A stretch of DNA of 64,000 bases from Halanaerobiales bacterium (GTDB lineage: Bacteria > Bacillota > Halanaerobiia > Halanaerobiales > Halanaerobiaceae). This document shows positions 1 through 64,000 of this stretch, piece after piece; the first letter of the stretch is position 1; each line of letters starts with the position of its first letter. The notes under the pieces were generated by a model that worked only from the letters and a program-made list of their open reading frames with translations, was not told the origin of the DNA and did no database searches. The translations under genes were made by a program, and so were the position numbers. Location of the stretch: NCBI GenBank assembly GCA_016278485.1, contig JADQBT010000010.1, positions 1 to 64,000 on the forward strand, read 5' to 3'.

Positions 1-44
1 TCTAACATGATTTTTTCTGCGTTTTGTTGTATAATATATTCCAT
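1..44 (-). CDS. partial unidentified gene, N-terminal 14 codons only
   Basis: An open frame begins with ATG at position 44 and runs off the left edge; the visible residues start MEYIIQQNAEKIML. A strong ribosome binding site (AAGGGGGAG, minus strand, 52-60) lies 7 bases upstream, which supports a real start. Too little is visible for a family call. The ribosome binding site lies inside a perfect 12-bp inverted repeat (see 45-106), an arrangement known from some transposase genes of the IS200/IS605 group, but the residues visible do not resemble TnpA. Confidence 0.5.
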   Translation of the reverse strand, partial: MEYIIQQNAEKIML

Positions 45-106
45 AAGAAGACTCCCCCTTTATGTTTTTGTGGTTAAAAACATTTTATCAAAATGGGAGT
101 CTTCTT
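45..106 (-). promoter_or_regulatory. hairpin sequestering a ribosome binding site
   Basis: Positions 45-56 and 95-106 form a perfect 12-bp inverted repeat (AAGAAGACTCCC and its complement). In a minus-strand transcript the downstream arm contains most of the Shine-Dalgarno sequence of the partial gene starting at 44, so folding would hide it. Either this represses translation or it is the end structure of a mobile element. Confidence 0.5.
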
Positions 107-179
107 TCTATTATTTTTTATAATCTCTCCAAAACTTATTTTACACTAACTTAGGCAATCGTTACCGATGTCTAAAAAT

Positions 180-206
180 AAAAAACCACCACAAAGGTGA
201 TTTTTT
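180..206 (-). terminator. terminator after the TumE-like gene
   Basis: Minus strand reads a stem of A-run plus TCACC against GGTGG plus T-run, with a 5-base loop and one U:G pair. It lies 24 bp downstream of the stop of the gene ending at 230. The A and T runs on both sides would allow it to work in either direction. Confidence 0.65.
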
Positions 207-229
207 ATTACTTATATATGTAATTACTA

Positions 230-679
230 TTATAAATTATTTTCTATTTCATCTTCTATTTCATTTAATATATCCTTTATTTTCACATCTTTATTACCTT
301 CTGTGAATTCTGAACCAATGTGTTTATGATGTGGAAAACTTTTGAGCCTTTTATATAACTTCTCTGGAGGACCACAATGATAAGCAATTTTCAATTTTTT
401 ATCCGAACCATGATAATTATATTTATAAAATGGCCTGTCCACATCTAAACAATCTAACTTAGTATTATAACTTAATTCAATATGTTCAATAAATTGTAGC
501 CATGACCCATCATAAAATTCAAGCTTACCCTGTACATCGCCTGCATATCCCTTATCAGTTTCCTCTGGCAAATCATCTATATTAAGAGTTGGATCTCCTA
601 CTTGGTAATTAGCTTTACTAATAGGTGCCACAACTTCAGAGAACACATAATTTGTAAACTCTTCTTTTACTTGTCGCAT
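230..679 (-). CDS. probable TumE-like toxin (DUF6516-type)
   Basis: 149 residues, no signal peptide or membrane segment. The central part (about 48-120) reads LEFYDGSWLQF, then a Y-x-Y-N-Y-H strand, then a CGPPEKLYKRLKSFPHHKH motif. That order of 'L-x-F-x-DGS', 'YxYxY' and 'FPHHKH' is what I know from the TumE-like toxin family. The gene lies 4 bp downstream of a small gene resembling the partner antitoxin, the expected order for such modules. The C-terminus is an acidic helical tail. Family assignment is by recognition of motifs, without a profile search; toxicity is inference. Confidence 0.55.
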   Translation of the reverse strand: MRQVKEEFTNYVFSEVVAPISKANYQVGDPTLNIDDLPEETDKGYAGDVQGKLEFYDGSWLQFIEHIELSYNTKLDCLDVDRPFYKYNYHGSDKKLKIAYHCGPPEKLYKRLKSFPHHKHIGSEFTEGNKDVKIKDILNEIEDEIENNL

Positions 680-683
680 ATAA

Positions 684-959
684 TCAACCTCTATTTATAA
701 AATTAATATTATCTGGTTTAATATCAGTATACTTTGAAAATGTGAGTATTTTACAATACCAATTATCAAAGTCATCATTATGATCTTCTATTTGACCTTT
801 ATTATATTTTAAATAAAAATCATTTGATCCCATATTATATTTTTCCTCAAATTCTCTAATATAATTTTCGGTGGAATTAATTATTTCATTTTTAGGTTTT
901 GTTTTAATCTGTTTTTTAAATTCTTCATATGAAATGTTTTTATTTATGATTATTTTCAT
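684..959 (-). CDS. probable antitoxin partner of the TumE-like protein
   Basis: 91 residues. After a short N-terminal strand there is a helix ending in EFEEKYNMGSNDFYLKYNKG and then a D/N-rich turn followed by DNWYCKILTF. The pattern 'F-E-x-K-Y-x-M-x-S-x-x-F-Y-x-x-Y-x-x-G' followed by 'W-x-x' is common in small antitoxins coded directly before TumE-like genes. It is co-transcribed with the flanking genes (15 bp after the upstream gene, 4 bp before the toxin). No DNA-binding helix-turn-helix is obvious. Function is inferred from context. Confidence 0.5.
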   Translation of the reverse strand: MKIIINKNISYEEFKKQIKTKPKNEIINSTENYIREFEEKYNMGSNDFYLKYNKGQIEDHNDDFDNWYCKILTFSKYTDIKPDNINFINRG

Positions 960-974
960 TTTAAAACTCTCCTT

Positions 975-1544
975 CTAGAGTTGTTCATATAATTCTTGTA
1001 AACTTTCAATTAATTCTCCTAAAGAAGTTTTATCTATTTCAAAAGCAAATTCATTACATTCATTCGATAAAGACTTTTTAGTAGTACACTTTATGAATGC
1101 AGACTTTATTTTATGACTATTAATTTCCTTATTTATAATTTGATCAGAATATATATCTAATTTATCAGAAAGACAGTTAAATTCAAATAATACTTTATTA
1201 ATTAATTCTTCATCTATTATTTCTTCTTTTAATAATTTTATTAATATATTATTATCAACAGAGTTTTCATCTGATAAACATAACTCTTTCTTTTGTATAT
1301 AATTCTTTAATAATTTCAGTAATATTGATGCTACATATTTAATCTTTATTTCTATTATATTATTTCTTTTTAGATATTGTTCTAAATTATTATGGTTAAC
1401 CCCTATACTTAAAGTTTTATATCCAACGTCTAAAATTAATATTTGACTATCAATTAATTTTTCTATGTGTAAGATAATATTTTTTACATCATCTTCATTC
1501 TCTAAAAATTTTTTTATAATTTCTTTATTATCATCTTTAACCAA
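975..1544 (-). CDS. unidentified gene heading the TumA/TumE-like operon
   Basis: 189 residues, lysine-, isoleucine- and asparagine-rich, cytoplasmic by appearance. The likely start is TTG at 1544, with GGGGTGAG five bases upstream. It is mostly helical, with a C-terminal part alternating strand and helix: a basic strand (HKIKSAFIKC), then NEFAFEIDKTSLGELIESLQELYEQL. I do not recognise the family. It is the first gene of a three-gene run with the antitoxin-like and toxin-like genes, so it may be a third component or an unrelated passenger. Confidence 0.6.
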   Translation of the reverse strand: MVKDDNKEIIKKFLENEDDVKNIILHIEKLIDSQILILDVGYKTLSIGVNHNNLEQYLKRNNIIEIKIKYVASILLKLLKNYIQKKELCLSDENSVDNNILIKLLKEEIIDEELINKVLFEFNCLSDKLDIYSDQIINKEINSHKIKSAFIKCTTKKSLSNECNEFAFEIDKTSLGELIESLQELYEQL

Positions 1545-1699
1545 AGTTACTCACCCCTTATTATTACACACTTTACATAATTCTAAACATATCTCATGTT
1601 AATATACTATTTTACTTCTATATGAAAATCAAAACTCCTTTAAATTCACTAACTTTTTTGTATAATATAGATGTTTAGATTCTGTACTTATTTATGGAA
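1545..1699. other. AT-rich intergenic stretch before the palindromes
   Basis: About 155 bp with no reading frame of note. It should carry the promoter of the minus-strand operon starting at 1544; a TAATAAT-like box lies close to that start, but I cannot fix a -35 element. The region from 1700 to 2010 is filled by two large palindromes described separately. Confidence 0.4.
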
Positions 1700-1790
1700 C
1701 AGTATTTGCTATAAAATTATATGGATTAAGACGTATTTTGTTTGAGCGAAGCGAGTTTAATACGTCCCATTAATTTTTTAGCAAATGCTT
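1700..1790. repeat. long imperfect palindrome, copy 1 (GAGCGAAGCGAG tip)
   Basis: Arms 1702-1725 and 1767-1788 pair imperfectly. Inside them GACGTATT (1730-1737) pairs exactly with AATACGTC (1759-1766), closing on a tip that contains GAGCGAAGCGAG. Weaker pairing may extend outward to about 1670 and 1830. The tip is shared with the second palindrome just downstream, with a compensated base change in the closing stem. Confidence 0.6.
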
Positions 1791-1826
1791 CATGAAGTAT
1801 TTTATGAAATATTATGAATTTAGAAT

Positions 1827-2008
1827 GATTCAAAATAATGTAGATAATTGAGCAGGAACTTTAATACTTAGCAGTATTTTATTAATAGAGTGAATGGAAA
1901 AGACGCATTCTGTCTGAGCAGAGCGAGTTAATGCGTCTAATGAACGAAACAATAAAATACGTAGTTAAGTATTTGTGACTAAGCAATTATCTGCATTATT
2001 TTGAAATC
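1827..2008. repeat. long imperfect palindrome, copy 2 (GAGCAGAGCGAG tip)
   Basis: The left arm 1827-1883 and right arm 1951-2008 match as inverted repeats over nearly 58 bases with a few mismatches and bulges. The inner stem AGACGCATT (1901-1909) / AATGCGTCT (1930-1938) is perfect and encloses a GAGCAGAGCGAG tip. Compared with copy 1 the inner stem has a T-A pair replaced by C-G, so pairing is kept while sequence changes. No coding frame is present. Confidence 0.7.
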
Positions 2009-2084
2009 ACATTTGACTAATTTTACCTAAATAATTAGTCAGCTTAAAGGATATATTAAGTAGTGTCGGAAGGAGGTGATATAT

Positions 2085-2408
2085 TTGACAGTAGGAAGTA
2101 AACTGCATAAAACACTTGCTTCTTTGCGTAGTGCAAAAGCTGATATGGAAACATTTGCAATGGAAACAAAAGATCAGAATGCACAGCAATTATTTTCTAG
2201 TACAGCTAAACAACTAGAAAACGCAGTAAACAGTATTTCCCAACGCACTAATTCAATAGAACAACAGGAACCACAGTATAAAGAAAAACAAAATCTGCAA
2301 GGTCAAAGTACAATGCAATCTAGTACTAACCTACAAAATAGTACAATGGGTAATGCAGGAGCAAGAAATGCACAGGGTACTAAAGGAAAAAATAAGAAAC
2401 GCAAGTAA
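2085..2408 (+). CDS. DUF1657-family protein
   Basis: 107 residues. The start is TTG at 2085, eight bases after an AGGAGG (2071-2076). Residues 1-70 follow the DUF1657 pattern: MTVGSKLHKTLASLRSAKAD, then FAMETKDQNAQQLF and a heptad-like helix ending EEPQYK, where the family usually ends in EEPQY(K/Q). The tail is rich in Q, S, N and finally K/R and looks disordered. Family members in Bacilli and Clostridia often sit with spoVA-type sporulation genes; here the neighbours are not sporulation genes. Function is unknown. Confidence 0.8.
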   Translation: MTVGSKLHKTLASLRSAKADMETFAMETKDQNAQQLFSSTAKQLENAVNSISQRTNSIEQQEPQYKEKQNLQGQSTMQSSTNLQNSTMGNAGARNAQGTKGKNKKRK

Positions 2409-2463
2409 AACCGCACTAATTAGTTAATTATTAAAAATTTGAGGACTCAATCCCCTCAATAGG

Positions 2464-2497
2464 AAAGATCCCTGCCACCAGACAGGGATCTTTTTTA
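2464..2497 (+). terminator. strong terminator after the DUF1657 gene
   Basis: AAGATCCCTG pairs with CAGGGATCTT around an 8-base loop, followed by a run of T, about 55 bp after the stop codon at 2408. Confidence 0.85.
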
Positions 2498-2534
2498 AAA
2501 ATAAATTAATTATTAAAAAGAAAACTTAATGAAT

Positions 2535-3806
2535 TTAAAATTCGAGGGTAGTTGAAATACCACCAGTAACACTCTGACTGCTATCAAATAAAGCACCTAT
2601 GTCAGCTATACCCATATCAATTTTGAAATTTTTAAAATAAATTCCCATACCGGTTGCAAGTGAAACATCTTCTCTTAAAGAAGAATAATTAAGTCCCATT
2701 CTCAACGGGAACCGCTTGCTCCAACTAGCCTCAGCACCTAAAGAAACTTGATTTTCAGTCTCGCCATTATCATAATTTGTATTGGCATAGTCAGCAAAGA
2801 AAGTAACATCTTCATTATAATCCATACTTCCACCTAAACGAATAATACGAGGTAGTTGCCAAGTAATTTCTTGATTATAATCTGTTTTAGATGTATCTAC
2901 TTCATCTATTTCAGCACCTGTTGTAGCTGATGGAGCACCTTTAATTTGAAAACTTGTTCCTTCCTTATAACCACTATCTGCTTTTATTTCACCAATATTC
3001 ATCACACTAAAACCAAAACTATACTTATTTTCCATTTTGACATGCATGCCGAGGTCAAAACTAGAACCCTTGGCATTGCCATCATCTGTTTGATAGGCAA
3101 ATATTTGCGGATCATTTTCTAATGTATATGTTACCTTAGATGAACTTGCAGAATTATATACAGCTGATACTTTTCCTTGCCCAGCAAACTTATATACGTC
3201 TCCCTCCAAATAATGATAGGTAGTTCCAAAATAGATAGCATCTATTTTATTTTTTCTATCTTTATTAATCAATTCAATTCTATCATCTGATATTGCAGTA
3301 GCATAACTAAGAGAAATATCAGTTGCCACACTGGCACCACCATTAGTACCTGTAAGTGGAATTTCAACACTTTCACCAGATAATAATTTAACTTGATTAT
3401 CTCCAGTAATAAGTTCAATTAAATCACTATTAGTTCTCATCATACCTTCTGCCCGTCCATTTATACCAATTGCAAAATTTTTAAAGTATAATTGGTTACC
3501 AAGCATGGTGCGACCACCTAAAATTAAGTCTTCACTAGAAAGTTTACTCTCTATCTCATCTTCAGTAAACTCACTATTATTAAAGATATTGTTCCAGATT
3601 GTTCCACCAAAGTTACCCTTATATGACCAGGTATTATCTCTGAGGCCGATCAAAGCCGGATTAGAATAATATGCTTCTTCTCCTTCTAAAGCTACAAAAT
3701 TATCTCCCAGGCCAATTGCTCTTGCATCCAGAGCAGCCTGTGCACCAATAGAACCTACGATTAAGATTGTTAAAATTAATAATGCTAATAAAACATTTTT
3801 TTGCAT
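2535..3806 (-). CDS. TraF-like outer-membrane beta-barrel protein
   Basis: 423 residues. A signal peptide of about 24 residues ends AQA, with mature start ALDARAIGLGDNFVALEG, then EAYYSNPALIGL. This 'ARAxGLGxxFVAxxxxxxAxYxNPA' opening is typical of the plasmid-TraF-like / PorV-FadL-like outer-membrane barrel group. The rest is alternating strands ending in a terminal phenylalanine (TLEF), as in barrels recognised by BamA. It stands alone, followed by the convergent terminator of the DUF1657 gene. Substrate or function is not predictable; an outer-membrane barrel is a fairly safe call. Confidence 0.7.
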   Translation of the reverse strand: MQKNVLLALLILTILIVGSIGAQAALDARAIGLGDNFVALEGEEAYYSNPALIGLRDNTWSYKGNFGGTIWNNIFNNSEFTEDEIESKLSSEDLILGGRTMLGNQLYFKNFAIGINGRAEGMMRTNSDLIELITGDNQVKLLSGESVEIPLTGTNGGASVATDISLSYATAISDDRIELINKDRKNKIDAIYFGTTYHYLEGDVYKFAGQGKVSAVYNSASSSKVTYTLENDPQIFAYQTDDGNAKGSSFDLGMHVKMENKYSFGFSVMNIGEIKADSGYKEGTSFQIKGAPSATTGAEIDEVDTSKTDYNQEITWQLPRIIRLGGSMDYNEDVTFFADYANTNYDNGETENQVSLGAEASWSKRFPLRMGLNYSSLREDVSLATGMGIYFKNFKIDMGIADIGALFDSSQSVTGGISTTLEF

Positions 3807-3899
3807 TTAAATTCCCCCAAAATATATGATATAAATTAACAGTTCAACAAAAAATGATAATTTCCTTTTATTAACACAAAATTTTTTACATAAAAGAAA

Positions 3900-3938
3900 A
3901 AAAGACGGCTCCCTAACTTGTGGGAAACCGTCTTCTTC
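3900..3938 (-). terminator. terminator after the SLH nucleotidase gene
   Basis: Minus strand AAGACGGTTTCCC pairs with GGGAGCCGTCTT (one unpaired stretch) around an 8-base loop and runs into a T-tract. It lies 64 bp downstream of the gene ending at 4002. Confidence 0.85.
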
Positions 3939-4001
3939 CCTGCCAACACCAACAGGGTCACTATGACTCACTGCTTATAGTATTAACAAGTTATATCTTT
4001 T

Positions 4002-7000
4002 TTATGCAGCAAACTTAATATTAATTGCAGCTTGTTTGCTAACATCAATTGCTCGACCGGCAGCTTCTGGATCAACCTGTTCATGCTGACGGAGATATTC
4101 GATAACTGAATCTCTAACTTTCTTATAGGTATTAGTGAATTCAACTTCTGTAAAGGTACTGAATCCATCGCCACCTTCAGCCAGGAAGTTATTAGTAGCA
4201 ACCTTATAAGTTTTATCCATAACTAGAGGAGTACCATCAGCTAACATAACTTCTACTACTCTCTCATATGCAGGCTTGGTAGAATCATATTTAACTATCA
4301 GGCCTGACATCTGCATCATGCCTTTTTCGAATGTAAAGCTCTGTTCTAGAATATCTACAATCTGACTACCTGTCATTTCACCAGTTACAATTGTGTTGCC
4401 AAAAGGTAGTAGTTCATATATATGGCCAACATTTACTTCGCCAGCCTGGATATCAATTCTTAAGCCACCAGGATTCTGGAAGGCAATATCTGCATTAGCA
4501 TCATTGCGCATACCATCAGTAGCAATAGCACCTATTTTAGAAATCTGATCATAGTTTCGCTTGAGAGGTTCATCAATCTCAATCAATACTTCTGACATAA
4601 TAGGCTCTAATTCTTTCTGATATTTAGCAACTAGTTTAGCCACATAAGGATCAGCTTCAATATCAATTACGCTTTTACGGACTGGATGAGCCATTGGTAC
4701 TGTCTTATATACTTCACCAGTATTTTTATTAATAAAGTATCTTAAGTTACCAAGCTCACGTCCATGTTTATATGCTTCTACAATTGGGTTGCCATTAACT
4801 ACAGCTGTTACAGTATGATGACTATGGCCACCAACTATACCATCAACACCAACTTCTTTAGCAACCTTTACTAATTCACCACTTAGTTCTCCAGTTTCAT
4901 AATCTTCACTACCAGGTAAGTGACCAACTACGATTACCAGGTCAGCACCCTGTTTTCTTAGTTCAAATGTCCATTTACGAATTGCTTCTACTGGACTACC
5001 GAACTCAAGATGAGCTACATTTGAAGGCATAGTAGTACCAATTGTATCTGGAGTTGAAATACCAATCAAACCAATCTTAACACCATTAGCTGGGATTAAT
5101 CTGGTTGGTTGGGCCCAGTCAACTAATTCGCCAGTCTCTTTATCAAAGATATTAGCAGCTAAGAGTGGGAAATATGTCTGAGAATTAATTTCTTTTAAGG
5201 TATCAATACCCCAGTCAAACTCATGGTTACCCACAGCTTGAGCTACATATTTAGCGTGATTCATAAATTCAATAACAGGTTTAGCTTGATTTAAACTTGA
5301 GATTGGTGTACCTTGATAAGCATCACCAGCATCTACCAGAATAGTACCGGCAGCATTTGCATCTCGATAATGGTTGATTGCTCCCGTTAGTTTAGCTGCA
5401 CCTGCTTCATAACCAGCTTCCAATTTACCATGGAAGTCATTAGTTGTTAGAACGTCGATCTGTTTGTAGTCATTATTAGCTTTATAGAGCATTGACACAA
5501 AACCGCTCATTGTCATAACGTCATCTAGATCTCCACTAATAAGACCCATTTCTGCAGCTTGCTCTACCTTATTTTCAACGCCAGCGAGTCGCATAGCATC
5601 GATTAACATTACTGCAGCTTCTCGACGAGTTACATCTTCGTTAGGCATAAATTTACCGCCATTTTCTGTAACTAAACCAGCCATTAAGGCAGCTTCAGCA
5701 TATGGTAGAAACTCTGCTTCAACATCTGTAAAAGTAGGTTCTTCTACTTTTTCTGGAACATCATAATTAAACATTCTAATTAAAGCCTTAGTTAACTTAG
5801 CTCTAGAAACATTTTCTCTCATATTGATGCTTTCACCATTCCAAGAGCGGTTCACAGATGGAATTTCTAAAATATCATTATTAACAAGTGAAATAGCTTC
5901 TTCTCTTGCCCAATGACCTAGATCTGCACCAATAAGTTCCCAGTTATTATCAACTACTGGTTTAATTGTTCCTTTATTATCTATATACTCAATAATTAAC
6001 TCTCTAATACCTTCTTCTGATTTATAATAAGGATCATTACTAAAGATACCATCAGCATGCATACCACTGTAACGATAATTATTAACTGCTAGCTTGAATG
6101 TCTGATCATCTTTAACTGGCTTACCATTATAAGTAAGATCAGTTATTCTATTACCAGCAGGCTTAGAAATATCTATCTTATATTCTACACCTGTGAACAT
6201 ATCATAGTTATAACCGCGGATATCTGGGTTAAAACTAACTGTGATATCACCAGGTTGATAAGTATTGAAATAAGCAGCAGTCCATTCCATATATTCTTTC
6301 AGCTCAGCACCTGTAACTTCAACTGCATAAAGTGTGTTACTATATTTATAGATGCGTGCTGCATCTTTAATAGAAACAGGCCCTTTATTAATAGTTGAAT
6401 CTGACACAAAGAGTGCTGCAGAAGAAATATCTGCATCAGAATATTCAAGCTGGACTCTATTGATTAAATCAACAAGAGCAGTATCCTGAACTTGAGCTGC
6501 AGGAATACCTTCTACTTCGTCTTCAGGAGTAAAATCACCAGTAGCATAACCAATTGGAGTATTTACATACTCAACAACTGTTTCATGATAAGATTTTGCT
6601 ACTTCCAGGACGCCTGGGTCAGCTGCATAATCTTCAGTACTTAGATGAGTACCTTCAGCTGCAGTCACTTCCCATTCTCCTGCATTTTCTTCAAGAGTTA
6701 GATCAATTCTGGAAACTTCTTCACCAGCATCAGAGGAAGCCATGACTAGAACACCATTAACTGTTTCTTTGACTGTTTCATGATCATGACCTGTGATCAT
6801 AACATCAATTTGCGGATTGTTCTGAGCAACCTTACGTGCTCTGTCTCCACCTGACTCATCATAGCGGCCATCTAAACCAGCATGGACAATTGCTATAATA
6901 ATATCAGCTTTTTCTTCTAGCTCAGGTAAATATTTTTGAGCTGCTTTATCCATATCTTGGAATTCAAGTGCATCAACTTTGTCGCCATCCCAGATAGGAA

Positions 7001-7532
7001 TATTTGGGGTAGTCAGACCTAAAATACCCACTTTTACACCATCAACTTCAGTGATAGTATAAGGTTTCATGTAAAGTTCTCCAGTATCTTTTCTAACAAT
7101 ATTTGCAGAAAGAATTGGGAACTCTGCATCTTTTAGAATCCTTTGTTGTGTCTCCAGACCAAAGTTAAACTCATGATTACCAAGAGTCATCGCTTCATAG
7201 CCCATATAGTTCATTACTGCCATTAATGGATGAACCACATCAGTTTTGTCTTTATAAAGACCTGTCAGCGTATTACCCTGGATTGTGTCACCTGCATCTA
7301 CCAAAATTACATTAGGATTTTCTGCCTTGACAGAATTGACAACTTCATTTACTTTAGCCAAACCAATATCATCATGTTCTCCAATTTTGTAAGACCATGG
7401 ATAAATCGCTCCGTGAATGTCACTAGTTCCAATAACAGTAATCTGTTTGGCAAAAGCAACTACCCCAAACACCATCAGAAGTGTTAGTGCTAATACCATT
7501 GTCATCATTAACTTTTTTCTGTTAATTATCAA
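4002..7532 (-). CDS. two-headed SLH 5'-nucleotidase / cyclic phosphodiesterase, surface-attached
   Basis: About 1176 residues, exported (signal peptide ending VAFA). First metallophosphatase head: TSDIHGAIYPW, GDTIQGN, GNHEFNFG, GHDHE, followed by a 5'-nucleotidase C-terminal domain. Then come three SLH-like modules (about 545-690). A second head follows: TNDFHGKLEAG, GDAYQGTP, GNHEFDWG, GGHSHHTV, with its own C-terminal domain (FLAEGGDGFSTF). It probably releases phosphate and nucleosides from extracellular nucleotides. YfkN-type enzymes also carry two heads, but an anchor between the heads is unusual. TTG at 7532 is preferred as start because GGGGAGG lies seven bases upstream; the ATG at 7538 would be only one base from it. 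A sigma-H-type promoter lies at 7653-7678. Confidence 0.85.
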   Translation of the reverse strand: MIINRKKLMMTMVLALTLLMVFGVVAFAKQITVIGTSDIHGAIYPWSYKIGEHDDIGLAKVNEVVNSVKAENPNVILVDAGDTIQGNTLTGLYKDKTDVVHPLMAVMNYMGYEAMTLGNHEFNFGLETQQRILKDAEFPILSANIVRKDTGELYMKPYTITEVDGVKVGILGLTTPNIPIWDGDKVDALEFQDMDKAAQKYLPELEEKADIIIAIVHAGLDGRYDESGGDRARKVAQNNPQIDVMITGHDHETVKETVNGVLVMASSDAGEEVSRIDLTLEENAGEWEVTAAEGTHLSTEDYAADPGVLEVAKSYHETVVEYVNTPIGYATGDFTPEDEVEGIPAAQVQDTALVDLINRVQLEYSDADISSAALFVSDSTINKGPVSIKDAARIYKYSNTLYAVEVTGAELKEYMEWTAAYFNTYQPGDITVSFNPDIRGYNYDMFTGVEYKIDISKPAGNRITDLTYNGKPVKDDQTFKLAVNNYRYSGMHADGIFSNDPYYKSEEGIRELIIEYIDNKGTIKPVVDNNWELIGADLGHWAREEAISLVNNDILEIPSVNRSWNGESINMRENVSRAKLTKALIRMFNYDVPEKVEEPTFTDVEAEFLPYAEAALMAGLVTENGGKFMPNEDVTRREAAVMLIDAMRLAGVENKVEQAAEMGLISGDLDDVMTMSGFVSMLYKANNDYKQIDVLTTNDFHGKLEAGYEAGAAKLTGAINHYRDANAAGTILVDAGDAYQGTPISSLNQAKPVIEFMNHAKYVAQAVGNHEFDWGIDTLKEINSQTYFPLLAANIFDKETGELVDWAQPTRLIPANGVKIGLIGISTPDTIGTTMPSNVAHLEFGSPVEAIRKWTFELRKQGADLVIVVGHLPGSEDYETGELSGELVKVAKEVGVDGIVGGHSHHTVTAVVNGNPIVEAYKHGRELGNLRYFINKNTGEVYKTVPMAHPVRKSVIDIEADPYVAKLVAKYQKELEPIMSEVLIEIDEPLKRNYDQISKIGAIATDGMRNDANADIAFQNPGGLRIDIQAGEVNVGHIYELLPFGNTIVTGEMTGSQIVDILEQSFTFEKGMMQMSGLIVKYDSTKPAYERVVEVMLADGTPLVMDKTYKVATNNFLAEGGDGFSTFTEVEFTNTYKKVRDSVIEYLRQHEQVDPEAAGRAIDVSKQAAINIKFAA

Positions 7533-7652
7533 TCTCATTCCTCCCCAAAATTTTTAGTTGTTAGACGTCACATGTCTAGCAGACTCCGACAAAAAATATG
7601 ACAATATCTAGTTGCTAAATTATCTAAATATTGTCAGTCGTTCTAATTATTA

Positions 7653-7678
7653 TATTCTTTATTCAGTTAAAAACTCCT
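7653..7678 (-). promoter_or_regulatory. sigma-H-type promoter of the SLH nucleotidase
   Basis: Minus strand reads AGGAGTTT, 13 bases, then GAATATA. This fits the Bacillus sigma-H pattern (AGGAWWW, 11-12 bases, RNNGAAT) with exact spacing. The same motif and spacing lie before the SLH porin at 26049-26074. An inverted repeat (TGACAATAT / ATATTGTCA) lies in the leader between promoter and gene. Confidence 0.6.
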
Positions 7679-7777
7679 GCAGGAAAAAAATAAATATTTG
7701 GAAAATTTTTATACACTTTCTCTTATTTTTATTAATCATCATTATGCTAAGATAACTCTCTATTTTATCTCTTCATT

Positions 7778-8659
7778 TTAGCAATCTTTATCTAAATCAG
7801 CCACAATCTCATGCAAATATTGAGCAAATGGCCCACTTAACTCGTTTTTAGCCAGAGCAAATTCTACAGTTGCCTTTAAAAAGCCCAATTTATTACCTAC
7901 ATCATAACGTTTTCCTGCAAAATTATAGGCATAAATCTGTCTTTTATCATTAAGTGTCTTTAAAGCATCTGTCAACTGAATCTCTCCGCCTCGGCCAGGT
8001 GGTGTATTCTCTATAATTTCAAAAATATCAGGTGTAATTATATAACGGCCTAAAATAGCCAGATTAGAAGGAGCTTCCTCCACAGAAGGCTTTTCAATTA
8101 AGTTCTTTACTTTGTAAATATCGCCCTCTTTATTTGCATAATCTACAATACCATATTTACTAGTATCTTTTTTAGGTACTAACTGACAACCAAGCACAGG
8201 TGTTTCTTTTTCGGCATAGACATCCATCAACTGCTTGATGACTGGTTTTTCAGATCTAACCACATCATCACCCAGTAATACAGCAAAAGGTTCATTGCCA
8301 ATAAAGGTTTTAGCACAATAGATTGCATGTCCTAATCCTTTTGCTTCTTTTTGCCGCACATAATGAACATCTATCAGATTAGATATATCCTGCACAATTT
8401 CTAAGAGTTCATCTTTACCTTTTTCTTTTAAAGCCATCTCTAATTCAATTGATTTATCAAAATGATCTTCAATACTACGCTTGTTCTTACCTGTTATTAT
8501 TAATAAGTCTTCTATCCCAGCTGCAATTGCCTCTTCCACGATATATTGAATAGTTGGCTTATCCACAATCGGTAGCATCTCTTTTGGTTGTGCTTTAGTG
8601 GCAGGTAAAAATCTTGTTCCTAGCCCTGCTGCCGGAATGATCGCTTTTCTAATCTTCAT
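7778..8659 (-). CDS. galU: UTP-glucose-1-phosphate uridylyltransferase
   Basis: 293 residues, usual length. It makes UDP-glucose from UTP and glucose-1-phosphate for polysaccharide and glycolipid synthesis. The nucleotide-binding start [26 protein letters not shown] is typical, with the [12 protein letters not shown] and [13 protein letters not shown] motifs of GalU further on. It is co-directional with and downstream of the phosphoglucomutase gene, which supplies its substrate; a terminator-like hairpin separates the two, so expression may be graded. The ribosome binding site (GGAGGG) precedes the ATG at 8659. Confidence 0.95.
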
Positions 8660-8707
8660 TTTATCCCTCCATAATTTAAATTCATTAGCAAAATTAAAAG
8701 CTAGAAG

Positions 8708-8742
8708 CTAAAATAGAAGGAGCAATTGCCCCTTCTATTATA
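8708..8742 (-). terminator. hairpin between pgcA and galU
   Basis: Minus strand ATAGAAGGGGC pairs with GCTCCTTCTAT (one mismatch) around an AATT loop, followed by TTTT. It lies 26 bp after the pgcA stop and 50 bp before galU, so it may terminate or attenuate transcription. Confidence 0.7.
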
Positions 8743-8767
8743 TTCCTATTTTACTTATCTATAGAGA

Positions 8768-10513
8768 TTAATTTTCATTAAGTACCTCATTGATTAACTG
8801 CATAACTTTCTCTGTCATTGCTGTAAGCTCAGCTGTAGCTTCTTCTGCTGTATCTTCTCTCACAGCAAAATATAATTTCAACTTAGGTTCTGTACCAGAT
8901 GGTCTGATAGTAACTTTACCTCCACCAGCCAGTAGATACTGCAAGACATTAGATTTAGGAAGATCAAGATCTTTTTCTTCTCCCGTTTTTATATCATAAA
9001 TTTTTCCTTTTTGATAATCTTTAACTACTTCAACTTTTCGTCCTGCCAATTCTTGCGGAGCTTCTTCACGCAAGGAAGCAATTGTTTCTGTTATTTTTTC
9101 CTGACCTGCTTTACCTTCTAACCTGATTGATTGCAAGTCCTCTTTAAAATAACCAAATTCTTCTCTTAATTCAGCCAGACGATCAATTAAAGTCTTACCC
9201 TGTTCTTGTTGATATAATGCCATAGTTGCCAGCAAAACTGATGCAACAACAGCATCTTTATCACGTGCATATGTACCAACTAAATAACCTAGACTTTCTT
9301 CAAAGCCTAAGATAAAACTCTTCTCACCTGATTTTTCATAATCACTAATCTTTTCACCGATAAATTTAAAGCCAGTTAACACATCAACAACCTCAACCCC
9401 ATATTTATCAGCAATCGGTCTAATCATCTCTGTACTAACAATAGTTTTTATCATCACACCATTATCAGGTAGCTCTCCTTTTTCAGAGAGACGTTCTAAT
9501 AAATAATCTGCTAGCAAGACACCTATTTCATTACCATTTAAACTCTGATAGTCACCTGCTTGAACACGTACCAGAGAAGCTACCCGATCACAATCTGGAT
9601 CAGTAGCTAAAACCAGATCAGCTTTCTTTTTAGTAGCGAGCTCACGCGCCATAGCAAAAGCTGCTTCATCTTCAGGATTGGGGCTTTCTATAGTAGAAAA
9701 ATCAGGGTCCGGTTTTGCCTGTTCTTCCACCACACTTAGTTTAGAAAATCCTAACTCAGTTAAAGCATTTCTAACGGGCATATTTCCAGTACCATGTAAA
9801 GGTGTATAGACAACCTTTAAATTAGCTCCTTTTTCTGCAACTAGTGTCTGGTCTGGTATCACATCTAAGACGTTTTCCTGAAATTTTCTATCTATTTCGG
9901 AGTCGATATACTCTAACAGGCCTTCACTTTCAGCCTGCTCAGCTTCCATCCGCTTGACAATCGAATAATCATCAATCTCTTCTATCTCAGCAATAATATC
10001 TCTTGCCTGCTCAGGGACTACCTGACCACCATCTTCCCAGTAAACCTTATAACCATTATAGTTAGCCGGGTTATGGCTAGCCGTGATAACAACGCCTCCT
10101 GTTGCATTTAATTCTCTAACTGCAAAAGATAGTTCAGGGGTTGGTCGCAATCCAGTAAAAAGATATGTTTTAATACCGTTTCCTGCCAGTACAAGCGCTG
10201 TTTCTAGTGCAAACTCAGCAGATTTATGCCGCGAATCATAGGCAATCACAACTCCACTCTCTCTACCTGAGTCACTATAATTAATAATATAATTAGCTAA
10301 GCCTTGAGTTGCCTTGCGTACAGTATATTTATTAATTCTATTTGAACCTGCTCCTATTTTACCTCGCATACCACCTGTACCGAAATCTAAATTCTTATAA
10401 AATCGATCTTCAATCTCTTCTTCATCTTCTTTAATATTTTCAAGTTCTAACTTAGTTTCTTCATCAAAATAATCACTTAATAACCAATCACGATATCTTG
10501 TCATAAAATTCAT
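8768..10513 (-). CDS. pgcA: alpha-phosphoglucomutase / phosphomannomutase
   Basis: 581 residues, the length of the bacillary PgcA type. It interconverts glucose-6-phosphate and glucose-1-phosphate, feeding GalU next door. Visible motifs: the substrate-contacting GTGGMRGKIGAG near residue 45, the phosphoserine loop TASHNPANYNGYK near 145, the metal-binding DPDCDR near 300, the sugar-binding GFEESLGY near 400 and the phosphate-binding RPSGTEPKLK near 535. The start ATG at 10513 follows AGGAGTGATC. All active-site loops look intact. Confidence 0.93.
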   Translation of the reverse strand: MNFMTRYRDWLLSDYFDEETKLELENIKEDEEEIEDRFYKNLDFGTGGMRGKIGAGSNRINKYTVRKATQGLANYIINYSDSGRESGVVIAYDSRHKSAEFALETALVLAGNGIKTYLFTGLRPTPELSFAVRELNATGGVVITASHNPANYNGYKVYWEDGGQVVPEQARDIIAEIEEIDDYSIVKRMEAEQAESEGLLEYIDSEIDRKFQENVLDVIPDQTLVAEKGANLKVVYTPLHGTGNMPVRNALTELGFSKLSVVEEQAKPDPDFSTIESPNPEDEAAFAMARELATKKKADLVLATDPDCDRVASLVRVQAGDYQSLNGNEIGVLLADYLLERLSEKGELPDNGVMIKTIVSTEMIRPIADKYGVEVVDVLTGFKFIGEKISDYEKSGEKSFILGFEESLGYLVGTYARDKDAVVASVLLATMALYQQEQGKTLIDRLAELREEFGYFKEDLQSIRLEGKAGQEKITETIASLREEAPQELAGRKVEVVKDYQKGKIYDIKTGEEKDLDLPKSNVLQYLLAGGGKVTIRPSGTEPKLKLYFAVREDTAEEATAELTAMTEKVMQLINEVLNEN

Positions 10514-10551
10514 TAGGTTAGATCACTCCTATTCTGCAATCTATAGGATTC

Positions 10552-10580
10552 ATTATATCACAAAAACAAATTTAGATAAA
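10552..10580 (-). promoter_or_regulatory. candidate sigma-A promoter of pgcA
   Basis: Minus strand TGATATAAT (extended -10) lies 17 bases after TTTATC, a weak -35. It ends 39 bp before the pgcA start and sits just behind the preceding gene. Confidence 0.45.
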
Positions 10581-10582
10581 CC

Positions 10583-12784
10583 CTATCCTGTTAATTGCTC
10601 GACAAAGATGTCAACCATAGTTGGATCATACTTAAATCCAGCTTCTCTCATTAACCAATCAATAGCCTCTTGTTGACTCAAATTTGCACCATTTAACGCT
10701 GTTAGATCATAATATGCATCTATAATAGAAAACAGTCGATCAGCGAGTGGTATTTCTCGACCAGCCAGACCATGTGGGCCAGTTCCATCCCAATTTTCTT
10801 TATGATAAAGTATCTCTTCAGCAATGCTAGAAAACTCACCTGTAGAGCGAGCAATTCGGTAACCATTTTCAAGAAAATCTTTCTCACTAACAATTTCTGG
10901 CGCCGAACTGTTTTCCCGAAAGTTGGCTGCTGCTGAGCCTATATCATGAAAAACAACTAACTTCTCAAGTTTATCTTCAACACTAGGATCAAGCTCAAAA
11001 CCTTTTGCAAATTCTTTTGCCAATTTTAATTGTTCCTGCCTCTTTTTATCACTTTGAGAAGATTGATTACGTAGATTATCTATAATATGCCGCCCAATTT
11101 TTTTACTTAATTCTCGTTTATCTTCATACATCTCATCATCTGCATTTTTAATTATCTCTTCTAAATCTTCCGCGGTTTCTTCTTTCACAGCAAGACCAAG
11201 TGAGATACTGACAGGGATTAGATTGTCCCATGTTTTTTTACAGAGTTCCTTAATATTTTGAAGCAGTTCTTTTGCCTGCTGACGGTCTGTATCTGGTAAA
11301 ATAATTAAAAATTCATCTCCACCCCAACGACCTGCAACATCTCCTTCACGACAAACACTCTTAATAATTTCTGCTGCCTTTAGCAGAATTTTATCACCTT
11401 CTCGGTGACCAAAAGCATCGTTAACCAACTTCAACTTATTTAAATCACCCATCAAAATACTAACTGGGACCTGATTATTATTTTCTAGTTTATTTATCTC
11501 ATCATCTAAATATGACCTATTATATAAACCAGTCAATCTATCATGGTAACTAAGATAGAGCACCTCTTCATTGGCAGCTTTAATCTCCTCATTATATGCT
11601 TCTAATTGATTATTCTGATTACGGATATATTCTTGCATCTTCTTCAATTTATAATTAGAAAATACCTGGAAAAGAATTATTAAAATCAAAATAGCAATAA
11701 TGGCTGAACCACCATAAACTGCCTCTCTATTTCTTTCTATAAAATTCAAGGGACGATTAATAATCTCTGCTTGCTCTGGTAATTGAGCCAGCTTAATTCC
11801 CTGTTTTTCTATAATCTGATGATCAAAATAATATTTATTTTTCACCGGAAATAAGATCGGCACCCGGGGAATTCGTTCATCATGAATAAATTTAAGGGCC
11901 AATTCGCCTGCCCGATATCCCTGTTGATAGCCGTCAATCAGTCTTCCCCCAACTACACCATGTCCTAAAAAATATTTCCAAGTGCCATAAATTGGATTGT
12001 CAGTTGCTTCAGCCAGTTGTGGCAATGCTTGACTGGGAGGAATAAAACTACCATCTTGATCATGAAAATTATTAGCTAAAAATATAACCTTAGAAGAATC
12101 CAGACTAGCTGCATCTGCCAGTATCTGCTGAAATGACAAACCCTTTTTATAGCTAAACTCTAACTTATCTTTTGCCTGATAAGCAAAAGAAATACGCTCA
12201 ATATTAGCATGGATTAAATTATAGAGTTGATTTTCGTAGCCATAGATTACTAATTCATTTGCTGTCGGATGCAGAGTATTAATTAAATCTATATTTGCCA
12301 CTAAATCTAAATCTGCACCTACAAATCTATAGGGATACTCATCTTCTAATATTAAATTTTGCAATTTTTCTCGGACGCTCGAAGTGCCAATAACACCTGT
12401 AAAAACAACGGGGACATCTGGTAATAAAAATTTTCCATATTGCAAGTAGAAATCAAGTGCTGCATTATCAACTACAAAAACCTGATCAATTTCACGATTC
12501 GTATATTTTTCCGTAAGCAGAAAAAAAAGTCTCTGCCTATATAACTCTGTCTGAAAATTTGTGAGATCTAGATATTCATAAAAAATCTTGTAATTGTAAT
12601 CTCCATTTTTGAGAGAGTCATTAATACCCTGGTTGACAGCTGCTGTCCAGCTAAATTCAGGGTGGTCAGAATGAAATACTAATACTTGCTCAATCTCCTG
12701 GGCCATCCCTGTAACTGTAAATAGGAGTATGTATATTAGCATCAATAAAACTACTAACATAATTTTTTTATTTAAAAACAGCAT
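10583..12784 (-). CDS. membrane sensor with ABC-type binding domain, GGDEF and HD-GYP-like domains
   Basis: 733 residues. Signal or anchor segment at 8-28; extracytoplasmic domain about 30-355 resembling the ABC substrate-binding (TrpX-like) family; one membrane segment near 360-380; short coiled coil; GGDEF domain with intact GRWGGDEFLIILPD; then an HD domain with VFHDIGSAAANF and HKENWDGTGPHGL plus IPLADRLFSIIDAYYDL. The last follows HD-GYP proteins, but the GYP signature reads GPH. It likely makes, and perhaps degrades, cyclic di-GMP in response to a small periplasmic ligand. Monocistronic by spacing. The ligand is unknown. Confidence 0.85.
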   Translation of the reverse strand: MLFLNKKIMLVVLLMLIYILLFTVTGMAQEIEQVLVFHSDHPEFSWTAAVNQGINDSLKNGDYNYKIFYEYLDLTNFQTELYRQRLFFLLTEKYTNREIDQVFVVDNAALDFYLQYGKFLLPDVPVVFTGVIGTSSVREKLQNLILEDEYPYRFVGADLDLVANIDLINTLHPTANELVIYGYENQLYNLIHANIERISFAYQAKDKLEFSYKKGLSFQQILADAASLDSSKVIFLANNFHDQDGSFIPPSQALPQLAEATDNPIYGTWKYFLGHGVVGGRLIDGYQQGYRAGELALKFIHDERIPRVPILFPVKNKYYFDHQIIEKQGIKLAQLPEQAEIINRPLNFIERNREAVYGGSAIIAILILIILFQVFSNYKLKKMQEYIRNQNNQLEAYNEEIKAANEEVLYLSYHDRLTGLYNRSYLDDEINKLENNNQVPVSILMGDLNKLKLVNDAFGHREGDKILLKAAEIIKSVCREGDVAGRWGGDEFLIILPDTDRQQAKELLQNIKELCKKTWDNLIPVSISLGLAVKEETAEDLEEIIKNADDEMYEDKRELSKKIGRHIIDNLRNQSSQSDKKRQEQLKLAKEFAKGFELDPSVEDKLEKLVVFHDIGSAAANFRENSSAPEIVSEKDFLENGYRIARSTGEFSSIAEEILYHKENWDGTGPHGLAGREIPLADRLFSIIDAYYDLTALNGANLSQQEAIDWLMREAGFKYDPTMVDIFVEQLTG

Positions 12785-12921
12785 AATTAATAACTCCTCT
12801 AGTTGACATAATTTTGCAGATTATTATTATAATTCTTGAAAAAAAACCTTTTCCCTTTATTTTAAACTAAATAATTTGCAAATTATAGCAAATAAAAAAA
12901 TTTAACAACGAAGGTGAAGTT
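12785..12921. other. short intergenic region with divergent signals
   Basis: 137 bp, very AT-rich. The minus strand has AGAGGAG before the sensor gene start at 12784 and two TATAAT boxes (upstream of it and near the middle) that could be -10 elements. The plus strand carries AAGGTGAAG, the former ribosome binding site of the Spo0E-like relic. No -35 can be fixed with confidence. Confidence 0.35.
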
Positions 12922-13074
12922 ATGTTAATTGAAAGTACTATACATGTTGAAAGGTTAAGGGATTAACTTATCAGTATGGGGACTGAGAAAGGGTTCCAGA
13001 ATCAACTGGTAATCGAATAAAGTCAGGAATTGTACAAGCTTATTGTTGAAAAGACGCGTAAGGGGTTAAGTTAA
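12922..13074 (+). pseudogene. decayed Spo0E-like phosphatase gene
   Basis: A single frame of 51 codons reads MLIESTIHVERLRD, stop, LISMGTEKGFQNQLVIE, stop, SQELYKLIVEKTRKGLS, stop. The intervening sequence keeps the Spo0E-family pattern (helix 1, 'G.EKGF..p.VI..SQELD.LI..' helix 2), and each internal stop is a TAA where a codon such as GAA, CAA or TTA would restore the frame. AAGGTGAAG sits before the ATG. Spo0E-like proteins dephosphorylate Spo0A~P. This copy looks dead by two nonsense changes. Confidence 0.75.
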
Positions 13075-13080
13075 ACGTAA

Positions 13081-13106
13081 AAAAAGAACCAGGTTGCCCT
13101 GGTTTA
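13081..13106. terminator. bidirectional terminator between the Spo0E relic and the SecB-like fragment
   Basis: AACCAGG (13087-13093) pairs with CCTGGTT (13098-13104) around a 4-base loop, with an A-run before it and T-rich sequence after it. It can serve both converging genes. Confidence 0.65.
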
Positions 13107-13328
13107 TTTATCAATAGGTTTTTGTTTGTTTTCAAAAAAAGCATTAATGTTCATTGGTGGTAACTTAATAGGTTCCAGTTGCATTTCTAAAGTCATATGG
13201 CTTATAATACTACGAACATAAGGAAATAAGATGGCTAATGTATTCTTTTTAATTATGTCCCTATGCATTGGATTATTCTCATCAAAATTAGATAATTTAA
13301 AAAAACCTCTAATTTTCAATTTCCTCAA
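13104..13328 (-). CDS. SecB-like chaperone, C-terminal half only
   Basis: 74 residues from a TTG start. The segment KKNTLAILFPYVRSIISHMTLE followed by PIKLPPMNINAFF matches the C-terminal half of SecB (usual 'A.LFPYaR..IS.lT' and 'P..L.P.NF..l'). SecB is about 150 residues, so the N-terminal half is missing. It overlaps the small gene upstream by 20 bp. SecB-like proteins in Firmicutes are often the chaperone of toxin-antitoxin-chaperone loci, which fits the toxin fragment two genes upstream. Probably a remnant. Confidence 0.6.
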   Translation of the reverse strand: MRKLKIRGFFKLSNFDENNPMHRDIIKKNTLAILFPYVRSIISHMTLEMQLEPIKLPPMNINAFFENKQKPIDK

Positions 13329-13464
13329 TAACCAAACCGACTTTTTCTAAATCAGTTATCAACTCTTCTTTTGATATATTTTCAAAATAAGAGTCAATTT
13401 GTTTTTCTAATTCTTCCAAGTCGACCATTAATTCTTCTTTACTATTCAATTCATTCAAGTTCAT
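13309..13464 (-). CDS. small acidic helical protein, 51 residues
   Basis: Begins with ATG at 13464, preceded by GGGTGA. It encodes MNLNELNSKEELMVDLEELE and continues as an acidic amphipathic helical protein ending VIEEIEN. Its start is 3 bp after the toxin-like remnant and its end overlaps the SecB-like frame by 20 bp, so the three are arranged as an operon. By position it could be the antitoxin. I do not recognise a family; a frame joining it to the SecB fragment was considered but the sequence does not resemble a SecB N-terminus. Confidence 0.5.
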   Translation of the reverse strand: MNLNELNSKEELMVDLEELEKQIDSYFENISKEELITDLEKVGLVIEEIEN

Positions 13465-13467
13465 CGT

Positions 13468-13686
13468 TCACCCACTCTCAAGCACAGAATATTCATCATA
13501 AGAATAACAATTATTAATATTATCCCAGCTTTCTGCAATAGCCCACTTTTCACCTAAGATAATTGGGCTTTCTCCAATCCCATCTATGAAAAAGTAGATA
13601 CCATTTCCTAACCAGTGACCATCATCTTCCCTCTTTTTAAAGTTTGAATTTTTAATGCTATCTACATTATTACTATCAGTCCCATG
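13468..13686 (-). pseudogene. ADP-ribosyltransferase-like toxin fragment cut by an IS element
   Basis: 72 codons beginning exactly at HGT and reading on to DGHWLGNGIYFFIDG and GEKWAIAESW. The pattern 'HGT...I...F......WLG.GIYFF......A..WA' is that of PARP / ADP-ribosyltransferase-like folds, where HGT binds NAD. Everything upstream in frame is IS right-end sequence, so the native N-terminus has been removed; it is not found on the other side of the IS. The short C-terminus may also be abnormal. ART assignment rests on motif reading. Confidence 0.5.
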
Positions 13687-13942
13687 TTGACGCTCCACGG
13701 GGCAAGCCCGCGTGGATTCCTTATTCATAGAACTTCGCCCTTTTACAGTTAATCGCACTAAACCTACATTATATTTACGCATGGTCAGTTTAGCATTAGG
13801 CCATCGAGGCCGTCACAAGATTAAGTGTAAACTGGTCTTACAAGTTCTGAGCAAACACATAAAGTGATTCACTCAAAAGCAGAGTTTTTGGTTCTCTACT
13901 TTTCCAAAGGCTTAAATTCCTGTCCGCCCGACAGTATAGAAA
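13687..13942 (-). ncRNA. putative omega RNA (reRNA) overlapping the IS right end
   Basis: About 255 non-coding bases between the tnpB stop and the element end, ending in the GC-rich hairpin. In TnpB elements this region yields the guide RNA, whose guide is the flanking sequence just past the right end. Here the guide would be read from 13686 downward, into the ART-like toxin fragment. The position is supported by family knowledge; no expression evidence is possible here. Confidence 0.5.
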
Positions 13943-15061
13943 CTATCTACTATCTAATTGTAGTTGTAAACCCTGTTGGAATATATTCTTACTAGCATTA
14001 ATATCTCTGTCGTGAATTGAATGACAGTTCGGACATTCCCATTCACGAATTCTTAAATCTTTTACGTCTTTATTTTGGTATCCACATTCGCTACAAAGCT
14101 GACTTGAAGGGAAGAATGTATCAATTTTAATTAGTTCTCTACCATACCATTCAGCTTTATAGCTTAAATAGTCAACAAATTTAGACCAGGATACATCAGA
14201 GATACTTTTTGCTAATTTAGAGTTTTTTAGCATATTTTTTACTTTTAAACTTTCAACTACTATCGTTTGGTTCTCACGAATTAATTTAGTTGAAAGTTTG
14301 TGTAAGAAATCCTTTCTAATATTAGCTATTTTCTCGTGTACTCTAGCTAATTTATGCTTTGCTTTGTACCAGTTATTTGAGCCTTCTTCTTTTTTAGCAA
14401 GCTTTTTATTTAATTTAGCGATCTTATTCTCATATTTAGATAGAGTTCTAGGATTAGATTCTCTATCTCCATTTGAAGTGATCAGAAAATCTTTCAAGCC
14501 CAAATCTATACCAATAGCTTTATCAATTTGAGGTAATTCTTCTACTTCTTCTCGCACACATACAGAGATATAGTATTTTCCTACTTTTGACTTTCTAATA
14601 GTTACATTTTGAATTTTTCCCTTAGCTTCTCTAGATTTACGGAACTTTACCCAGCCAAGTTTGGGTAGTTTGATTTTATTACCTTTAATTTCAATGTTTT
14701 CAGTTCCACTAGAACGCTTAAAATATTGAGTTCTATAAGATTGCTTATTATTCTTTTTTGATTTAAATTTAGGAAAACCACCTAAGCCTTTAAAGAAACG
14801 CTTAAATGCTTTGTCTAAGTCTTTTAGAGATTGTTGTAAAGAAATGCTATCAACTTCTCTTAACCAACTCAATTCTTTCTTTAGTTTAGGCAATTGTGTA
14901 GCAAATTTAGAGTAAGATAAGTATTTATCGTCTTTAGATTGAGCAAGGAAATGGTTAAATACGAAACGAACACAACCAATATTTTTATTAATTATTTCTT
15001 CCTGCTTTTTATTAGGTATAATCCGAAAACTATATGCTTTATCTACAATTTCTTTTTGCAC
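13943..15061 (-). CDS. tnpB: TnpB RNA-guided nuclease
   Basis: About 372 residues, full length for the family. N-terminal YSFRIIPN...FNHFLAQ motif, then the split RuvC nuclease with GIDLGLKDFL (Asp near 189), VVESLKVKNM (Glu near 273) and HDRDINAS (Asp near 354-356). A zinc ribbon, CSECG and CPNCH, lies near 326-349. All key residues are present, so the enzyme may be active. GTG at 15061 is preferred as start because GGGAGG lies eight bases upstream; an earlier in-frame GTG at 15070 touches that site. It cleaves DNA at sites matching its guide beside a short target motif. Confidence 0.9.
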   Translation of the reverse strand: MQKEIVDKAYSFRIIPNKKQEEIINKNIGCVRFVFNHFLAQSKDDKYLSYSKFATQLPKLKKELSWLREVDSISLQQSLKDLDKAFKRFFKGLGGFPKFKSKKNNKQSYRTQYFKRSSGTENIEIKGNKIKLPKLGWVKFRKSREAKGKIQNVTIRKSKVGKYYISVCVREEVEELPQIDKAIGIDLGLKDFLITSNGDRESNPRTLSKYENKIAKLNKKLAKKEEGSNNWYKAKHKLARVHEKIANIRKDFLHKLSTKLIRENQTIVVESLKVKNMLKNSKLAKSISDVSWSKFVDYLSYKAEWYGRELIKIDTFFPSSQLCSECGYQNKDVKDLRIREWECPNCHSIHDRDINASKNIFQQGLQLQLDSR

Positions 15062-15153
15062 AACTTTCACCTCCCATTTAATTATATTTTATCACAAATG
15101 AGAAGCAAAAAAAAACGTATGTTTTGTGCTATCAATTATTATTTTTAAATAGA

Positions 15154-16236
15154 TTAAAAACTTTTAACAACTTCAGCTATAGTTGTTAATTCCATCTCTG
15201 TCAAAGCTGGATGGACAGGTAAAGAAACTACCTCTCTGCATAGCTTTTGTGTGACTGGAAAATCTACTTTTCCATAACCAAGTTCTTTATAAAAAGGCTG
15301 TTCCGTAACAGGTAGTGGATAATGAATCCCATAACCAATCCCATTTTCCTTAAGATGAGCCGCAAATTGATCTCTTCTGGGAACTTTTACTGTATATTGA
15401 TGATAAACATGACGATAACCAGTTGGTTCTAGTGGTGTTCTGAGCCAGTCCAGTTCTGCAAATGCTTCATCAAAAAATTTAGCGTTTGCACGCCGTTTCG
15501 CATTATAATCATCCAATCTTTCTAACTGAGCAAGTCCAATTGCTGCCGCCAGATTTGTCATCCGATAATTATAACCAAGTTCATCATGATAATACCGTTC
15601 TGACTGACCATGATTTATTAATCTTGCTGCCCGATCGGCCAGTTCCTCCTGCTGGGTTAAGATAATGCCACCTTCACCTGTTGTCATATTTTTAGTAGGA
15701 TAAAAACTAAAAGCTGCCAACTGACCAAAACTACCAGCACGCTGGCCTTTAAATTCAGCACCATGTGACTGGGCTGCATCTTCAATTAAGATCAGATCAT
15801 ATTCATCTACAATTCGCATGATCTCTTCCATATCACAGAGTAATCCATATAGATGAACAATCATGATTGCCTTAATCGTCGGATCTGCCTCTAATGCTTT
15901 CCTAATTTCCTTTGGATCAATATTATATGTCAATGGATCAACATCAACAAAAACTGGTTTTGCTCCTGTGTAAAGAATTGAATTACTACTCGCGATAAAA
16001 GTGAAGGGAGTTGTAATTACTTTATCTCCGGCGCCGATGCCGGCTGCCTCTAATGCTGCATGTAAGGCAGTTGTTCCACTTGAAGTAGCAACACCGAAAG
16101 CTGTGCCACTATAATCTGCAAATTTACGAGCAAACTCTTCTACATAACTTCCAGCAGCCAACATGCCGCTCTCCATTACTTCTAAAACTTTTTCTTTCTC
16201 CTGGCTGGTCATAACCGGTCTTGCAATTGGTATCAT
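15154..16236 (-). CDS. gnnB: DegT/DnrJ-type sugar aminotransferase, GnnB-like
   Basis: 360 residues. PLP-dependent family I aminotransferase: TSSGTTALHAAL near residue 60, EDAAQSHGAEF near 155 and the lysine site SFYPTKNMTTGEGG near 180 (PLP Schiff-base lysine in PTKN). It is the last gene of a run lpxA-oxidoreductase-aminotransferase, the same neighbourhood as gnnA/gnnB of Acidithiobacillus and Leptospira, where GnnB transaminates the 3-keto sugar to UDP-GlcNAc3N for lipid A with amide-linked acyl chains. The sister family WbpE makes UDP-diNAc-glucuronate, which cannot be excluded by sequence alone; context favours GnnB. Confidence 0.7.
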   Translation of the reverse strand: MIPIARPVMTSQEKEKVLEVMESGMLAAGSYVEEFARKFADYSGTAFGVATSSGTTALHAALEAAGIGAGDKVITTPFTFIASSNSILYTGAKPVFVDVDPLTYNIDPKEIRKALEADPTIKAIMIVHLYGLLCDMEEIMRIVDEYDLILIEDAAQSHGAEFKGQRAGSFGQLAAFSFYPTKNMTTGEGGIILTQQEELADRAARLINHGQSERYYHDELGYNYRMTNLAAAIGLAQLERLDDYNAKRRANAKFFDEAFAELDWLRTPLEPTGYRHVYHQYTVKVPRRDQFAAHLKENGIGYGIHYPLPVTEQPFYKELGYGKVDFPVTQKLCREVVSLPVHPALTEMELTTIAEVVKSF

Positions 16237-16265
16237 GATTTCTTTACCCCTTATTTCAAAATTTT

Positions 16266-17249
16266 TTAAATAGATTTTTTGCGTAAAATATGCTGTTCAG
16301 GATAGACCTGCTGTTGAATCACTTTTGTCAGACGCAATGCTTCCAGACCATCTGAACCATTAATTAATGGTCTTGTCTTATTTTCGATTGCTTCTATAAA
16401 ATGCACCAACTGGGCTTTTAGTGGTTCTTGTTCCCCATTATATATTTCTTCCATTTCATTTTCCTGTTGAAAATTATTATCCTGCATCAGATTACCTTTA
16501 TGGGTAACTATTACCTTGCGCTGCATATAATCAAGTTCAATATAGGAAGAACGGGTTGTAATAGATAGTTTGCGTACCTTTTTATTTGTTATCCGACTGG
16601 CAGTAAGTGTTGCCAGTACGCCATTTTCCATGCGCAAATTAGCAACAACATAATCCATCAAGTCTTCTGATTCAATAATTCGGCCAAAAGCACTTACCTT
16701 ATCAATATCAACGGGGATAATAGAGTTAACAACATCTATATCATGGATCATAAGATCTTGTATAACATCAGTATCACTAATGCGGGGATCATAAGGCCCC
16801 AGGCGCTGCACATCAAGTGCGATTATCTCTTGTTCTTTTAATATTTCTGGTAAGGCCTGAATAGCTGGATTAAATCGTTCAATATGTCCAACCTGCACAG
16901 TTAGTTTCTCTTCTTTGGCAAGATTAAGGATCTCTTCTGCCTCTTCAATCTGACTGGTAATCGGCTTTTCTATTAAGATATGCAATCCCTCTTTGACTGC
17001 CTGCATGGCAATTGCATAATGAGTACTGGTTGGAGAAGCAATATTTACAGCATCCACCTCAGCAAATAGATCTCTTAATGAAGCAAAAGATTTCACTCCA
17101 TAACTTTCAGCTATTTCGGCTGATTTTTCCTGGTCAAGATCATAGACACCAACCAGTGAACAGACATGTTTTAAAGAAGCATAGGCTCGCACATGATTTT
17201 TTCCCATGCTACCAACTCCCACCACACCAACTTTAATCTTTTCTTGCAT
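16266..17249 (-). CDS. gnnA: Gfo/Idh/MocA-family sugar dehydrogenase, GnnA-like
   Basis: About 327 residues. An NAD-binding Rossmann start VGVVGVGSMGKNHVRAY, then PTSTHYAIAMQAVKEGLHILIEKP near 80 and DLMIHDIDVV near 165 (catalytic-type K and H region). It likely oxidises the 3-hydroxyl of UDP-GlcNAc before transamination by the next gene. ATG at 17249 is preferred: AAGGGGGAT precedes it, and it removes an overlap with the upstream lpxA. The upstream gap is 14 bp, the downstream gap 29 bp. Substrate is inferred from the adjacent lpxA and aminotransferase. Confidence 0.7.
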   Translation of the reverse strand: MQEKIKVGVVGVGSMGKNHVRAYASLKHVCSLVGVYDLDQEKSAEIAESYGVKSFASLRDLFAEVDAVNIASPTSTHYAIAMQAVKEGLHILIEKPITSQIEEAEEILNLAKEEKLTVQVGHIERFNPAIQALPEILKEQEIIALDVQRLGPYDPRISDTDVIQDLMIHDIDVVNSIIPVDIDKVSAFGRIIESEDLMDYVVANLRMENGVLATLTASRITNKKVRKLSITTRSSYIELDYMQRKVIVTHKGNLMQDNNFQQENEMEEIYNGEQEPLKAQLVHFIEAIENKTRPLINGSDGLEALRLTKVIQQQVYPEQHILRKKSI

Positions 17250-17263
17250 GAATATCCCCCTTG

Positions 17264-18064
17264 TCAACGACAAATTCCGCGTGTACTATTTTTAAGAAAA
17301 CTTATTAGATGTTCTATCTCTTCACTTGTCTTTAAGACTTGGTCCATCTTTTCAATGGCATCTGCCATATTTAAACTTTCTTTATATAATATTTCAAAAG
17401 CGCGAGTAATCTCGCTTCTTAACTCTTTACTTATACCATGTATTCTCAAACCCATAATATTGACTCCTTCAACCTGAGCCGGATGACCACCCACACAAAT
17501 ATATGGTGGTAGATCTTTTACTACTTTAGAATGGGCTTTAATAAATGCAAGCTGACCAATTCTTACAAACTGGTGCACACCGGATAGTTCAGAAATATAG
17601 GCATTATTTTCAATAATAACATGTCCAGCTAGATTAACTGTACTGCCTAATGTTATCCCATTATTAATTAAACAATCATGCGCAACATGAGAATATGGTT
17701 TTAAAACATTGTTACTACCTATCCTTGTTTCTCCACCTTCTACTGTACCACGGTGGACTGTTACAAATTCTCTAATACAGTTATTATCACCTATAAAAAG
17801 GTAGGTCTTTTCTCCAGCATAATCATGGTGCTGGGGTGGTAAACCAATTGAACAGTTATTATAAATTTCGTTATTAGTTCCTATCCTAGTCCAACCTTCA
17901 ATCTGTACATTGGAACCTACTTTGCTACCGGCACCTATCTCAACATTTTCACCAATTACTGTATAGGGTCCCACCTCTACATTTTTTTCCAACCTTGCTT
18001 CTGGATGAATAATTGCGGTAGGATGTATTTTTTTGTTTCTGAATCTACTATTATTTCTGGGCAT
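17264..18064 (-). CDS. lpxA: LpxA-type UDP-sugar acyltransferase, second copy
   Basis: 266 residues of left-handed beta-helix hexapeptide repeats with a C-terminal helical domain. Core motifs are present: IGDNNCIREFVTVHRGT, YSHVAHDC with the catalytic His, LAGHVIIE and SGVHQFVRIG. It differs from the copy at 41295 in places that are usually conserved: ISELSGVHQF instead of IGGLTGIHQF, and LAFIKAHSKV instead of MSMIGAHSKV. Both end RGICR, so they are paralogues. Placed just before gnnA/gnnB-like genes, it may prefer the 3-amino acceptor UDP-GlcNAc3N, as LpxA of Leptospira does. That preference is inference. Confidence 0.8.
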   Translation of the reverse strand: MPRNNSRFRNKKIHPTAIIHPEARLEKNVEVGPYTVIGENVEIGAGSKVGSNVQIEGWTRIGTNNEIYNNCSIGLPPQHHDYAGEKTYLFIGDNNCIREFVTVHRGTVEGGETRIGSNNVLKPYSHVAHDCLINNGITLGSTVNLAGHVIIENNAYISELSGVHQFVRIGQLAFIKAHSKVVKDLPPYICVGGHPAQVEGVNIMGLRIHGISKELRSEITRAFEILYKESLNMADAIEKMDQVLKTSEEIEHLISFLKNSTRGICR

Positions 18065-18098
18065 AATACTACCCCTTTCTTTGCTACCTTCTTATCTA

Positions 18099-18788
18099 TT
18101 ATAGCCTGTATTTGAAGTTAATCGCAAATTTTTTTCCAAATTTGTCGGTACTTGCAGAATTTAGAGTGTGAATCTGTTCATCATACTGTATTTTCGCCTC
18201 AATACTAAGCTTTTCTGTAAGGTCTCGCGACCAGTTTAAACTTATTCGGTTAGCATAATAATCTTTATCAGGTGAGTTTTGATAATTATTCCACTGTCTC
18301 TGAAGATAGAAAGTATAATCATTTAAATCATCTCTAGCAAAATCCAACTGATAAGCAATACGATAGACATGATATGATTTTTGAGGTGAAATAGCATAAT
18401 CTTTATCTTTTAAATGAAATTTAACCCTATTCCGCCACCTTTCACTACTATTAAAGGTATAATTACCATCTAAAGAAAGGGCCAGGCTGTCATAAATCTC
18501 TCTCACATCATAAACTCTGTTATAATATGTTCCTTTAAGCCAGAAATAATCATTATTGGCAAAGGTCTTTTTGTATCTAAGCCAGAGCCTGTCATAATTA
18601 AAAAAATCAACAAACTCTTCTTCCACTTCTTCGGCTGGATCCGTAAAAACTTTATCTCCTTTTTCAAAACTACCATTAATCTCTGCTTTTTCAGCTGCAG
18701 CAACGCTTACTGTGCCAATTAATATAATTGAGATAATTATCACAAACAATAGACAAAATAATACTGGTAAAGAAATTGATTTTTGCAT
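18099..18788 (-). CDS. putative outer-membrane beta-barrel protein
   Basis: About 229 residues. A signal peptide of roughly 33 residues ends VAAA. The mature part is a series of amphipathic strands rich in Tyr/Trp (YDRLWLRYKKTF, YFWLKGTYYNRVYD, YTFYLQRQWNNYQN) and ends NFKYRL. ATG at 18788 is preferred, with GGGTGA seven bases upstream; the longer start at 18815 has none. It lies between lptD and lpxA in an outer-membrane operon. Family not recognised; a small 8- to 10-stranded barrel is likely. Confidence 0.55.
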   Translation of the reverse strand: MQKSISLPVLFCLLFVIIISIILIGTVSVAAAEKAEINGSFEKGDKVFTDPAEEVEEEFVDFFNYDRLWLRYKKTFANNDYFWLKGTYYNRVYDVREIYDSLALSLDGNYTFNSSERWRNRVKFHLKDKDYAISPQKSYHVYRIAYQLDFARDDLNDYTFYLQRQWNNYQNSPDKDYYANRISLNWSRDLTEKLSIEAKIQYDEQIHTLNSASTDKFGKKFAINFKYRL

Positions 18789-18849
18789 GGAAAAATCACC
18801 CTTTTTTCTTTTCATTTCTTCACCAGTTAATAATTTCCTGCTTTTTTAT

Positions 18850-20499
18850 TTATAATTCGATACCAAAAGTCATTTTCTGCTCCTGGAACTCATAGCCAAC
18901 AAAGAAATTGAAACAGTCTTCAACTTTAGTAATTCTGGCGTTTATCTCATCCCAGTCTTCTGTCTTCAGATCATAATTGCCAGAAAAGTTTAGCTTAGTA
19001 TATGCATCTTTAAATTCACCTGGTAGTTTCAGTTCAAGATAAGGATTAAAAACTGTCTCTTCCTCTAATCTGTCGTCAACTAAGGGTGAACTATTTTCTA
19101 CAATATCTGTCCACCAGTTAAAGCCTGTTTTAAGATTCATCGCGGCTGGTAGAGCAAAATTATAACTACTGCCCAGTCTTACCTGCCCAGTCAAATAAGG
19201 TTTTTTGTAAGCCGGTAGATCATAATAATGGGCTGTTAAATGTTCATTTAGGTAAAAATCCCATTTCTCTGTCAACTGAAAACTATTATTCCAGTAAAGA
19301 TCAGCCTTGATTTTATCTGTTTTAACTCCACCATTTTTAACTTTACCTGTCCCCAGACTTGTCCTAACTCCATAAAGAGTAGGAAAACTCAAACTAAGGT
19401 AAGGTAGATATTCATAATCATAACCTGTCTGATAACGTAAATTTGCACCTACCGGACCAAACTTTCTACTAAAAACATATTTTTCATGATCAAGTTCTTC
19501 ATCAAGATAATCATGATATAAAGACACATTAGTATCTAAAAAACTACTACTATTAAAACCTATCTTTTCTCGCCTCTGTTCTGCTAAAAAATCATACCCC
19601 ACTGAAGTGTAGCTACTAAATAAAGGATGCTTATAATTAACTGTGAGAAGATATTCTTTAATCTCTTCTATTTCATCATCTTCACTTTCATCTACTGTAT
19701 AATTATAATGATATTCATTTTTAATATTCCAACGAGAGTTTAACTGATAAATATTATTTAATAAGATCTCTTCATCATCAGTTGAAGTAGACTTATAATA
19801 GAGCTTACCTGTACTTGCTGCTAACCGATAGTCATGATTAAATTCAACAAAAAAGCCTGATTGGTTATCATAACCCACATTTACTAATGGACTAGCAGAA
19901 TCTAGCTTTCCCTCTTCTGTATAATGCATGACCTGTCTTGGTAAATAAAAAATAGGAATACCCTTTACTCGAAAAGTAACATCTTTGGCCACTACTTTAT
20001 CGCCAGGATAGATTAATACTTCGCCTGCTTGATAATAATAGTGGGGATCTTCTCTTCGACAAGGAGTCATTATCGCTTTTTCAATCTCAAACTGATGCTC
20101 TGCATCTGCAACAATATTAATCTTACTACCACTAAAATTCATGCTATCAACAAGACTCTCTGCTCCATAAAGTGTACCAGTTCTAGCCTGATAGTTATAG
20201 ACCAGTGAACTACCAATAATTTTCTGATTATCAGTTAAAAGCACCACTTGGTCTCCTGTGGCGCGAACTAGATGCTGATCATAAAAGACATTGATCTCAG
20301 CTGATTTAACTGTTAAGTCAGTTGACTCAAAAACAACATTACCGATGCCATGAACAATCGACTTCTCATTTTCATAATGCAGTTCATCTCCCTGAAGTGA
20401 ATATTCAGGTAAAGCCGCATCAACTGTAAAAACAAAAGAAAAGATTAGGAGTAAGAATAATAGGTATTTAATTATTTGATTTATACTATATCTAGCCAT
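18850..20499 (-). CDS. lptD: LptD-like LPS assembly protein
   Basis: 549 residues. Signal peptide to about residue 29 (VDA). Residues 35-130 are an OstA/LptA-like jellyroll (GDELHYENEKSIVHGIGNVVFES, then VYDQ and LTDNQKIIGSSLVYN). Then comes the typical LptD link PHYYYQAGEVLIYPGDKVVAKDVTFRVKGIPIFYLPRQ, with one Cys in the MTPCRRED segment, and a C-terminal barrel. The family is shorter in Firmicutes than the 780-residue proteobacterial form. A second LptD domain exists in the fusion at 47383, so this genome has two LptD-type barrels. Confidence 0.8.
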   Translation of the reverse strand: MARYSINQIIKYLLFLLLIFSFVFTVDAALPEYSLQGDELHYENEKSIVHGIGNVVFESTDLTVKSAEINVFYDQHLVRATGDQVVLLTDNQKIIGSSLVYNYQARTGTLYGAESLVDSMNFSGSKINIVADAEHQFEIEKAIMTPCRREDPHYYYQAGEVLIYPGDKVVAKDVTFRVKGIPIFYLPRQVMHYTEEGKLDSASPLVNVGYDNQSGFFVEFNHDYRLAASTGKLYYKSTSTDDEEILLNNIYQLNSRWNIKNEYHYNYTVDESEDDEIEEIKEYLLTVNYKHPLFSSYTSVGYDFLAEQRREKIGFNSSSFLDTNVSLYHDYLDEELDHEKYVFSRKFGPVGANLRYQTGYDYEYLPYLSLSFPTLYGVRTSLGTGKVKNGGVKTDKIKADLYWNNSFQLTEKWDFYLNEHLTAHYYDLPAYKKPYLTGQVRLGSSYNFALPAAMNLKTGFNWWTDIVENSSPLVDDRLEEETVFNPYLELKLPGEFKDAYTKLNFSGNYDLKTEDWDEINARITKVEDCFNFFVGYEFQEQKMTFGIEL

Positions 20500-20509
20500 A
20501 ATATCCGCC

Positions 20510-21439
20510 TTAATTTATCTGTAATCCAACCACTTGTTTTTCTTCTGCTGTCTGTATGTATAGTTCTGAGCCAGCGGGAGTTTCTTTCTCTTTTCCTTCC
20601 ACAAAGTAACCAGCTACAATACCTGGTATACCAAGTACTACAGTACCGAGTAAACTAGCACCTATAGCAAGTTTTTTGGAAAGATTCTCTTCTTGAGCCT
20701 CTTCATTCAACTCTACTTTTAATTCACTACCATCAATAGTCATTAATGGCAAAAACTTTAGTTCCACTTGTGCATCTTCTCCCATCTTGCCTGCTTCTTG
20801 AATCTTACTAATTCGCATTTTACCCTCAGTCCCTGCAGGTAAAACAAGATGTGAATTGATGGTTAAATCATTAACTATCTCATAATCTATCAGTTCACCT
20901 AAACGTGAATGATCAGAACTGATCTCTTCTTTGAGTCTAATTCTTATCAATGTATCATCTTTGATTGTAACGGTTTCAGCAGGAAGATCTTCTCCACTTA
21001 AACTCATCTGATAGAGTTTTTTTATTCTACTATAGAGTGCACCTGTTTGTTTCTTACCAATAATGGATAATTCCAGTTCATCCAGGCGATTAACCATTGT
21101 TCCCTGTGATATTGTTCCAGTTAAAGACCAGTCAATACTATTTAATACAAACAATAAGGATGGCTTATCTTTTGTAATAAGCAGATCATTAATTATTTTA
21201 TTGGCTCGTTCTACGATAGAGCCTTTTAATTCTTCATTATAAATCAATTCTTCTAAGTTACTTATCCGTTGCATAATCGGTTTATCCTGTGCGGCACCCA
21301 TAACTAGTTTTTCTACCTCACCAATCCGCGCCATTGGTATAATTCCGGCTGCTCCAACCAATTGAAAAGAATTGATACTAACTAAACTTACTATTATAAG
21401 TAATACTACAGAAATTCTTACTGACTTATTCAATTTCAT
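20510..21439 (-). CDS. exported protein with VirB10/TrbI-like barrel domain, unidentified
   Basis: 309 residues. Signal peptide to about 30. The N-terminal half (35-160) is helical. The region 165-250 (IRIRLKEEISSDHSRLGELIDYEIVNDL, then LPAGTEGKMRISKIQEAGKMG) has the look of the 'RVRL..pvSS..a..Gd.v.f.v......g..viPaGt' domain seen in VirB10/TrbI-like and envelope proteins. A glycine-rich hydrophobic stretch (AIGASLLGTVVLGIPGIVAGYF) follows near 265. It is 10 bp upstream of lptD in the same operon. Function unknown; envelope location likely. Confidence 0.5.
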   Translation of the reverse strand: MKLNKSVRISVVLLIIVSLVSINSFQLVGAAGIIPMARIGEVEKLVMGAAQDKPIMQRISNLEELIYNEELKGSIVERANKIINDLLITKDKPSLLFVLNSIDWSLTGTISQGTMVNRLDELELSIIGKKQTGALYSRIKKLYQMSLSGEDLPAETVTIKDDTLIRIRLKEEISSDHSRLGELIDYEIVNDLTINSHLVLPAGTEGKMRISKIQEAGKMGEDAQVELKFLPLMTIDGSELKVELNEEAQEENLSKKLAIGASLLGTVVLGIPGIVAGYFVEGKEKETPAGSELYIQTAEEKQVVGLQIN

Positions 21440-21453
21440 TTCCCCTTCCCTAA

Positions 21454-22464
21454 TTAAAATTCGATTGCAAAGGATGCTTTAATATTTGACTCTTTTTTAT
21501 CATTTGAGCCAGCTGCTTCTTCAACTTCATAATCAAGATTAACTTTAGATGATTCATTTAGGCTTAAGCCAACACCAAAATTCCAGACTGCTTTCTCTGA
21601 AAGAAGGGTAGATTTAATCTCTTCCGGATCTAACAATTTATATGATGCGCTAAAGGTAGCAAGATCTTTAATATCAAATTCAAGCCCTGTACTCTGTTGT
21701 TTAACATCCTGACTATCATCTAACTGATAGATAGCTCTAATTACCCCGAGCTCATCTGTATAACTTACACCAAAAACAGTTGAATCACCTTTAATTTGAT
21801 CATCAATTTCATTGTTTTCAATAAAATCAGCTGAAACCGTTAGATGATCAGAAGTCTTATAGGAAATACCAAAACTCTTCTTTTTGTCTGTTTCACTATT
21901 AAAAGTTGGCTCTTCACTATTCACAGATAGATTATCGCTAGTAGATTGATTATTGCTATCATTATTTAATAGACTATTGTTATTCTTAATGTCAGAACTC
22001 TGCTCATTATTAGTTAGATCAGGTCTAGTGATCCCACTATCATCCCACCATTTTTTATTAGCCATTGTATAACCGGCTCGAAATAAGGTCCGGCTATTAA
22101 AGTCATATTCTAGTTGTAAATCTGTGACAGCATTTAATTTATCTTCACTCACTGTTTCATTATAATCTGCATTTAAGCGCAAATTATCATCAAGCAAAAC
22201 AGCTTCTTCACCTTCAACCGGCGTATCAAAATTTATGTTCAGTTGATTAAGACTATTTTCTGTATCCGATATAGTCGCATTATTATCAAATAGAGAGGCA
22301 ATACCAAGCAATTCTTCTTTAGCCTGATCAGAAAATTTATGTTCTTCTTCAGCAAGAGCAACTGCTTTTGCCTCCACCTTCTTTTGATCCTTATCAACTG
22401 CCAGAACTGAAGTAGAAAAAATTAATAAAAAAGATATAATAAAAATAAGTAATGATTTTTTCAA
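21454..22464 (-). CDS. putative outer-membrane porin-like barrel
   Basis: 336 residues. Signal peptide ends VLA near 22. A helical acidic stretch follows (about 25-70), then a barrel of alternating strands (LNADYNETV, LQLEYDFNSRTLFRAGYTM, KSFGISYKTSDHLTVSADFIE) with long N/S/D-rich loops, ending KASFAIEF with terminal Phe. It is the first gene of the run leading to lptD, lpxA, gnnA and gnnB. Acidic loops fit a halophile. Exact family unknown. Confidence 0.55.
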   Translation of the reverse strand: MKKSLLIFIISFLLIFSTSVLAVDKDQKKVEAKAVALAEEEHKFSDQAKEELLGIASLFDNNATISDTENSLNQLNINFDTPVEGEEAVLLDDNLRLNADYNETVSEDKLNAVTDLQLEYDFNSRTLFRAGYTMANKKWWDDSGITRPDLTNNEQSSDIKNNNSLLNNDSNNQSTSDNLSVNSEEPTFNSETDKKKSFGISYKTSDHLTVSADFIENNEIDDQIKGDSTVFGVSYTDELGVIRAIYQLDDSQDVKQQSTGLEFDIKDLATFSASYKLLDPEEIKSTLLSEKAVWNFGVGLSLNESSKVNLDYEVEEAAGSNDKKESNIKASFAIEF

Positions 22465-22699
22465 TCTGATTTGCCTCCTCTCTAAATAAAATGAGTCAAT
22501 ATTATTATATCAGAATAGTTACGCTTTATCTACCAAAATGGGTAATTAATATCCTGTAAAAAGTGTTAATTAGTGATACTATTTAACTAATTAATCCCTG
22601 GCAGAATAATCTACCAGGGATTAAAAACAATTTCTAAAAAATTAAGTTACAGACTGAAGTATAATAAAATATGAATGTATGATAAGTCCGTTCCTTAAT
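22465..22699. other. intergenic region with a 10-bp stem-loop
   Basis: TAATCCCTGG (22592-22601) pairs with CCAGGGATTA (22614-22623) around a 12-base loop, about 75 bp downstream of the small barrel gene. No T-run follows on the minus strand, so it is a weak terminator or a processing hairpin. The rest holds the promoter region of the operon starting at 22464, in which I cannot fix boxes. Confidence 0.45.
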
Positions 22700-23368
22700 T
22701 TAGAAGTTATATGCTAAACCTAAGTTATATGATAAACCTTTACTGTAAACATTACCTTCTTCTTCATCATCAAGTTCTAAATAAATGTAGTCTAAACTAC
22801 CATTAAAGTCCCAGTTCTCAGCAATAGCTCTTTCATAACCTAAACCTAAGCGGTAGCTCATACCATCAAGATCAAATTCTTCATGATCAGGAGTAGCTGC
22901 ATTAAGTATTAAAGCACCATCAAAATCTTTAGTTTTTGTTCCCCAGTGAAAACCTAAACCTCCACCAACAGTCCAGTTATCATTTAATTGATAATCAACT
23001 AGACCTGTTAGTCCATGCAACTTCACATCAATTTCACCTTTACCTGCCGGTGATTTAACTGAACCTTCTACTGCCCCAAAAATATATTCATATCTAAATT
23101 CAGTGGACAATTTTTCATTTACTTCTCTGGTAGCTCCGATATAAATCATTGGTACTTTCTCAATATTGTCCATTTCTTCTGCGTCACCAAATAGGGGAGA
23201 AGTCATGACTACATTCAATTCATCAATACTTTCATTCCAGGTATCAAGTGTTACATTAGTGATAGCCATTCCACCTGTTAAATCCCAATCAGATTCCGCC
23301 TGTGTGGTTACCGCAAAAGTCATGCCAAAGACAAAAAATACCGCCAATAATAATACTGTGTACTTCAT
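22700..23368 (-). CDS. small outer-membrane beta-barrel (OmpA/OmpW-fold size)
   Basis: 222 residues. Signal peptide ends TQA near 24. Eight to ten strands are visible with Tyr/Trp-rich ends (WDLTGGMAITNVTL, LSTEFRYEYIFGAVEG, GLTGLVDYQLNDNWTVGGGLGFHWG, YRLGLGYERAIAENWDFNGSLDYIYLEL), ending NLGLAYNF with the terminal Phe recognised by BamA. It follows the SLH porin gene by about 100 bp with a terminator between. Likely a structural or channel protein of the outer membrane. Confidence 0.6.
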   Translation of the reverse strand: MKYTVLLLAVFFVFGMTFAVTTQAESDWDLTGGMAITNVTLDTWNESIDELNVVMTSPLFGDAEEMDNIEKVPMIYIGATREVNEKLSTEFRYEYIFGAVEGSVKSPAGKGEIDVKLHGLTGLVDYQLNDNWTVGGGLGFHWGTKTKDFDGALILNAATPDHEEFDLDGMSYRLGLGYERAIAENWDFNGSLDYIYLELDDEEEGNVYSKGLSYNLGLAYNF

Positions 23369-23408
23369 TTACTAATCACTCTCCTTGTTATTATGTAATT
23401 TCATTTAT

Positions 23409-23441
23409 AAAAAAAACCCCAGAGGGAACATCCCTCCAGGG
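23409..23441 (-). terminator. terminator after the SLH porin gene
   Basis: Minus strand CCCTGGAGGGA pairs with TCCCTCTGGGG around a 3-base loop with a two-base mismatch, followed by a long T-run. It lies 30 bp downstream of the stop at 23473. Confidence 0.85.
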
Positions 23442-23472
23442 CCTTTATTATTTTACTTAGGCTAAGTTTAGC

Positions 23473-25794
23473 TTAGAAGCTTACAGCTACACCAGCTTTT
23501 GCAGTTTTAACTTCATAGTCGCCAGAAGCGCCATTTAAAGTTTCACCAGCAGCTAGGTCAAGATTCAATATCTCATAACTTGCAGTTAAGTCAGTAGCTT
23601 CAGTAATACTATAAACCATACCTAACTTATGAGTATCATATTTGCCTTCTTCTACAGTTGCAGTACCGTAGTTATCAGCATCGTCACCTGCTACTTCTTT
23701 GAAAGTATAGTCATAATCGAACTGAGCTCTACCCATTGTATAACCTAAACCAGCATTATACTCAGTAGTAGTTTCCTCATAATCTGCGCCAGCCTCTTCG
23801 TAGTTTACGCCAGCACGTGCAACTAAATTGGTCCATACTGGATAATCTACAACATCAAGACCAACATTTACAACAGATTTGTCATCATCAGCTGATGCAA
23901 ATTTATTGTTTTTAACTAATTTGTAGCCTGCAGAAGCAGTTACAAATTCGTTAACTGTATACTCAGCATCTGTTTCTAAAGTATTCATTTTCTTAGCTGC
24001 ATCATCATTGTCTTCAATAGCGTAAGAACCAGAAACAGTTAGACCTTCAGCAAACATACCAGTTTCAGCAGAAACTTTAACTTTATTAGCATCTGGAGTT
24101 GTAGAAGTTTTAGAATTGTAAGCTACATCACCATAAAATACTGTAGTAGTTACGTCTGCAAATAACTTAGGAGTTACAGTTAAGTTGAAACCGCTCATGT
24201 CTGTTTCACCAAGACCAGTAGTAAACTCATCATAATCATCGTCACCTGAATCAAATACTACATCATCTTCACTTAATGGCATGAAGTTTTCATTACGGTT
24301 TTTATAGTTAAATTCGAATCCAGCGAAATCAGTTTCTTTTGCTACTCCAAATCTAGCTAATACACCATTGTCGCCGACTTCTGGAATGTTAGAAGCAACA
24401 TCAAATGTTAAATCTGCGCCTTCAACAGTAGTAGAACCGTCTACACCAAGATAATAAGTTTCTTCGGCAGAATTAGGAGTATTATCTAATTCAGAAAGAC
24501 CAGCAAATTTAGCTGTTAAATCTAATCCTGAAACAGCAAATGATTTCTTAGCACCATATACATAGAAATCACTATCTTTAGTTTGAGGTTTAAACTCATT
24601 TTTCTGATCAGCAACATCGTTATCGTTTCCTACTGTTTCATCTAATTTAGAATCCCAGTCATATCTCACATAATCATATTCATTATCCTGCATATTATAT
24701 GAAGTTGCATCAATAGCTTCTGTATCTACTGCACCAACATCATATCCTGCAGTACCTGCAAATACATCTACACCATATTCTTTCAATTCAACATTAACAC
24801 CATTAAATTCTGCTGCACTAAATGCATAATCAGCAATTGTAACTTCATTAGCTTCATTGTAACTAGCCATTAAGAAGTCATTTTCTAATGTCAAAGCTGC
24901 ACTATCAATTTCAAACTCATCTTCATCATCAGAAACATCTAAAGTAATAACAGAAGTAAGACCACCAGAGCTAATGTTTAATGCCATATCTAATGTTTGT
25001 TCAACAGATCCACCATCTTCATCAGCAGCTATTTCATCTGAATCGTCATCCCATGGATCTGCATACACAATAGGATCTTCAGTTACTAGTTTAGCGGAAC
25101 CACCTTCAGATTTAATTATTTTACCATCAGTATCAGCATCAGCATTAGTAGCAGCTGAATCTACTGGGAAATAATAGTAATCTTCATCAGCAACAACATT
25201 ACCTGAATTAGTAACAGCTTGATCTACAAAATCAACAGCATAAGTTCCACTAAAGCCTACAGCTGGAGTTTCAGTCTCTAAAGCAGTAACTCTGCCTTCA
25301 AGAGCGTCTACGTCTTCAGCAATAGCATCAGTTTTTGCGCCTAATACTTTAAGTTCAGCTTTGAACTCAAAAGTAAGAGCTTCAATCAAGTTAGCTACTT
25401 CTTCTGCTTGAGTTTCAGTAAGTCCCTCAGGCACTACTACAGCTTCTGGAGCGTTCTTTTCCATAAGCGCTTTAACAATAGCAGTTACGTCTTGAGCTTG
25501 CCCAGTAGTAAGGCCACTAGCTAACTGATCTACGTCTTCAGCTAAATCAGCTTGCTCTGCAGCAATATTTTCTAAAGCACGGCTAACCATAACAGCCATT
25601 TCGTAACGAGTCATTTCTTCGCTTCCTCTAAAAGTACCATCTGGATAACCAGTGATAACACCAGAAGCAACCAATTTGTTAATAGCATCATATGCCCAGT
25701 GATTACTTGGTACATCAGAGAATGAAGCACCAAATGTTGGAACAGCTAATGCTACAACTAACATCATAGCAATAATTACAGTAATTTTTTTCAT
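23473..25794 (-). CDS. OmpM-like SLH-domain porin, major outer-membrane protein
   Basis: 773 residues from ATG at 25794 (AAGGGGGAT upstream; a longer frame to 25872 has no such site). Signal peptide ends TFG near 23. One SLH module follows (FSDVPSNHWAYDAINKLV, GYPDGTFRGSEEMTRYEMAVM), then a periplasmic coiled coil (about 80-190) and a large acidic barrel (200-773) ending KAGVAVSF. In diderm Firmicutes such OmpM proteins tether the outer membrane to the cell-wall polymer through the SLH module and act as porins. The loops are strongly acidic. A sigma-H-type promoter and a long structured leader precede it. Confidence 0.85.
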   Translation of the reverse strand: MKKITVIIAMMLVVALAVPTFGASFSDVPSNHWAYDAINKLVASGVITGYPDGTFRGSEEMTRYEMAVMVSRALENIAAEQADLAEDVDQLASGLTTGQAQDVTAIVKALMEKNAPEAVVVPEGLTETQAEEVANLIEALTFEFKAELKVLGAKTDAIAEDVDALEGRVTALETETPAVGFSGTYAVDFVDQAVTNSGNVVADEDYYYFPVDSAATNADADTDGKIIKSEGGSAKLVTEDPIVYADPWDDDSDEIAADEDGGSVEQTLDMALNISSGGLTSVITLDVSDDEDEFEIDSAALTLENDFLMASYNEANEVTIADYAFSAAEFNGVNVELKEYGVDVFAGTAGYDVGAVDTEAIDATSYNMQDNEYDYVRYDWDSKLDETVGNDNDVADQKNEFKPQTKDSDFYVYGAKKSFAVSGLDLTAKFAGLSELDNTPNSAEETYYLGVDGSTTVEGADLTFDVASNIPEVGDNGVLARFGVAKETDFAGFEFNYKNRNENFMPLSEDDVVFDSGDDDYDEFTTGLGETDMSGFNLTVTPKLFADVTTTVFYGDVAYNSKTSTTPDANKVKVSAETGMFAEGLTVSGSYAIEDNDDAAKKMNTLETDAEYTVNEFVTASAGYKLVKNNKFASADDDKSVVNVGLDVVDYPVWTNLVARAGVNYEEAGADYEETTTEYNAGLGYTMGRAQFDYDYTFKEVAGDDADNYGTATVEEGKYDTHKLGMVYSITEATDLTASYEILNLDLAAGETLNGASGDYEVKTAKAGVAVSF

Positions 25795-26041
25795 TAATTT
25801 AAATCCCCCTTGGATTGTTTTCTTATAGAATTTATTTAAGTTCCACAAGCTCATGCAATCGCATGGGGACATTCAATGAGTATCCTTGTTTCCTCATTTT
25901 CCATCCCTCATATGTAATTGTCAATGAACTTAGTTAGAACCCTCATCATCTTCATCAGCCGCGTAGTTTGGGGGCACCTACCTTTCTCCTACAGTTTAGC
26001 CCGAAGATCATAAGCAAGTAAAACATAAGTCTGTACTCTAT
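25795..26041 (-). promoter_or_regulatory. long structured 5' leader of the SLH porin gene
   Basis: About 245 bases between the inferred transcription start and the ATG. The core (25948-26008) can form ATCTTC/GAAGAT (26003-26008 with 25948-25953) enclosing GGGC/GCCC (25999-26002 with 25972-25975). A GUAG inside that loop (25978-25981 or 25989-25992) can pair with CUAC at 25963-25966 as a pseudoknot. A purine-rich AGGAGAAAGG lies in the loop. A second hairpin, AATGAG/CTCATT, lies downstream. I could not match it to a known riboswitch class. Confidence 0.4.
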
Positions 26042-26048
26042 TATTATA

Positions 26049-26074
26049 TATTCACCATCGGTTCACAAACTCCT
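26049..26074 (-). promoter_or_regulatory. sigma-H-type promoter of the SLH porin
   Basis: Minus strand reads AGGAGTTT, 13 bases, GAATATA, identical in motif and spacing to the promoter at 7653-7678, including the preceding TGC. It fits the sigma-H consensus of Bacillus. Both genes behind these promoters encode SLH surface proteins. Confidence 0.6.
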
Positions 26075-26231
26075 GCAAAAATATAAAAATATTTTATTGG
26101 AAATTATATGTAAAACCGATAAGAGTACTTCTTTTGACTTATTTACAATTATAACAGCATGTTCATTTCTTTGCAACAACATTTTATAGAGAAATTTTAA
26201 CAATTGTTAATTAAATAACATATATATAAAT

Positions 26232-26355
26232 AAATGATGTACCTTTTTGCTGCTCTTAAAGCCTCTGTGAAGACAGGACGTCGTAAACAGAGGCTTTCGA
26301 GAGTGAGTTAAGACACGATGTCTTAACGAACGTCAGCATAAAAGGTACATCATTT
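26232..26355 (+). repeat. cloverleaf-like structured repeat, copy 1 (complete)
   Basis: Outer stem P1: 26232-26252 pairs with 26334-26355 (21 bp, one bulge). P2: AAAGCCTCTGT (26258-26268) with ACAGAGGCTTT (26287-26297), topped by a small stem GAC/GTC with loop AGGAC. P3: GTTAAGAC (26307-26314) with GTCTTAAC (26320-26327), loop ACGAT. Single-stranded joints are CTCTT, CGAGAGTGA and GAACGT. The joints and loops recur in the copy at 34521 while stems differ in a compensating way. It sits 8 bp after the xylH stop. Confidence 0.8.
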
Positions 26356-26363
26356 TTTATAGA

Positions 26364-27476
26364 CTAAGATCTTTGTTTTTTATTCATAATGTCAACCCAG
26401 ACAGCAAATATAATAATTAAGCCCTTTACTATTAACTGATAAAAAGTATTAATCCCCATTAAACTCATTCCATTATTAATTACTCCAATAATGAAAGCAC
26501 CGATAATTGAACCTGTAACAGTTCCAAATCCACCAGATAGGCTGGTTCCACCAATAACAACAGATGCAATTGTATCTAATTCAAACATTTTTCCCAGATT
26601 AGGTGAAGCACCATTGAGTCGGGAAGCTAAAATTATACCACCGATTGCAGCCAGGGTAGTAATAAAAGAAAAAACAAACATTTTAGTTTTAAAAATATTG
26701 ATCCCTGATAACCAGGCCACATTTTCATTACCACCAATTGCATATAGTCTTCTTCCTAACTTAGTCTTTCTTAATATAAAGACCCCTAAAGCAACAAAGA
26801 CTACTAAAATTATTACAGGAATAGGAATACCTCGGTAACCTATGAATACAAAGAAAGCAAGGAAAATTCCTAAAAACAAAAAGATGAATTTACTAAAGGT
26901 GTTGATTTTACTGACTTCAATATTATTTGCTTTTTTCCGCTTGACTGCTTTTAGGATACTGTAAATCCCTACAATTAAAGCAATCCCTAATATAATTAAA
27001 GATGTTACCTTATTAATATATCCTCCCCCAATAAAAGAAAAAGCGGGAGCTGTAACAGGGATAGAAACACCTTGAGTTAGAGTTAAAGCCAGACCTCTAG
27101 CAATTGTCATCATACCCAGTGTGATAATAAAGGGAGGTATATCATACTTGGCAATCCAAAAACCATTCCAGAGGCCAATCCCTACCCCTACCAGCAAGAT
27201 GGTTAATATTATTGCTAATGTAATAGATAAACCCGCCTGCATAAGCAATGTTACAGTTACGGCAGCCAATCCCACAATTGAACCAACAGATAAATCAATA
27301 CCGCCAAGTAAAATAACCATTGTCATACCTACAGACATAATACCGATAACAGTAACCTGACGCGCTAAATTTGTTAAATTACGCGGCGTAAAAAATACTG
27401 GCGATAGAAATGAAAGAATAATCATCAGGCCAATCAAAGCCAGAATTGTCGAATTCTCTTTTAATAATTTTTTCAA
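26364..27476 (-). CDS. xylH: sugar ABC transporter permease, XylH-like
   Basis: 370 residues with about ten membrane segments. Family motif GGIDLSVGSIVGL near 60 and the EAA-like loop with GGTSLSGGFGTVTG near 315 are intact. The extra cytoplasmic/membrane stretch near 170-230 is typical of XylH and MglC-type permeases longer than RbsC. It overlaps the ATPase gene by 4 bp and follows the xylose-type binding protein, so it forms the membrane channel of that importer. Substrate is inferred from the binding protein. Confidence 0.85.
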   Translation of the reverse strand: MKKLLKENSTILALIGLMIILSFLSPVFFTPRNLTNLARQVTVIGIMSVGMTMVILLGGIDLSVGSIVGLAAVTVTLLMQAGLSITLAIILTILLVGVGIGLWNGFWIAKYDIPPFIITLGMMTIARGLALTLTQGVSIPVTAPAFSFIGGGYINKVTSLIILGIALIVGIYSILKAVKRKKANNIEVSKINTFSKFIFLFLGIFLAFFVFIGYRGIPIPVIILVVFVALGVFILRKTKLGRRLYAIGGNENVAWLSGINIFKTKMFVFSFITTLAAIGGIILASRLNGASPNLGKMFELDTIASVVIGGTSLSGGFGTVTGSIIGAFIIGVINNGMSLMGINTFYQLIVKGLIIIFAVWVDIMNKKQRS

Positions 27477-29023
27477 TTTATTTCAGCTCCTTTCTTAATA
27501 TGGCGAGTAGCATATTCCATGATTAGTTCTCCGGTCGCTTCCTCTTTACTCAATTCTGCAGCTAGAAGACCCTCATTCATTACCAGAATTCGATCACTCA
27601 TACCTAGTATTTCAGGTAGTTCTGAGGAGATCATAATTACTGTTACCCCCTGGGCAACTAATTTATTCATTAGTCTATAGACTTCTACTTTGGCTCCAAC
27701 ATCAATACCTCTTGTTGGTTCATCCAATATTAGTACCTTTGGTTTAGTAGCCAGCCATTTACCAATTACAACTTTCTGCTGGTTTCCACCACTTAATTTA
27801 TTTATATAGACCTCCAGGCTAGGCGTCTTAACATTCAATTCTTCAACATATTTTTCTGCTATTTTATGTTCTTCAATCTGATCCACAATACCTTTTTTAC
27901 TAATATCATCTAATAATGGTAATGAAATATTAAATGCTAAATCTTGTTCTAACAATAAACCAAGTTCTTTACGATCCTCAGTCACCAGAGCTATCCCGCG
28001 TGAAATTGCTTCTTTCGGAGAATTAATAGTTATTTTTTCACCGTTAAGAATTAATTCACCGATGCTTTTTTTGCCATAAACACCAAAGATAGCATTAACT
28101 AACTCTGTTCTACCAGCCCCCATGAGACCAGCAATACCTAAAATTTCTCCCGTATAGGCTGAAAATGAAACATCTTTTACAAGATATTTGCCAGAAACTT
28201 TAGGATCATCAACTGTAATATTTTTAACTTCAAGTGTTTTTTTTCTAGACATTTCTTCAATTCGATCTGGAAACATATCTTCCAGTTTTCGTCCAACCAT
28301 TCTACTAATGATCTGGTCTAATGTAATATCTGCAATAGCAGCCACATCACCAATAGATGCTCCATCGCGAAGGACAGTTACTTCATCTGCAATTTCTTTT
28401 ATTTCATCCATTTTATGTGAAATATAGATGATAGATACTCCACTAGCTCTTAATTCTCTAATTACTCTAAAGAGTTCCTTAACCTCGGTATTTGTTAAAG
28501 CAGAAGTAGGCTCATCAAAAACCATAATTCTTGTCTGGTGTGACAAAGCCTTGGCAATTTCAACCATCTGTTGTTTGCCCACTGTTAATGTTTTGAGAGG
28601 AGTCTGGGGATCAATTTCCATATTCAACCTTTGTAAAACTTCTTTTGCATCTGCATACATTTTTTCCCATGCGATTGTTCCAAACTTATTAGTTGGCTGT
28701 CTATCTAAATAGATATTCTCTGCAACGGTTAGTTCAGGAATTAGATTTAATTCTTGGTGAATGATACCAATACCCGCGTCTTCGGCTTCTCTAGTATTAG
28801 AAAATTGTTCTTCTTCACCATCCAAAATAATCTTTCCCTCATAAGTAGGGTAAGGCCAGACACCGCTCAAAACCTTAACTAAGGTAGATTTCCCAGCACC
28901 ATTTTCTCCACATAAGGCAAGCACCGTACCTTTTTTAACCCTGAAATTAACATGATCAAGGGCCCGAACTCCCGGAAAATCTTTGACAATATCTTTCATT
29001 TCAAGTATTACTTCTTCTCCCAT
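27473..29023 (-). CDS. xylG: sugar ABC transporter ATPase with two nucleotide-binding domains, XylG-like
   Basis: 516 residues from ATG at 29023, preceded by GGAGGTGAAAAGG; a longer frame to 29101 has no such site. First domain: GENGAGKSTLVKVLSGV, with Walker B DEPTSAL. Second domain: degenerate Walker A GLMGAGRTEL, signature LSGGNQQKVVIGKWL and LILDEPTRGIDVGAK, as in all carbohydrate uptake class 2 ATPases. It powers uptake through XylH. The gap to xylF upstream is 106 bp. Confidence 0.9.
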   Translation of the reverse strand: MGEEVILEMKDIVKDFPGVRALDHVNFRVKKGTVLALCGENGAGKSTLVKVLSGVWPYPTYEGKIILDGEEEQFSNTREAEDAGIGIIHQELNLIPELTVAENIYLDRQPTNKFGTIAWEKMYADAKEVLQRLNMEIDPQTPLKTLTVGKQQMVEIAKALSHQTRIMVFDEPTSALTNTEVKELFRVIRELRASGVSIIYISHKMDEIKEIADEVTVLRDGASIGDVAAIADITLDQIISRMVGRKLEDMFPDRIEEMSRKKTLEVKNITVDDPKVSGKYLVKDVSFSAYTGEILGIAGLMGAGRTELVNAIFGVYGKKSIGELILNGEKITINSPKEAISRGIALVTEDRKELGLLLEQDLAFNISLPLLDDISKKGIVDQIEEHKIAEKYVEELNVKTPSLEVYINKLSGGNQQKVVIGKWLATKPKVLILDEPTRGIDVGAKVEVYRLMNKLVAQGVTVIMISSELPEILGMSDRILVMNEGLLAAELSKEEATGELIMEYATRHIKKGAEIN

Positions 29024-29129
29024 CCTTTTCACCTCCATTTGCATTGAAATACCAACCCCGCTCCAAGTAAGGAACAGGATTGGTATAACTTGAATAAGCA
29101 TTTGCTTATGATAAATTTAGCTTTATTTT

Positions 29130-30212
29130 CTAATTATCACCAAATACAGCTTCTTCACTATGGAAATCTGCTTCAATAACAGTTTCTCTAATATTATCTT
29201 GTGTTACTAACACAATAGGAGTGATAACTGTTGGTACTTCTTTCATACCATTATCTAAATAACGATCAATTTTAATAATTTCCTTGATAGGTTTATCAGG
29301 ATTTTTAGCCAGAGCAACTGCAACTTCAGCCGCTTTATAAGCTAGAGGCTTTATTTTCTTAAATACTTCTACAGTCTGTTTACCCTGAGCAACATAGCGG
29401 ATGTTAAGTAAGTCTGCATCAGAACCAGCTACAAATACCTTATCTGAGTCAGCTAATCCCTGTGCTTCAAGCGCTCTTACTGCACCAGAAGCCATACCAC
29501 TATTATTAGCAACTACTGCATCAATATTATTTTTATATTTTGTCAAAGCATTTTCAGTTGTAGCCATAGCTAAATCAGGTGACCAACCTTCATGACTCTG
29601 ATCAACAACTAATTTAAGACCAGGATATTTTTCAACAGTATCCAGAACACCTTGTGAGAATGCCTGTGCATTAGAATCACCAGGTTGTCCTCTGAGAAGT
29701 ACTACGTTACCTTTAACTTCTCCTCTTTTTTCCTTAAACCATTCTACCATGGCCTGTCCCTGTAAGCGACCAACAGCCCAGCTATCCTGAGTCAGGAATA
29801 CGTCAACAGCACCATTTAAAATTAATGAATCATAGTTTACTACTGCAACACCAGCTTCATGAGCTTTTTTAACCATATTACCAGCAGTACCAGTATTAAC
29901 AGGTTGTAGAACAACAACGTCAGCGCCTTTAGTCAACATATTTTCCAATTTAGCCAACTGTGTTTGTTCATTATTATTGGCAGAATCAAAGATTACTTCT
30001 GCTCCTAATTCTTCTGCTTTTTCGATAAAAGCAGCTCTATCTTTTAAGTATCTTTCTTCCTGCATGGTTTTTAACAAGAAGCCAACTTTGATAACACCAT
30101 CGTCTTTTTTCTCACCACTAAAAATACTATCTAACCAGCCTTGGGCGGAAACAGAAGCCGCCATTCCAACAACTAAAACCAAAGCCAACATTAATACAGT
30201 CAATTTTTTCAT
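29130..30212 (-). CDS. xylF: D-xylose-type ABC sugar-binding protein
   Basis: 360 residues. Signal peptide ends VSA near 23. The mature protein is a type-1 periplasmic binding protein: IKVGFLLKTMQEERYLKDRAAF, VVLQPVNTGTAGNMVKKAHEAGVAVVNYDSLI, then FVAGSDADLLNIRYVAQGKQTVEVFKKI. These are close to XylF (VxxYDRLI region, GxDA). It is the first gene of xylFGH with its own sigma-A-type promoter. Ligand xylose is likely but other pentoses are possible. Confidence 0.85.
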   Translation of the reverse strand: MKKLTVLMLALVLVVGMAASVSAQGWLDSIFSGEKKDDGVIKVGFLLKTMQEERYLKDRAAFIEKAEELGAEVIFDSANNNEQTQLAKLENMLTKGADVVVLQPVNTGTAGNMVKKAHEAGVAVVNYDSLILNGAVDVFLTQDSWAVGRLQGQAMVEWFKEKRGEVKGNVVLLRGQPGDSNAQAFSQGVLDTVEKYPGLKLVVDQSHEGWSPDLAMATTENALTKYKNNIDAVVANNSGMASGAVRALEAQGLADSDKVFVAGSDADLLNIRYVAQGKQTVEVFKKIKPLAYKAAEVAVALAKNPDKPIKEIIKIDRYLDNGMKEVPTVITPIVLVTQDNIRETVIEADFHSEEAVFGDN

Positions 30213-30292
30213 TTAATAACCTCCCGCAAATTTTTAGATCCGAGATACTTATTAGCTTATCGGATTATACTCTCGAAAGGCTTTCTGTATTA

Positions 30293-30321
30293 ATTGTATT
30301 TCCTAAAGATGGTGATGACAA
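30293..30321 (-). promoter_or_regulatory. sigma-A promoter of xylFGH
   Basis: Minus strand TTGTCA (30316-30321), 17 bases, TACAAT (30293-30298), about 80 bp before the xylF start. Downstream in the leader an ATCCGA/TCGGAT inverted repeat could be an operator for the adjacent YesN-like regulator. Confidence 0.6.
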
Positions 30322-30370
30322 TTGAATTTTTTTTTATTCCCTTTAATATTTTTAAAATTTGAAATAAACT

Positions 30371-31528
30371 TTAAAGTAAATCTATATTTTCGCGATAAGT
30401 TGTTGGCGAGACTCCCACTATTTTTTTGAACCAGGAACTAAAATAATATGAATCATTAAACCCAACCTGATCAGCTATTGAATAAATTTTTAAATCTGTC
30501 GTTTTTAATAATTCCTTTGCTTTATTGACCCTTAATTCATTTAAATACTCTGTAAAATTCATGCCTTCTATTCGCAGGAAAAGTTGGCTTAAATTACTGC
30601 TACTCATATTAAACTTATGGGCTAGTTCTCCTAATGTAATTCCCTTGGCGAAATTTTCTTTTACAAAAGTTTTAATCTCATTAATTACTTTTTTGTTAAA
30701 TGAAAGATTATTATTTTGCACAGCTTGATGTAAACTATGAAAAAAATCATGAATCCATTTGTTGAATTTCTCAACTGTAAATTCTTCTGCAGGTAACTGT
30801 TGTGCAAAATCCATCTTTTCTAATAATTCCTCCACAGTAAATCCCATTTCATTTAAACTACGGAAGGCCAGGAGGACTATACTATTGATAAAAAGATAGA
30901 ATTCATCCTCTTTAATGTTAAATAAAGTTAGTGATTCAATTAGCATCTTAATACTCGCATCAATATCTTCTTTTGTCCCCGATTTCAAATTCTGAAAAAG
31001 TTTTTGATTATCAAAAATTACAGCATGTTTCTGATAAAACTCTTCACTAATTGTGCTGTCAAACAGTTTCCGAAAACGATCCTTCTCTGAATCTACTTTT
31101 AATTCATTTACAATACTTTCTCTAATATTATCTAATTCAGCCTGTTCCTTACGTTGATTAAGTAAATCATCTTTAATTTTATTGACAACCTCTAGCAGAC
31201 TCTGCGACCTAAATGGTTTTAAAAGATAGTCTGTTACTCCTAGACGAATAGACTGCTGTGCATATTCAAATTCTGCATGACCAGAGATAATAACTGTTTT
31301 TAAATCAGGTTTTATCTCTAGCCCCTTTTTAATCAACTCCATACCATCCATTTTGGGCATCCTAATATCTGTAACCATGATATCTATATCCTCCTGCACT
31401 AAAATAGGTAGAGCTTCTAAACCATTTGTAGCAGTGGATAGTAGGTATTCATTGGCTTCCCAGTCAATATTATTAGCCATTTTATCTAAAAGTGGTATCC
31501 CGTCTTCAACTATCAATAGCTTGAACAA
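30371..31528 (-). CDS. YesN-like response regulator (receiver plus AraC-type HTH)
   Basis: 385 residues from TTG at 31528, with GGGGGAGAAG upstream; it overlaps the kinase gene by 23 bp. The N-terminal receiver has VEDG and the phospho-acceptor Asp54 in VTDIRMPKMDG, with the switch Lys in LLKPF. The middle domain is unassigned. The C-terminal 100 residues are an AraC double HTH (LGELAHKFNMSSSNLSQLF, ADQVGFNDSYYFSSWFKKIVGVSP). It probably activates xylFGH directly downstream when phosphorylated by the neighbouring kinase. Confidence 0.9.
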   Translation of the reverse strand: MFKLLIVEDGIPLLDKMANNIDWEANEYLLSTATNGLEALPILVQEDIDIMVTDIRMPKMDGMELIKKGLEIKPDLKTVIISGHAEFEYAQQSIRLGVTDYLLKPFRSQSLLEVVNKIKDDLLNQRKEQAELDNIRESIVNELKVDSEKDRFRKLFDSTISEEFYQKHAVIFDNQKLFQNLKSGTKEDIDASIKMLIESLTLFNIKEDEFYLFINSIVLLAFRSLNEMGFTVEELLEKMDFAQQLPAEEFTVEKFNKWIHDFFHSLHQAVQNNNLSFNKKVINEIKTFVKENFAKGITLGELAHKFNMSSSNLSQLFLRIEGMNFTEYLNELRVNKAKELLKTTDLKIYSIADQVGFNDSYYFSSWFKKIVGVSPTTYRENIDLL

Positions 31529-33260
31529 TCTCTTCTCCCCCAGTTTTTTTAAGTCGAATTTTTGAGACTGTTTTAACTCCCGGTTTACTTGTTATAGACA
31601 ATCCATAATCCTCTCCAAATTTGAGTTTAATCCGCAAATTAATATTACGCAAACCAAAATATTTATCTTTATGTTTTTGTTTCTGGTTAACATTGCTTAA
31701 AGTCTCATCTATTTCAGACAGTATATCTGGACTAATACCAACTCCATTATCAACAACCTCGAAGATAATATCTGAACCCTCACAATAACCTTTAATAACT
31801 ATTAATCCTTTTTTATCTCCAGGTAAGATACCATGATATATCGAATTTTCAACAAGAGGTTGCAATAGCAGTTTAGGCATAAAATAATCTTTTACATCTT
31901 CTTCTACATTGACCATATATTCATACCTTGTCCCATGCCGCAGTTGCTGAATATATAGATAATTTTCTACATGTTGAATTTCGTTAGCAACCATTACCAT
32001 CTCTTTGCCATGACTTAGACTCAATCTGAAAAACTTGCCAAGTGCTTCGATCAGATAAGTTGCCTCCTCATTTCGATCACTTTCTAACTGGCCAATAATC
32101 ATATCCAATGTATTATAAATAAAATGAGGTTTAATTTGATTTTGCAAACTTTCCATTTCAAGTTCTCTAATCATAATCTGCTCTTCTATATTTTCTTCTA
32201 ATAATTCTCGAATCCGTTTAATCATTTTATTAAAACTTTGCCCGAGTTGAGCAATTTCGTCATCACCCTTAATATCTATCTCCACAGAAAGATCATTTGC
32301 TGCTGCCTGATGGGTTAAACCCTGTAATTTCTGAATAGGATAAGAAACTTCATAAGAAAAATAGATAGAAAGTAGTAATAACAATATAATCATCATCGCT
32401 ATGATAAGAATTGAAAATTGCCTTAACTGATATAATTCTGCGCCAATTTCCCTAGAATAAGCCACACTGATTATTTTCCAATCTGTTATCTTTGAATTTT
32501 GCCCAGTCACAATATATTCTTTTCCCTGGGTTGTAAAATAATCCGGATCTTCTTGATCACCTTTGATTGAAGAAAAAAAGCTAGTAATCTCACCAATATT
32601 TTCCCTTTCAGGATGATAAATAATTTGCCCAGTCTGGTCAGTAATCAAGACATACCCTTTTTCCCCCAATTTAACATTGGTCATCCGGGCTAGTGAATCA
32701 AGACTTATATCTGCATAATAAATTATCGATTCTTCATCCTGTTCTGGTTTAAAATATTTTACAAGAGAAATAACTGTTTGATTTAAAAAATTACGATGGG
32801 GTTTGCTAATATAAAAATCCTCACTGGTCTTTTTTAAATTATCCAGTTGATAGTAAGTTTTTTTCTCTCCATAAAATAACCCATACGTACTCATCTGCCT
32901 ACCATCTGGAAAAATAAGTCCAGTATCTACTAAACCTCTCTTTAAACTACGCTGATTGTTAAAGTTTTCCCAGAGGCGAAACGTATATTTCCTGTTACCA
33001 GCAAAATCATTTGCTCTAGTTAATTGAATAAATTGATTAATATAATAATCCTCTTCCTGGTTTAACAAAGTACTGATATCTAATAGATAATTATCAACAT
33101 CACTCTGCAAGCTGACAACCACTTCCGTTGAATATTCTGTTATCCGATTCCTTAAAGCTCCCAGATACATATTGTAAGCAAAAAGCCCAAATACAATCAG
33201 TGGTAACAGACCAAAAATTGTAAAAATAGTTAATAGTTTAGTTCTAATAGATTGAAACAT
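31506..33260 (-). CDS. YesM-like sensor histidine kinase
   Basis: 584 residues. One membrane segment at 10-30, an extracellular Cache-like domain (about 35-280, with VLITDQTGQIIYHPE), a second segment near 285-305, HAMP (ISYPIQKLQGLTHQA), then the His_kinase domain with phospho-acceptor in QIKPHFIYNTLDMI and ATPase motifs LVENSIYHG and VVDNGVGIS. It lies between the sugar-binding sensor gene and the response regulator gene, all in one operon, so it likely senses the sugar-loaded binding protein. Confidence 0.92.
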   Translation of the reverse strand: MFQSIRTKLLTIFTIFGLLPLIVFGLFAYNMYLGALRNRITEYSTEVVVSLQSDVDNYLLDISTLLNQEEDYYINQFIQLTRANDFAGNRKYTFRLWENFNNQRSLKRGLVDTGLIFPDGRQMSTYGLFYGEKKTYYQLDNLKKTSEDFYISKPHRNFLNQTVISLVKYFKPEQDEESIIYYADISLDSLARMTNVKLGEKGYVLITDQTGQIIYHPERENIGEITSFFSSIKGDQEDPDYFTTQGKEYIVTGQNSKITDWKIISVAYSREIGAELYQLRQFSILIIAMMIILLLLLSIYFSYEVSYPIQKLQGLTHQAAANDLSVEIDIKGDDEIAQLGQSFNKMIKRIRELLEENIEEQIMIRELEMESLQNQIKPHFIYNTLDMIIGQLESDRNEEATYLIEALGKFFRLSLSHGKEMVMVANEIQHVENYLYIQQLRHGTRYEYMVNVEEDVKDYFMPKLLLQPLVENSIYHGILPGDKKGLIVIKGYCEGSDIIFEVVDNGVGISPDILSEIDETLSNVNQKQKHKDKYFGLRNINLRIKLKFGEDYGLSITSKPGVKTVSKIRLKKTGGEEIVQAIDS

Positions 33261-33273
33261 AATGATCTCCCAT

Positions 33274-34242
33274 CTATTTAACCTGCCATGGTTTATAAAT
33301 TTCGATTAATTCATCGATATTTTCTTCAGTAGCATACTCTAGGCCGACTTCAACATAACCAGGCGGTCTATCACCAGTTCTCAAATATTTGACTAAATAT
33401 TCAAGACTTTTTTCGCCCATTGCCCGAAAGTCTTGTCCAATTAAATACTGTAATAAACCTTCCTTTTGCAATACTAAGGCTGAATAAAAAATATCAATGC
33501 CAACTGAGACTCCACCTTGTTTTGCCCACTTCTGAAACTCAGGCAAGGCATCAGGTGGTACATAGAACGGCCATCCTCCCACAAAAAATATTAGATCAAT
33601 TGCTGGGTTTTTGTTAATATAATTTTCCAATAATTCAATTGCTTTTTGAAAATCATCATTACAATAAAGTGTATCACTTACAGTTAGATTAATGTTCTGA
33701 TCTGTATAATCTAAAAATCCATTTATCCGCAAATTTAAGTTCAATGCATCTTTTCCACCTGTTAAGATCATGGCCTGCAGGGGTTTTTCAGTCAAATTTC
33801 TTTCTTTAACTATTCTCACCAGTCCCTTTGCTGCTGCCTTTCCCGCTTTATAGTTATCAATCCCCGTATAAAATAATCTTTTGCTGGAAGGACTATCAGC
33901 GTCAAATGTGGCAACTGGTATGCCTGCTGCAACAGCTTCAGCTATTACTTCTCTAAAAGCTGGTGTATCATCAACACTGGCTATAATTCCATCAATATCT
34001 CTTGTAATTAGTCGCCGGATCATAGCTATTAATTCCTGATTGTTTTTATTAAAAGTTGAAACCCATTCCACTTTTACCCCTAGTTTTAAAGCTTTTTGAT
34101 TAACCGCCTCAAAAGTATCAAGAAATATCGGGTTATCAAGTGATTTAGGTATTACAGCAATTTTTAATTGATCATCAGCCTCAGCAATAAAAGTAAAAAT
34201 AAATAATAATATTAAAAATAATAATATAAATTTTTTAGTCAT
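33274..34242 (-). CDS. periplasmic sugar-binding protein, sensory partner of the kinase
   Basis: 322 residues. Signal peptide ends AEA near 22. Type-1 periplasmic binding fold: LKIAVIPKSLDNPIFLDTFEAVNQKA, IDGIIASVDDTPAFREVIAEAVAAGIPVATFDAD, RLFYTGIDNYKAGKAAAKGLV. It is coded 13 bp before the kinase gene rather than with the permease, so it likely presents the sugar to the YesM-like kinase, forming a three-component system that controls xylFGH. Ligand unknown, xylose-like by context. Confidence 0.8.
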   Translation of the reverse strand: MTKKFILLFLILLFIFTFIAEADDQLKIAVIPKSLDNPIFLDTFEAVNQKALKLGVKVEWVSTFNKNNQELIAMIRRLITRDIDGIIASVDDTPAFREVIAEAVAAGIPVATFDADSPSSKRLFYTGIDNYKAGKAAAKGLVRIVKERNLTEKPLQAMILTGGKDALNLNLRINGFLDYTDQNINLTVSDTLYCNDDFQKAIELLENYINKNPAIDLIFFVGGWPFYVPPDALPEFQKWAKQGGVSVGIDIFYSALVLQKEGLLQYLIGQDFRAMGEKSLEYLVKYLRTGDRPPGYVEVGLEYATEENIDELIEIYKPWQVK

Positions 34243-34520
34243 GAAAACAACTCCTATAAATTATTATCACCTTTATATTTCTCGATTAATCTACTATTTC
34301 CTGCTCTTAAGCTTTTTTGCTGCTCTTTAACTTTTATGAAATTGTAGATGAAAAATATATTTGCAAAAAAACTTGTATGTATAAATAAATGATGTACCTT
34401 TTTGCTGCTCTTAAAGCCTTTATGAAGGCAGGACGCCGGAATAAACGCTTTTAACTTTTATGAAATTATAGATGAAAAATATATTTAGCAAAATAAACTA
34501 TTCTAAAAATGTATATTATG
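34243..34520. repeat. broken copies of the cloverleaf repeat and a 43-bp direct repeat
   Basis: 34386-34451 is the 5' half of the cloverleaf repeat. It has the same outer strand as the copy at 26232, then AAAGCCTTTAT pairing with ATAAACGCTTT (one mismatch) and a GGC-AGGAC-GCC tip, but no P3 and no closing strand. Two shorter scraps with the TGCTCTT joint lie at about 34302 and 34320. A direct repeat of about 43 bases (34326-34367 and 34450-34493, differing by one substitution and one inserted base) flanks the half copy, suggesting recombination. The promoter of the binding-protein gene must also lie here. Confidence 0.65.
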
Positions 34521-34643
34521 TTAATAGGGTAGCTATCTTCTGCTCTTAAGCTTTTATGGAGGCACGATGCCGAGAATAAAAGCTTCGAGAGTGAACTAAG
34601 ACACGATGTCTTAGTGAACGTCAGAAGATAGCTACCCTATTAA
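34521..34643 (+). repeat. cloverleaf-like structured repeat, copy 3 (complete)
   Basis: P1: 34521-34542 pairs perfectly with 34622-34643 (22 bp). P2: AAGCTTTTAT (34548-34557) with ATAAAAGCTT (34576-34585), tip GGC-ACGAT-GCC. P3: ACTAAGAC (34595-34602) with GTCTTAGT (34608-34615), loop ACGAT. Joints CTCTT, CGAGAGTGA (34586-34594) and GAACGT (34616-34621) are identical to copy 1 at 26232. It sits 10 bp after the stop of the gene ending at 34654, on the opposite strand sense. Confidence 0.85.
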
Positions 34644-34653
34644 CTAATAATTA

Positions 34654-35058
34654 TTAATTTTTATTTTGCAAATATTTTTCAGCTATGATGACTGCTGCAT
34701 AGTCATCTACCGCAGACCTTGGCCGCCAATGCACAAACTTACGCAGAAAACACTCCCACTTTGACATCGGCTTTTCAGCCAGATACCTGACTTCCGCCTC
34801 TTCCGTAGTTGATTTTTCACTGACAATAATAATCGGTAAAGAAGTAATTAATTCAATTTCACGTTCAATCTGATAGGCCATCGTCCCATCACCTAAGACA
34901 ATCTCATCAATCCGGTAATGATCTAAGACCCGTTCTAAGTATTCAAGTAGTTCATCCCGGGCCAGAATCAACTGCTCCTGAGTACCAGCCTTAGCATCAA
35001 CCACTGCCACCCCGACCTTATCACTACCCGGATCAATCGCTAAAATCTGCAAAGCCAT
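34654..35058 (-). CDS. YqgF/RuvX-like RNase H-fold protein
   Basis: 134 residues. It starts LAIDPGSDKVGVAVVD, the nucleotide-binding/metal site of the YqgF (RuvX) family, followed by IDEIVLGDG and IVSEKSTTEEAEVRYL and an acidic ending SAVDDYAAVIIAEKYL, where D-D-x-A-A-x-I matches the third acidic site. Its role may be pre-16S rRNA processing or Holliday-junction-type nuclease activity. It shares one base with the stop of the upstream DUF3084 gene (TAATG), so it is translationally coupled to the LPS operon. It differs from canonical RuvX and may be a second paralogue. Confidence 0.7.
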   Translation of the reverse strand: MALQILAIDPGSDKVGVAVVDAKAGTQEQLILARDELLEYLERVLDHYRIDEIVLGDGTMAYQIEREIELITSLPIIIVSEKSTTEEAEVRYLAEKPMSKWECFLRKFVHWRPRSAVDDYAAVIIAEKYLQNKN

Positions 35059-36320
35059 TACTGAACCTCCTCAATCTCAAAATGGAGATTATCAGAAAAC
35101 CGATCTTCCCGCCAAATATCTTCCGTCGCCTGAACACTGACCTTAACTTCCCCAGAAAGTGTCTTAATCTGATTGACAAGATCATAGAAATCACCAAAAT
35201 TAATACTACCAACCTGCCCAGAGTTATCAGGTAAAAGACCACGATTAATAGCCTCCTGATTGACCTGATCTAAAATATTTTCTAACTCATGCTCAATACC
35301 ACTAGCCGGTTGATCAGCATTAATTACTTTCTCCACAATCTGCTGACCCTTATTAAAGACAATAAAGTTCTCATTTAGCATAAAGCTAGCATGTAACCAG
35401 TCATTTTTAGGCACATTAATCCGTGCCACCAGACTAACAATGACTCGACTATCAGCTTCCATATTATAGATTACCCCAGCTGCATTCATAATATCTTCTG
35501 TCTGTAAGCGTAATGCCATACCAGTATCCTCATTGACCTGGATATCCTTTTCTTTTGCTACCTCATTCGCCTTTTGCAAGAAATTATTTAAAGCTGCAAT
35601 GGTAGCCTCTTCACTCCGGCCAGCCTCTAGCACATCAGAATAGATAATATCACCTTTTTGATAGACAATATCCTCACCCATATAATATATAACACCAGCT
35701 CTAAACTGATTGGCCAGGTTGCGCATCTCCTGATAATCTGCATTTAACTGAGTCAACTCATCATTTAACTGACTAATCTCCTCTTCCAGATCAGCCCGCT
35801 CCTGGTCAAGGTCTTGAATTCTTGCTTGAAGTTCTGACCTATTTTTCTCCAGTTTAGCAATATCAGCTTCCGCTTCGCTCAAGGCAGTCTGTAGACTAGC
35901 ATATTGAGCCTGTAAACTGGCCAACTCTTTTTCCTTGACTGCAATATCCTTATTCTTCTTTTCAATCTCAGCATTCTTCTCGGCAATTTCTTGCTGCCGC
36001 AATTCGATCTGACCTTTCAACTGCTGTAATTCACTATCTCTTTTTTCCAACTGTTGGTTTAAAGAATCCAGCCTTCGCATTACATCATTAATATTAAATA
36101 AGGCCTGACGCAGATTAGAATAGACCAGCAAAAGGATACCTAATGATAAAAGAGCAATTAAAATACCAGTCACAATCGTAATAATTATCGAAGAATATTT
36201 AGGGCGGAGACCAAAAATGGAGACTCGTTTTTTTCCCATTTTTAAGCCAATACGATCACCCAGATAGGCAATTAGACCACTAACAAAGATTAAAATTGTG
36301 ATTACAACAATCCCATTCAT
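35058..36320 (-). CDS. DUF3084-type membrane coiled-coil protein
   Basis: About 420 residues from ATG at 36320 (GGGGGTGGAG upstream). Two N-terminal membrane segments (2-22 and about 46-72) enclose GDRIGLKMGKKRVSIFGLRPKYSS. A long coiled coil follows (about 85-205, rich in Q, E, K) and then a globular domain with FRAGVIYYMGEDIVYQKGDIIY, typical of DUF3084. Genes of this family occur in cyanobacteria and in the outer-membrane clusters of diderm Firmicutes. It is the penultimate gene of the LPS operon. Function unknown. Confidence 0.8.
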   Translation of the reverse strand: MNGIVVITILIFVSGLIAYLGDRIGLKMGKKRVSIFGLRPKYSSIIITIVTGILIALLSLGILLLVYSNLRQALFNINDVMRRLDSLNQQLEKRDSELQQLKGQIELRQQEIAEKNAEIEKKNKDIAVKEKELASLQAQYASLQTALSEAEADIAKLEKNRSELQARIQDLDQERADLEEEISQLNDELTQLNADYQEMRNLANQFRAGVIYYMGEDIVYQKGDIIYSDVLEAGRSEEATIAALNNFLQKANEVAKEKDIQVNEDTGMALRLQTEDIMNAAGVIYNMEADSRVIVSLVARINVPKNDWLHASFMLNENFIVFNKGQQIVEKVINADQPASGIEHELENILDQVNQEAINRGLLPDNSGQVGSINFGDFYDLVNQIKTLSGEVKVSVQATEDIWREDRFSDNLHFEIEEVQ

Positions 36321-36345
36321 AGCTCCACCCCCTTCAGTTATTATA

Positions 36346-37449
36346 TTAATTTGCCTCAGACACCTTATAAAGCAGTGCCAGACCAGCAATTAAAATCACA
36401 ATATTTTGTAACCAGGCACCTAGCCAAGGAGCAATCGTGCCCTGACTGCCAAGTGCATCACCGACTGTCATTAAAGTATAATAAATAAAAATTACAATAA
36501 TACTTAAACCCAGCCCACCGGCCGAACCACCAGACCGCTGTGGTCTAATCCCAAGTGGCGCCGCTAATAATGCAAAAATAAAACTAGCCAGAGGAATCGA
36601 AAAGCGTTGATGCCACTTTACTTTTTCTGAATAAACGATTTTCCCTTGCTTTTCCTTCAAAGATATATATTCACTCAGTTCCCGAATATTCATATCTTCG
36701 ACCCTTTTTCCCAGTTTACCCATCTGGGAAGGCTGTTCAATATTTTCTACCGATCTATATTCATTAAATTTGAGAGCCGGTAACCTTTGACCAGCCTCCA
36801 TATAATAGACAACTCCATTATAAAAATGCCATTCATTATCAAACCATCGACCAGATTCAGCCTCAATCAGACTAATCGGTTTACCCTCTTCAAACTCCTG
36901 AATCACTACATAATCCATCGTACCTTCATCTGCTTCAAACTGATGTGTGTAGAGTATATAATCAGGCCGACGGTTAGACTCATCAAGTGGTGTAAGGTAA
37001 AGATTATACTGAGTATCAGGTTTCTTTTCCCCATGTTTAAACTTCCAGACAATCTGTTCATGTCTATAGTTAGCCTGTGGTACAATATATTCATTAATCC
37101 CGATTGTAACAACACTAGTTAAAAGTCCTATTACTAATGCTGGTACCACAATACTGTGAATACTAATACCACCACTCCGCATTGCCGTAATCTCACTATC
37201 ACTTGATAACCTATTAAAAGCCATAATCGTACCTAAAAGAGTTGCCATCGGAAAAGTTAAAACAATGATTTCAGGCAGACTCAAGAAAAATAGTTGGACT
37301 AAAGTCAGGGGATCAACACCCCAACGCGTATATAAATCTGTTAAATCAAAGATAAGATTTGTCCCTATAAAAATACCGGTAAAAGCAGCCACTCCAAAGA
37401 AAAAGGGAGCAATCAGCTCTCGGTATATGTATCTTCTAATAATTTTCAA
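36346..37449 (-). CDS. LptF/LptG family LPS export permease
   Basis: 367 residues. Three N-terminal membrane segments (RYIYRELIAPFFFGV start typical of the family, LTFPMATLLGTIMAFNRLSSDSEITAMRSGGIS coupling helix near 70-100), a periplasmic jellyroll (about 130-270) and three C-terminal segments, with PLASFIFALLAAPLGIRPQRSGG. With LptB (21 bp upstream) and a second permease it forms the complex that extracts LPS from the inner membrane. The partner permease is probably the N-terminal part of the fusion at 47383. Confidence 0.88.
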   Translation of the reverse strand: MKIIRRYIYRELIAPFFFGVAAFTGIFIGTNLIFDLTDLYTRWGVDPLTLVQLFFLSLPEIIVLTFPMATLLGTIMAFNRLSSDSEITAMRSGGISIHSIVVPALVIGLLTSVVTIGINEYIVPQANYRHEQIVWKFKHGEKKPDTQYNLYLTPLDESNRRPDYILYTHQFEADEGTMDYVVIQEFEEGKPISLIEAESGRWFDNEWHFYNGVVYYMEAGQRLPALKFNEYRSVENIEQPSQMGKLGKRVEDMNIRELSEYISLKEKQGKIVYSEKVKWHQRFSIPLASFIFALLAAPLGIRPQRSGGSAGGLGLSIIVIFIYYTLMTVGDALGSQGTIAPWLGAWLQNIVILIAGLALLYKVSEAN

Positions 37450-37469
37450 GAAACTGTGCCTCCCCTTAA

Positions 37470-38189
37470 CTAGATCGTAAATTGTTCACCTAAATAAAAT
37501 TTACGGGCTAGCTCACTATTTGCTACCTCTTTGGAATTACCAGCCAGCAGAATCTCACCCTGGTGCATAATATATGCCCGGTCTGTAATAGAAAGAGTCT
37601 CCCGGACACTATGGTCAGTAATTAAAACACCCAGACCTCTTTCTTTCAGATAACGAATAATATCCTGGATATCACTGACTGCAATCGGGTCTACTCCAGC
37701 AAAAGGTTCATCAAGTAAGATAAACGACGGATCGGTCGCCAGTGAACGAGCAATCTCCACCCGGCGCCTTTCTCCTCCAGATAGTTGATAACCTTTTCTT
37801 TTGTTTAAATGTGAAATATGGAATTCTTCCAGCAACTCATTTAGCCGTCTGTTTTCCTCTTTTTTGGGACAAGCTTGATACTGGAGAATAGCTCTAATAT
37901 TATCTTCCACCGTCATTTTACGAAAAACTGATGCTTCCTGAGAAAGATAGCCAATTCCCCGCCTGGCTCTTTTATAGACCGGCAGTTCTGTAATCTGATC
38001 TTTATCTAAGCTAATCTCACCCGCATCAGGAGAAATAAGTCCTACGATCATATAGAAAGTGGTGGTTTTACCAGCTCCATTTGGACCGAGTAAACCAACT
38101 ATCTCTCCCCGTTTAACATCCAGGTCAACCTGATTAACTACCCGTTGTTTATTATATTCTTTGACCAGACCTCTTGCCTTAATTGTCAT
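37470..38189 (-). CDS. lptB: LPS export ATPase
   Basis: 239 residues from ATG at 38189 (GAGGAG seven bases upstream); the start lies 11 bp inside the end of lptA. Motifs: Walker [16 protein letters not shown]-loop [18 protein letters not shown] (the LptB-type 'ASVFRKLTVE'), signature [16 protein letters not shown] and Walker [17 protein letters not shown] with H-loop TDHSVRE. It powers the LptFG permeases. Confidence 0.95.
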
Positions 38190-38742
38190 CTTCAGTCTCC
38201 TCTTCTGGGAAGACAATTTTCGCCTGACCAGTAAGATCTACATTTTCTGTAGCCAGATTAAAAGTAGCTTTTTCAGCCTGGAAACGCTGTCCATTTCTAA
38301 TACCACTTGCATTACCTTCCAGCAAAATCAAATCTTTCGCAGCCAAATAAGTAATCTGCTCTGCCTGTGCATTTAAATTTTCGCCTGTAATGGTAGGTTC
38401 ACCACTAAAAACAAATTTCTCAGCATCTATATTACCTGTCATCTCTTGACCAGAAATCGTATAATTTTGATAAACAAGTTTTACATCCTGCTCAAAATTG
38501 AGATCACCAGTTTTCCGATTGATAAGACCACTGCCTTCAGCAGTTAAGACCAGATCATTATACAACAAGCGAACATTTGCTTTAGCAATTACTTTATAAT
38601 TATCCTCATCAAGTTTAACTAGCTGCAGACTATCTGCGGTTAGCTCCTGTACACCCTGAGCCAGAACCCCTGTCTGACCGATTAATACCAGCATCATAAC
38701 TAAAGCAATAAATATCTTTTTAAATCTTTTGCTATCTACCAT
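38179..38742 (-). CDS. lptA: LptA-like periplasmic LPS bridge protein
   Basis: 187 residues. Signal peptide ends VLA near 28. It is a series of OstA-type strands: [84 protein letters not shown]. LptA multimers carry LPS across the periplasm. It lies between lptC (2 bp gap) and lptB (11 bp overlap). A paralogue is coded at 46691. Confidence 0.85.
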
Positions 38743-38744
38743 TT

Positions 38745-39311
38745 TTATTCCTCCCAGACAAGTCTAGTCTTTTGCGCTTGATTGGTCTCAACTTTAAGTT
38801 CAATAAAATCAGGATCTGTCAAAAAAGAATCTCCTGTTAGAACCATTCTCGGCCCATCAATTTTAACCTCTTCGCGACCGCGAATAATCTCATTATCTAA
38901 CTGCCAGCCCAACCAGTTACAATAAATATTATAAAATTCCTGTTCAACTTGAACCGGCCCAAAAACTTCTAAATACCTCGCCTGGGCATCATATTTAGCT
39001 CTGCTACCCGTAAAAGTATAGGCCAACTGCTCTGTCTTAGTAGAAAAAACTTCTATATAGACTGGCGTTAGCTTAAATATATTTTTAGCAGCCGTCTGTA
39101 CTATTTTTTTTGAGCTAAGTTCCAAACGATAACTACGGTCCTTATTAAAGAGTGTCAATTTTGCTTCTTTAAATTCCTTAGCTGGTCTCTCTCCTTGCTC
39201 TGAGCCAACTTGATCTTGCTGCATTGGCTCTGTATTTTGCAAACTAAAAAAGATACCGGCAACAATGATTACAATCATACTTATTAATAAGAAAAGTTTT
39301 TTGCTGTTCAC
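38745..39311 (-). CDS. lptC: LptC-like membrane-anchored LPS transfer protein
   Basis: 188 residues. One N-terminal membrane anchor (about 5-25: LFLLISMIVIIVAGIFFSL) followed by an LptC/OstA jellyroll with KEAKLTLFNKDRSYRLELSSKKI and TGSRAKYDAQARYLEVFGPVQV. LptC receives LPS from LptFG and passes it to LptA. The gene order lptC-lptA-lptB with gaps under 3 bp or overlaps agrees. It is linked to lpxB upstream by 2 bp. Confidence 0.85.
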   Translation of the reverse strand: MNSKKLFLLISMIVIIVAGIFFSLQNTEPMQQDQVGSEQGERPAKEFKEAKLTLFNKDRSYRLELSSKKIVQTAAKNIFKLTPVYIEVFSTKTEQLAYTFTGSRAKYDAQARYLEVFGPVQVEQEFYNIYCNWLGWQLDNEIIRGREEVKIDGPRMVLTGDSFLTDPDFIELKVETNQAQKTRLVWEE

Positions 39312-39313
39312 TA

Positions 39314-40453
39314 TTAAGAGAGCAATCCTCCTTTTTCTAAAACCAGCCTGGCTGTCCTGGTTACAGCACCAATACCACCAAGTTTTTTCTTTAATTGAGC
39401 CAGTTCCAGTTCAATATCTTTTAAAAGATAGGGTTGTTTTAGTAAACGATTTGCCTCCAAATAAAGTCTATCTACTGTTAGGTCATCCTGAATCAATTCT
39501 GGCACAATCTCCCGGCCGGAAATAATATTTGGCATCCCCACAAAATCAACTTGCATTAATTTTTTGCCCAACCAGTAAGAACTTGCCCCGGTCTGATAAC
39601 AAATAACCATCGGTGTCTCTAAAATAGCAGCTTCTACTGTTGCTGTTCCAGAAGTAGTCAATAACAGATCAGCAACTTTCATCACTTGATAGGTATAATC
39701 TTCCACCAGCTTAACAACCAGACTCCGTTCCAGACAGAGCTGGCGAATTTTCTCCTTATCAACACCCTGGGCCAGTGGTAAAACAAACTGAAGGCCTGGA
39801 TTTTCCTGCTGTAAAAGTTCTGCCGTTGATAACATAATTGGCAGCATCTTTTCAATCTCACTTTTTCGGCTGCCAGGCAATAACCCTACTATTTGCTTTT
39901 TTCTACCCAGTTCTATCTCTTCTCTGATCACCCGTTCACTCTCATTAGCTCTCACAAAATCTAATAATGGGTGGCCCACAAAAGAAACATCAGCTCCTGC
40001 CGCCTGATAAACATCTCTCTCCATCGGAAAAACAGCTGCAATCGTTGTACCATAACGAGCCAACTTTCTAGCCCGCCACTTACCCCAGATCCAGGCAGTT
40101 GGTGGGAAATAGTCAACAACCGGAATCCCCATTTTCGCACAGGCTTTGGCCAGTTTCATATTAAAGGCAGAATAATCGACCAGAAAGACAATATCAGGTC
40201 TCCGCTCAGCAATTAATTCTTTCATCTGCTTGAGGTGTTTAAGATGGATTCTGATATTCTGCAGTGCTTCCACAAAACCGATCGAACTAATTTCAGTTGG
40301 GTCAAGTAAGATTTCTACACCGGCCCGACTCAGTTGGGTTGATCCCATCCCAAAAAATTTAAGCCCAGGTACCAGCTCTTTCATCTTATTAACGACTTTA
40401 GCAGCATGCATATCTCCAGAGACTTCTCCAGCACTAACCATTATTCCCCCCAT
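39314..40453 (-). CDS. lpxB: lipid-A-disaccharide synthase
   Basis: 379 residues, usual length. It joins UDP-2,3-diacylglucosamine and lipid X to give the lipid A disaccharide. Family motifs: SAGEVSGDMHAAKVV near residue 6, FGMGSTQLSRAGVEIL, YFPPTAWIWGKWRARKLARY near 115, FVGHPLLD near 160, LPGSRKSEIEKMLP near 195 and TTSGTATVEAAILETPMVICYQ near 270. It overlaps lpxI by 13 bp and is followed by lptC after 2 bp. Confidence 0.95.
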   Translation of the reverse strand: MGGIMVSAGEVSGDMHAAKVVNKMKELVPGLKFFGMGSTQLSRAGVEILLDPTEISSIGFVEALQNIRIHLKHLKQMKELIAERRPDIVFLVDYSAFNMKLAKACAKMGIPVVDYFPPTAWIWGKWRARKLARYGTTIAAVFPMERDVYQAAGADVSFVGHPLLDFVRANESERVIREEIELGRKKQIVGLLPGSRKSEIEKMLPIMLSTAELLQQENPGLQFVLPLAQGVDKEKIRQLCLERSLVVKLVEDYTYQVMKVADLLLTTSGTATVEAAILETPMVICYQTGASSYWLGKKLMQVDFVGMPNIISGREIVPELIQDDLTVDRLYLEANRLLKQPYLLKDIELELAQLKKKLGGIGAVTRTARLVLEKGGLLS

Positions 40454-41280
40454 AAGATCCCTCCTTCTTCTTCAAGCGAAAAAGAAGCGGCTATTACTGT
40501 TAGGCCGCCTGCGTCTGCTCTCTCTATAAATTTGTCTCGTTTAAGCAAAAATGTTCTTTCTGCTTCAATAATCAATCCCTTTGCTCCTACCGCTAATAAG
40601 CTATCTAATGTTTTCAGACCAACTGTAGGAATATCAAAACGCAGATCCTGTTTAACTTTACTGACTTTAGCCATAACCAGACCACGACCACCATATTTGC
40701 CAGCACGCTTGATAGCAGCATCTGTACCTTCAATTGCCTCAACTGCTAATGCAGCTCTATCTTTGACAAGTACAGTCTGACCAATATCAAGCCTACCCAT
40801 CTCCCGGGCCAGCCTAAAGGCATAAGCCATATCTTCTTGCAACTGTGGAGTAATCTCTCCCACAATCAGACCTCGTTCTGGTAATAACCTGTCCAGAAAA
40901 ATAGATTGAGGTAAAACTTCAATCCCGGCTGCGGCCAATTCATCCACAATACCGAGTAAAATACTATCATCATTGAGTAATGGCAAAGCTGCCAGCACTT
41001 TCTGCATCCGCCTATCCAGCTCCAGATTAGCAAAAAGATGCTCTTTTCTTACCTTACCTAACATGACAGTTTCTTCAATATGATGTGATAATATAAGTTC
41101 AATTAAATGGTCCAATTGACCAATATTTACCTGATAGACTTGCTCCGCTAGTTCAGTAAAGGAGGCTGTCTTTTCTTCCGCTAATTTAAAAACATAGATC
41201 TCAATTCCCTTTTTTTTGGCTTGCTTAGCCCAAATTAAAGGCAGATCTCCCCAACCAGCTATTAACCCAATTCTTTTCAT
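40441..41280 (-). CDS. lpxI: UDP-2,3-diacylglucosamine pyrophosphatase, LpxI type
   Basis: 279 residues. It starts IGLIAGWGDLPLIWAKQAKKKGIEI, the LpxI (DUF1009) opening, with MLGKVRKEHLF near 80 and DGTDAAIKRAGKYGGRGLVMAKVSK-like EGTDAAIKRAG near 185, plus FDIPTVGLKTLD near 215. It hydrolyses UDP-diacylglucosamine to lipid X; bacteria without LpxH use it instead. It lies between lpxA and lpxB, the usual place for this type. Confidence 0.93.
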   Translation of the reverse strand: MKRIGLIAGWGDLPLIWAKQAKKKGIEIYVFKLAEEKTASFTELAEQVYQVNIGQLDHLIELILSHHIEETVMLGKVRKEHLFANLELDRRMQKVLAALPLLNDDSILLGIVDELAAAGIEVLPQSIFLDRLLPERGLIVGEITPQLQEDMAYAFRLAREMGRLDIGQTVLVKDRAALAVEAIEGTDAAIKRAGKYGGRGLVMAKVSKVKQDLRFDIPTVGLKTLDSLLAVGAKGLIIEAERTFLLKRDKFIERADAGGLTVIAASFSLEEEGGILWGE

Positions 41281-41294
41281 TATATCTCACCTTT

Positions 41295-42104
41295 TTAGCG
41301 GCAAATACCCCGCTGTACATTTCTTAGAAATCTGAGAAAATGTTCAATCTCGTCACTAGCATCAAGTTCTTGATCCATCATGTCAATCGCTTCTTCAATA
41401 CCTAGTTTTGATCTATATAAGATTTTGTATGCTCTTTTAATCTCCAGTCTCAGTTCTGGTGATATACCATTCCGACGCAGGCCGATCACATTAATCCCAC
41501 TGACTCGGGCAGGATGACCATCACCGATGACATAAGGTGGTAAATCTTTAACTACTTTTGAATGAGCACCAATCATACTCATCTTACCAATCCGGACAAA
41601 CTGATGGATACCGGTTAAACCACCAATTACCGCATAATCTTCAATAACAACATGGCCAGCTAAATTAGCTGCATTAGACATGATGACATTATTACTAATC
41701 TGACAATCATGAGCAATATGACAATAAGCCATAATAAAGTTATGATTACCTATTCTGGTCTCTCCCCCACCTTTTTGGGTACCGCGGTGAATAGTTACAT
41801 TCTCCCTAATAGTATTATTATCCCCAATAAAGAGATAAGATTTCTCATCATTAAATTTTTTATCCTGTGGCGCCAGACCAATGGAAGCGCCGTGGAAAAT
41901 TTCATTCTTTTTACCAATAGTTGTCCAGCCGTCAATTATGACATGAGGGCCTATCTTTGTTCCCTCACCAATCTCCACATTTTCTCCAATTACTGTATAA
42001 GGTCCTATTTCAACATCCCTACCCAGCTTTGCACCAGGGGCAATAACTGCTGTTTCATGAATATTGCCGAGCCTGATCAGTCTGGCTTTCTGACTAGATT
42101 CCAA
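41295..42104 (-). CDS. lpxA: UDP-N-acetylglucosamine acyltransferase, main copy
   Basis: 269 residues, left-handed beta-helix with hexapeptide repeats (VEIGPYTVIGENVEIG) and a C-terminal helical domain. Catalytic region: IGDNNTIRENVTIHRGT, MAYCHIAHDC (active His), NLAGHVVIEDYAVIGGLTGIHQFVRIG. It transfers a 3-hydroxyacyl chain to UDP-GlcNAc in the first step of lipid A synthesis. The neighbouring fabZ and lpxC fit the classical cluster. It keeps the canonical IGG/TGIHQF loop that the copy at 17264 has lost, so this one is the likelier standard enzyme. Confidence 0.93.
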   Translation of the reverse strand: MESSQKARLIRLGNIHETAVIAPGAKLGRDVEIGPYTVIGENVEIGEGTKIGPHVIIDGWTTIGKKNEIFHGASIGLAPQDKKFNDEKSYLFIGDNNTIRENVTIHRGTQKGGGETRIGNHNFIMAYCHIAHDCQISNNVIMSNAANLAGHVVIEDYAVIGGLTGIHQFVRIGKMSMIGAHSKVVKDLPPYVIGDGHPARVSGINVIGLRRNGISPELRLEIKRAYKILYRSKLGIEEAIDMMDQELDASDEIEHFLRFLRNVQRGICR

Positions 42105-42141
42105 AAAGACACATCCCCTTTCCTATCCTTCTCTACTTTTT

Positions 42142-42594
42142 CTATTCTTTATCTTCAAAGGCAAACATCAGCTCTGCTTCAGAAGCTAGTTTATCCTCAA
42201 CATAGGCATATGCCTTAACTTTGGCAATTCTACCTCTTAAACGCAAAACTTCTACTTTAATTACAAGCTGATCACCCGGAATAACCGGATGGCGGAATTT
42301 TGCTTTGTCAATCCCAGCAAAAAACGGCAGTTTATCTCCTGCATCATCAATACTATAAAACATCAGTATACCACCAACCTGAGCCATAGCTTCAATAATC
42401 AAAACACCTGGCATAATTGGATGTTCAGGATAATGGCCCTGAAAAAACTCCTCATTAATTGTTACATTTTTAATCCCAGTTATCTTTTTGCCTTCTTCCA
42501 TATCTTCAATTCTATCCACCAATAAAAGCGGATAACGGTGTGGCAAAATTTTTCTTATCTTATTAATATCTAACATTTCTTGCAGATCACTCAT
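42142..42594 (-). CDS. fabZ: 3-hydroxyacyl-ACP dehydratase
   Basis: 150 residues. The hotdog-fold active helix GHYPEHPIMPGVLIIEAMAQVGG carries the catalytic His (GHYPEHP) and the Glu in IEAMAQ. The start IRKILPHRYPLLLVDRI is typical. It competes with LpxA/LpxD for hydroxyacyl-ACP, and its gene is usually placed with them, as here (8 bp overlap with lpxC). The frame overlaps the end of lpxC, so translation may be coupled. Confidence 0.95.
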   Translation of the reverse strand: MSDLQEMLDINKIRKILPHRYPLLLVDRIEDMEEGKKITGIKNVTINEEFFQGHYPEHPIMPGVLIIEAMAQVGGILMFYSIDDAGDKLPFFAGIDKAKFRHPVIPGDQLVIKVEVLRLRGRIAKVKAYAYVEDKLASEAELMFAFEDKE

Positions 42595-43456
42595 TAAAAT
42601 TTACCTCCTGCATAATTTTTTCGCTAATCTTGCTGGCCAGTTCAACATGTAAGCTATGGCCTGACCGGACAGCTAATAGATGTCCCTTTATCTGACCATT
42701 TAATGCCATATCACCAATTAGATCAAGCACTTTATGGCGTACAAACTCATCTGGGTAGCGGAGTTCATTAACTGTTTTATGATCTCCTACCAGGACTGCA
42801 TTATCAAGATTTCCTCCCAGGGCCAGACCCCGGCTGTGCAGTTTTTCTACCTCTCTAGCAAAACCAAAGGTACGAGCACGGCCAACCGTCTCTATAAAGT
42901 TATCATCTTCCGTAAACTCAAAAAAACTGGTCCCAATCACCGGATGATCATAATCAAGTGTATAACTTACCCGAAATTTATCATCTGGCAAGATAGTAAG
43001 ATAGGCATTTCCTTTTCTGACATAGAGAGGTTCATCTACCTGATAGATAAACTTCTTGCCAGGTTGTTCAACAATACCTATCTCTTTAAATAAATTATAA
43101 AATATAAGTGCACTTCCATCTCCAACTGGTGTTTCTGCACCAGAAAGTTCTAGATAAAGATCATCTATCTCAAATGCCCAGATGGCTGACATCAGATGTT
43201 CAACTGTGCTTACTTTAATCTCAGCTTGGCCATTATTAATAAGGCCCAAGGCTGTACAACGGCGTGCAGCTACTACCTGACCAGGATTAACCTCTATCTC
43301 AGGTTGGTCAGCTAAATCTATTCTTTTAAAAATTATTCCTGTCCCCGGAGGAGCAGGAGCAACTTTCAACTTGACTTCCTTACCGGAGTGGAGGGCAATT
43401 CCCTCTAAAATTGCTCTGTCTGCAATTGTTTTTCTCTTCTCCATTTCAATAAGCAA
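42587..43456 (-). CDS. lpxC: UDP-3-O-acyl-N-acetylglucosamine deacetylase
   Basis: About 289 residues. It begins KRKTIADRAILEGIALHSGKEVKL as in LpxC. Zinc ligands: His in STVEHLMSA near 80, His and Asp in RHKVLDLIGDMAL near 240; the catalytic His lies in RSGHSLHVEL near 265. It catalyses the committed step of lipid A synthesis. Start choice: TTG at 43456 lies nine bases after AAGGAG; an ATG at 43465 touches the site and ATG at 43444 is a further option. Here it is a single-domain enzyme, not fused to FabZ as in some phyla. Confidence 0.95.
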   Translation of the reverse strand: MLIEMEKRKTIADRAILEGIALHSGKEVKLKVAPAPPGTGIIFKRIDLADQPEIEVNPGQVVAARRCTALGLINNGQAEIKVSTVEHLMSAIWAFEIDDLYLELSGAETPVGDGSALIFYNLFKEIGIVEQPGKKFIYQVDEPLYVRKGNAYLTILPDDKFRVSYTLDYDHPVIGTSFFEFTEDDNFIETVGRARTFGFAREVEKLHSRGLALGGNLDNAVLVGDHKTVNELRYPDEFVRHKVLDLIGDMALNGQIKGHLLAVRSGHSLHVELASKISEKIMQEVNFNE

Positions 43457-43519
43457 AAAACCCATCTCCTTACAGCTATGTCTTTCAATAGTTTATTATA
43501 TCCTGTTAAATGAGATAAT

Positions 43520-44254
43520 TCAACTATATTCAATAATATCTCTATATTTCTGCCCTATCCAGGATTCAGGTTGGGTAAATAGTCTCTCCGGTGGACCACT
43601 TTCAATAAATCTGCCTTGATCCATGAAATAAATCCTATCTGCCACTTTGCGTGCAAAAGCGATCTCATGTGTGACAATAATTAAAGAACGACTGCCATGA
43701 TCAGCTACTACTTTTTCCAGAACAGTCAGTACATCCCGGACCAGGATAGGATCTAAGGCTGCTGTTGGTTCATCCAATAATAATAAATCTGGTTCCATCA
43801 TCAGGGCTCGCGCAATCCCAATCCTCTGTTTTTCGCCCCCACTCATCCCTGTTACTGGCTCAGCATATCTACCAACCATACCCACATCAGCTAAGACTTT
43901 TTCTGCCTGTTGATATGCTTTTTCTTTGGAAAATCCAGCTTTAATTAGGCCTAAAGTAAGATTTTCACCTGCTGTCAGTCTTCTAATCAGATTAAAGTGT
44001 TGAAAAACAAAGCCCATCTTGCGGCGCACTTTGCGTAACTCTTCATTATTAAGTGCATGTACTGGTTGACCTTGAAAAATAATCTCACCAGCATTAGGCT
44101 CAACCAGTCTATTAATCAATCTAATAAAAGTTGATTTACCACAACCACTTGGCCCCATAATGGCTACTATCTCGCCTGGAGCCAGCTCAAAATCAAGTCC
44201 AGTTAATATTTCTTTTTCGCCATAGCTTTTTTTTAGATTTTTAATTGCTAACAT
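43520..44254 (-). CDS. ABC transporter ATPase of the LPS-cluster membrane system
   Basis: 244 residues with full ATPase motifs: Walker A GPSGCGKSTFIRLI, signature MSGGEKQRIGIARALM, Walker B DLLLLDEPTAALDPILV and TVTHE-like IIVTHEIAFARKVADRIYFMDQG. The sequence resembles polar-amino-acid (GlnQ) and lipoprotein/MacB-class ATPases, but no amino-acid permease or binding protein is near. The gene 16 bp upstream encodes a large coiled-coil membrane protein that is the likely partner. Placed between that gene and lpxC in the LPS operon, it may serve envelope lipid or protein export. Confidence 0.8.
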   Translation of the reverse strand: MLAIKNLKKSYGEKEILTGLDFELAPGEIVAIMGPSGCGKSTFIRLINRLVEPNAGEIIFQGQPVHALNNEELRKVRRKMGFVFQHFNLIRRLTAGENLTLGLIKAGFSKEKAYQQAEKVLADVGMVGRYAEPVTGMSGGEKQRIGIARALMMEPDLLLLDEPTAALDPILVRDVLTVLEKVVADHGSRSLIIVTHEIAFARKVADRIYFMDQGRFIESGPPERLFTQPESWIGQKYRDIIEYS

Positions 44255-44270
44255 AATATATCTTCCTCAT

Positions 44271-46610
44271 CTATTTGAAAGTTATTTTGGGTCGATTGAG
44301 CAGATAAAGCAAACCTGGTTTCCCAGCTGGGATCATAATTTCACTGATAATCTCACCTGTCGAAAGTCCCAGCGAAATGCCTGCTTCCCACTCTATTTTA
44401 GAGACCGGATTTAACATATTTGAAAGTAAAGCAGTTACCAGGCCAATTAATCCACCTAGCACAATATTTGTCCAGATATTCAGATAAGGGAAAGTTGTCC
44501 CACTTAAATAATAGATTAAACTAAAGAGCAAACCCCCAACAGTAATACCATAAAGATAGCCTTTTTTTCCTTTAAGGCGTAAGAGACTAACAATCAGACT
44601 CTGGTCTAACATCATCGTTAAAATGGTGAAAACAAATGTTAGAATAGCTGCAATCACTGCCCTTACCTGCCGAAGCAAATTAATTACTTCTCCTCTTGGA
44701 TCTGGTTGGAGAAATCCAGCTTCCATGTCAAGTAAACTGATACCTGGCTCAGCTAGATAACTCTTAATCTCTTTATTTAATTCTGTCTGATCATATTTAC
44801 CTTTAACCAGTAACTGAATCTGGTCACCAGGAATCACCTGCCCCAAGAGATAACTATCAATCAGTTCAATTGTTTCGATTAGTTCTTTGTTTTCCACATC
44901 AGGCAGTGCATCCTGAATAACGACTAACTGTTCAACTAACTGAGGCAAGCGATCACCTTGCAGTTCTTGCAATCCTGCCTGCAGTGGTTTTAACTGCTGA
45001 GCAAGTTCAGCTGGATTTATCTTTTCACTTAACTCTTGTAGGTCAGTTAGTTTTTCGAGAGAACCAGTCAACGCCTTCTCCTGGCTAAGTGATGCTTCTA
45101 ACTCACGCATAGAAACTATTTTTTCTTCCCAACTAGCTAAAGAAGTCTCAACGTTAAGATATTCATTCTCGCCGTTATTTAACATTTCATAACTTGAATC
45201 TAAGCGATTAGATAGCTGCAGAAATACATTTTGTAGTTCATTTAATTGACTGTAAAGCTCATTATTACGGGGTATAAAGACTAATTTACTACCAATCTCT
45301 CCTGCCGCTTGCCGTAGTTGATTACTATTTACAATCAAATTTTCCTGCACATTTTCTAAATCTCCAGTACTGGCTCTCACCTGACCAATCAATGCTTCCA
45401 TCTGATCTAGAAAACCAGCAATATCTTCTTCCTGCCAACGTTCTAATACATTATTTATCTCTGAACCTTCATCTTTTAAAACAGCTAAACCTTCATTTAG
45501 CTTAGTAAGGCCTGTTTCTAGTTCTGTAAAAAGACTGGCTAAACGGTTGCTTTCTTCTGAAAATTGCTCTAATTGGCCAGCCAGAGATTGCAGACCTTGC
45601 ATTGCTTCCTTTAATTCTCTGCGGGGAGCAATAACCTGACCTTCCGCTAATTCGACCAGACCAGATTGGCCTTTAAAAAAGATTGGTGTCTGCTCTGCAG
45701 TCAGTCTGCCTTTGACTATTAAAGCTGTAACTTCACCATTCTTGTTATCTAATATCTTTAACTCAATTTCACCTTCCGGACCAGCAAAAAGTTTTTCATC
45801 TAAATCCAAATAATGCCCTGCTGGCAGTTCAAAATAGACCCGATCAGCATAAGCTGTCAAAAAACCTTTCATCTGTTCTAAACTTGTCAACATTGTGACC
45901 CGATCTCCGCCCTCTTCCCGAGTAACATTCGCTACTTTGAGCGAATTATATTCTGCATTAATTAACTCCGTAATCTCCGTTGCTTTTTTTTGCAGTTCTC
46001 CTGGATGACTGTTAAGTGGATATCTGACTTCTAAGAGACGATAATTTGACAGTATCCTTTCTACATTCTCCTTAACTTCAGCCAACTTTTCAGGACTTGT
46101 TAAAACCAAGTCCATTCCATCACTTGTTTTATAACTAAATTTAATACCGGTTAGCTGATCAATTAATGGCTTAATTGTCTCCAGAGATTCACCCCGAAAA
46201 CCTCTTACAGACAGGCGTGGTTCAGTTATCACAGATTTACTTATCACACCTGGAATGTCGGCAAAATAATAACCCAGATTTGTAAAAACATCTGCGCGAT
46301 GATATTTTTTTGGTACCTTAAATAAGTAATTACTACTACCTGCTACAACTGGGCCCGCTTTTAAAGTTCCCCCGGGCAAATGATCTTCAGTAGCCTGTCT
46401 AATCTGTTCTAAGGCAAGATCTTCTTTATCACTCGCCAGCGTAAAAAGGAGATCATACTCACCATAATCACCTAAAACTCCACTTACAACTTCTGAAAAA
46501 TAATAATCGGCAGCATATCCCCCTGCTCTGACCAGAAAAGTTCCCAGTAAAATCGTAATCAGTAGCAAAACGAATAGCTGCCTTTTAAAATCGGAAAATA
46601 TTATTGACAT
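44271..46610 (-). CDS. large coiled-coil membrane protein, putative ABC permease of unknown type
   Basis: 779 residues from ATG at 46610 (GGGAGCGG upstream). One N-terminal membrane helix (about 10-30), a long extracytoplasmic part (30-640) with an ordered region (35-330) and extended coiled coils (330-560), then four hydrophobic segments (roughly 645-735: VIAAILTFVFTILTMML, YLYGITVGGLLFSLIYYL, NIWTNIVLGGLIGLVTALL) and a cytoplasmic tail. The 'one helix, big outside domain, C-terminal helices' layout recalls FtsX/MacB and YhgE/Pip-like proteins, but I recognise no family. The ATPase gene follows directly. Confidence 0.6.
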   Translation of the reverse strand: MSIIFSDFKRQLFVLLLITILLGTFLVRAGGYAADYYFSEVVSGVLGDYGEYDLLFTLASDKEDLALEQIRQATEDHLPGGTLKAGPVVAGSSNYLFKVPKKYHRADVFTNLGYYFADIPGVISKSVITEPRLSVRGFRGESLETIKPLIDQLTGIKFSYKTSDGMDLVLTSPEKLAEVKENVERILSNYRLLEVRYPLNSHPGELQKKATEITELINAEYNSLKVANVTREEGGDRVTMLTSLEQMKGFLTAYADRVYFELPAGHYLDLDEKLFAGPEGEIELKILDNKNGEVTALIVKGRLTAEQTPIFFKGQSGLVELAEGQVIAPRRELKEAMQGLQSLAGQLEQFSEESNRLASLFTELETGLTKLNEGLAVLKDEGSEINNVLERWQEEDIAGFLDQMEALIGQVRASTGDLENVQENLIVNSNQLRQAAGEIGSKLVFIPRNNELYSQLNELQNVFLQLSNRLDSSYEMLNNGENEYLNVETSLASWEEKIVSMRELEASLSQEKALTGSLEKLTDLQELSEKINPAELAQQLKPLQAGLQELQGDRLPQLVEQLVVIQDALPDVENKELIETIELIDSYLLGQVIPGDQIQLLVKGKYDQTELNKEIKSYLAEPGISLLDMEAGFLQPDPRGEVINLLRQVRAVIAAILTFVFTILTMMLDQSLIVSLLRLKGKKGYLYGITVGGLLFSLIYYLSGTTFPYLNIWTNIVLGGLIGLVTALLSNMLNPVSKIEWEAGISLGLSTGEIISEIMIPAGKPGLLYLLNRPKITFK

Positions 46611-46690
46611 CTCTATCCGCTCCCATTCTGTTATAATTATACCATTCAATGGAAGCAACGTAAATGTCTGTAAATCGGTAATTTGTGGTA

Positions 46691-47320
46691 TTATTCCTCA
46701 TCATTCAACGTTATTTCGATCTCCACCGGACCTTCTGCTGTAAAATGTTCTTCTTCACTGGCCAGATCGAAAACGGCCCGTTCACTTTTGATCCAGTCCC
46801 CGTTCTCTTCTTCTATCAAAACATTCTTAGTCAAAACTAATTCTTCTGTCTCTCCATTATAATCAGCCTGTTCTGATTTAAGTAGCCTCTCTTGATAATC
46901 AATGACTACTCCTTCTTTTGCCTGAAAAGAGTCTGTCTTAGCAAAAAGTTCCAGCATAGCTGACTTGAGAATAAATGTCTGGTCAGCTTCTTCATTTTCT
47001 TTACGATAATTCATCACTACCTGTTGGCGAAAAAGATAACGGTCTTCCGCAAACCAGGCTGTCATCTCTTTACCCTCAATTGTACCGGTATTAGCTTCCA
47101 TAATCACACCACCCTGGAGCAGTGCCTTTTTCTCTTCCCGCCAATATTCTCCCCGCGGTGCATTGACAACTGTCTCTTCTTTGCTGACTGTTACCCCCTG
47201 GCTAACCTTAATACTCTCTTCCTGATAATCTAAAAATCCTGCTTGTAGCCGGAGTTGGGCCTGCACAGGTGTTGCAATTAGGCTTAACAGAAAAAAACAG
47301 ATTAGTATTTTTTTGCCCAT
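46691..47320 (-). CDS. LptA-like periplasmic protein, second copy
   Basis: 209 residues. Signal peptide ends VQA near 21. OstA-type repeats: LDYQEESIKVSQGVTVSKEETVVNAPRGEYW, ALLQGGVIMEANTGTIEGKEMTAWF, QAKEGVVIDYQERLLKSEQADYN, LVLTKNVLIEEENGDWIKSERAVFDL. It is coded between the LptF-LptD fusion and the coiled-coil membrane protein, so it may bridge to that LptD. It is clearly divergent from the LptA at 38179. Confidence 0.75.
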   Translation of the reverse strand: MGKKILICFFLLSLIATPVQAQLRLQAGFLDYQEESIKVSQGVTVSKEETVVNAPRGEYWREEKKALLQGGVIMEANTGTIEGKEMTAWFAEDRYLFRQQVVMNYRKENEEADQTFILKSAMLELFAKTDSFQAKEGVVIDYQERLLKSEQADYNGETEELVLTKNVLIEEENGDWIKSERAVFDLASEEEHFTAEGPVEIEITLNDEE

Positions 47321-47334
47321 TATTTTTTCCCTCC

Positions 47335-47376
47335 CTGACTAGCTAATCCTGACTAGCTTATCTTGACTAGATTATT
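47335..47376. repeat. three 14-bp direct repeats between lptF-lptD and the lptA paralogue
   Basis: Units CTGACTAGCTAATC (47335-47348), CTGACTAGCTTATC (47349-47362) and TTGACTAGATTATT (47363-47376) stand head to tail in a 62-bp gap. The first two differ at one base. They lie just before the ribosome binding site of the downstream gene and could be an operator, an mRNA element or slipped replication. Confidence 0.7.
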
Positions 47377-47382
47377 AACAAT

Positions 47383-50300
47383 CTAGTTATTTAATAATTC
47401 TTCCAGACCCAGGTCAAACATAAAATCTCCACTATCATCCTGTCCAAAGGAAACTCCTTGATCTGGGAATATGTTGAGATGATATTCAACTGTATATTCC
47501 TGTTCCAGATGATCATAAGTAAACCAGAGTTGTCGGCAGTGAAAGTTCTTCTTCAAAATTAAATCCGCCCGGTCAAACTCTCCCGCTAAGTGATCATAGC
47601 GGGTACTGAATTCAAAATACCATTCTTCTTTTAAGTCATAGATAATCCGATTATCAACTCTCTCTAACTGCATCTGGTTGAGATCATAACGGAGCGCAGA
47701 TTTTATCTCAACTGCCTGGCGTGCAAAATTGCTAGTTATAATTAAATCATCAAAACGACTATTATTAAGATCATAACCGGTTGCCAGGCCCACTCCCCAA
47801 TCCGGATTAACCTTCCAATTGGCCAGCATATTAACTGGTAGGTAAAGCTGATTGTAAATATCGTAACCCCCACTTAAGCGCATATTTAAAGAACCCCGAC
47901 GGTAACGTAGACTACTCTGATATTCTTCTTCTGTATCTTCTGCATCAAAACGAAAAGGGGTTCTGCCAAAAGGTAGATTCATCTGATATGTATTAGTCCA
48001 GATTAACCCATTCCCATAGTTGGCCCGGAGTCTGTATTCTGATTGATAGTTAAGTAAAAAATCTTCTAAATCTAACTGATTAGCTGCCTGCTCACTATCA
48101 GCCACAATCCGATAATAGGCTGCATCACCATATTGGGTCATATTAAAACTATAGATATCATTTAAACGCCAGTATTTATCATATTCAATTTCTTGTTTAA
48201 AGCGGTAACCCTCTTTAGCAGAAGCTGATTCATAATAATAGCCTGGTGTGACTCGATACCTAAACTCAGACGTTGGTTGAATCTCATATTGAATCTCCGG
48301 CCAGCGATAAAACTGTACCTGATTTTCTTCAGTATCAGCTTCAAAACTAGGATCATATCTTTCTAGTAAAATCTTCAGCGAACGCCTGCTGCCTTGCCAA
48401 CGCAGATAACTCTCTGTACCCCAGCGGGTTCTGCGTTCTGCAGTAGGATTATCAATAATATCATGGTTTAAAGCAAGGTCTAACTCCCAATCCTGCGCAA
48501 TTTCTAAGTTATAGTCAAAATCAAACTCTAACTCCTGATCATCTCGGTAATCATCACTGAGATAATCTTGCTCTGAATAAGCGGAATTCAAAGTTAGCCG
48601 TTGTTTATCTCCCCGATAATCGATATCTAGCTTAGCATCTGCCTGGTAATATCTATCATAATCTGTATATAAAAGGTTGGTATCAGTCTGCCAATTACCT
48701 TTTTGATCAGCATAATCAAACTCAGCCTGCCAGTTAAAAAGCCCATAAAGATCGGTCCGATTTTCCTGAGTTAAATATTTAAGAAAAACTTTCTGATCGC
48801 TTTGATGGAGCAGATACTGTTTAAAACCTCCCGCAAAACCAGAAATAGTATAATAATCAAGATAAAGCTTACCTGGTAGTGAACGTGTCAGACGATAGTC
48901 ATAATCTAGTTTTAGAAACCAGCCTCGCTGACCATGATAACCTACTTCTGGGACTAGGCCTTGTTCTGCATCATCTAAAGAAATATATAGGACTGGCCAA
49001 TAAAAAAGCGGTAACTTCCCACCTAACTCCCAGAAGACAACATGCTTGGCTATTAGATAATCTCCGGGATAGATGGTCACTTCACTTGAACGAAAAAAAT
49101 AGTGTTGGTCTTCATAATCACAGCCACTCAGGTCATTTCTGCCTAACTCAATCTCTTTTACATCTGCTAGGAGTTTCTCACTACCATTAGCCATTATTAT
49201 AACAGCTCTTTCGGTCTGCAAATGGAGATCCCGATATTTACCTATAATATTATTTTTTAGTTCAATTTTATTCTCACCTGCAAAATATTCAACTTGATCT
49301 GCTTTTATATTTAACTTATCTTCTGCTACTGCATTACTCTCTGTAGCAAAAGCAAAGCTATAGGTTGTTAAAATCACTCCTGTAAGTAAAATAATAGCTA
49401 GTGAACCACCTAAAAGCCGACTCACTAATTTATTTAAATAATGCTGCCATTTTTCTCTAAAAACAAGTAGAGTCAAGCCGATCACCGCAAAAATTAGATG
49501 GGGCAGCCAAGCTGCCAATAATGGTGACAACATGCCATTTCTGCCTAAGGAACGGGATAATGAGATCAATAGATAATATAAAAATATGATGGCAATTGTA
49601 AAGATAATATTCAAAATACGACTCTCATTTTTACCCAGACTCAGGGGTGTCCCTAGTAAAATAAAGATCAAAGGTGTCAATGAGGTAGCAAGTTTAAGGT
49701 GATAATCGACCAGCAGAGAACTGACATCTATCCCACTTTTAGCAAATAAGGCTATCTCTTTCTTTAATTCAGCCCGATTCATCTCAGCAGTAGTCTTTTG
49801 TTCACCAAAAAACTTAGTCGTATCTTCTGTGATCTCTATCTGCATTTTAGCAAAACGACTTTCCATATCCAACTGGCCTGCCTGGTTATAGCGATGAATG
49901 ACACCATCTTTTAAAAGCCAGTTATTCTGGTTGATTTCAGCGCGTTGGGCAGTAATTACCTCAGGAAACTCGTCTCTATTTTTCCTTACATTATAGATCA
50001 TAATTTTTTCTAATTCAGCCTCTTCTTCATTAAATGATTCTACATAAAAAATACGGCCATCTGGCCCAGTAAAAAAGACATCTTCTTTTACTTCTGGCAT
50101 TACTTCTTTTAAAATATTAAGCCGAATAATATTACGGGCTTGGTGATTAGACCAGGGAACCACTCTTTCATTTAAGATAAATGTCATTCCACTAATTATT
50201 AAACCGATCACAATCAGGGGCATAAAAAGTCTGTAAAGACTAACTCCTCCCATCCGCAGTGCTGTAAACTCATTCTCTTGACTGAGTCTACCTAGTCCAG

Positions 50301-50541
50301 TCATAATTGCAAAAAGGATAGCAATGGGAAAGGTTTCTACAACCAACTCGGGTAATTGAAATAAAAGGAGGCGACCCACATCAGCCAGCGGCACATCTTT
50401 CACAATTAACAGATCTGTTAATTGAAATAAAAAACTGCTCAGCATAATGATCGTCACAATAATCACACCAGTCAGAAAAGGCTGTATTACTTCTCTTATT
50501 AAATATATATCTATAATCTTGCCTTTCCAGTCTAGCTTCAT
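47383..50541 (-). CDS. LptF-LptD fusion: inner-membrane permease joined to outer-membrane LPS translocon
   Basis: 1052 residues in one uninterrupted frame. Residues 1-365 are a complete LptF/G permease: three helices, coupling helix GLGRLSQENEFTALRMGGVS (about 82-101), periplasmic jellyroll, three more helices. Residues 371-399 form a signal-peptide-like segment: basic KLVSR, a 19-residue hydrophobic core, then SFAFA before TESN, a good signal peptidase site. Residues 405-500 are an OstA jellyroll, followed by HYFFRSSEVTIYPGDYLIAKHVVFW and an LptD barrel to the end. The domain joint is near 49344. Cleavage would yield both proteins from one mRNA; without cleavage one chain would span the envelope. 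Confidence 0.85.
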   Translation of the reverse strand: MKLDWKGKIIDIYLIREVIQPFLTGVIIVTIIMLSSFLFQLTDLLIVKDVPLADVGRLLLFQLPELVVETFPIAILFAIMTGLGRLSQENEFTALRMGGVSLYRLFMPLIVIGLIISGMTFILNERVVPWSNHQARNIIRLNILKEVMPEVKEDVFFTGPDGRIFYVESFNEEEAELEKIMIYNVRKNRDEFPEVITAQRAEINQNNWLLKDGVIHRYNQAGQLDMESRFAKMQIEITEDTTKFFGEQKTTAEMNRAELKKEIALFAKSGIDVSSLLVDYHLKLATSLTPLIFILLGTPLSLGKNESRILNIIFTIAIIFLYYLLISLSRSLGRNGMLSPLLAAWLPHLIFAVIGLTLLVFREKWQHYLNKLVSRLLGGSLAIILLTGVILTTYSFAFATESNAVAEDKLNIKADQVEYFAGENKIELKNNIIGKYRDLHLQTERAVIIMANGSEKLLADVKEIELGRNDLSGCDYEDQHYFFRSSEVTIYPGDYLIAKHVVFWELGGKLPLFYWPVLYISLDDAEQGLVPEVGYHGQRGWFLKLDYDYRLTRSLPGKLYLDYYTISGFAGGFKQYLLHQSDQKVFLKYLTQENRTDLYGLFNWQAEFDYADQKGNWQTDTNLLYTDYDRYYQADAKLDIDYRGDKQRLTLNSAYSEQDYLSDDYRDDQELEFDFDYNLEIAQDWELDLALNHDIIDNPTAERRTRWGTESYLRWQGSRRSLKILLERYDPSFEADTEENQVQFYRWPEIQYEIQPTSEFRYRVTPGYYYESASAKEGYRFKQEIEYDKYWRLNDIYSFNMTQYGDAAYYRIVADSEQAANQLDLEDFLLNYQSEYRLRANYGNGLIWTNTYQMNLPFGRTPFRFDAEDTEEEYQSSLRYRRGSLNMRLSGGYDIYNQLYLPVNMLANWKVNPDWGVGLATGYDLNNSRFDDLIITSNFARQAVEIKSALRYDLNQMQLERVDNRIIYDLKEEWYFEFSTRYDHLAGEFDRADLILKKNFHCRQLWFTYDHLEQEYTVEYHLNIFPDQGVSFGQDDSGDFMFDLGLEELLNN

Positions 50542-50687
50542 TCTCCTACCCCACTTTCTTAATAAAACTCTTCTTTATTATATATTATGGTTAGCCAAAA
50601 TAAAACCTTCTTTAAATTCATGGTAGGAATTACTAAAAGGATAATCGACTTAGGTGACTAATTAATAGTTTATGAGGGGGATAATTT

Positions 50688-52343
50688 ATGCAGCAAAGAA
50701 GAACAAAGAAATACATAATATTTTTAATTTTAACAGTAGTTAGCATCGGAATAGTTGCTGGTTGTACAAACAGTTCAGGTAGTTCGCTCGGTGATAATGG
50801 TGTGATTAGTGGAATGGTCTATTTAAACTCTGCTGAGCTTAGTGTTCAGAAGGTAGTACAGGATGCCAATGATGATCAATATTATTTTAACAATGCTTCC
50901 ACTCCTACTAAACAACTTAACGAAAATCTTTTTCTGGTTAAATTTAATGATCACCTATCCGTAAAAGAGATTGAATCTATTCTCGATAGATATCATCTGC
51001 GGGCCTGGCAAAGATTAACCAGCACCAATATCTACGGGATTGAGATTACCAGTCAGACTGACATTGACCAACTTGCAACAAAGAAAGAAGTTGTTTTTTA
51101 TGAGCCAGACTACAGTATAGCATCACAAGTTATAGCAAATGATTCATTTTATCCTCAACAGTGGAATCTTGATCTAATTCAAGCTGAAAAAATTTGGCGT
51201 GACTATGCTGAGTTAGCTGATGATGAAATAGTTGTAGCTGTTTTAGATTCAGGAATTTTTCCGAACCATCCTGATCTAAATGAGATCTTATTACCAGGTC
51301 GTGATTTCATTGATGATGATTATGATCCTACTGATACAAGTACCACTTTTAGTCATGGGACACATGTGGCTGGAATTATTGCAGCTATCACAAACAACCG
51401 CCAAGGAATTGCGGGTATCAATGCGGGCATCAGAATTTTGCCTGTAAGAGTAATTGGCAGTTCTGGTACAGGCGGATATAGTGCTTTAATAGCAGGCATC
51501 GATTGGGCTGTTGAACAGGGCGCTGATATCATCAACTTTAGTCTGGCTGGCAACTTTGATTCAAATACATTACATAGTACTATTCAAGCTGCCTATGAAC
51601 AAGGTGTAACTTTGATTGCAGCTGCAGGTAATGATAGTAGTCCCTCTGTCCTTTATCCCGCTTATTATGATGAAGTGATTGCGGTAGGGGCAGTTGGTCC
51701 TGAAAAAGAACTGGCTCCTTATTCTAATTATGGGGATGGCCTCACCCTGGTTGCACCTGGGGGTAACAGTCAAGCGACTACTCATAACATTAATACTATT
51801 TTAAGTACCTCTGGAATGAGAAGTAGTGATGGTTCTATCCAACCTAATTATCACTGGGCTCAAGGTACTTCAATGGCAGCTCCCCATGTTAGTGGTCTGG
51901 CCGCTTATCTTTATCAGGCAGGTATCACTAATCCAACAGAGATTAAGGATTTAATGGTTGCAACAGCCCGTGATCTTGGTCAACCAGGATTTGACTTTGA
52001 TTATGGAGCCGGCTTAATAGATATCTATCAAGCCTTACAAACTGCCTATCGTGACCCAGTTGAAGATAATGATAAGCAGTCTAAGGAAATTACAGAACTA
52101 ATCATCTATGCTGTTAAACCTGATAATCAAATTACAAATAGTAGTATTGCAGTCCGTCCAGATGAAAATGGCTATTTTCAGTTAAATCTCCCAGCAGGTG
52201 ATTATCAACTCAAAGCCTGGCAGGATAATACTGATGATCAACTAATTAATAGTGGCGATTATTATGCTGAAAGTGAATTAATTACTTTGCAAAAAGGTGA
52301 GCAGATTGAAAATGTGGCTCTTTATCTAGAAACAATTAACTAA
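50688..52343 (+). CDS. subtilisin-like serine protease, lipoprotein
   Basis: 551 residues. A lipobox IVAGC puts the lipidated Cys at 26. Residues about 75-145 resemble an inhibitor_I9 propeptide (NLFLVKFNDHLSVKEIESIL). The S8 domain has the catalytic triad Asp187 (AVLDSGIFPNHPDL), His223 (SHGTHVAGII) and Ser395 (GTSMAAPHVSG), with oxyanion Asn315 (AAAGND). A C-terminal beta-sandwich (about 465-551) resembles a carboxypeptidase-regulatory fold. The start ATG follows GAGGGGGAT. It is transcribed alone, divergent from the LPS operon, with its own terminator. It likely degrades proteins at the cell surface or periplasm. Confidence 0.92.
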   Translation: MQQRRTKKYIIFLILTVVSIGIVAGCTNSSGSSLGDNGVISGMVYLNSAELSVQKVVQDANDDQYYFNNASTPTKQLNENLFLVKFNDHLSVKEIESILDRYHLRAWQRLTSTNIYGIEITSQTDIDQLATKKEVVFYEPDYSIASQVIANDSFYPQQWNLDLIQAEKIWRDYAELADDEIVVAVLDSGIFPNHPDLNEILLPGRDFIDDDYDPTDTSTTFSHGTHVAGIIAAITNNRQGIAGINAGIRILPVRVIGSSGTGGYSALIAGIDWAVEQGADIINFSLAGNFDSNTLHSTIQAAYEQGVTLIAAAGNDSSPSVLYPAYYDEVIAVGAVGPEKELAPYSNYGDGLTLVAPGGNSQATTHNINTILSTSGMRSSDGSIQPNYHWAQGTSMAAPHVSGLAAYLYQAGITNPTEIKDLMVATARDLGQPGFDFDYGAGLIDIYQALQTAYRDPVEDNDKQSKEITELIIYAVKPDNQITNSSIAVRPDENGYFQLNLPAGDYQLKAWQDNTDDQLINSGDYYAESELITLQKGEQIENVALYLETIN

Positions 52344-52357
52344 ATATAGTTAGCAAA

Positions 52358-52411
52358 AGAGGTTGCCTACAAATAGTTTTTTTGACTACTTGTGACAACC
52401 TCTCTTTTTTT
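52358..52411 (+). terminator. terminator after the serine protease gene
   Basis: AGAGGTTG (52358-52365) pairs with CAACCTCT (52396-52403), with further pairing inside (TAGT/ACTA) and a T-run after. It can also help the converging lipoprotein gene. Confidence 0.8.
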
Positions 52412-52424
52412 GCAAAAGTTTATT

Positions 52425-53468
52425 TTAATTTATTTTAACACCTATGCCTAAACCACCGTCTCCTCCACCAAATGTACCAAGTGTATCACTTACTAGAATC
52501 ATCATCTGCTCTGGTAATAATAAAAGATGCCAGTCTTCAGTACCACTAACGTCATCTACCAGATCAGCACTGAAATCAATCCGTCCGTTCTGGTCAGGAT
52601 CAGTTAAATTAATAGCAAGAGCTTCATCTCCTACCCATAATTCAAGGGAACCTTCATTTTCTTTTAATTCAAAAGTCATGTAACTATCACTACCATCTAC
52701 ATCCAAATAACTATATCTTCCTTCATACTCAGCAAGGTTATAAGTTCCTTCTTTAATCAGGATAGACATTCCATCACCTACCCAGTCGCCACTAACATAT
52801 TCATAAGAGTCAATAACACCTATCTTATAATCACTGGTAAAAACTCCAAAATGTCTGAAACTTCCCTCATTTAGAGTCTCTTCTACCAATTTCATTGCAT
52901 GAAAATCGGCTTCATAAGAAAATGGTAAGCTTAATAATCCATTAATTCCAAAATCAATCTCAACTTTACTCTGATCTCCTGCATCTGGAATAGTTACAGT
53001 TCCTACATATCCTTCCAGAGATGTTGCGATATGATATTTACCACTTAAATTTCCAGTTTCAATTTCATCAGCATAATTTACATTTGATCTTTTTAAGGCA
53101 GTAATTAATTTATTACCTGCTGCAGCTTCGTTATCAGAAAGTAATAGAATCTCATCATCCAACATCACGAATCGATCATTACTTCCATCAATTTGATAAG
53201 GTCCAATTCCACTGGTACCTATCAATCTAAACGTTCCAGATCCTTCTTCTCCTGCGTCTTTACCTTCCCTGATAGCATAAGAATAAGTAGTATCAGATAG
53301 ATTTAGACTAACATCAATAAAATCCCCTACACTTTTTGCCCCAGAATACTTATACACCACATCTGCATCAGATAAACTGCTCCCACTGTCACAACCTGTA
53401 AGTATCGATATTGTAAATAAAGTTAGGATTAGTACAAAGATAGAAACTTTTTTATGCATTCTTAACAT
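52425..53468 (-). CDS. unidentified lipoprotein
   Basis: About 347 residues. Signal with lipobox ILTGC, then SGSSLSDADVVYKYSGAKSVGDFIDVSLNL. The mature protein is all-beta by look, acidic and glycine-rich, with repeated 'G.Y....' elements (SGKYHIATSLEGYVGTVTIPDAG, EGTYNLAEYEGRYSYLDVDGS). No family recognised. Several starts are possible (TTG 53474, ATG 53468, ATG 53459); 53468 has the best distance from AAAGGAGG. It converges with the protease gene and may be a surface protein. Confidence 0.6.
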   Translation of the reverse strand: MLRMHKKVSIFVLILTLFTISILTGCDSGSSLSDADVVYKYSGAKSVGDFIDVSLNLSDTTYSYAIREGKDAGEEGSGTFRLIGTSGIGPYQIDGSNDRFVMLDDEILLLSDNEAAAGNKLITALKRSNVNYADEIETGNLSGKYHIATSLEGYVGTVTIPDAGDQSKVEIDFGINGLLSLPFSYEADFHAMKLVEETLNEGSFRHFGVFTSDYKIGVIDSYEYVSGDWVGDGMSILIKEGTYNLAEYEGRYSYLDVDGSDSYMTFELKENEGSLELWVGDEALAINLTDPDQNGRIDFSADLVDDVSGTEDWHLLLLPEQMMILVSDTLGTFGGGDGGLGIGVKIN

Positions 53469-53525
53469 TAACAATGCCCTCCTTTGATTTTGTAATCAAA
53501 TTTTAGCATTATTAACTAAAAAAAT

Positions 53526-53548
53526 AAATCACCCAAGTGGGTGATTTT
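53526..53548 (-). terminator. terminator after the MFS-LuxR gene
   Basis: AAATCACCC pairs with GGGTGATTT around a 4-base loop, followed by T-rich sequence on the minus strand, about 38 bp after the stop at 53586. Confidence 0.7.
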
Positions 53549-53585
53549 ACTGGAACATCAGGATTTATTTTTGGAGTAACAAGAT

Positions 53586-54935
53586 TTAATTAGTTTTTTT
53601 CCAGATTAATAAAATAAAGTCAGTCTGACCATTACTCTCTGTCTTTTTATATAGATTTTTTAAATGAGTTTTTAAAGTATTATATGATATACATAATTTA
53701 TCAGTTATTTCTTTTGTTTTATAGCCAGCTAATAATAGATTAGCTACTTCCTGCTCTCTTTCGGTTAAGCTGAATTCTTGATAGATTTCTTCTCTTCCTT
53801 GTTTGATATTATTAGTTTGCTTCGGATACAAAGGAAAGGTATCTTTTAAAAATATTAATATAGGGATAATTAACATGATAAAAACAATACCTAGCAAAGG
53901 AATATAATTATTGGCAATTAAACTGTCTACCTGATTGCCTAAAAATGGCCAACTGGAAATAAAGACTGCTATCACATTGATAGCTAAGCCAATACCAATA
54001 ATTTTTTTGCTACGAAAAAAATTTGACCAGTCAATCAAAGTTAGAAAGATATAGAGATCCATGACAGCAAAAGCACTCTGTAGTAAACCCAGCGATAAAC
54101 TTTGCAGCAAACTATTATCTGATAATAATAGTAATAAAAATCCGATGCCAGAAAAACTAAGACCAAAGTTAATTAAATATAATCTACCCTTTTTATCAGC
54201 CATGCTGCCGGCCGGGATTACTGTAAGTAGATAAAAAATGAAACCAAGATCAAAATAATTATCTTCAGAAGCTAATATATCCCCATAACTGAGGCTATAC
54301 ATTAGGCCACCCCCAGCGTAAAATAAAACTAACAATATTATTAAGGCAAACCAATATGATCTTTTAAAATTAGCTAAATCTATTTCAGGTACTTCTACTT
54401 TTTTAATAAAAATACTTTTCTCTAATGTTAACGGTATAAATAAAAAAGAACCTGTTAAAATATACATCCATTCTGCTGCTGAAACAAACATAAAAATTAA
54501 AGAGAGGGCACTAGCTAGAAAAAATATTAAGCCCAATATTCGACCCCGATAGTTGTACCATGCTTTACCACCTAAATGATATAAGTAATTAATAACTAAT
54601 GGACCTGATATCAGACCAATTAGGGCCATCAATGGCAGAAAAAAAGAATTTGCTAGATAAGGAAATATAATTGTTAAAATACCAAGTATAATTGAAGAAT
54701 ATTTTATAAATTGCCTTGCATTACATTTTAATATTTGCTTTATTTTTTCAGCATAAAATGCATAAATGAAAAGTCCAAAAGCATGACTAATTAAAAAAGA
54801 CAGAAATAATTGCTGATAATCAATATCTAATAATCCATATAAAGGTCCAAACATTGGAAATGACCACAACCAGGTAGTAAAAAATACCATAGATAAAGTG
54901 ATCGGATGCCAATATTTTTTTATGCTAGCTATCAT
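53586..54935 (-). CDS. membrane-embedded LuxR-type regulator (MFS-like part plus HTH)
   Basis: 449 residues. About 12 hydrophobic segments fill residues 10-375, with an MFS-type loop (AGSMADKKGRLYLINFG, residues about 243-260) between halves. The C-terminal 70 residues are a GerE/LuxR HTH: LTEREQEVANLLLAGYKTKEITDKLCISYNTLKTHLKNLYKKT. It may be a transporter-like sensor that binds DNA from the membrane, in the manner known for some MFS-LuxR proteins of Eggerthella and relatives. No clear target; the gene stands alone, upstream coiled-coil genes being separated by a terminator. Confidence 0.8.
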   Translation of the reverse strand: MIASIKKYWHPITLSMVFFTTWLWSFPMFGPLYGLLDIDYQQLFLSFLISHAFGLFIYAFYAEKIKQILKCNARQFIKYSSIILGILTIIFPYLANSFFLPLMALIGLISGPLVINYLYHLGGKAWYNYRGRILGLIFFLASALSLIFMFVSAAEWMYILTGSFLFIPLTLEKSIFIKKVEVPEIDLANFKRSYWFALIILLVLFYAGGGLMYSLSYGDILASEDNYFDLGFIFYLLTVIPAGSMADKKGRLYLINFGLSFSGIGFLLLLLSDNSLLQSLSLGLLQSAFAVMDLYIFLTLIDWSNFFRSKKIIGIGLAINVIAVFISSWPFLGNQVDSLIANNYIPLLGIVFIMLIIPILIFLKDTFPLYPKQTNNIKQGREEIYQEFSLTEREQEVANLLLAGYKTKEITDKLCISYNTLKTHLKNLYKKTESNGQTDFILLIWKKTN

Positions 54936-55002
54936 TTATAATCACGCTTTCTTAATTTGTTTTTCATCTTTGCCTTATCATATCAAATTTTCCCAAAAAA
55001 AT

Positions 55003-55047
55003 AAATCCATAATTAGCTTAAATTATTTTCAAGTTAATTATGGATTT
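55003..55047 (-). terminator. terminator-like inverted repeat after the heptad-repeat gene
   Basis: AAATCCATAATTA (55003-55015) pairs exactly with TAATTATGGATTT (55035-55047). It lies about 125 bp downstream of the gene ending at 55171 and upstream of the MFS-LuxR gene. A short TTGACCC/GGGTCAA pair (about 55076-55160) lies between it and that gene. Confidence 0.55.
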
Positions 55048-55170
55048 AACTGAGAATCCCATTTTCAATGAAATTGACCCAATTTTCCGATATCTTTTCT
55101 TTAAAAGCAACCATAATTTTCCATACCCCTTTTCCTCTAATTTGGAATATAGGCTGGGTCAAATATAGCT

Positions 55171-55650
55171 TTATCTTATAGCTTTCATTCTAGCAATATC
55201 CATTGTATTTTTAGAAGTAGTTACTGTTATCAAATTAACATCTGTTTTAAGTTCTTCTAGATTGTCCAAAATATTTTTCTGATTCCCGCTAACTTGAGCT
55301 ACTTCATTTGCTAGTTTGTCTATTTCCGCTTTATGAACATCTGCTTTATGTTCTAATGCTCTCAAAACATTTGTATTTTCCTGCTGTTGTACCTTAATCT
55401 GTTTCAATTCCAGAGTCATATTATCTAATCTACTATCAATTCCTGTGAACCGTTTGTCAACCCGTTCAAACCGTTTATCAATTCGATCAAATCGTTCGTC
55501 AATCTGCTCAAATCGTTCGTCAACCTGTTCAAACCGTTTATCAATGCAATCAAAACGCTTGTCAATCTGCTCAAATCGTTTATCAATTTTACTAAAATGT
55601 GAGTTCATCTGATCTAAAATTTTCTTTAACATTTCTTCCATTGATGTCAC
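55171..55650 (-). CDS. coiled-coil protein with RF-x-x-[IV]-D heptad repeats
   Basis: 159 residues, no signal peptide or membrane segment. Residues about 19-80 contain eight consecutive seven-residue units of the form R-F-(E/D)-x-(I/V)-D-(K/E), coded by 21-bp DNA repeats; the rest is a continuing coiled coil ending in KNTMDIARMKAIR. It is preceded by a related coiled-coil gene 27 bp upstream. Such proteins are common but uncharacterised in Firmicutes; the repeat number may vary between strains. No function can be given. Confidence 0.7.
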   Translation of the reverse strand: MTSMEEMLKKILDQMNSHFSKIDKRFEQIDKRFDCIDKRFEQVDERFEQIDERFDRIDKRFERVDKRFTGIDSRLDNMTLELKQIKVQQQENTNVLRALEHKADVHKAEIDKLANEVAQVSGNQKNILDNLEELKTDVNLITVTTSKNTMDIARMKAIR

Positions 55651-55677
55651 CTCTCAGGGTTTTAAGTGATAAGATAG

Positions 55678-56016
55678 TTAAACTATTTTTTCCATCAAAG
55701 ATTCAATATCACGCATATTCTCTCCCGACATTCTCCGAACAGTTCCAAGTTTTAAATCAATTTCTTTTAACCGCTTATCAACTTTATCAAAACCGGTTTC
55801 TACTTTTCCTCCAAGACTGTCCATTTGCCCTTCAAGACTATCCATTCTCTGTTCCAAACTGTCCATTTGCCCTTCAAGACTATCCATTCTCTGGTCCAGA
55901 CCATCAATTTTGTTTTCAATTATGTCCAGTCTTTTATCAAAACCATCCATTCTCTGTTTGATTTCTTTTTCAAAATTATAAAAGCCTTTCAATAATTCAT
56001 CCATCTTATCACTCAA
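55678..56016 (-). CDS. coiled-coil protein with RMDSLEGQMDSLE repeats
   Basis: 112 residues, no signal peptide. Coiled coil throughout, with a 14-residue unit RMDSLEGQMDSLEQ present twice (DNA repeat near 55816-55893) and a C-terminal part KLGTVRRMSGENMRDIESLMEKIV. The ends of this protein and of its neighbour share the pattern 'K/R-x-x-MDIARMK' or 'MRDIESLM', which suggests they are related. They form one operon. Function unknown. Confidence 0.7.
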   Translation of the reverse strand: MSDKMDELLKGFYNFEKEIKQRMDGFDKRLDIIENKIDGLDQRMDSLEGQMDSLEQRMDSLEGQMDSLGGKVETGFDKVDKRLKEIDLKLGTVRRMSGENMRDIESLMEKIV

Positions 56017-56096
56017 TTTGGCCCCCCCTTATCATGGTAATCTAATCTTACCACAACTTGCACCAAAAATCTATCATAAAATACCAAAAAATTACA

Positions 56097-57155
56097 TTAA
56101 TTTTTTGTAAGTTTCTCTAATTCTTTTTCAAGTTCCCGCACTCTTTTTAACAATTCAGGTAACTTACGACTTGCTGCCTGAGTACGTAACTCCTGTTGGT
56201 GGTTTTGGGCTGGATTACCTGAATAAAAAACTCCTTCAGGTATATCATTTGTCACAAGACTCTTAGCAGCAATAGTTGAGTTCTCTTTGATCTCAAGATG
56301 TCCTATCACCCCAACCTGTCCAGCTAGAGTTACTCTTTTAGCAAGACTGCTACTACCAGCAATACCAGCTTGGGCTACAATTAAACATTCTGGTCCAATC
56401 TTAACATTATGAGCAATTTGCACGAGGTTATCAATTTTGCTACCCCGTCCAATTACTGTCGGTCCACTAGTTCCACGGTCTACTGTTACATTGGCTCCAA
56501 TCTCTACTTGATCCTCAATAATGACATTACCATTTTGCGGAATCTTATGATGACCATCTTCAGCGGTCACATAACCATAACCATCTGAACCGATAACTGA
56601 ATTCGCCTGAATGATCAGGTCAGCGCCAAGAATAGATTCTCGCTCTACAACAACACCTGGATGTAATAATGAATTTTCTCCAATTACAACATCAGGTCCG
56701 ATTATCACCCCAGGTGCCAGAATTACATTGTCTGCAATCTCTGATCTTTCTCCAATCACAACACCAGGATGGATAGAAATATTTCTACCAAGTTTGGCAG
56801 AATCAGCAATCATAGCCTGCTCACTTATGCCATTACCAGCATAAGGTTTTTTGCTAAAAAGATCTGCAATTTTGGCATAGGCTAAGCGCGGATTTTCGAC
56901 TAATATAACCGATTTAACTGGAGACTTTAATAATTCATGGTTTGAAAACTTTAATGGTAAAATTAGTAAGGCAGCTTCTGAAGCAAAAGCTGCTCTCAAA
57001 TACTCTTCATTTTCTGCAAAAACAACCGATTCACTTTTGCTTTCTTTGATTCCAGTTGCACGGCTGATCATTAATTGACTATTGCCAACTAAGCTACCAG
57101 CCACCAGTTGCGAAAGTTTGGCTGCTGTAATCTTATTGCTCTGATTCTGTTTCAA
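56097..57155 (-). CDS. lpxD: UDP-3-O-(3-hydroxyacyl)glucosamine N-acyltransferase
   Basis: About 352 residues from TTG at 57155, seven bases after AGGAGGTG; this start lies inside the end of the preceding gene (23 bp overlap). N-terminal uridine-binding domain ([18 protein letters not shown]), then a left-handed beta-helix ([26 protein letters not shown]), the GSDGYGY loop and [24 protein letters not shown] with the catalytic His, and a C-terminal helix ([18 protein letters not shown]). It adds the second acyl chain in lipid A synthesis. It closes the tamB-bamA-skp operon. Confidence 0.93.
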
Positions 57156-57588
57156 ACCCAGCACCTCCTGTGGCATCAAGCGCCTGAATTACTTTATCAG
57201 TAATATCTACACCGCCAGAATGAACATCGCGTTTAAACAGAATGACCTCATAATCATCTTTTTCTGCTAACCCAGCAATAACTTTACGGATTTCATTTGT
57301 AAGTTGCTCTTCTAATTTTTCTTTATTGCTTAGATATTGATTATAAATTTGCTCAAGTGAATGATCAGATTCTAGTTCAGTATTTTCTATCTCATCTTTT
57401 TTTTCTAAATATTCTTGCTCCATTTGCTGACCGATATTTGTTAACTCTTGCTGTAATTCCCCAGCTACTTTACTTTCAGCAACTAACTTTTCCATACTTA
57501 CAACAGCTATTTCAGCTGGTTGATTTAATGTTACAAATAAAATCCCAATCAAAAGAATTAAAATGATTACAATTAATGCTTTATCCAT
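57133..57588 (-). CDS. Skp/OmpH-like periplasmic chaperone, membrane-anchored
   Basis: About 151 residues from ATG at 57588. An uncleaved-looking N-terminal helix ([17 protein letters not shown]) is followed by [15 protein letters not shown], a coiled coil (about 45-100) and the OmpH-type ending [24 protein letters not shown], as in 'D(I/V)T..VI..L'. Skp-type proteins hold unfolded outer-membrane proteins on their way to BamA. It is one of three such genes in a row before lpxD. Confidence 0.8.
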
Positions 57589-58468
57589 TTTCCCTTTCCT
57601 CACCTGCAATTCTATTTAATAATGCGCTTTCTGACAAACTAATAATTTCTTCTCTTTTTTGCTCTAGTTTTGCTTGCATTTCATTTTTTGTCTGGAAAAT
57701 ATAATGGTTAAGTTCAACTTCCAGTTCTGCCTGTCTATTTGCTAGAGAGTTTTGAATCTCCATAGAAAGGTCTTGCTGAAAGTTTTTGAATTTATTATTA
57801 TATTCTGCCAGCAGATTATTGTAGTTATTTACTAATTCATCCTGTATTTGGTCTTCTTTATTGTTCAGTAATTGTTGTTGTCCTTGCTGTAAATCAGTTA
57901 TTTTCTGCTGATAATCTTCTTTTTCTTGCTTAGATAATTCTAAAATATTAAGTTTTAACCTCAGGTTTAATAATTGGTTATAGTTTTCAAGCAGAGCTGA
58001 CTGTTGATATTTTTCAAGTTCATGTCTTCTGGTAGTCTGTTGCTGGCGTAATTCATCTGTCAATTGATTTTGTAAAAACTCTTTTCTAGCTAGAAGCTTT
58101 TCTTGAAACTCTTGTTCTTTATTTTCTACATAGCTTGCCAGTTCTGACTTGAGTTCCTTAGATTTTATCTCAATTCGTCCAGTATAATCAATTCTAATTA
58201 CATTCAGAGTTGACTGCAAACCTGCTTGTATCTTTTCTTCTACATCCTGATCAAATTTTTCTAACCAGGCCTGTTGATCTGTTTTAAATAATATTTTCTG
58301 TTCTAATTCAGGTTTAACAATATTAAACTCACTGCTTGCTAGCTGATGCTCATCAATCTCATATTGCACAGGAGTTAACCCAAAAATAAACAGATAGGCA
58401 AATACAACCCCCAAAATCCCGACCAAAAAAAGATAAGCTGTTAATTTACTTTCTTTTAAACTACGCAC
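57581..58468 (-). CDS. membrane-anchored long coiled-coil protein, OmpH-like neighbour
   Basis: 295 residues. N-terminal anchor (YLFLVGILGVVFAYLFIFG), then almost continuous Q/E/K-rich coiled coil (about 60-285) and no globular end. It lies between two Skp-like genes and overlaps the next one by 8 bp. It may be a stretched Skp-like tentacle or a periplasmic spacer. It has no recognised family motif beyond the helical pattern. Confidence 0.6.
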   Translation of the reverse strand: MRSLKESKLTAYLFLVGILGVVFAYLFIFGLTPVQYEIDEHQLASSEFNIVKPELEQKILFKTDQQAWLEKFDQDVEEKIQAGLQSTLNVIRIDYTGRIEIKSKELKSELASYVENKEQEFQEKLLARKEFLQNQLTDELRQQQTTRRHELEKYQQSALLENYNQLLNLRLKLNILELSKQEKEDYQQKITDLQQGQQQLLNNKEDQIQDELVNNYNNLLAEYNNKFKNFQQDLSMEIQNSLANRQAELEVELNHYIFQTKNEMQAKLEQKREEIISLSESALLNRIAGEERENG

Positions 58469-58489
58469 CTTTGGGTCACCTCCTGACCA

Positions 58490-58948
58490 TTATTTGTTAT
58501 CTAAAATATAATCTATTACATCCTGAGTTAAGTCATAGCCACCATAAAGAACATTTTTTTTATCCATGACAACTTTAAGCTCTTTCTGGGCAGCTACTTG
58601 ATCAATTGCTTGATCTATATCATCTAACACTAACTGAATCAGCTGTTCTTCTCGGTTAGAAAGTTCTTTTTGAAATTCTTCAATTAATTGCTGCTGTTCA
58701 TCTCTAGCAAGTTCATCTGCATCTTCTTCCAGTTGTTGTTGATAATTACGAGCCTTTTCATTCAGTTCCGCTTCTGCTGATAATTTATCTGGATGAGCAT
58801 TAAATATGGCTTGTAAGTCAACATAAGCTACTTTCCCATTTGTTGTATTAGTAGCAATAACACCTTCCAGAGGATTAAGGGCAGCAAAAAGACCTACTAA
58901 CAGCACAACTACACCAGCAATTATTAATAGATTATTATCCATTTTCAT
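58490..58948 (-). CDS. Skp/OmpH-like periplasmic chaperone
   Basis: 152 residues. N-terminal helix LLIIAGVVVLLVGLFAAL, then KVAYVDLQAIFNAHPD (typical OmpH start 'iayVDlqkif'), coiled coil (about 60-115) and ending ELKVVMDKKNVLYGGYDLTQDVIDYIL, the classical OmpH finish with 'GG.DiT'. It follows bamA by 24 bp, as skp follows bamA in proteobacteria. GGAGG lies 11 bases before the ATG. Confidence 0.88.
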   Translation of the reverse strand: MKMDNNLLIIAGVVVLLVGLFAALNPLEGVIATNTTNGKVAYVDLQAIFNAHPDKLSAEAELNEKARNYQQQLEEDADELARDEQQQLIEEFQKELSNREEQLIQLVLDDIDQAIDQVAAQKELKVVMDKKNVLYGGYDLTQDVIDYILDNK

Positions 58949-58972
58949 TAAATCTAAAACCTCCAGTTATCA

Positions 58973-60655
58973 CTAAAAAGTCTGACCAATGCTGAAATGA
59001 GGCATACCGTCGCCTTCGTCATTCCAACCATAATCAAGTCTCAACTGGCCAAGTGGGGTATTCATTCTCACACCAAGACCGAGTGAATAATTTAATTCAT
59101 CTAATGTAATATCACTCTTATCGTTCCAGGTATTACCTGCATCTGAGAAAAGCACTCCTGTAAAGTTTTCATTAATTGGAATACGATATTCAGCTCCTAA
59201 TAAGAGCATATTGTCTCCATGAAAACTATTACGTTCATAGCCGCGTAAATTCTCTGAACCGCCTAATCTATATTCTTCTGCAAAAGGTATATCTTCTCGG
59301 TAGCCAAGTCCACCTTTAATGCGTAATGCCCAGGCATGGTCAGCTTTAAAACCTGGATAATAGCGGCGAATCTCAGCATTCAGTTTTGAGAAGTTTTCAT
59401 CTCCACCCAGAAAATCACCAGCATATTCTATAGAATAAATGTTAATTCCACCATGATTAGGGTTGAATGGATCATCTGAAGTATCGCGATTAAAACTCCA
59501 GGTCAGACTGCGAATACTACTTGCTTCATCTGTCTTACCAGTTACTCCTTCAGCCCAAGTTGTTTCTGAATCTTCCAGGCGGTAACGAAGTGAAGTCTTC
59601 CATTCATTTGCAAGTGGTCGACCAAGACTAATACTACCACCACTACGGCTTTCTGTAAACTCATCATCTAGATTAGAACCACTAGATTCATCATCATAAA
59701 CATTTATACCAAATGATGTATCGCTACCAAAGATCCAGGGATCATAAAAATTAACAGAATAAGTTGTGGATTCACCAAACTCATATTTAAAGCCAAGTGT
59801 CTGACCATTACCCATCAGATTCTTTTCACTTAAATCAACAAAACCAATCCAGCCATCTTTAGAACTATATCCTCCCCCAAAATGGAAGCGGCCTGTTTTC
59901 CCTTCTGTCAGATTAATTACCAGATTGACAGTATTTTTTTCATTATCTACTCTCTCTAGTTCAGGATTAATTTTCTCAAAAAAGCCTAATTTATAGAGAT
60001 TCTGATATCCTTTTTGAATTTTATTGATATTAACAACATTACCTGCTCCGATTGGCATCTGTCTTAAGACTATATCTCTATCAGTTTTTTCATTTCCTTT
60101 AATTATAATTTCATTTAAGTAACCAGGATTTATCTTGACCATCAATACTCCCTCATCAGAAACATTGACATCTTTGAAACGGGCCAAAATATAACCATCA
60201 TCCTGCATCTTTTCTTGTAATCTTTTAAGTCCTTGATTCATCTCTTTAACATTAAGCACTGTACCCGGATTAACACCAAGCAACTCTATCAACTGCTCAC
60301 GCTTATACATTTTTTCATATCCCGAGATATCAATTTCTTTTAAAACTGGATTTTCCACTAGACTGAAAATAACATTAACTCCATCCTGGTAATTTTCAAA
60401 ACTAATATTGATATCCTGAAAATAACCGAGGTCATAGACTGCCTGTAGATCATCTTTTAATACTTCCTGATCTATCTCATCACCTGTTTCAGTCTTTACT
60501 ACATTTAAAATCTCAAAATCACTTACATAATCATTACCCTCGACTGTAATCTTTTTAATAATATTCATTGATTGAGCTTCGGCAAGGCCAGATAAGCTTA
60601 CTATCACAGCCAAAATAACAACTCCTGTTATCAACAAATTTCGTTTGCCCTTCAT
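58973..60655 (-). CDS. bamA: BamA/Omp85 outer-membrane protein assembly factor
   Basis: About 560 residues from ATG at 60655 (AGGAGG upstream). Signal peptide ends AEA. Three POTRA domains (about 30-100, 105-180, 185-255: IIKKITVEGNDYVSDFEIL, LKEIDISGYEKMYKREQL, LNEIIIKGNEKTDRDIVLRQM) and a 16-strand barrel with the L6 motif RLGGSENLRGYERN (equivalent of VRGF) and terminal FSIGQTF. Shorter than the five-POTRA E. coli protein, normal for diderm Firmicutes. It inserts barrel proteins into the outer membrane. Confidence 0.95.
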   Translation of the reverse strand: MKGKRNLLITGVVILAVIVSLSGLAEAQSMNIIKKITVEGNDYVSDFEILNVVKTETGDEIDQEVLKDDLQAVYDLGYFQDINISFENYQDGVNVIFSLVENPVLKEIDISGYEKMYKREQLIELLGVNPGTVLNVKEMNQGLKRLQEKMQDDGYILARFKDVNVSDEGVLMVKINPGYLNEIIIKGNEKTDRDIVLRQMPIGAGNVVNINKIQKGYQNLYKLGFFEKINPELERVDNEKNTVNLVINLTEGKTGRFHFGGGYSSKDGWIGFVDLSEKNLMGNGQTLGFKYEFGESTTYSVNFYDPWIFGSDTSFGINVYDDESSGSNLDDEFTESRSGGSISLGRPLANEWKTSLRYRLEDSETTWAEGVTGKTDEASSIRSLTWSFNRDTSDDPFNPNHGGINIYSIEYAGDFLGGDENFSKLNAEIRRYYPGFKADHAWALRIKGGLGYREDIPFAEEYRLGGSENLRGYERNSFHGDNMLLLGAEYRIPINENFTGVLFSDAGNTWNDKSDITLDELNYSLGLGVRMNTPLGQLRLDYGWNDEGDGMPHFSIGQTF

Positions 60656-60680
60656 ATTTTTCCTCCTCAAGTTCACAATC

Positions 60681-63600
60681 TTAAAATTTAATAGTTTTTT
60701 CGATACTAATACTATATTCATCATCACCTAACCAACTTCCTTTAAGTTTAGTCTGATCTGTTAAGTAATATTGAAAAGATAACTCACCAATTTCTGTTTC
60801 ATCATTAAAGGTAGATGAATATTCAACATAAAGTTGTTCAGTTAATGATTTACCTAATCTAAGAAATACTTTTTCTTCTTGCCCAAACTGATAGGTGTCT
60901 ATTTCAATCACATCAAGTGACAAACTACTCTTTACATCTGACTCAATACGATCTACCACATCTGTCTGGAAGAGATTTCTGATAAACCGCATAATTTCTC
61001 CCTTAATAATCTCATCTATCCTTAGATATTGACCACTTAATGCAGCACCAAGCCCACCTTTGCCGGCCAACAACCTTAAGATCTCTTCTTCACTCATTTC
61101 AGGTATTGAAGTAAAGATTGTTGTCATATTATCTGCCGGTCCATTCAGACTAACTGTAATTTTTGTTCCACCAACTACAGTTGTTGCCAGAATATGTAGA
61201 TTAGGAATATTCTCCTCAGCAAAAAGAGAAAACACGGCCTTACCATCAATCATCTCAAATCTATTATTATAATAATTAAAAACACCTGTTTCGGAATTTA
61301 GTTCTCCTTCTAAACTAATTTCATCATTAACATAATCTAGATTGAGACTCCCAGTTTCAACAAGCACTTCTATATTTTCATTTTTTACATAAACATTCTT
61401 ACCTGGATTGATAAGTAGATTTAGTCTAGGTTGGAAAAATTCCTCTTTGTCTTGCTCATCTTCAGGCCAAGCAAAAGGAATACCAATTGTGAAATCATGT
61501 GTCAGAAGTTCACCGGAGATAGTAGGCTGCTTAAATGGACCATTAATCTGCCCAATTGCATCAAAATCACCTGCCAGAGAACCTTCTTCAAAATAAAGAT
61601 TCTTTCCATTTAAACTAAGCTGCCAGAAATTATCTGCTGCAAAAGGGGTTAACTTGCCATGCAAATTAAAGTTCCCATCAGCATAAGCTCCCCTCAGCTT
61701 AGCTATCTCAATTTCTTGCCCTGAAAAAATTAATTGTCCTTCAACTTTTTTAATAACTGCCGGAAGATCTGTTTTAATATCTGCTGCTTGGACTGAAAGT
61801 TCACCATTTATATTCGGTTTTAAACCAGTCCCATCTAGTTTAAGATCAGCATTTATCTCACCATGAGCACTGTAGTCTTCGTTAATTAAAGCAACTAATA
61901 AGTTAGCAGGTAAGTCATCAGCTTTTAAATGCAGATCATATTTGCCATCCTTTTCGAATGCATAAATCCCTTTTGTTATCACATTACCACCTTGAGCAAA
62001 GTTAAGTTCCTGCTCTAGGTTAATTGTAGACAAATTATCAATCTCAAATTTCCCATTAACCTCTGCAATTTTTGTCTTGTTAATTACTAGATCCCTAAAA
62101 TTATTAGTAAAAGCTAGATCTGGCTTTTGCCAGTTTCCCGTAATAGTCCCCGCAAAACTTAATTTACCGTTTGCATTGACTCTCTGTCCAGAAAAACTAT
62201 TTTGGTAGTTTAATTGCAGACCAGTAGTTTCTAAATTTAAAGCTAATTTTTTGGCCAGTAGACCATTTAATCTCAGGTTATTTTCCTCATTTTCACCTAC
62301 TATTATTTTTAAATCAAGCTTAGCAGATGGATTATTTAAACTCCCTTTTAGATGAGCTTGACCGGAAAGAAAAGCGTCTCTCTTCAAGGGATATTTAACT
62401 CCCATTTTAAGTAGATGTTCTCGCAAATTTGCCTGTTCTGTTCTAACTATTACTGCTAGCTTTTGCTCAGCCAGCAAATCAACCACTTTTCCTTGCAGTT
62501 GATACATATTTCCTAATAAATTAAAATTAAATTTTTTTAAGTTAAGATCTCCATTTTGATAAGTAATTTGATTTTCAGCTAATTGCAATTGATATTTCTG
62601 ATAATTTAAGTTAGCTGTAGTAAGCTCCCCGCTAATCAGTGGGTCAGCTAGCTTACCATTAATACTTCCCCTTAATTCAAGCTCACCAGTTAAAGCCTGG
62701 TTTTCTATAAACCGAGCTATTTCCACACCTTTTAAATTATAATCAATCTCCATGCCCAGTAGCTCACTATATTTTCCTGTCGCTTCTAATACTATCTGCT
62801 CACTTTTAAGAAAAACTTCCTTTAATAAGAAGACCCCTCTACTGGACCGGCTAGCAGAAATATCCAGTCTTTCAACTGAAATTTTCTCACCAGCTGCCAG
62901 CAGAGCAGTATCTTCAGAAGTTAAATCAAATTCTGCCTGCGGTTCACGCAGTAGTCCATCTAATTCGATCTGACCAGTAAAGGAACCCTCCATTGGTAAT
63001 TCTTGTGCAAGTAGTTTACTTAACTGCTCATATTGCATATCAATAACTTTAACTTTTCCTTTGATAGATGGTTCATTCTTAAATGAAAGTACTCCTCTGG
63101 CTTGCATCGGAGCATCAGCCAATTTTAAATCTAGCTGGTTTACTGCCAGTCGCTGGTCTTCCCATTCTAATTGACCTTCTAAGTCAGAAATCTGATAATC
63201 ATCTATCTTGAGATAAGATGTCTTTAAATCGGCTTTAATCAAGGGTGAAGCCAAACTTTTTTCTATTACTCCACTCACATATTCTAATTTACCATTTATC
63301 TCAGTTTTCTTTAGACCTGCTAGTTCTAACAATTCCAGTGAAATAGACTGACCGACAAAACGCAAATCTAATTGCTGATCTGTAAAATCAATACTACCTG
63401 TTAGATCTAGCTGACCTCCCTTTGTCTGCAGAGAGCTATCACTTAAAAATAACTGACCTCTTTCATACCAGAAGTCAGTAGCTAGCCTGCTTTCCCCGAA
63501 CGGGTTAATTAATTCACCACGCAAATCGGCTTTTCCTGTGGCTGAAACTTGTTTATAATCAGTCCCAGAACCAGCAACCTGCATTGTAAAATTCAATTTA

Positions 63601-64000
63601 CTATTTTTAAGTTGATCTAATTTAGCAGATAATTCCTGAGGTAATGATGCCAAATACGGCAATGGTCTTTGCAAATCCGTAGCAATAATATCTGCTAAAT
63701 ACTCATGATCATTAAGATGATAAGATCCTTGTACTCGCAGACTTCCATTAGCGGCAAGATCAAATTGTCCTTTTTCAAGCCAAAATTCCTGATTCTGATA
63801 GCTTAATTCTGTTAGCATTTTTCTTAGTTCAATTTCACCTAGCCTAATTTTTTCACCATTTAAAGCAAGTTGAAAAGCCGGATTTCCTTGTTTATTATCT
63901 TCTAACTGAAATTGCAAATTAACTTTACCGGCTAATTTCTCCTCAATTAAATTTAAACTAGCTAATTCAGCAAGTTCAAAACTTTCAGCAAAAACTTCTA
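60681..64000 (-). CDS. tamB: TamB-like translocation/assembly protein (C-terminal part; gene continues beyond the right edge)
   Basis: At least 1106 residues visible; the frame stays open to position 64000, so the N-terminus is outside the window. The chain is long repeats of beta-strands of AsmA/TamB type (ADLKGSGD-like 'GELELRGSINGKLADPLISGEL', 'GEINADLKLDGTGLKPNINGELSV') and ends in the DUF490 domain: VYVKNENIEVLVETGSLNL, VFNYYNNRFEMIDGKAVFSL, then LFRLGKSLTEQLYVEYSSTFND and terminal KTIKF. TamB-like proteins bridge the membranes and carry lipid or assist barrel insertion. It is followed by bamA after 25 bp. Confidence 0.9.
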   Translation of the reverse strand, partial: EVFAESFELAELASLNLIEEKLAGKVNLQFQLEDNKQGNPAFQLALNGEKIRLGEIELRKMLTELSYQNQEFWLEKGQFDLAANGSLRVQGSYHLNDHEYLADIIATDLQRPLPYLASLPQELSAKLDQLKNSKLNFTMQVAGSGTDYKQVSATGKADLRGELINPFGESRLATDFWYERGQLFLSDSSLQTKGGQLDLTGSIDFTDQQLDLRFVGQSISLELLELAGLKKTEINGKLEYVSGVIEKSLASPLIKADLKTSYLKIDDYQISDLEGQLEWEDQRLAVNQLDLKLADAPMQARGVLSFKNEPSIKGKVKVIDMQYEQLSKLLAQELPMEGSFTGQIELDGLLREPQAEFDLTSEDTALLAAGEKISVERLDISASRSSRGVFLLKEVFLKSEQIVLEATGKYSELLGMEIDYNLKGVEIARFIENQALTGELELRGSINGKLADPLISGELTTANLNYQKYQLQLAENQITYQNGDLNLKKFNFNLLGNMYQLQGKVVDLLAEQKLAVIVRTEQANLREHLLKMGVKYPLKRDAFLSGQAHLKGSLNNPSAKLDLKIIVGENEENNLRLNGLLAKKLALNLETTGLQLNYQNSFSGQRVNANGKLSFAGTITGNWQKPDLAFTNNFRDLVINKTKIAEVNGKFEIDNLSTINLEQELNFAQGGNVITKGIYAFEKDGKYDLHLKADDLPANLLVALINEDYSAHGEINADLKLDGTGLKPNINGELSVQAADIKTDLPAVIKKVEGQLIFSGQEIEIAKLRGAYADGNFNLHGKLTPFAADNFWQLSLNGKNLYFEEGSLAGDFDAIGQINGPFKQPTISGELLTHDFTIGIPFAWPEDEQDKEEFFQPRLNLLINPGKNVYVKNENIEVLVETGSLNLDYVNDEISLEGELNSETGVFNYYNNRFEMIDGKAVFSLFAEENIPNLHILATTVVGGTKITVSLNGPADNMTTIFTSIPEMSEEEILRLLAGKGGLGAALSGQYLRIDEIIKGEIMRFIRNLFQTDVVDRIESDVKSSLSLDVIEIDTYQFGQEEKVFLRLGKSLTEQLYVEYSSTFNDETEIGELSFQYYLTDQTKLKGSWLGDDEYSISIEKTIKF

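Follow-up and report, generated by a model that had tools for sequence, protein, structure and literature searches.

A dispersed palindromic repeat of Halanaerobiales with a conserved two-hairpin core resembling TwoAYGGAY RNA, and its proposed connection to CsrA

The window analyzed here, a 64,000-nucleotide stretch of a contig from a Halanaerobiales bacterium, contains two palindromic segments that keep the same fold while differing over much of their sequence, raising the question of what these segments are. An initial annotation offered three options: a mobile palindromic element, a 3'-end processing structure, or a structured RNA made from the plus strand. Its basic observations were borne out by our analysis. 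Both segments contain the joints CTCTT, CGAGAGTGA, and GAACGT(CAG), the closing stem P1 is unrelated in sequence between them and spans 20-22 bp, and the remaining stems differ with pairing kept. RNA folding gave energies of -64.3 kcal/mol for copy 1 and -70.4 kcal/mol for copy 2, and 0 of 200 shuffled sequences equalled either copy. The copies, their parts, and their decayed relatives in the window are as follows (R1 and R2 are the covariance models introduced below).

26232-26355, plus strand: copy 1, full structured palindromic element (fold z = -11.2; 119.7 bits with R1, 80.8 bits with R2)
26232-26252, plus strand: copy 1, 5' arm of P1, a subfamily-specific inverted repeat (sequence and fold)
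26253-26303, plus strand: copy 1, arm P2 (CTCTT..GAGAG), with tip loop AGGAC at 26275-26279 (sequence and fold)
26307-26327, plus strand: copy 1, arm P4, with loop ACGAT at 26315-26319, GGA lost (sequence and fold)
26334-26355, plus strand: copy 1, 3' arm of P1 (sequence)
34521-34643, plus strand: copy 2, full, with ACGAT in both loops and GGA absent (held-out recovery at 89.4 bits; fold z = -12.0)
34377-34441, plus strand: decayed 5' half of the copy-1 type (91% identity to copy 1)
about 34294-34340, plus strand: older 5'-half remnants CTGCTCTTAAGC and GCTGCTCTTTAAC (sequence comparison)

The fold is not the four-armed cloverleaf originally described. Closing stem P1 and the two arms P2 and P4 form a three-way junction, and arm P2 consists of the CTCTT..GAGAG pairing, a variable stem, and then a tip hairpin. 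The joints had been described as single-stranded, which does not fully hold for CTCTT as it pairs with GAGAG. The loop ACGAT, previously assigned to P3, is present, and represents a variant of the A(N)GGAY loop typical of the family. GGA is kept in only one of the four loops of the window copies (P2 of copy 1), suggesting that both copies are probably decaying. The initial count of two complete copies in the window is correct, although it missed at least two decayed 5' halves (34377-34441 and about 34294-34340). The first of these lies upstream of copy 2 in the same orientation, and an R1 match of 31.9 bits extends across 34396-34498. Each decayed 5' half is followed by one unit of a 44-bp direct repeat, TTTAACTTTTATGAAATT..TAGATGAAAAATATATTT (34326-34369 and 34450-34493, 91% identical), which could be either the missing 3' portion or the decayed unit duplicated in tandem. 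Elsewhere in the window, 21-bp tandem repeats of 7 copies each are found at 55427-55615 and 55795-55962; they have the look of coding sequence, possibly of a coiled-coil gene.

Covariance model R1 combines copy 1 with two further copies of the same genome and leaves out copy 2. The model recovered the held-out copy 2 with a score of 89.4 bits (E = 7e-20). The genome contains four full copies together with decayed halves, the full copies outside the window, from the search of this genome, being:

C13:29711-29815: full copy
C9:107694-107798: full copy

Using a refined model, R2, composed of 29 copies from six genomes, we counted 93 copies in genome G048, 87 in G025, 30 in G324, and 13 in G097, and found the repeat in at least 14 of the 398 genomes of a phylum sample, representing 13 genera, in a search that scored few candidates for each genome. 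The concern in the initial annotation that no further copies might exist is overturned by these matches. The repeat was not found in the same-family relatives G001-G013, unlike G025, from the same order, and G048, from the same class, which are rich in it. One copy is located on a contig binned as Nitrospirae. Pattern matches in Streptomyces and most of the others in genome contigs were rejected by the covariance model, and a viral link was discarded, as the model confirmed 0 of 11 pattern matches in IMG/VR. A literature search found no published description of the repeat in Halanaerobiales. To the right of the copy at L004:1599-1720, on contig C13 of the same genome, the P1 end sequence CAATATACTAGTAGG is present about five times in tandem.

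Two observations reveal that the repeat inserts. For three G048 copies the orthologous sites in the congener G041 are empty, measuring 36-68 bp versus 334-409 bp, and newer copies are nested within older ones, splitting them into 5' and 3' halves (L050, L133, and the flanks of G048 copies). Together with the multicopy occurrence, these findings support the mobile palindromic element among the three options. The elements are about 125 bp long in the window and reach about 215 bp in G025; they are short, ORF-free, bounded by terminal inverted repeats, dispersed, and at three loci absent from the orthologous site, properties that they share with MITEs. Short, ORF-free, intergenic, and dispersed units with inverted-repeat ends are common to MITEs and to bcr1-type structured repeats. 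Compared with an ordinary MITE, however, the arrangement is reversed, in that the core fold of the window family is conserved across genera and the ends vary. An attC-type integron site was considered and rejected, as the core-site layout of attC is absent.

How the element is carried differs between genomes. Searching G048 via the end sequence for an autonomous element returned only nested and modular copies without an ORF. The G324 copies examined sit within a 1,624-bp insertion sequence, in its 3' non-coding part, downstream of a 392-residue transposase that we take to belong to the ISAs1 family:

L119:83-1706: G324 insertion sequence, with ends GGGCAAAATCATTT that differ from those of the repeat; at least five near-identical copies

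An ISAs1-type insertion sequence as general carrier was rejected, since it is confined to G324; the nearest related remnant, found in G408, is a truncated one from which no empty site could be obtained. The G025A subfamily, a unit of ~210 bp, has its own outer ends TATATAAGTNGCA and ATATA-like flanks, and the empty G041 sites are too diverged for a target-site duplication to be read. Both the G324 and the G025A arrangements would be expected if the core were a conserved passenger, with a regulatory unit or RNA gene travelling on many unrelated insertion sequences and MITEs and taking its P1 from whichever carrier it occupies. The Halobacteroidaceae P1 terminus TAGTCAAYATRT argues otherwise, as it is recognizable in several genera and acts as the element's own end, and we regard a passenger as improbable.

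The family also resembles REP/RAYT systems in being palindromic, intergenic, and clustered (PMC3733652). It is, however, several times longer than a REP and forms a three-way junction, and on inspection it lacks the REP layout of GTAG or CGTC at the base of the palindrome; REP palindromes measure 20-40 bp and go together with a Y1 transposase (PMC3733652).

Examination of the R2 alignment (29 copies) revealed two-sided changes in 28 of 35 base pairs. Covariation was 0.473; shuffles gave 0.197, and sliding the pairing partners gave no more than 0.175, which overturns the second concern of the initial annotation, that covariation might be missing. We are highly confident that this is a mobile structured family. 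P1 behaves as a variable inverted repeat whose sequence varies freely between lineages around a conserved core, and for this stem the covariation could be mutational: through template switching, mutations in one arm of a long quasipalindrome are copied into the other, so that only the core would be under selection. This would account for arms that are wholly different between copies yet near-perfectly paired, as also seen in the TwoAYGGAY repeats of G297 discussed below, but leaves the conserved imperfections and two-sided changes of P2, P3, and P4 unexplained. We consider it a tentative account, which concerns P1 only and is compatible with the mobile structured element that we favor.

The conserved part of the element is concentrated in its two arms. 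Both carry 3-bp hairpins with A(N)GGAY loops above internal loops that are rich in purines and in part tandem G·A. Among 101 distinct copies the A, G, and A positions of these A(N)GGAY-like loops are almost invariant, and GGA is found in 93 P2 loops and 94 P4 loops (overall, in 93% of copies). In the P4 internal loop, 91 of the 101 sequences have the G·A opposition and 84 the A·G opposition; this tandem G·A holds family-wide and is weaker in the copies of the window's own genome. At 23 well-aligned pairs G·U outnumbered A·C by 83 to 11 cells, or by 40 to 11 genome-by-pair events (p = 6e-5), as counted in an alignment fitted to a model that itself favors G·U. This excess points to the plus strand as the one that folds, as a single strand of either RNA or DNA. 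The option of a plus-strand structured RNA is upheld to that extent, and the mobile-element and structured-RNA options are jointly supported.

If the folded strand were DNA only, the element would be a mobile hairpin without RNA function, recognized as ssDNA by an HUH/Y1-type transposase in the manner of REP-RAYT or IS200/IS605-like elements. Its palindromic, dispersed, and nested copies are consistent with such a hairpin, and selection on a DNA single strand would likewise yield more G·T than A·C. On the other hand, the ends are free to vary between lineages and the core is not. We think a DNA-only hairpin unlikely, and the same can be said of the corresponding view of the loops as protein recognition sites on ssDNA.

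The genomic context bears on this question as well as on the third option. The copies are almost all intergenic, lying about 10-200 bp from gene ends as judged from simple ORFs rather than annotated genes. The adjacency to gene ends noted initially is real in Halanaerobiales; the stop codon of a minus-strand ABC permease gene (26364-27476) is 8 bp from the end of copy 1. In G025 and in the genome of the window, the plus strand usually runs antisense to the genes on either side and close to a gene end, as would suit a DNA-only hairpin. The strong strand-by-replichore bias in G025 (52 of 60, assuming an origin at coordinate 0) would also suit it, but this bias is absent in G048. The plus strand is co-directional with genes in G038, G050, G097, and part of G046. 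Such variation in orientation across lineages leaves a dedicated 3'-end processing signal unsupported. The proximity to gene ends and the long perfect helix of P1 could be read as a 3'-end stabilizer, terminator, or RNase III site of the upstream operon, but a terminator scan gave no match at the window copies and the conserved loops would be left unexplained, making this role very improbable. No convincing plus-strand promoter was found upstream of the window copies.

The initial annotation knew of no named class for this structure, which is correct for the joints but not for the architecture of two A(N)GGAY hairpins, which is that of TwoAYGGAY RNA (Rfam RF01731; PMC2864571), an RNA without an assigned function since 2010. 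The two share a long, poorly conserved external stem around two A(N)GGAY hairpins, a tandem G·A in one arm below a 3-bp tip stem, and multicopy dispersal. They differ in their joints, which are GCGACTCTT / GAGAGTGA / GAACGRCAAG in the window family and CAG / AG / CGGUUGCGUC in TwoAYGGAY, and in the spacing of the hairpins, which are separated by a joint in the former and nearly adjacent in the latter. RF01731 aligned with copy 1 over its full length and on the same strand at 22.9 bits, against a gathering cut-off of 43. Further sub-threshold matches at R2 positions were obtained for a G048 copy (26.1 bits), L048 (26.1 bits), and in G039. An Rfam scan of the window copies and the scanned family copies returned nothing at the gathering score, and in most other repeat-bearing genomes RF01731 had no match. 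At 24 RF01731 loci, all eight weak R2 matches fell inside the RF01731 match and on the same strand (chance about 1e-13).

Of the defining features of RF01731, the two AYGGAY-type hairpins within an external stem are present family-wide, although in the window GGA is kept only in P2 of copy 1, and the tandem G·A is found in P4; the consensus joints are lacking. As the scores of 20-26 bits do not reach 43, we file the window family as a divergent relative and not as a member. The shared anatomy and the coincident weak model matches suggest that the two are probably related, and the likeness may stem from homology or from convergence toward a common ligand. The types coexist in G039, which contains an above-threshold TwoAYGGAY (C1:3463418-3463572, L195; 51.7 bits) in addition to copies of the window family. 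TwoAYGGAY is also a dispersed repeat; four genomes contain 55, 29, 28, and 23 copies, respectively, and in G344 and G086 its repeats have sharp ends about 268 bp apart. In the genomes examined, TwoAYGGAY and its divergent relative are both dispersed palindromic elements with tens of copies.

For TwoAYGGAY a CsrA hypothesis had been drawn from motif matches, which were also found for another family, and tandem G·A was noted (PMC4333381). Within the 398 genomes, csrA is present in 52 of the 55 with TwoAYGGAY versus 229 of the 343 others (67%; p = 3e-6), and of the three TwoAYGGAY genomes without csrA, two are incomplete (75% and 63%). At the family level csrA occurs in 28 of 28 TwoAYGGAY families versus 105 of ~141 (p about 9e-5, the total number of families being estimated). 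This association could be due to clade composition. Of the 14 genomes with the window family, 12 have csrA, which is not a significant association (p = 0.17), and family f50 (G097, with 13 copies, and G138) has the repeat and apparently no csrA. Further arguments against a DNA-only hairpin are the co-occurrence of TwoAYGGAY with csrA and the fact that the paired A(N)GGA loops and the tandem G·A also occur in TwoAYGGAY, which was described as an RNA family. The most likely candidate ligand of the window family is CsrA, an assignment that we put forward only tentatively. The CsrA-sequestering sRNAs of the CsrB/RsmZ type likewise present paired GGA hairpin loops; in contrast to these, the window family has only two hairpins, many dispersed copies, a ligand that is predicted, and no Rfam match to those sRNA families.

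We prefer to explain the repeat as an insertion element that is palindromic, MITE-like, and non-autonomous, with a structured RNA unit as its conserved core. A transposase is assumed to work in trans on the element ends, with P1 serving as a long closing stem and freely evolving inverted repeat. We propose that the plus strand is transcribed and that the junction holds the two GGA hairpins together so that a dimeric protein that recognizes GGA, with CsrA the likeliest candidate, can bind them. On this proposal every copy would yield a small RNA that captures CsrA, and transposition would spread such RNAs. Points against it are the Rfam scores below gathering, the non-significant csrA association of the window family and the apparent lack of csrA in f50, the loss of GGA from three of the four window loops, the antisense plus strand in G025 and in the genome of the window, and the absence of a convincing plus-strand promoter before the window copies; neither a transposase nor a target-site duplication could be established. 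We give a MITE-like repeat with a TwoAYGGAY-like core and CsrA capture, taken as a whole, an even chance. It is rather doubtful that the window family and TwoAYGGAY form one class of mobile elements that spreads CsrA-capturing RNAs in Bacillota and jointly titrates CsrA; if true, tens of transposed copies would titrate a global post-transcriptional regulator. The dispersal and the co-occurrence of TwoAYGGAY with csrA turn a vague candidate RNA into a choice between a CsrA sponge and a transposition hairpin, and genomes with about 90 copies, such as G048, offer organisms in which to study it.

Several individual loci display further structure. In G048, copies L094, L100, L104, L105, and L107 contain an extra insert of ~110 nt placed exactly in the tip of P2, following CCATGGA and bounded by CATAGCCAGCAT..ATGCTGGCTATG, which suggests that the hairpin loop serves as the target of a second repeat family. 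The G297 TwoAYGGAY loci L227, L229, and L230 have a common core and unrelated, near-perfectly complementary outer arms of at least 30 bp, and the TwoAYGGAY pair L227 and L228 is bounded by GGGGACGGTTCTNCTGACTCA palindromes.

Follow-up and report, generated by a model that had tools for sequence, protein, structure and literature searches.

A fused LptF-LptD gene of Halanaerobiales predicted to encode a two-product polyprotein with an internal signal peptide

The window analyzed here, 64,000 nucleotides of a Halanaerobiales bacterium (positions 1 to 64,000 of contig JADQBT010000010.1, assembly GCA_016278485.1), contains a single open reading frame that encodes an LptF permease followed by an LptD barrel and that heads a run of Lpt and lipid A genes. 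The features at the locus, and elsewhere in the window, are:

47383-50541, minus strand: LptF-LptD fusion open reading frame, ATG at 50541, 1052 aa, no internal stops (0)
49462..50541, minus strand: LptF permease half (residues 1-360), six TM helices and a periplasmic jelly-roll by PF03739 and AlphaFold2 topology
49345..49458, minus strand: joint (residues 362-399), a basic segment, a hydrophobic core, and a predicted signal peptidase I site, A-F-A, after residue 399
47386..49344, minus strand: predicted mature LptD (residues 400-1052), OstA-type N-terminal jelly-roll and 26-strand beta barrel by AlphaFold2, Foldseek, and VIA-align
46691..47320, minus strand: LptA2, an LptA/LptC-like periplasmic protein, directly downstream of the fusion (PF03968 and PF06835)
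44271..46658, minus strand: 795-aa membrane protein with a long coiled coil and no Pfam family, in the same gene run
43520..44254, minus strand: ABC ATPase (PF00005), beside the 795-aa protein
42587..43465, minus strand: LpxC, first of the lipid A block (FabZ, LpxA, LpxI, and LpxB next)
38745..39311, minus strand: LptC (PF06835)
38179..38742, minus strand: LptA (PF03968)
37470..38216, minus strand: LptB-type ATPase (PF00005), between lptA and lptG, a position conserved in relatives
36346..37449, minus strand: stand-alone LptF/G-type permease, called LptG (PF03739, E=1.5e-99)
18850..20499, minus strand: LptD2, a second, shorter, stand-alone LptD-like protein of 549 aa, found with the family profile

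The minus-strand run headed by the fusion continues through LptA2, the 795-aa protein, the ABC ATPase, lpxC, fabZ, lpxA, lpxI, lpxB, lptC, lptA, lptB, and lptG, and this gene order is shared by relatives, among them G017, G019, G028, and G035. On the opposite side of the fusion lie genes for LpxD, an Omp85 protein, and TamB. A promoter scan 5' of position 50541 yielded weak matches only, and no LptE was recognized among the annotations. The permease at 36346, which forms part of a separate 100/100 clade in the LptF/G tree, is the likely partner of the LptF half; this gene and the shorter LptD-like gene at 18850, both of which had been described beforehand as standing alone, do so. The 795-aa protein pairs with the ABC ATPase and is kept beside the fusion in many relatives. 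Farther away, positions 53586-54935 encode a transporter-like protein with many TM helices and a C-terminal LuxR-type helix-turn-helix (PF00196), and positions 4002-7538 encode a protein of 1178 aa in which 5'-nucleotidase C-terminal and metallophosphatase stretches each occur twice and which also matches PGA_cap and, weakly, SLH.

The preliminary description had placed an inner-membrane LptF permease and an LptD barrel in one frame, and this assignment is upheld for both halves, by a Pfam match for the first and by a fold match for the second. Residues 13-359 match PF03739 (LptF_LptG) over profile positions 2-351 of 353 with E=2.4e-93 and a score of 313.4 bits against a curated cut-off of 27.9, which places them in the LptF/LptG family. 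The NCBIfam equivalog cut-offs are not reached (180.5 of 230 for LptF and 196.9 of 240 for LptG), and the choice of LptF over LptG as a name therefore is made solely by contrast with the permease at 36346. In the LptB-coupling region, R85, L86, E91, A94, G98, G99, and S101 are invariant. A full-length AlphaFold2 model of modest confidence (pLDDT 66) comprises the six TM helices of LptF, one further, seventh helix (residues 362-393) predicted with low confidence, and then LptD.

For the LptD half, Pfam and NCBIfam provide nothing usable, and its identification therefore rests on structure and on the family profile. Residues 396-1052 of the window protein have no Pfam match; LptD_N is detected in 3 of 20 orthologues, with a best E of 0.0078, and in the window protein neither LptD_N nor LptD is detected; and a phmmer search against PDB sequences gave no match. 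An AlphaFold2 model of this half, made from 20 orthologues (pLDDT 75), is all beta, with a jelly-roll followed by 26 barrel strands (model residues 188 to 627). In a Foldseek search of the PDB with this model, ranks 1-37 are all LptD, with a best E of 6.9e-16. VIA-align gives a best Z of 15.6, for Shigella LptD, over about 440 aligned residues; unrelated barrels come near, at Z 14.9, so that the assignment is carried by the Foldseek ranking and by the jelly-roll. We conclude from the model that the C-terminal half is LptD, its predicted 26-strand barrel and jelly-roll matching the fold of solved LptD structures.

The joint between the halves had been described as a basic start, a hydrophobic core, and AFA before TES near position 49344, an arrangement resembling a cleavable signal peptide. 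The positions are as described, AFA being residues 397-399 and T400 beginning at base 49344, and the signal-like character is above chance in all 21 fused orthologues examined. With the site scored by a simple motif, [AVSTGLI]-x-A no more than 16 residues from the hydrophobic core, and with controls that were picked after the sequences were seen, the motif is present in 21/21 fused orthologues, compared with 24/123 LptF TM helices and 615/4200 random segments (Fisher p=4e-13 for joints versus LptF TM helices, a p-value that serves as a guide only, the sequences being related). Alanine at position -1 in 21/21 joints follows by construction and is not counted as evidence. In all 21 joints the hydrophobic core is preceded by net positive charge and followed by a site of the form V/A/G/S/T-x-A, whose alanine lies 20-28 residues past the last basic residue. 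The joint is the least conserved part of the 21 proteins, with 23% identity as against 61% on the LptF side and 48% on the LptD side, and the site motif persists in every one of them despite this divergence, although in one (L004) the site is less clear. A conserved basic-hydrophobic-AxA signal, such as a cleaved polyprotein would carry, thus separates the two products in the full set. The distance from the site to the first LptD strand is 1-11 residues (median 1), which cannot span the periplasm as a transenvelope spacer of the MlaD kind would. The hydrophobic core is long enough for a seventh TM helix. One signal peptidase I gene was found.

Had relatives all carried two separate genes, the fusion would have been in doubt; a search of other Halanaerobiales recovered it repeatedly. 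Using A2, a family profile that spans the joint, we detect the uninterrupted fusion, with no stops, in 22 of the 59 class genomes, including the single-contig chromosomes G004 and G017. There are complete chromosomes among the carriers, one of them that of H. orenii, and named carriers include Halanaerobium kushneri, H. saccharolyticum, Fuchsiella alkaliacetigena, Candidatus Frackibacter, and a Halothermothrix MAG. Among 149 genomes drawn from the phylum, the only matches were in two genomes of the class. In a scan of 84,980 species, which reaches close relatives only, full-length fused matches occurred only in Halanaerobiales-type genomes; Halobacteroidaceae MAGs had the two genes adjacent, and the remaining matches were LptF pieces or, in one case, an LptD piece. 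Because the fusion is seen in more than a third of the class genomes and nowhere else in the phylum sample or the species-wide scan, we conclude that it is a real, vertically kept gene.

The separate genes of relatives show how the fusion and its joint arose. In the outgroup family f10, lptF and lptD are neighbours: in G040 and G047 the two share a reading frame and have TAG GAG GAG TAG ATT or a near copy between them, with an AGGAGG that lies inside this spacer and overlaps the lptF stop; in G045 they overlap by four bases. The LptD of f10 opens with an ordinary, textbook signal peptide (for example VRRIALGIGIIILIFSFSTQA/A, the slash marking its end), and the unfused LptDs G014 (SSAFS/Q) and G020 (ALA/Q) likewise start with signal peptides. 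Since these LptDs all bear N-terminal signal peptides, the joint of the fused proteins is the tail of LptF plus the signal peptide that LptD retained. In the LptD tree the fused proteins lie in a 100/100 clade, within which the unfused G014 and G020 occupy well-supported inner branches, and the LptF tree places every fused row within a 98/95 clade in which several unfused rows are nested. The simplest reading of these trees is one fusion of adjacent in-frame genes followed by fissions, a history that argues against an obligatory two-membrane chain. A Frackibacter LptF paralogue ends just past the hydrophobic segment of the joint, and this end is likely a fission scar. In family f8, stand-alone LptF genes (L146, L156, L157, and L158) lie far from LPS genes, with no adjoining LptD found; near two of them (L146 and L158) is a signal peptidase I-like gene.

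We consider it highly probable that the fusion encodes a two-product polyprotein of the Lpt pathway, in which the joint is the old signal peptide of LptD and is the predicted site of a signal peptidase I cut. Bacteria seldom use signal peptidase to cut behind a polytopic domain. In the proposed sequence of events, LptF would insert in vivo through six TM helices, leaving its C-terminus in the cytoplasm; the joint would then act as an internal Sec signal, with its basic side in, its core across the membrane, and A-F-A outside; signal peptidase I would cut after A399; the inner membrane would keep LptF with a short hydrophobic tail; and mature LptD, from T400, would be released to the Bam machine and pass to the outer membrane. 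LptF would work with the LptB and LptG encoded downstream, and LptD would receive its presumed substrate, LPS, via LptA-type proteins, among them LptA2, which is co-transmitted. Cleavage would yield the two products in equal amounts. This cut is favoured because the motif is kept, no spacer is present, fission has occurred repeatedly with no apparent harm, and no internal start is conserved, and signal peptidase I is, judging from the sequence of the joint, most likely the enzyme that makes it.

The distribution of the neighbouring genes bears on the partner of LptF. LptA2 has a strong match in 40/40 class genomes with a fusion-type LptD and is absent in 15/19 without one; in the 4 genomes with LptA2 but without a fusion-type LptD, a separate LptF is present. 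Fusion-type LptD and LptA2 are both absent in 15 of 59 genomes, of which 12 are also without a detected LptF gene, and the three module-less genomes that were inspected (G001, G025, and G029) retain the genes for lipid A together with lptC, lptA, lptB, and lptG, with LptD2 matches remaining in G001 and G025. The pattern is therefore that of an accessory module, possibly a second route, made up of LptD, LptA2, and usually LptF. Genomes missing both the fusion and LptA2 include G001, G002, G003, G005, G006, G008, G010, G011, G025, and G029, several of them Halanaerobium-like. As for LptD2, the LptD-core part of the family profile matches positions 19798-20106 (E=2.4e-16), and there are matches in most class genomes. 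Its gene lies in a conserved block of four with 18099-18815, 20510-21439, and 21454-22464, a block retained as well by species that lost the fusion; the order of the block resembles that of the Negativicutes lptD locus (Vpar_0645-0647), of which it may be the counterpart.

These patterns give some weight to a different pairing, in which the fused LptF homodimerizes in a second machine (LptF, LptD, and LptA2) that operates beside LptB, LptG, LptA, LptC, and LptD2. The loss of LptD and LptA2, mostly with LptF, from genomes that where inspected keep LptG, LptB, and the lipid A genes is in keeping with it, as are the presence of two LptDs per genome and the occurrence, in family f11, of two LptF-type permeases in tandem before lptD. 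Two things speak against it: apart from a generic ABC ATPase there is no second LptB beside the fusion, and the lipid A and lptCABG block of this window follows directly downstream of the fusion, on one strand with it. We regard homodimerization as a tentative possibility, somewhat doubtful as matters stand; it concerns only the partner of LptF and is compatible with cleavage. In L149-L152 (f11), the tandem permease genes stand directly 5' of lptD, making a full permease pair in the second locus. A more elaborate proposal, in which a second, dispensable LPS or glycolipid route has both of its membrane ends in one polyprotein and some chains stay uncut as a transient assembly bridge, seems to us improbable.

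It is likewise unlikely that LptD is also made alone from an internal start just 5' of the signal peptide in the joint, such that co-translation would not be obligatory. The separate genes of the outgroup do have a strong ribosome-binding site at that place, and some fused genes have an in-frame TTG, GTG, or ATG near the joint; however, an in-frame start codon is missing at the joint in 4 of the 21 fused genes, and none of the 21 combines a strong ribosome-binding site with a conserved position. An internal translation start, for want of a conserved start with a ribosome-binding site, was rejected.

The preliminary description had also allowed two fates for the chain, cleavage into equal amounts of both proteins or an uncut chain tying both membranes. 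Cleavage is favoured by the site being kept in every fused orthologue, by its alignment with the signal peptide of unfused LptD, and by the nested split genes; the uncut chain found no support. Such a chain, with LptF tied via a seventh TM helix to outer-membrane LptD in a covalent two-membrane bridge, could draw on the membrane-spanning length of the hydrophobic core and on the report of MlaD of Veillonella, also a diderm Firmicute, as a single-chain inner- and outer-membrane protein (PMC10665443). However, the short stretch from site to fold would leave the jelly-roll pinned against the inner membrane, all 21 joints retain the cleavage motif, the genes for LptA and LptC are kept, and the two genes are apart in lineages inside the fused clade, so a tether is dispensable. 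On linker length, motif conservation, and fissions, we consider the uncut tether very unlikely. A sequencing or assembly artefact (a lost stop or frameshift) can be rejected with near certainty, for although relatives do have adjacent in-frame lptF and lptD genes, the fusion is present in each of 22 independent assemblies, including two single-contig chromosomes.

Antunes et al. 2016 reported no LptD or LptE, and a single LptF/G, in Negativicutes or Halanaerobiales (PMC5007114). Atypical diderms are still said to be without lptD in a survey of 2022 (PMC8871954). LptD of Veillonella parvula (Vpar_0647) was seen in the outer membrane by proteomics after the 2016 survey (PMC5491611), and the H. 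orenii genome paper gives lipid A genes, in passages that do not name LptD (PMC2626281). We found no report of an LptF-LptD fusion in the open-access literature. The fusion supplies an LptD for Halanaerobiales, and one place in which LptD was hidden is behind an LptF/LptG label, where annotation could pass it over, which would account for its reported absence. If our reading is correct, an inner-membrane transporter and an outer-membrane barrel are produced here from one chain in a fixed ratio, something rarely seen in bacteria. The presence of fused and split genes within one clade makes the need for LptF-LptD coupling testable, and the co-existence of two LptDs, of which one goes with LptF and LptA2 and disappears together with them, is relevant to the loss or simplification of the outer membrane in diderm Firmicutes.

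With LptF and LptG of the E. coli LptB2FGC permease, the LptF half shares a full-length PF03739 match, six TM helices, a jelly-roll, and a conserved LptB-coupling region, but here the C-terminus runs on into LptD. With LptD of E. coli and other Proteobacteria, the second half shares the 26-strand barrel and jelly-roll; it differs in its identity of about 10-12%, in having no Pfam LptD match, and in being made as the C-terminal half of LptF. The arrangement of a polytopic membrane protein, an internal signal peptide, and an exported protein, with a cut by signal peptidase, is known from fbcH, the cytochrome b-c1 polyprotein of Bradyrhizobium japonicum; both fbcH products stay in one inner-membrane complex, whereas the second product of the fusion would travel on to the outer membrane. 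Vpar_0647 of V. parvula is likewise the LptD of a diderm Firmicute, but it is a stand-alone gene by Vpar_0645 and Vpar_0646, and its context would seem to resemble that of LptD2 at 18850 rather than that of the fusion. V. parvula MlaD, finally, likewise combines an inner-membrane anchor and an outer-membrane barrel in one gene (PMC10665443), but in MlaD a long helical spacer is present and the protein acts without being cut, whereas the fusion described here has no spacer and carries a conserved cleavage motif.
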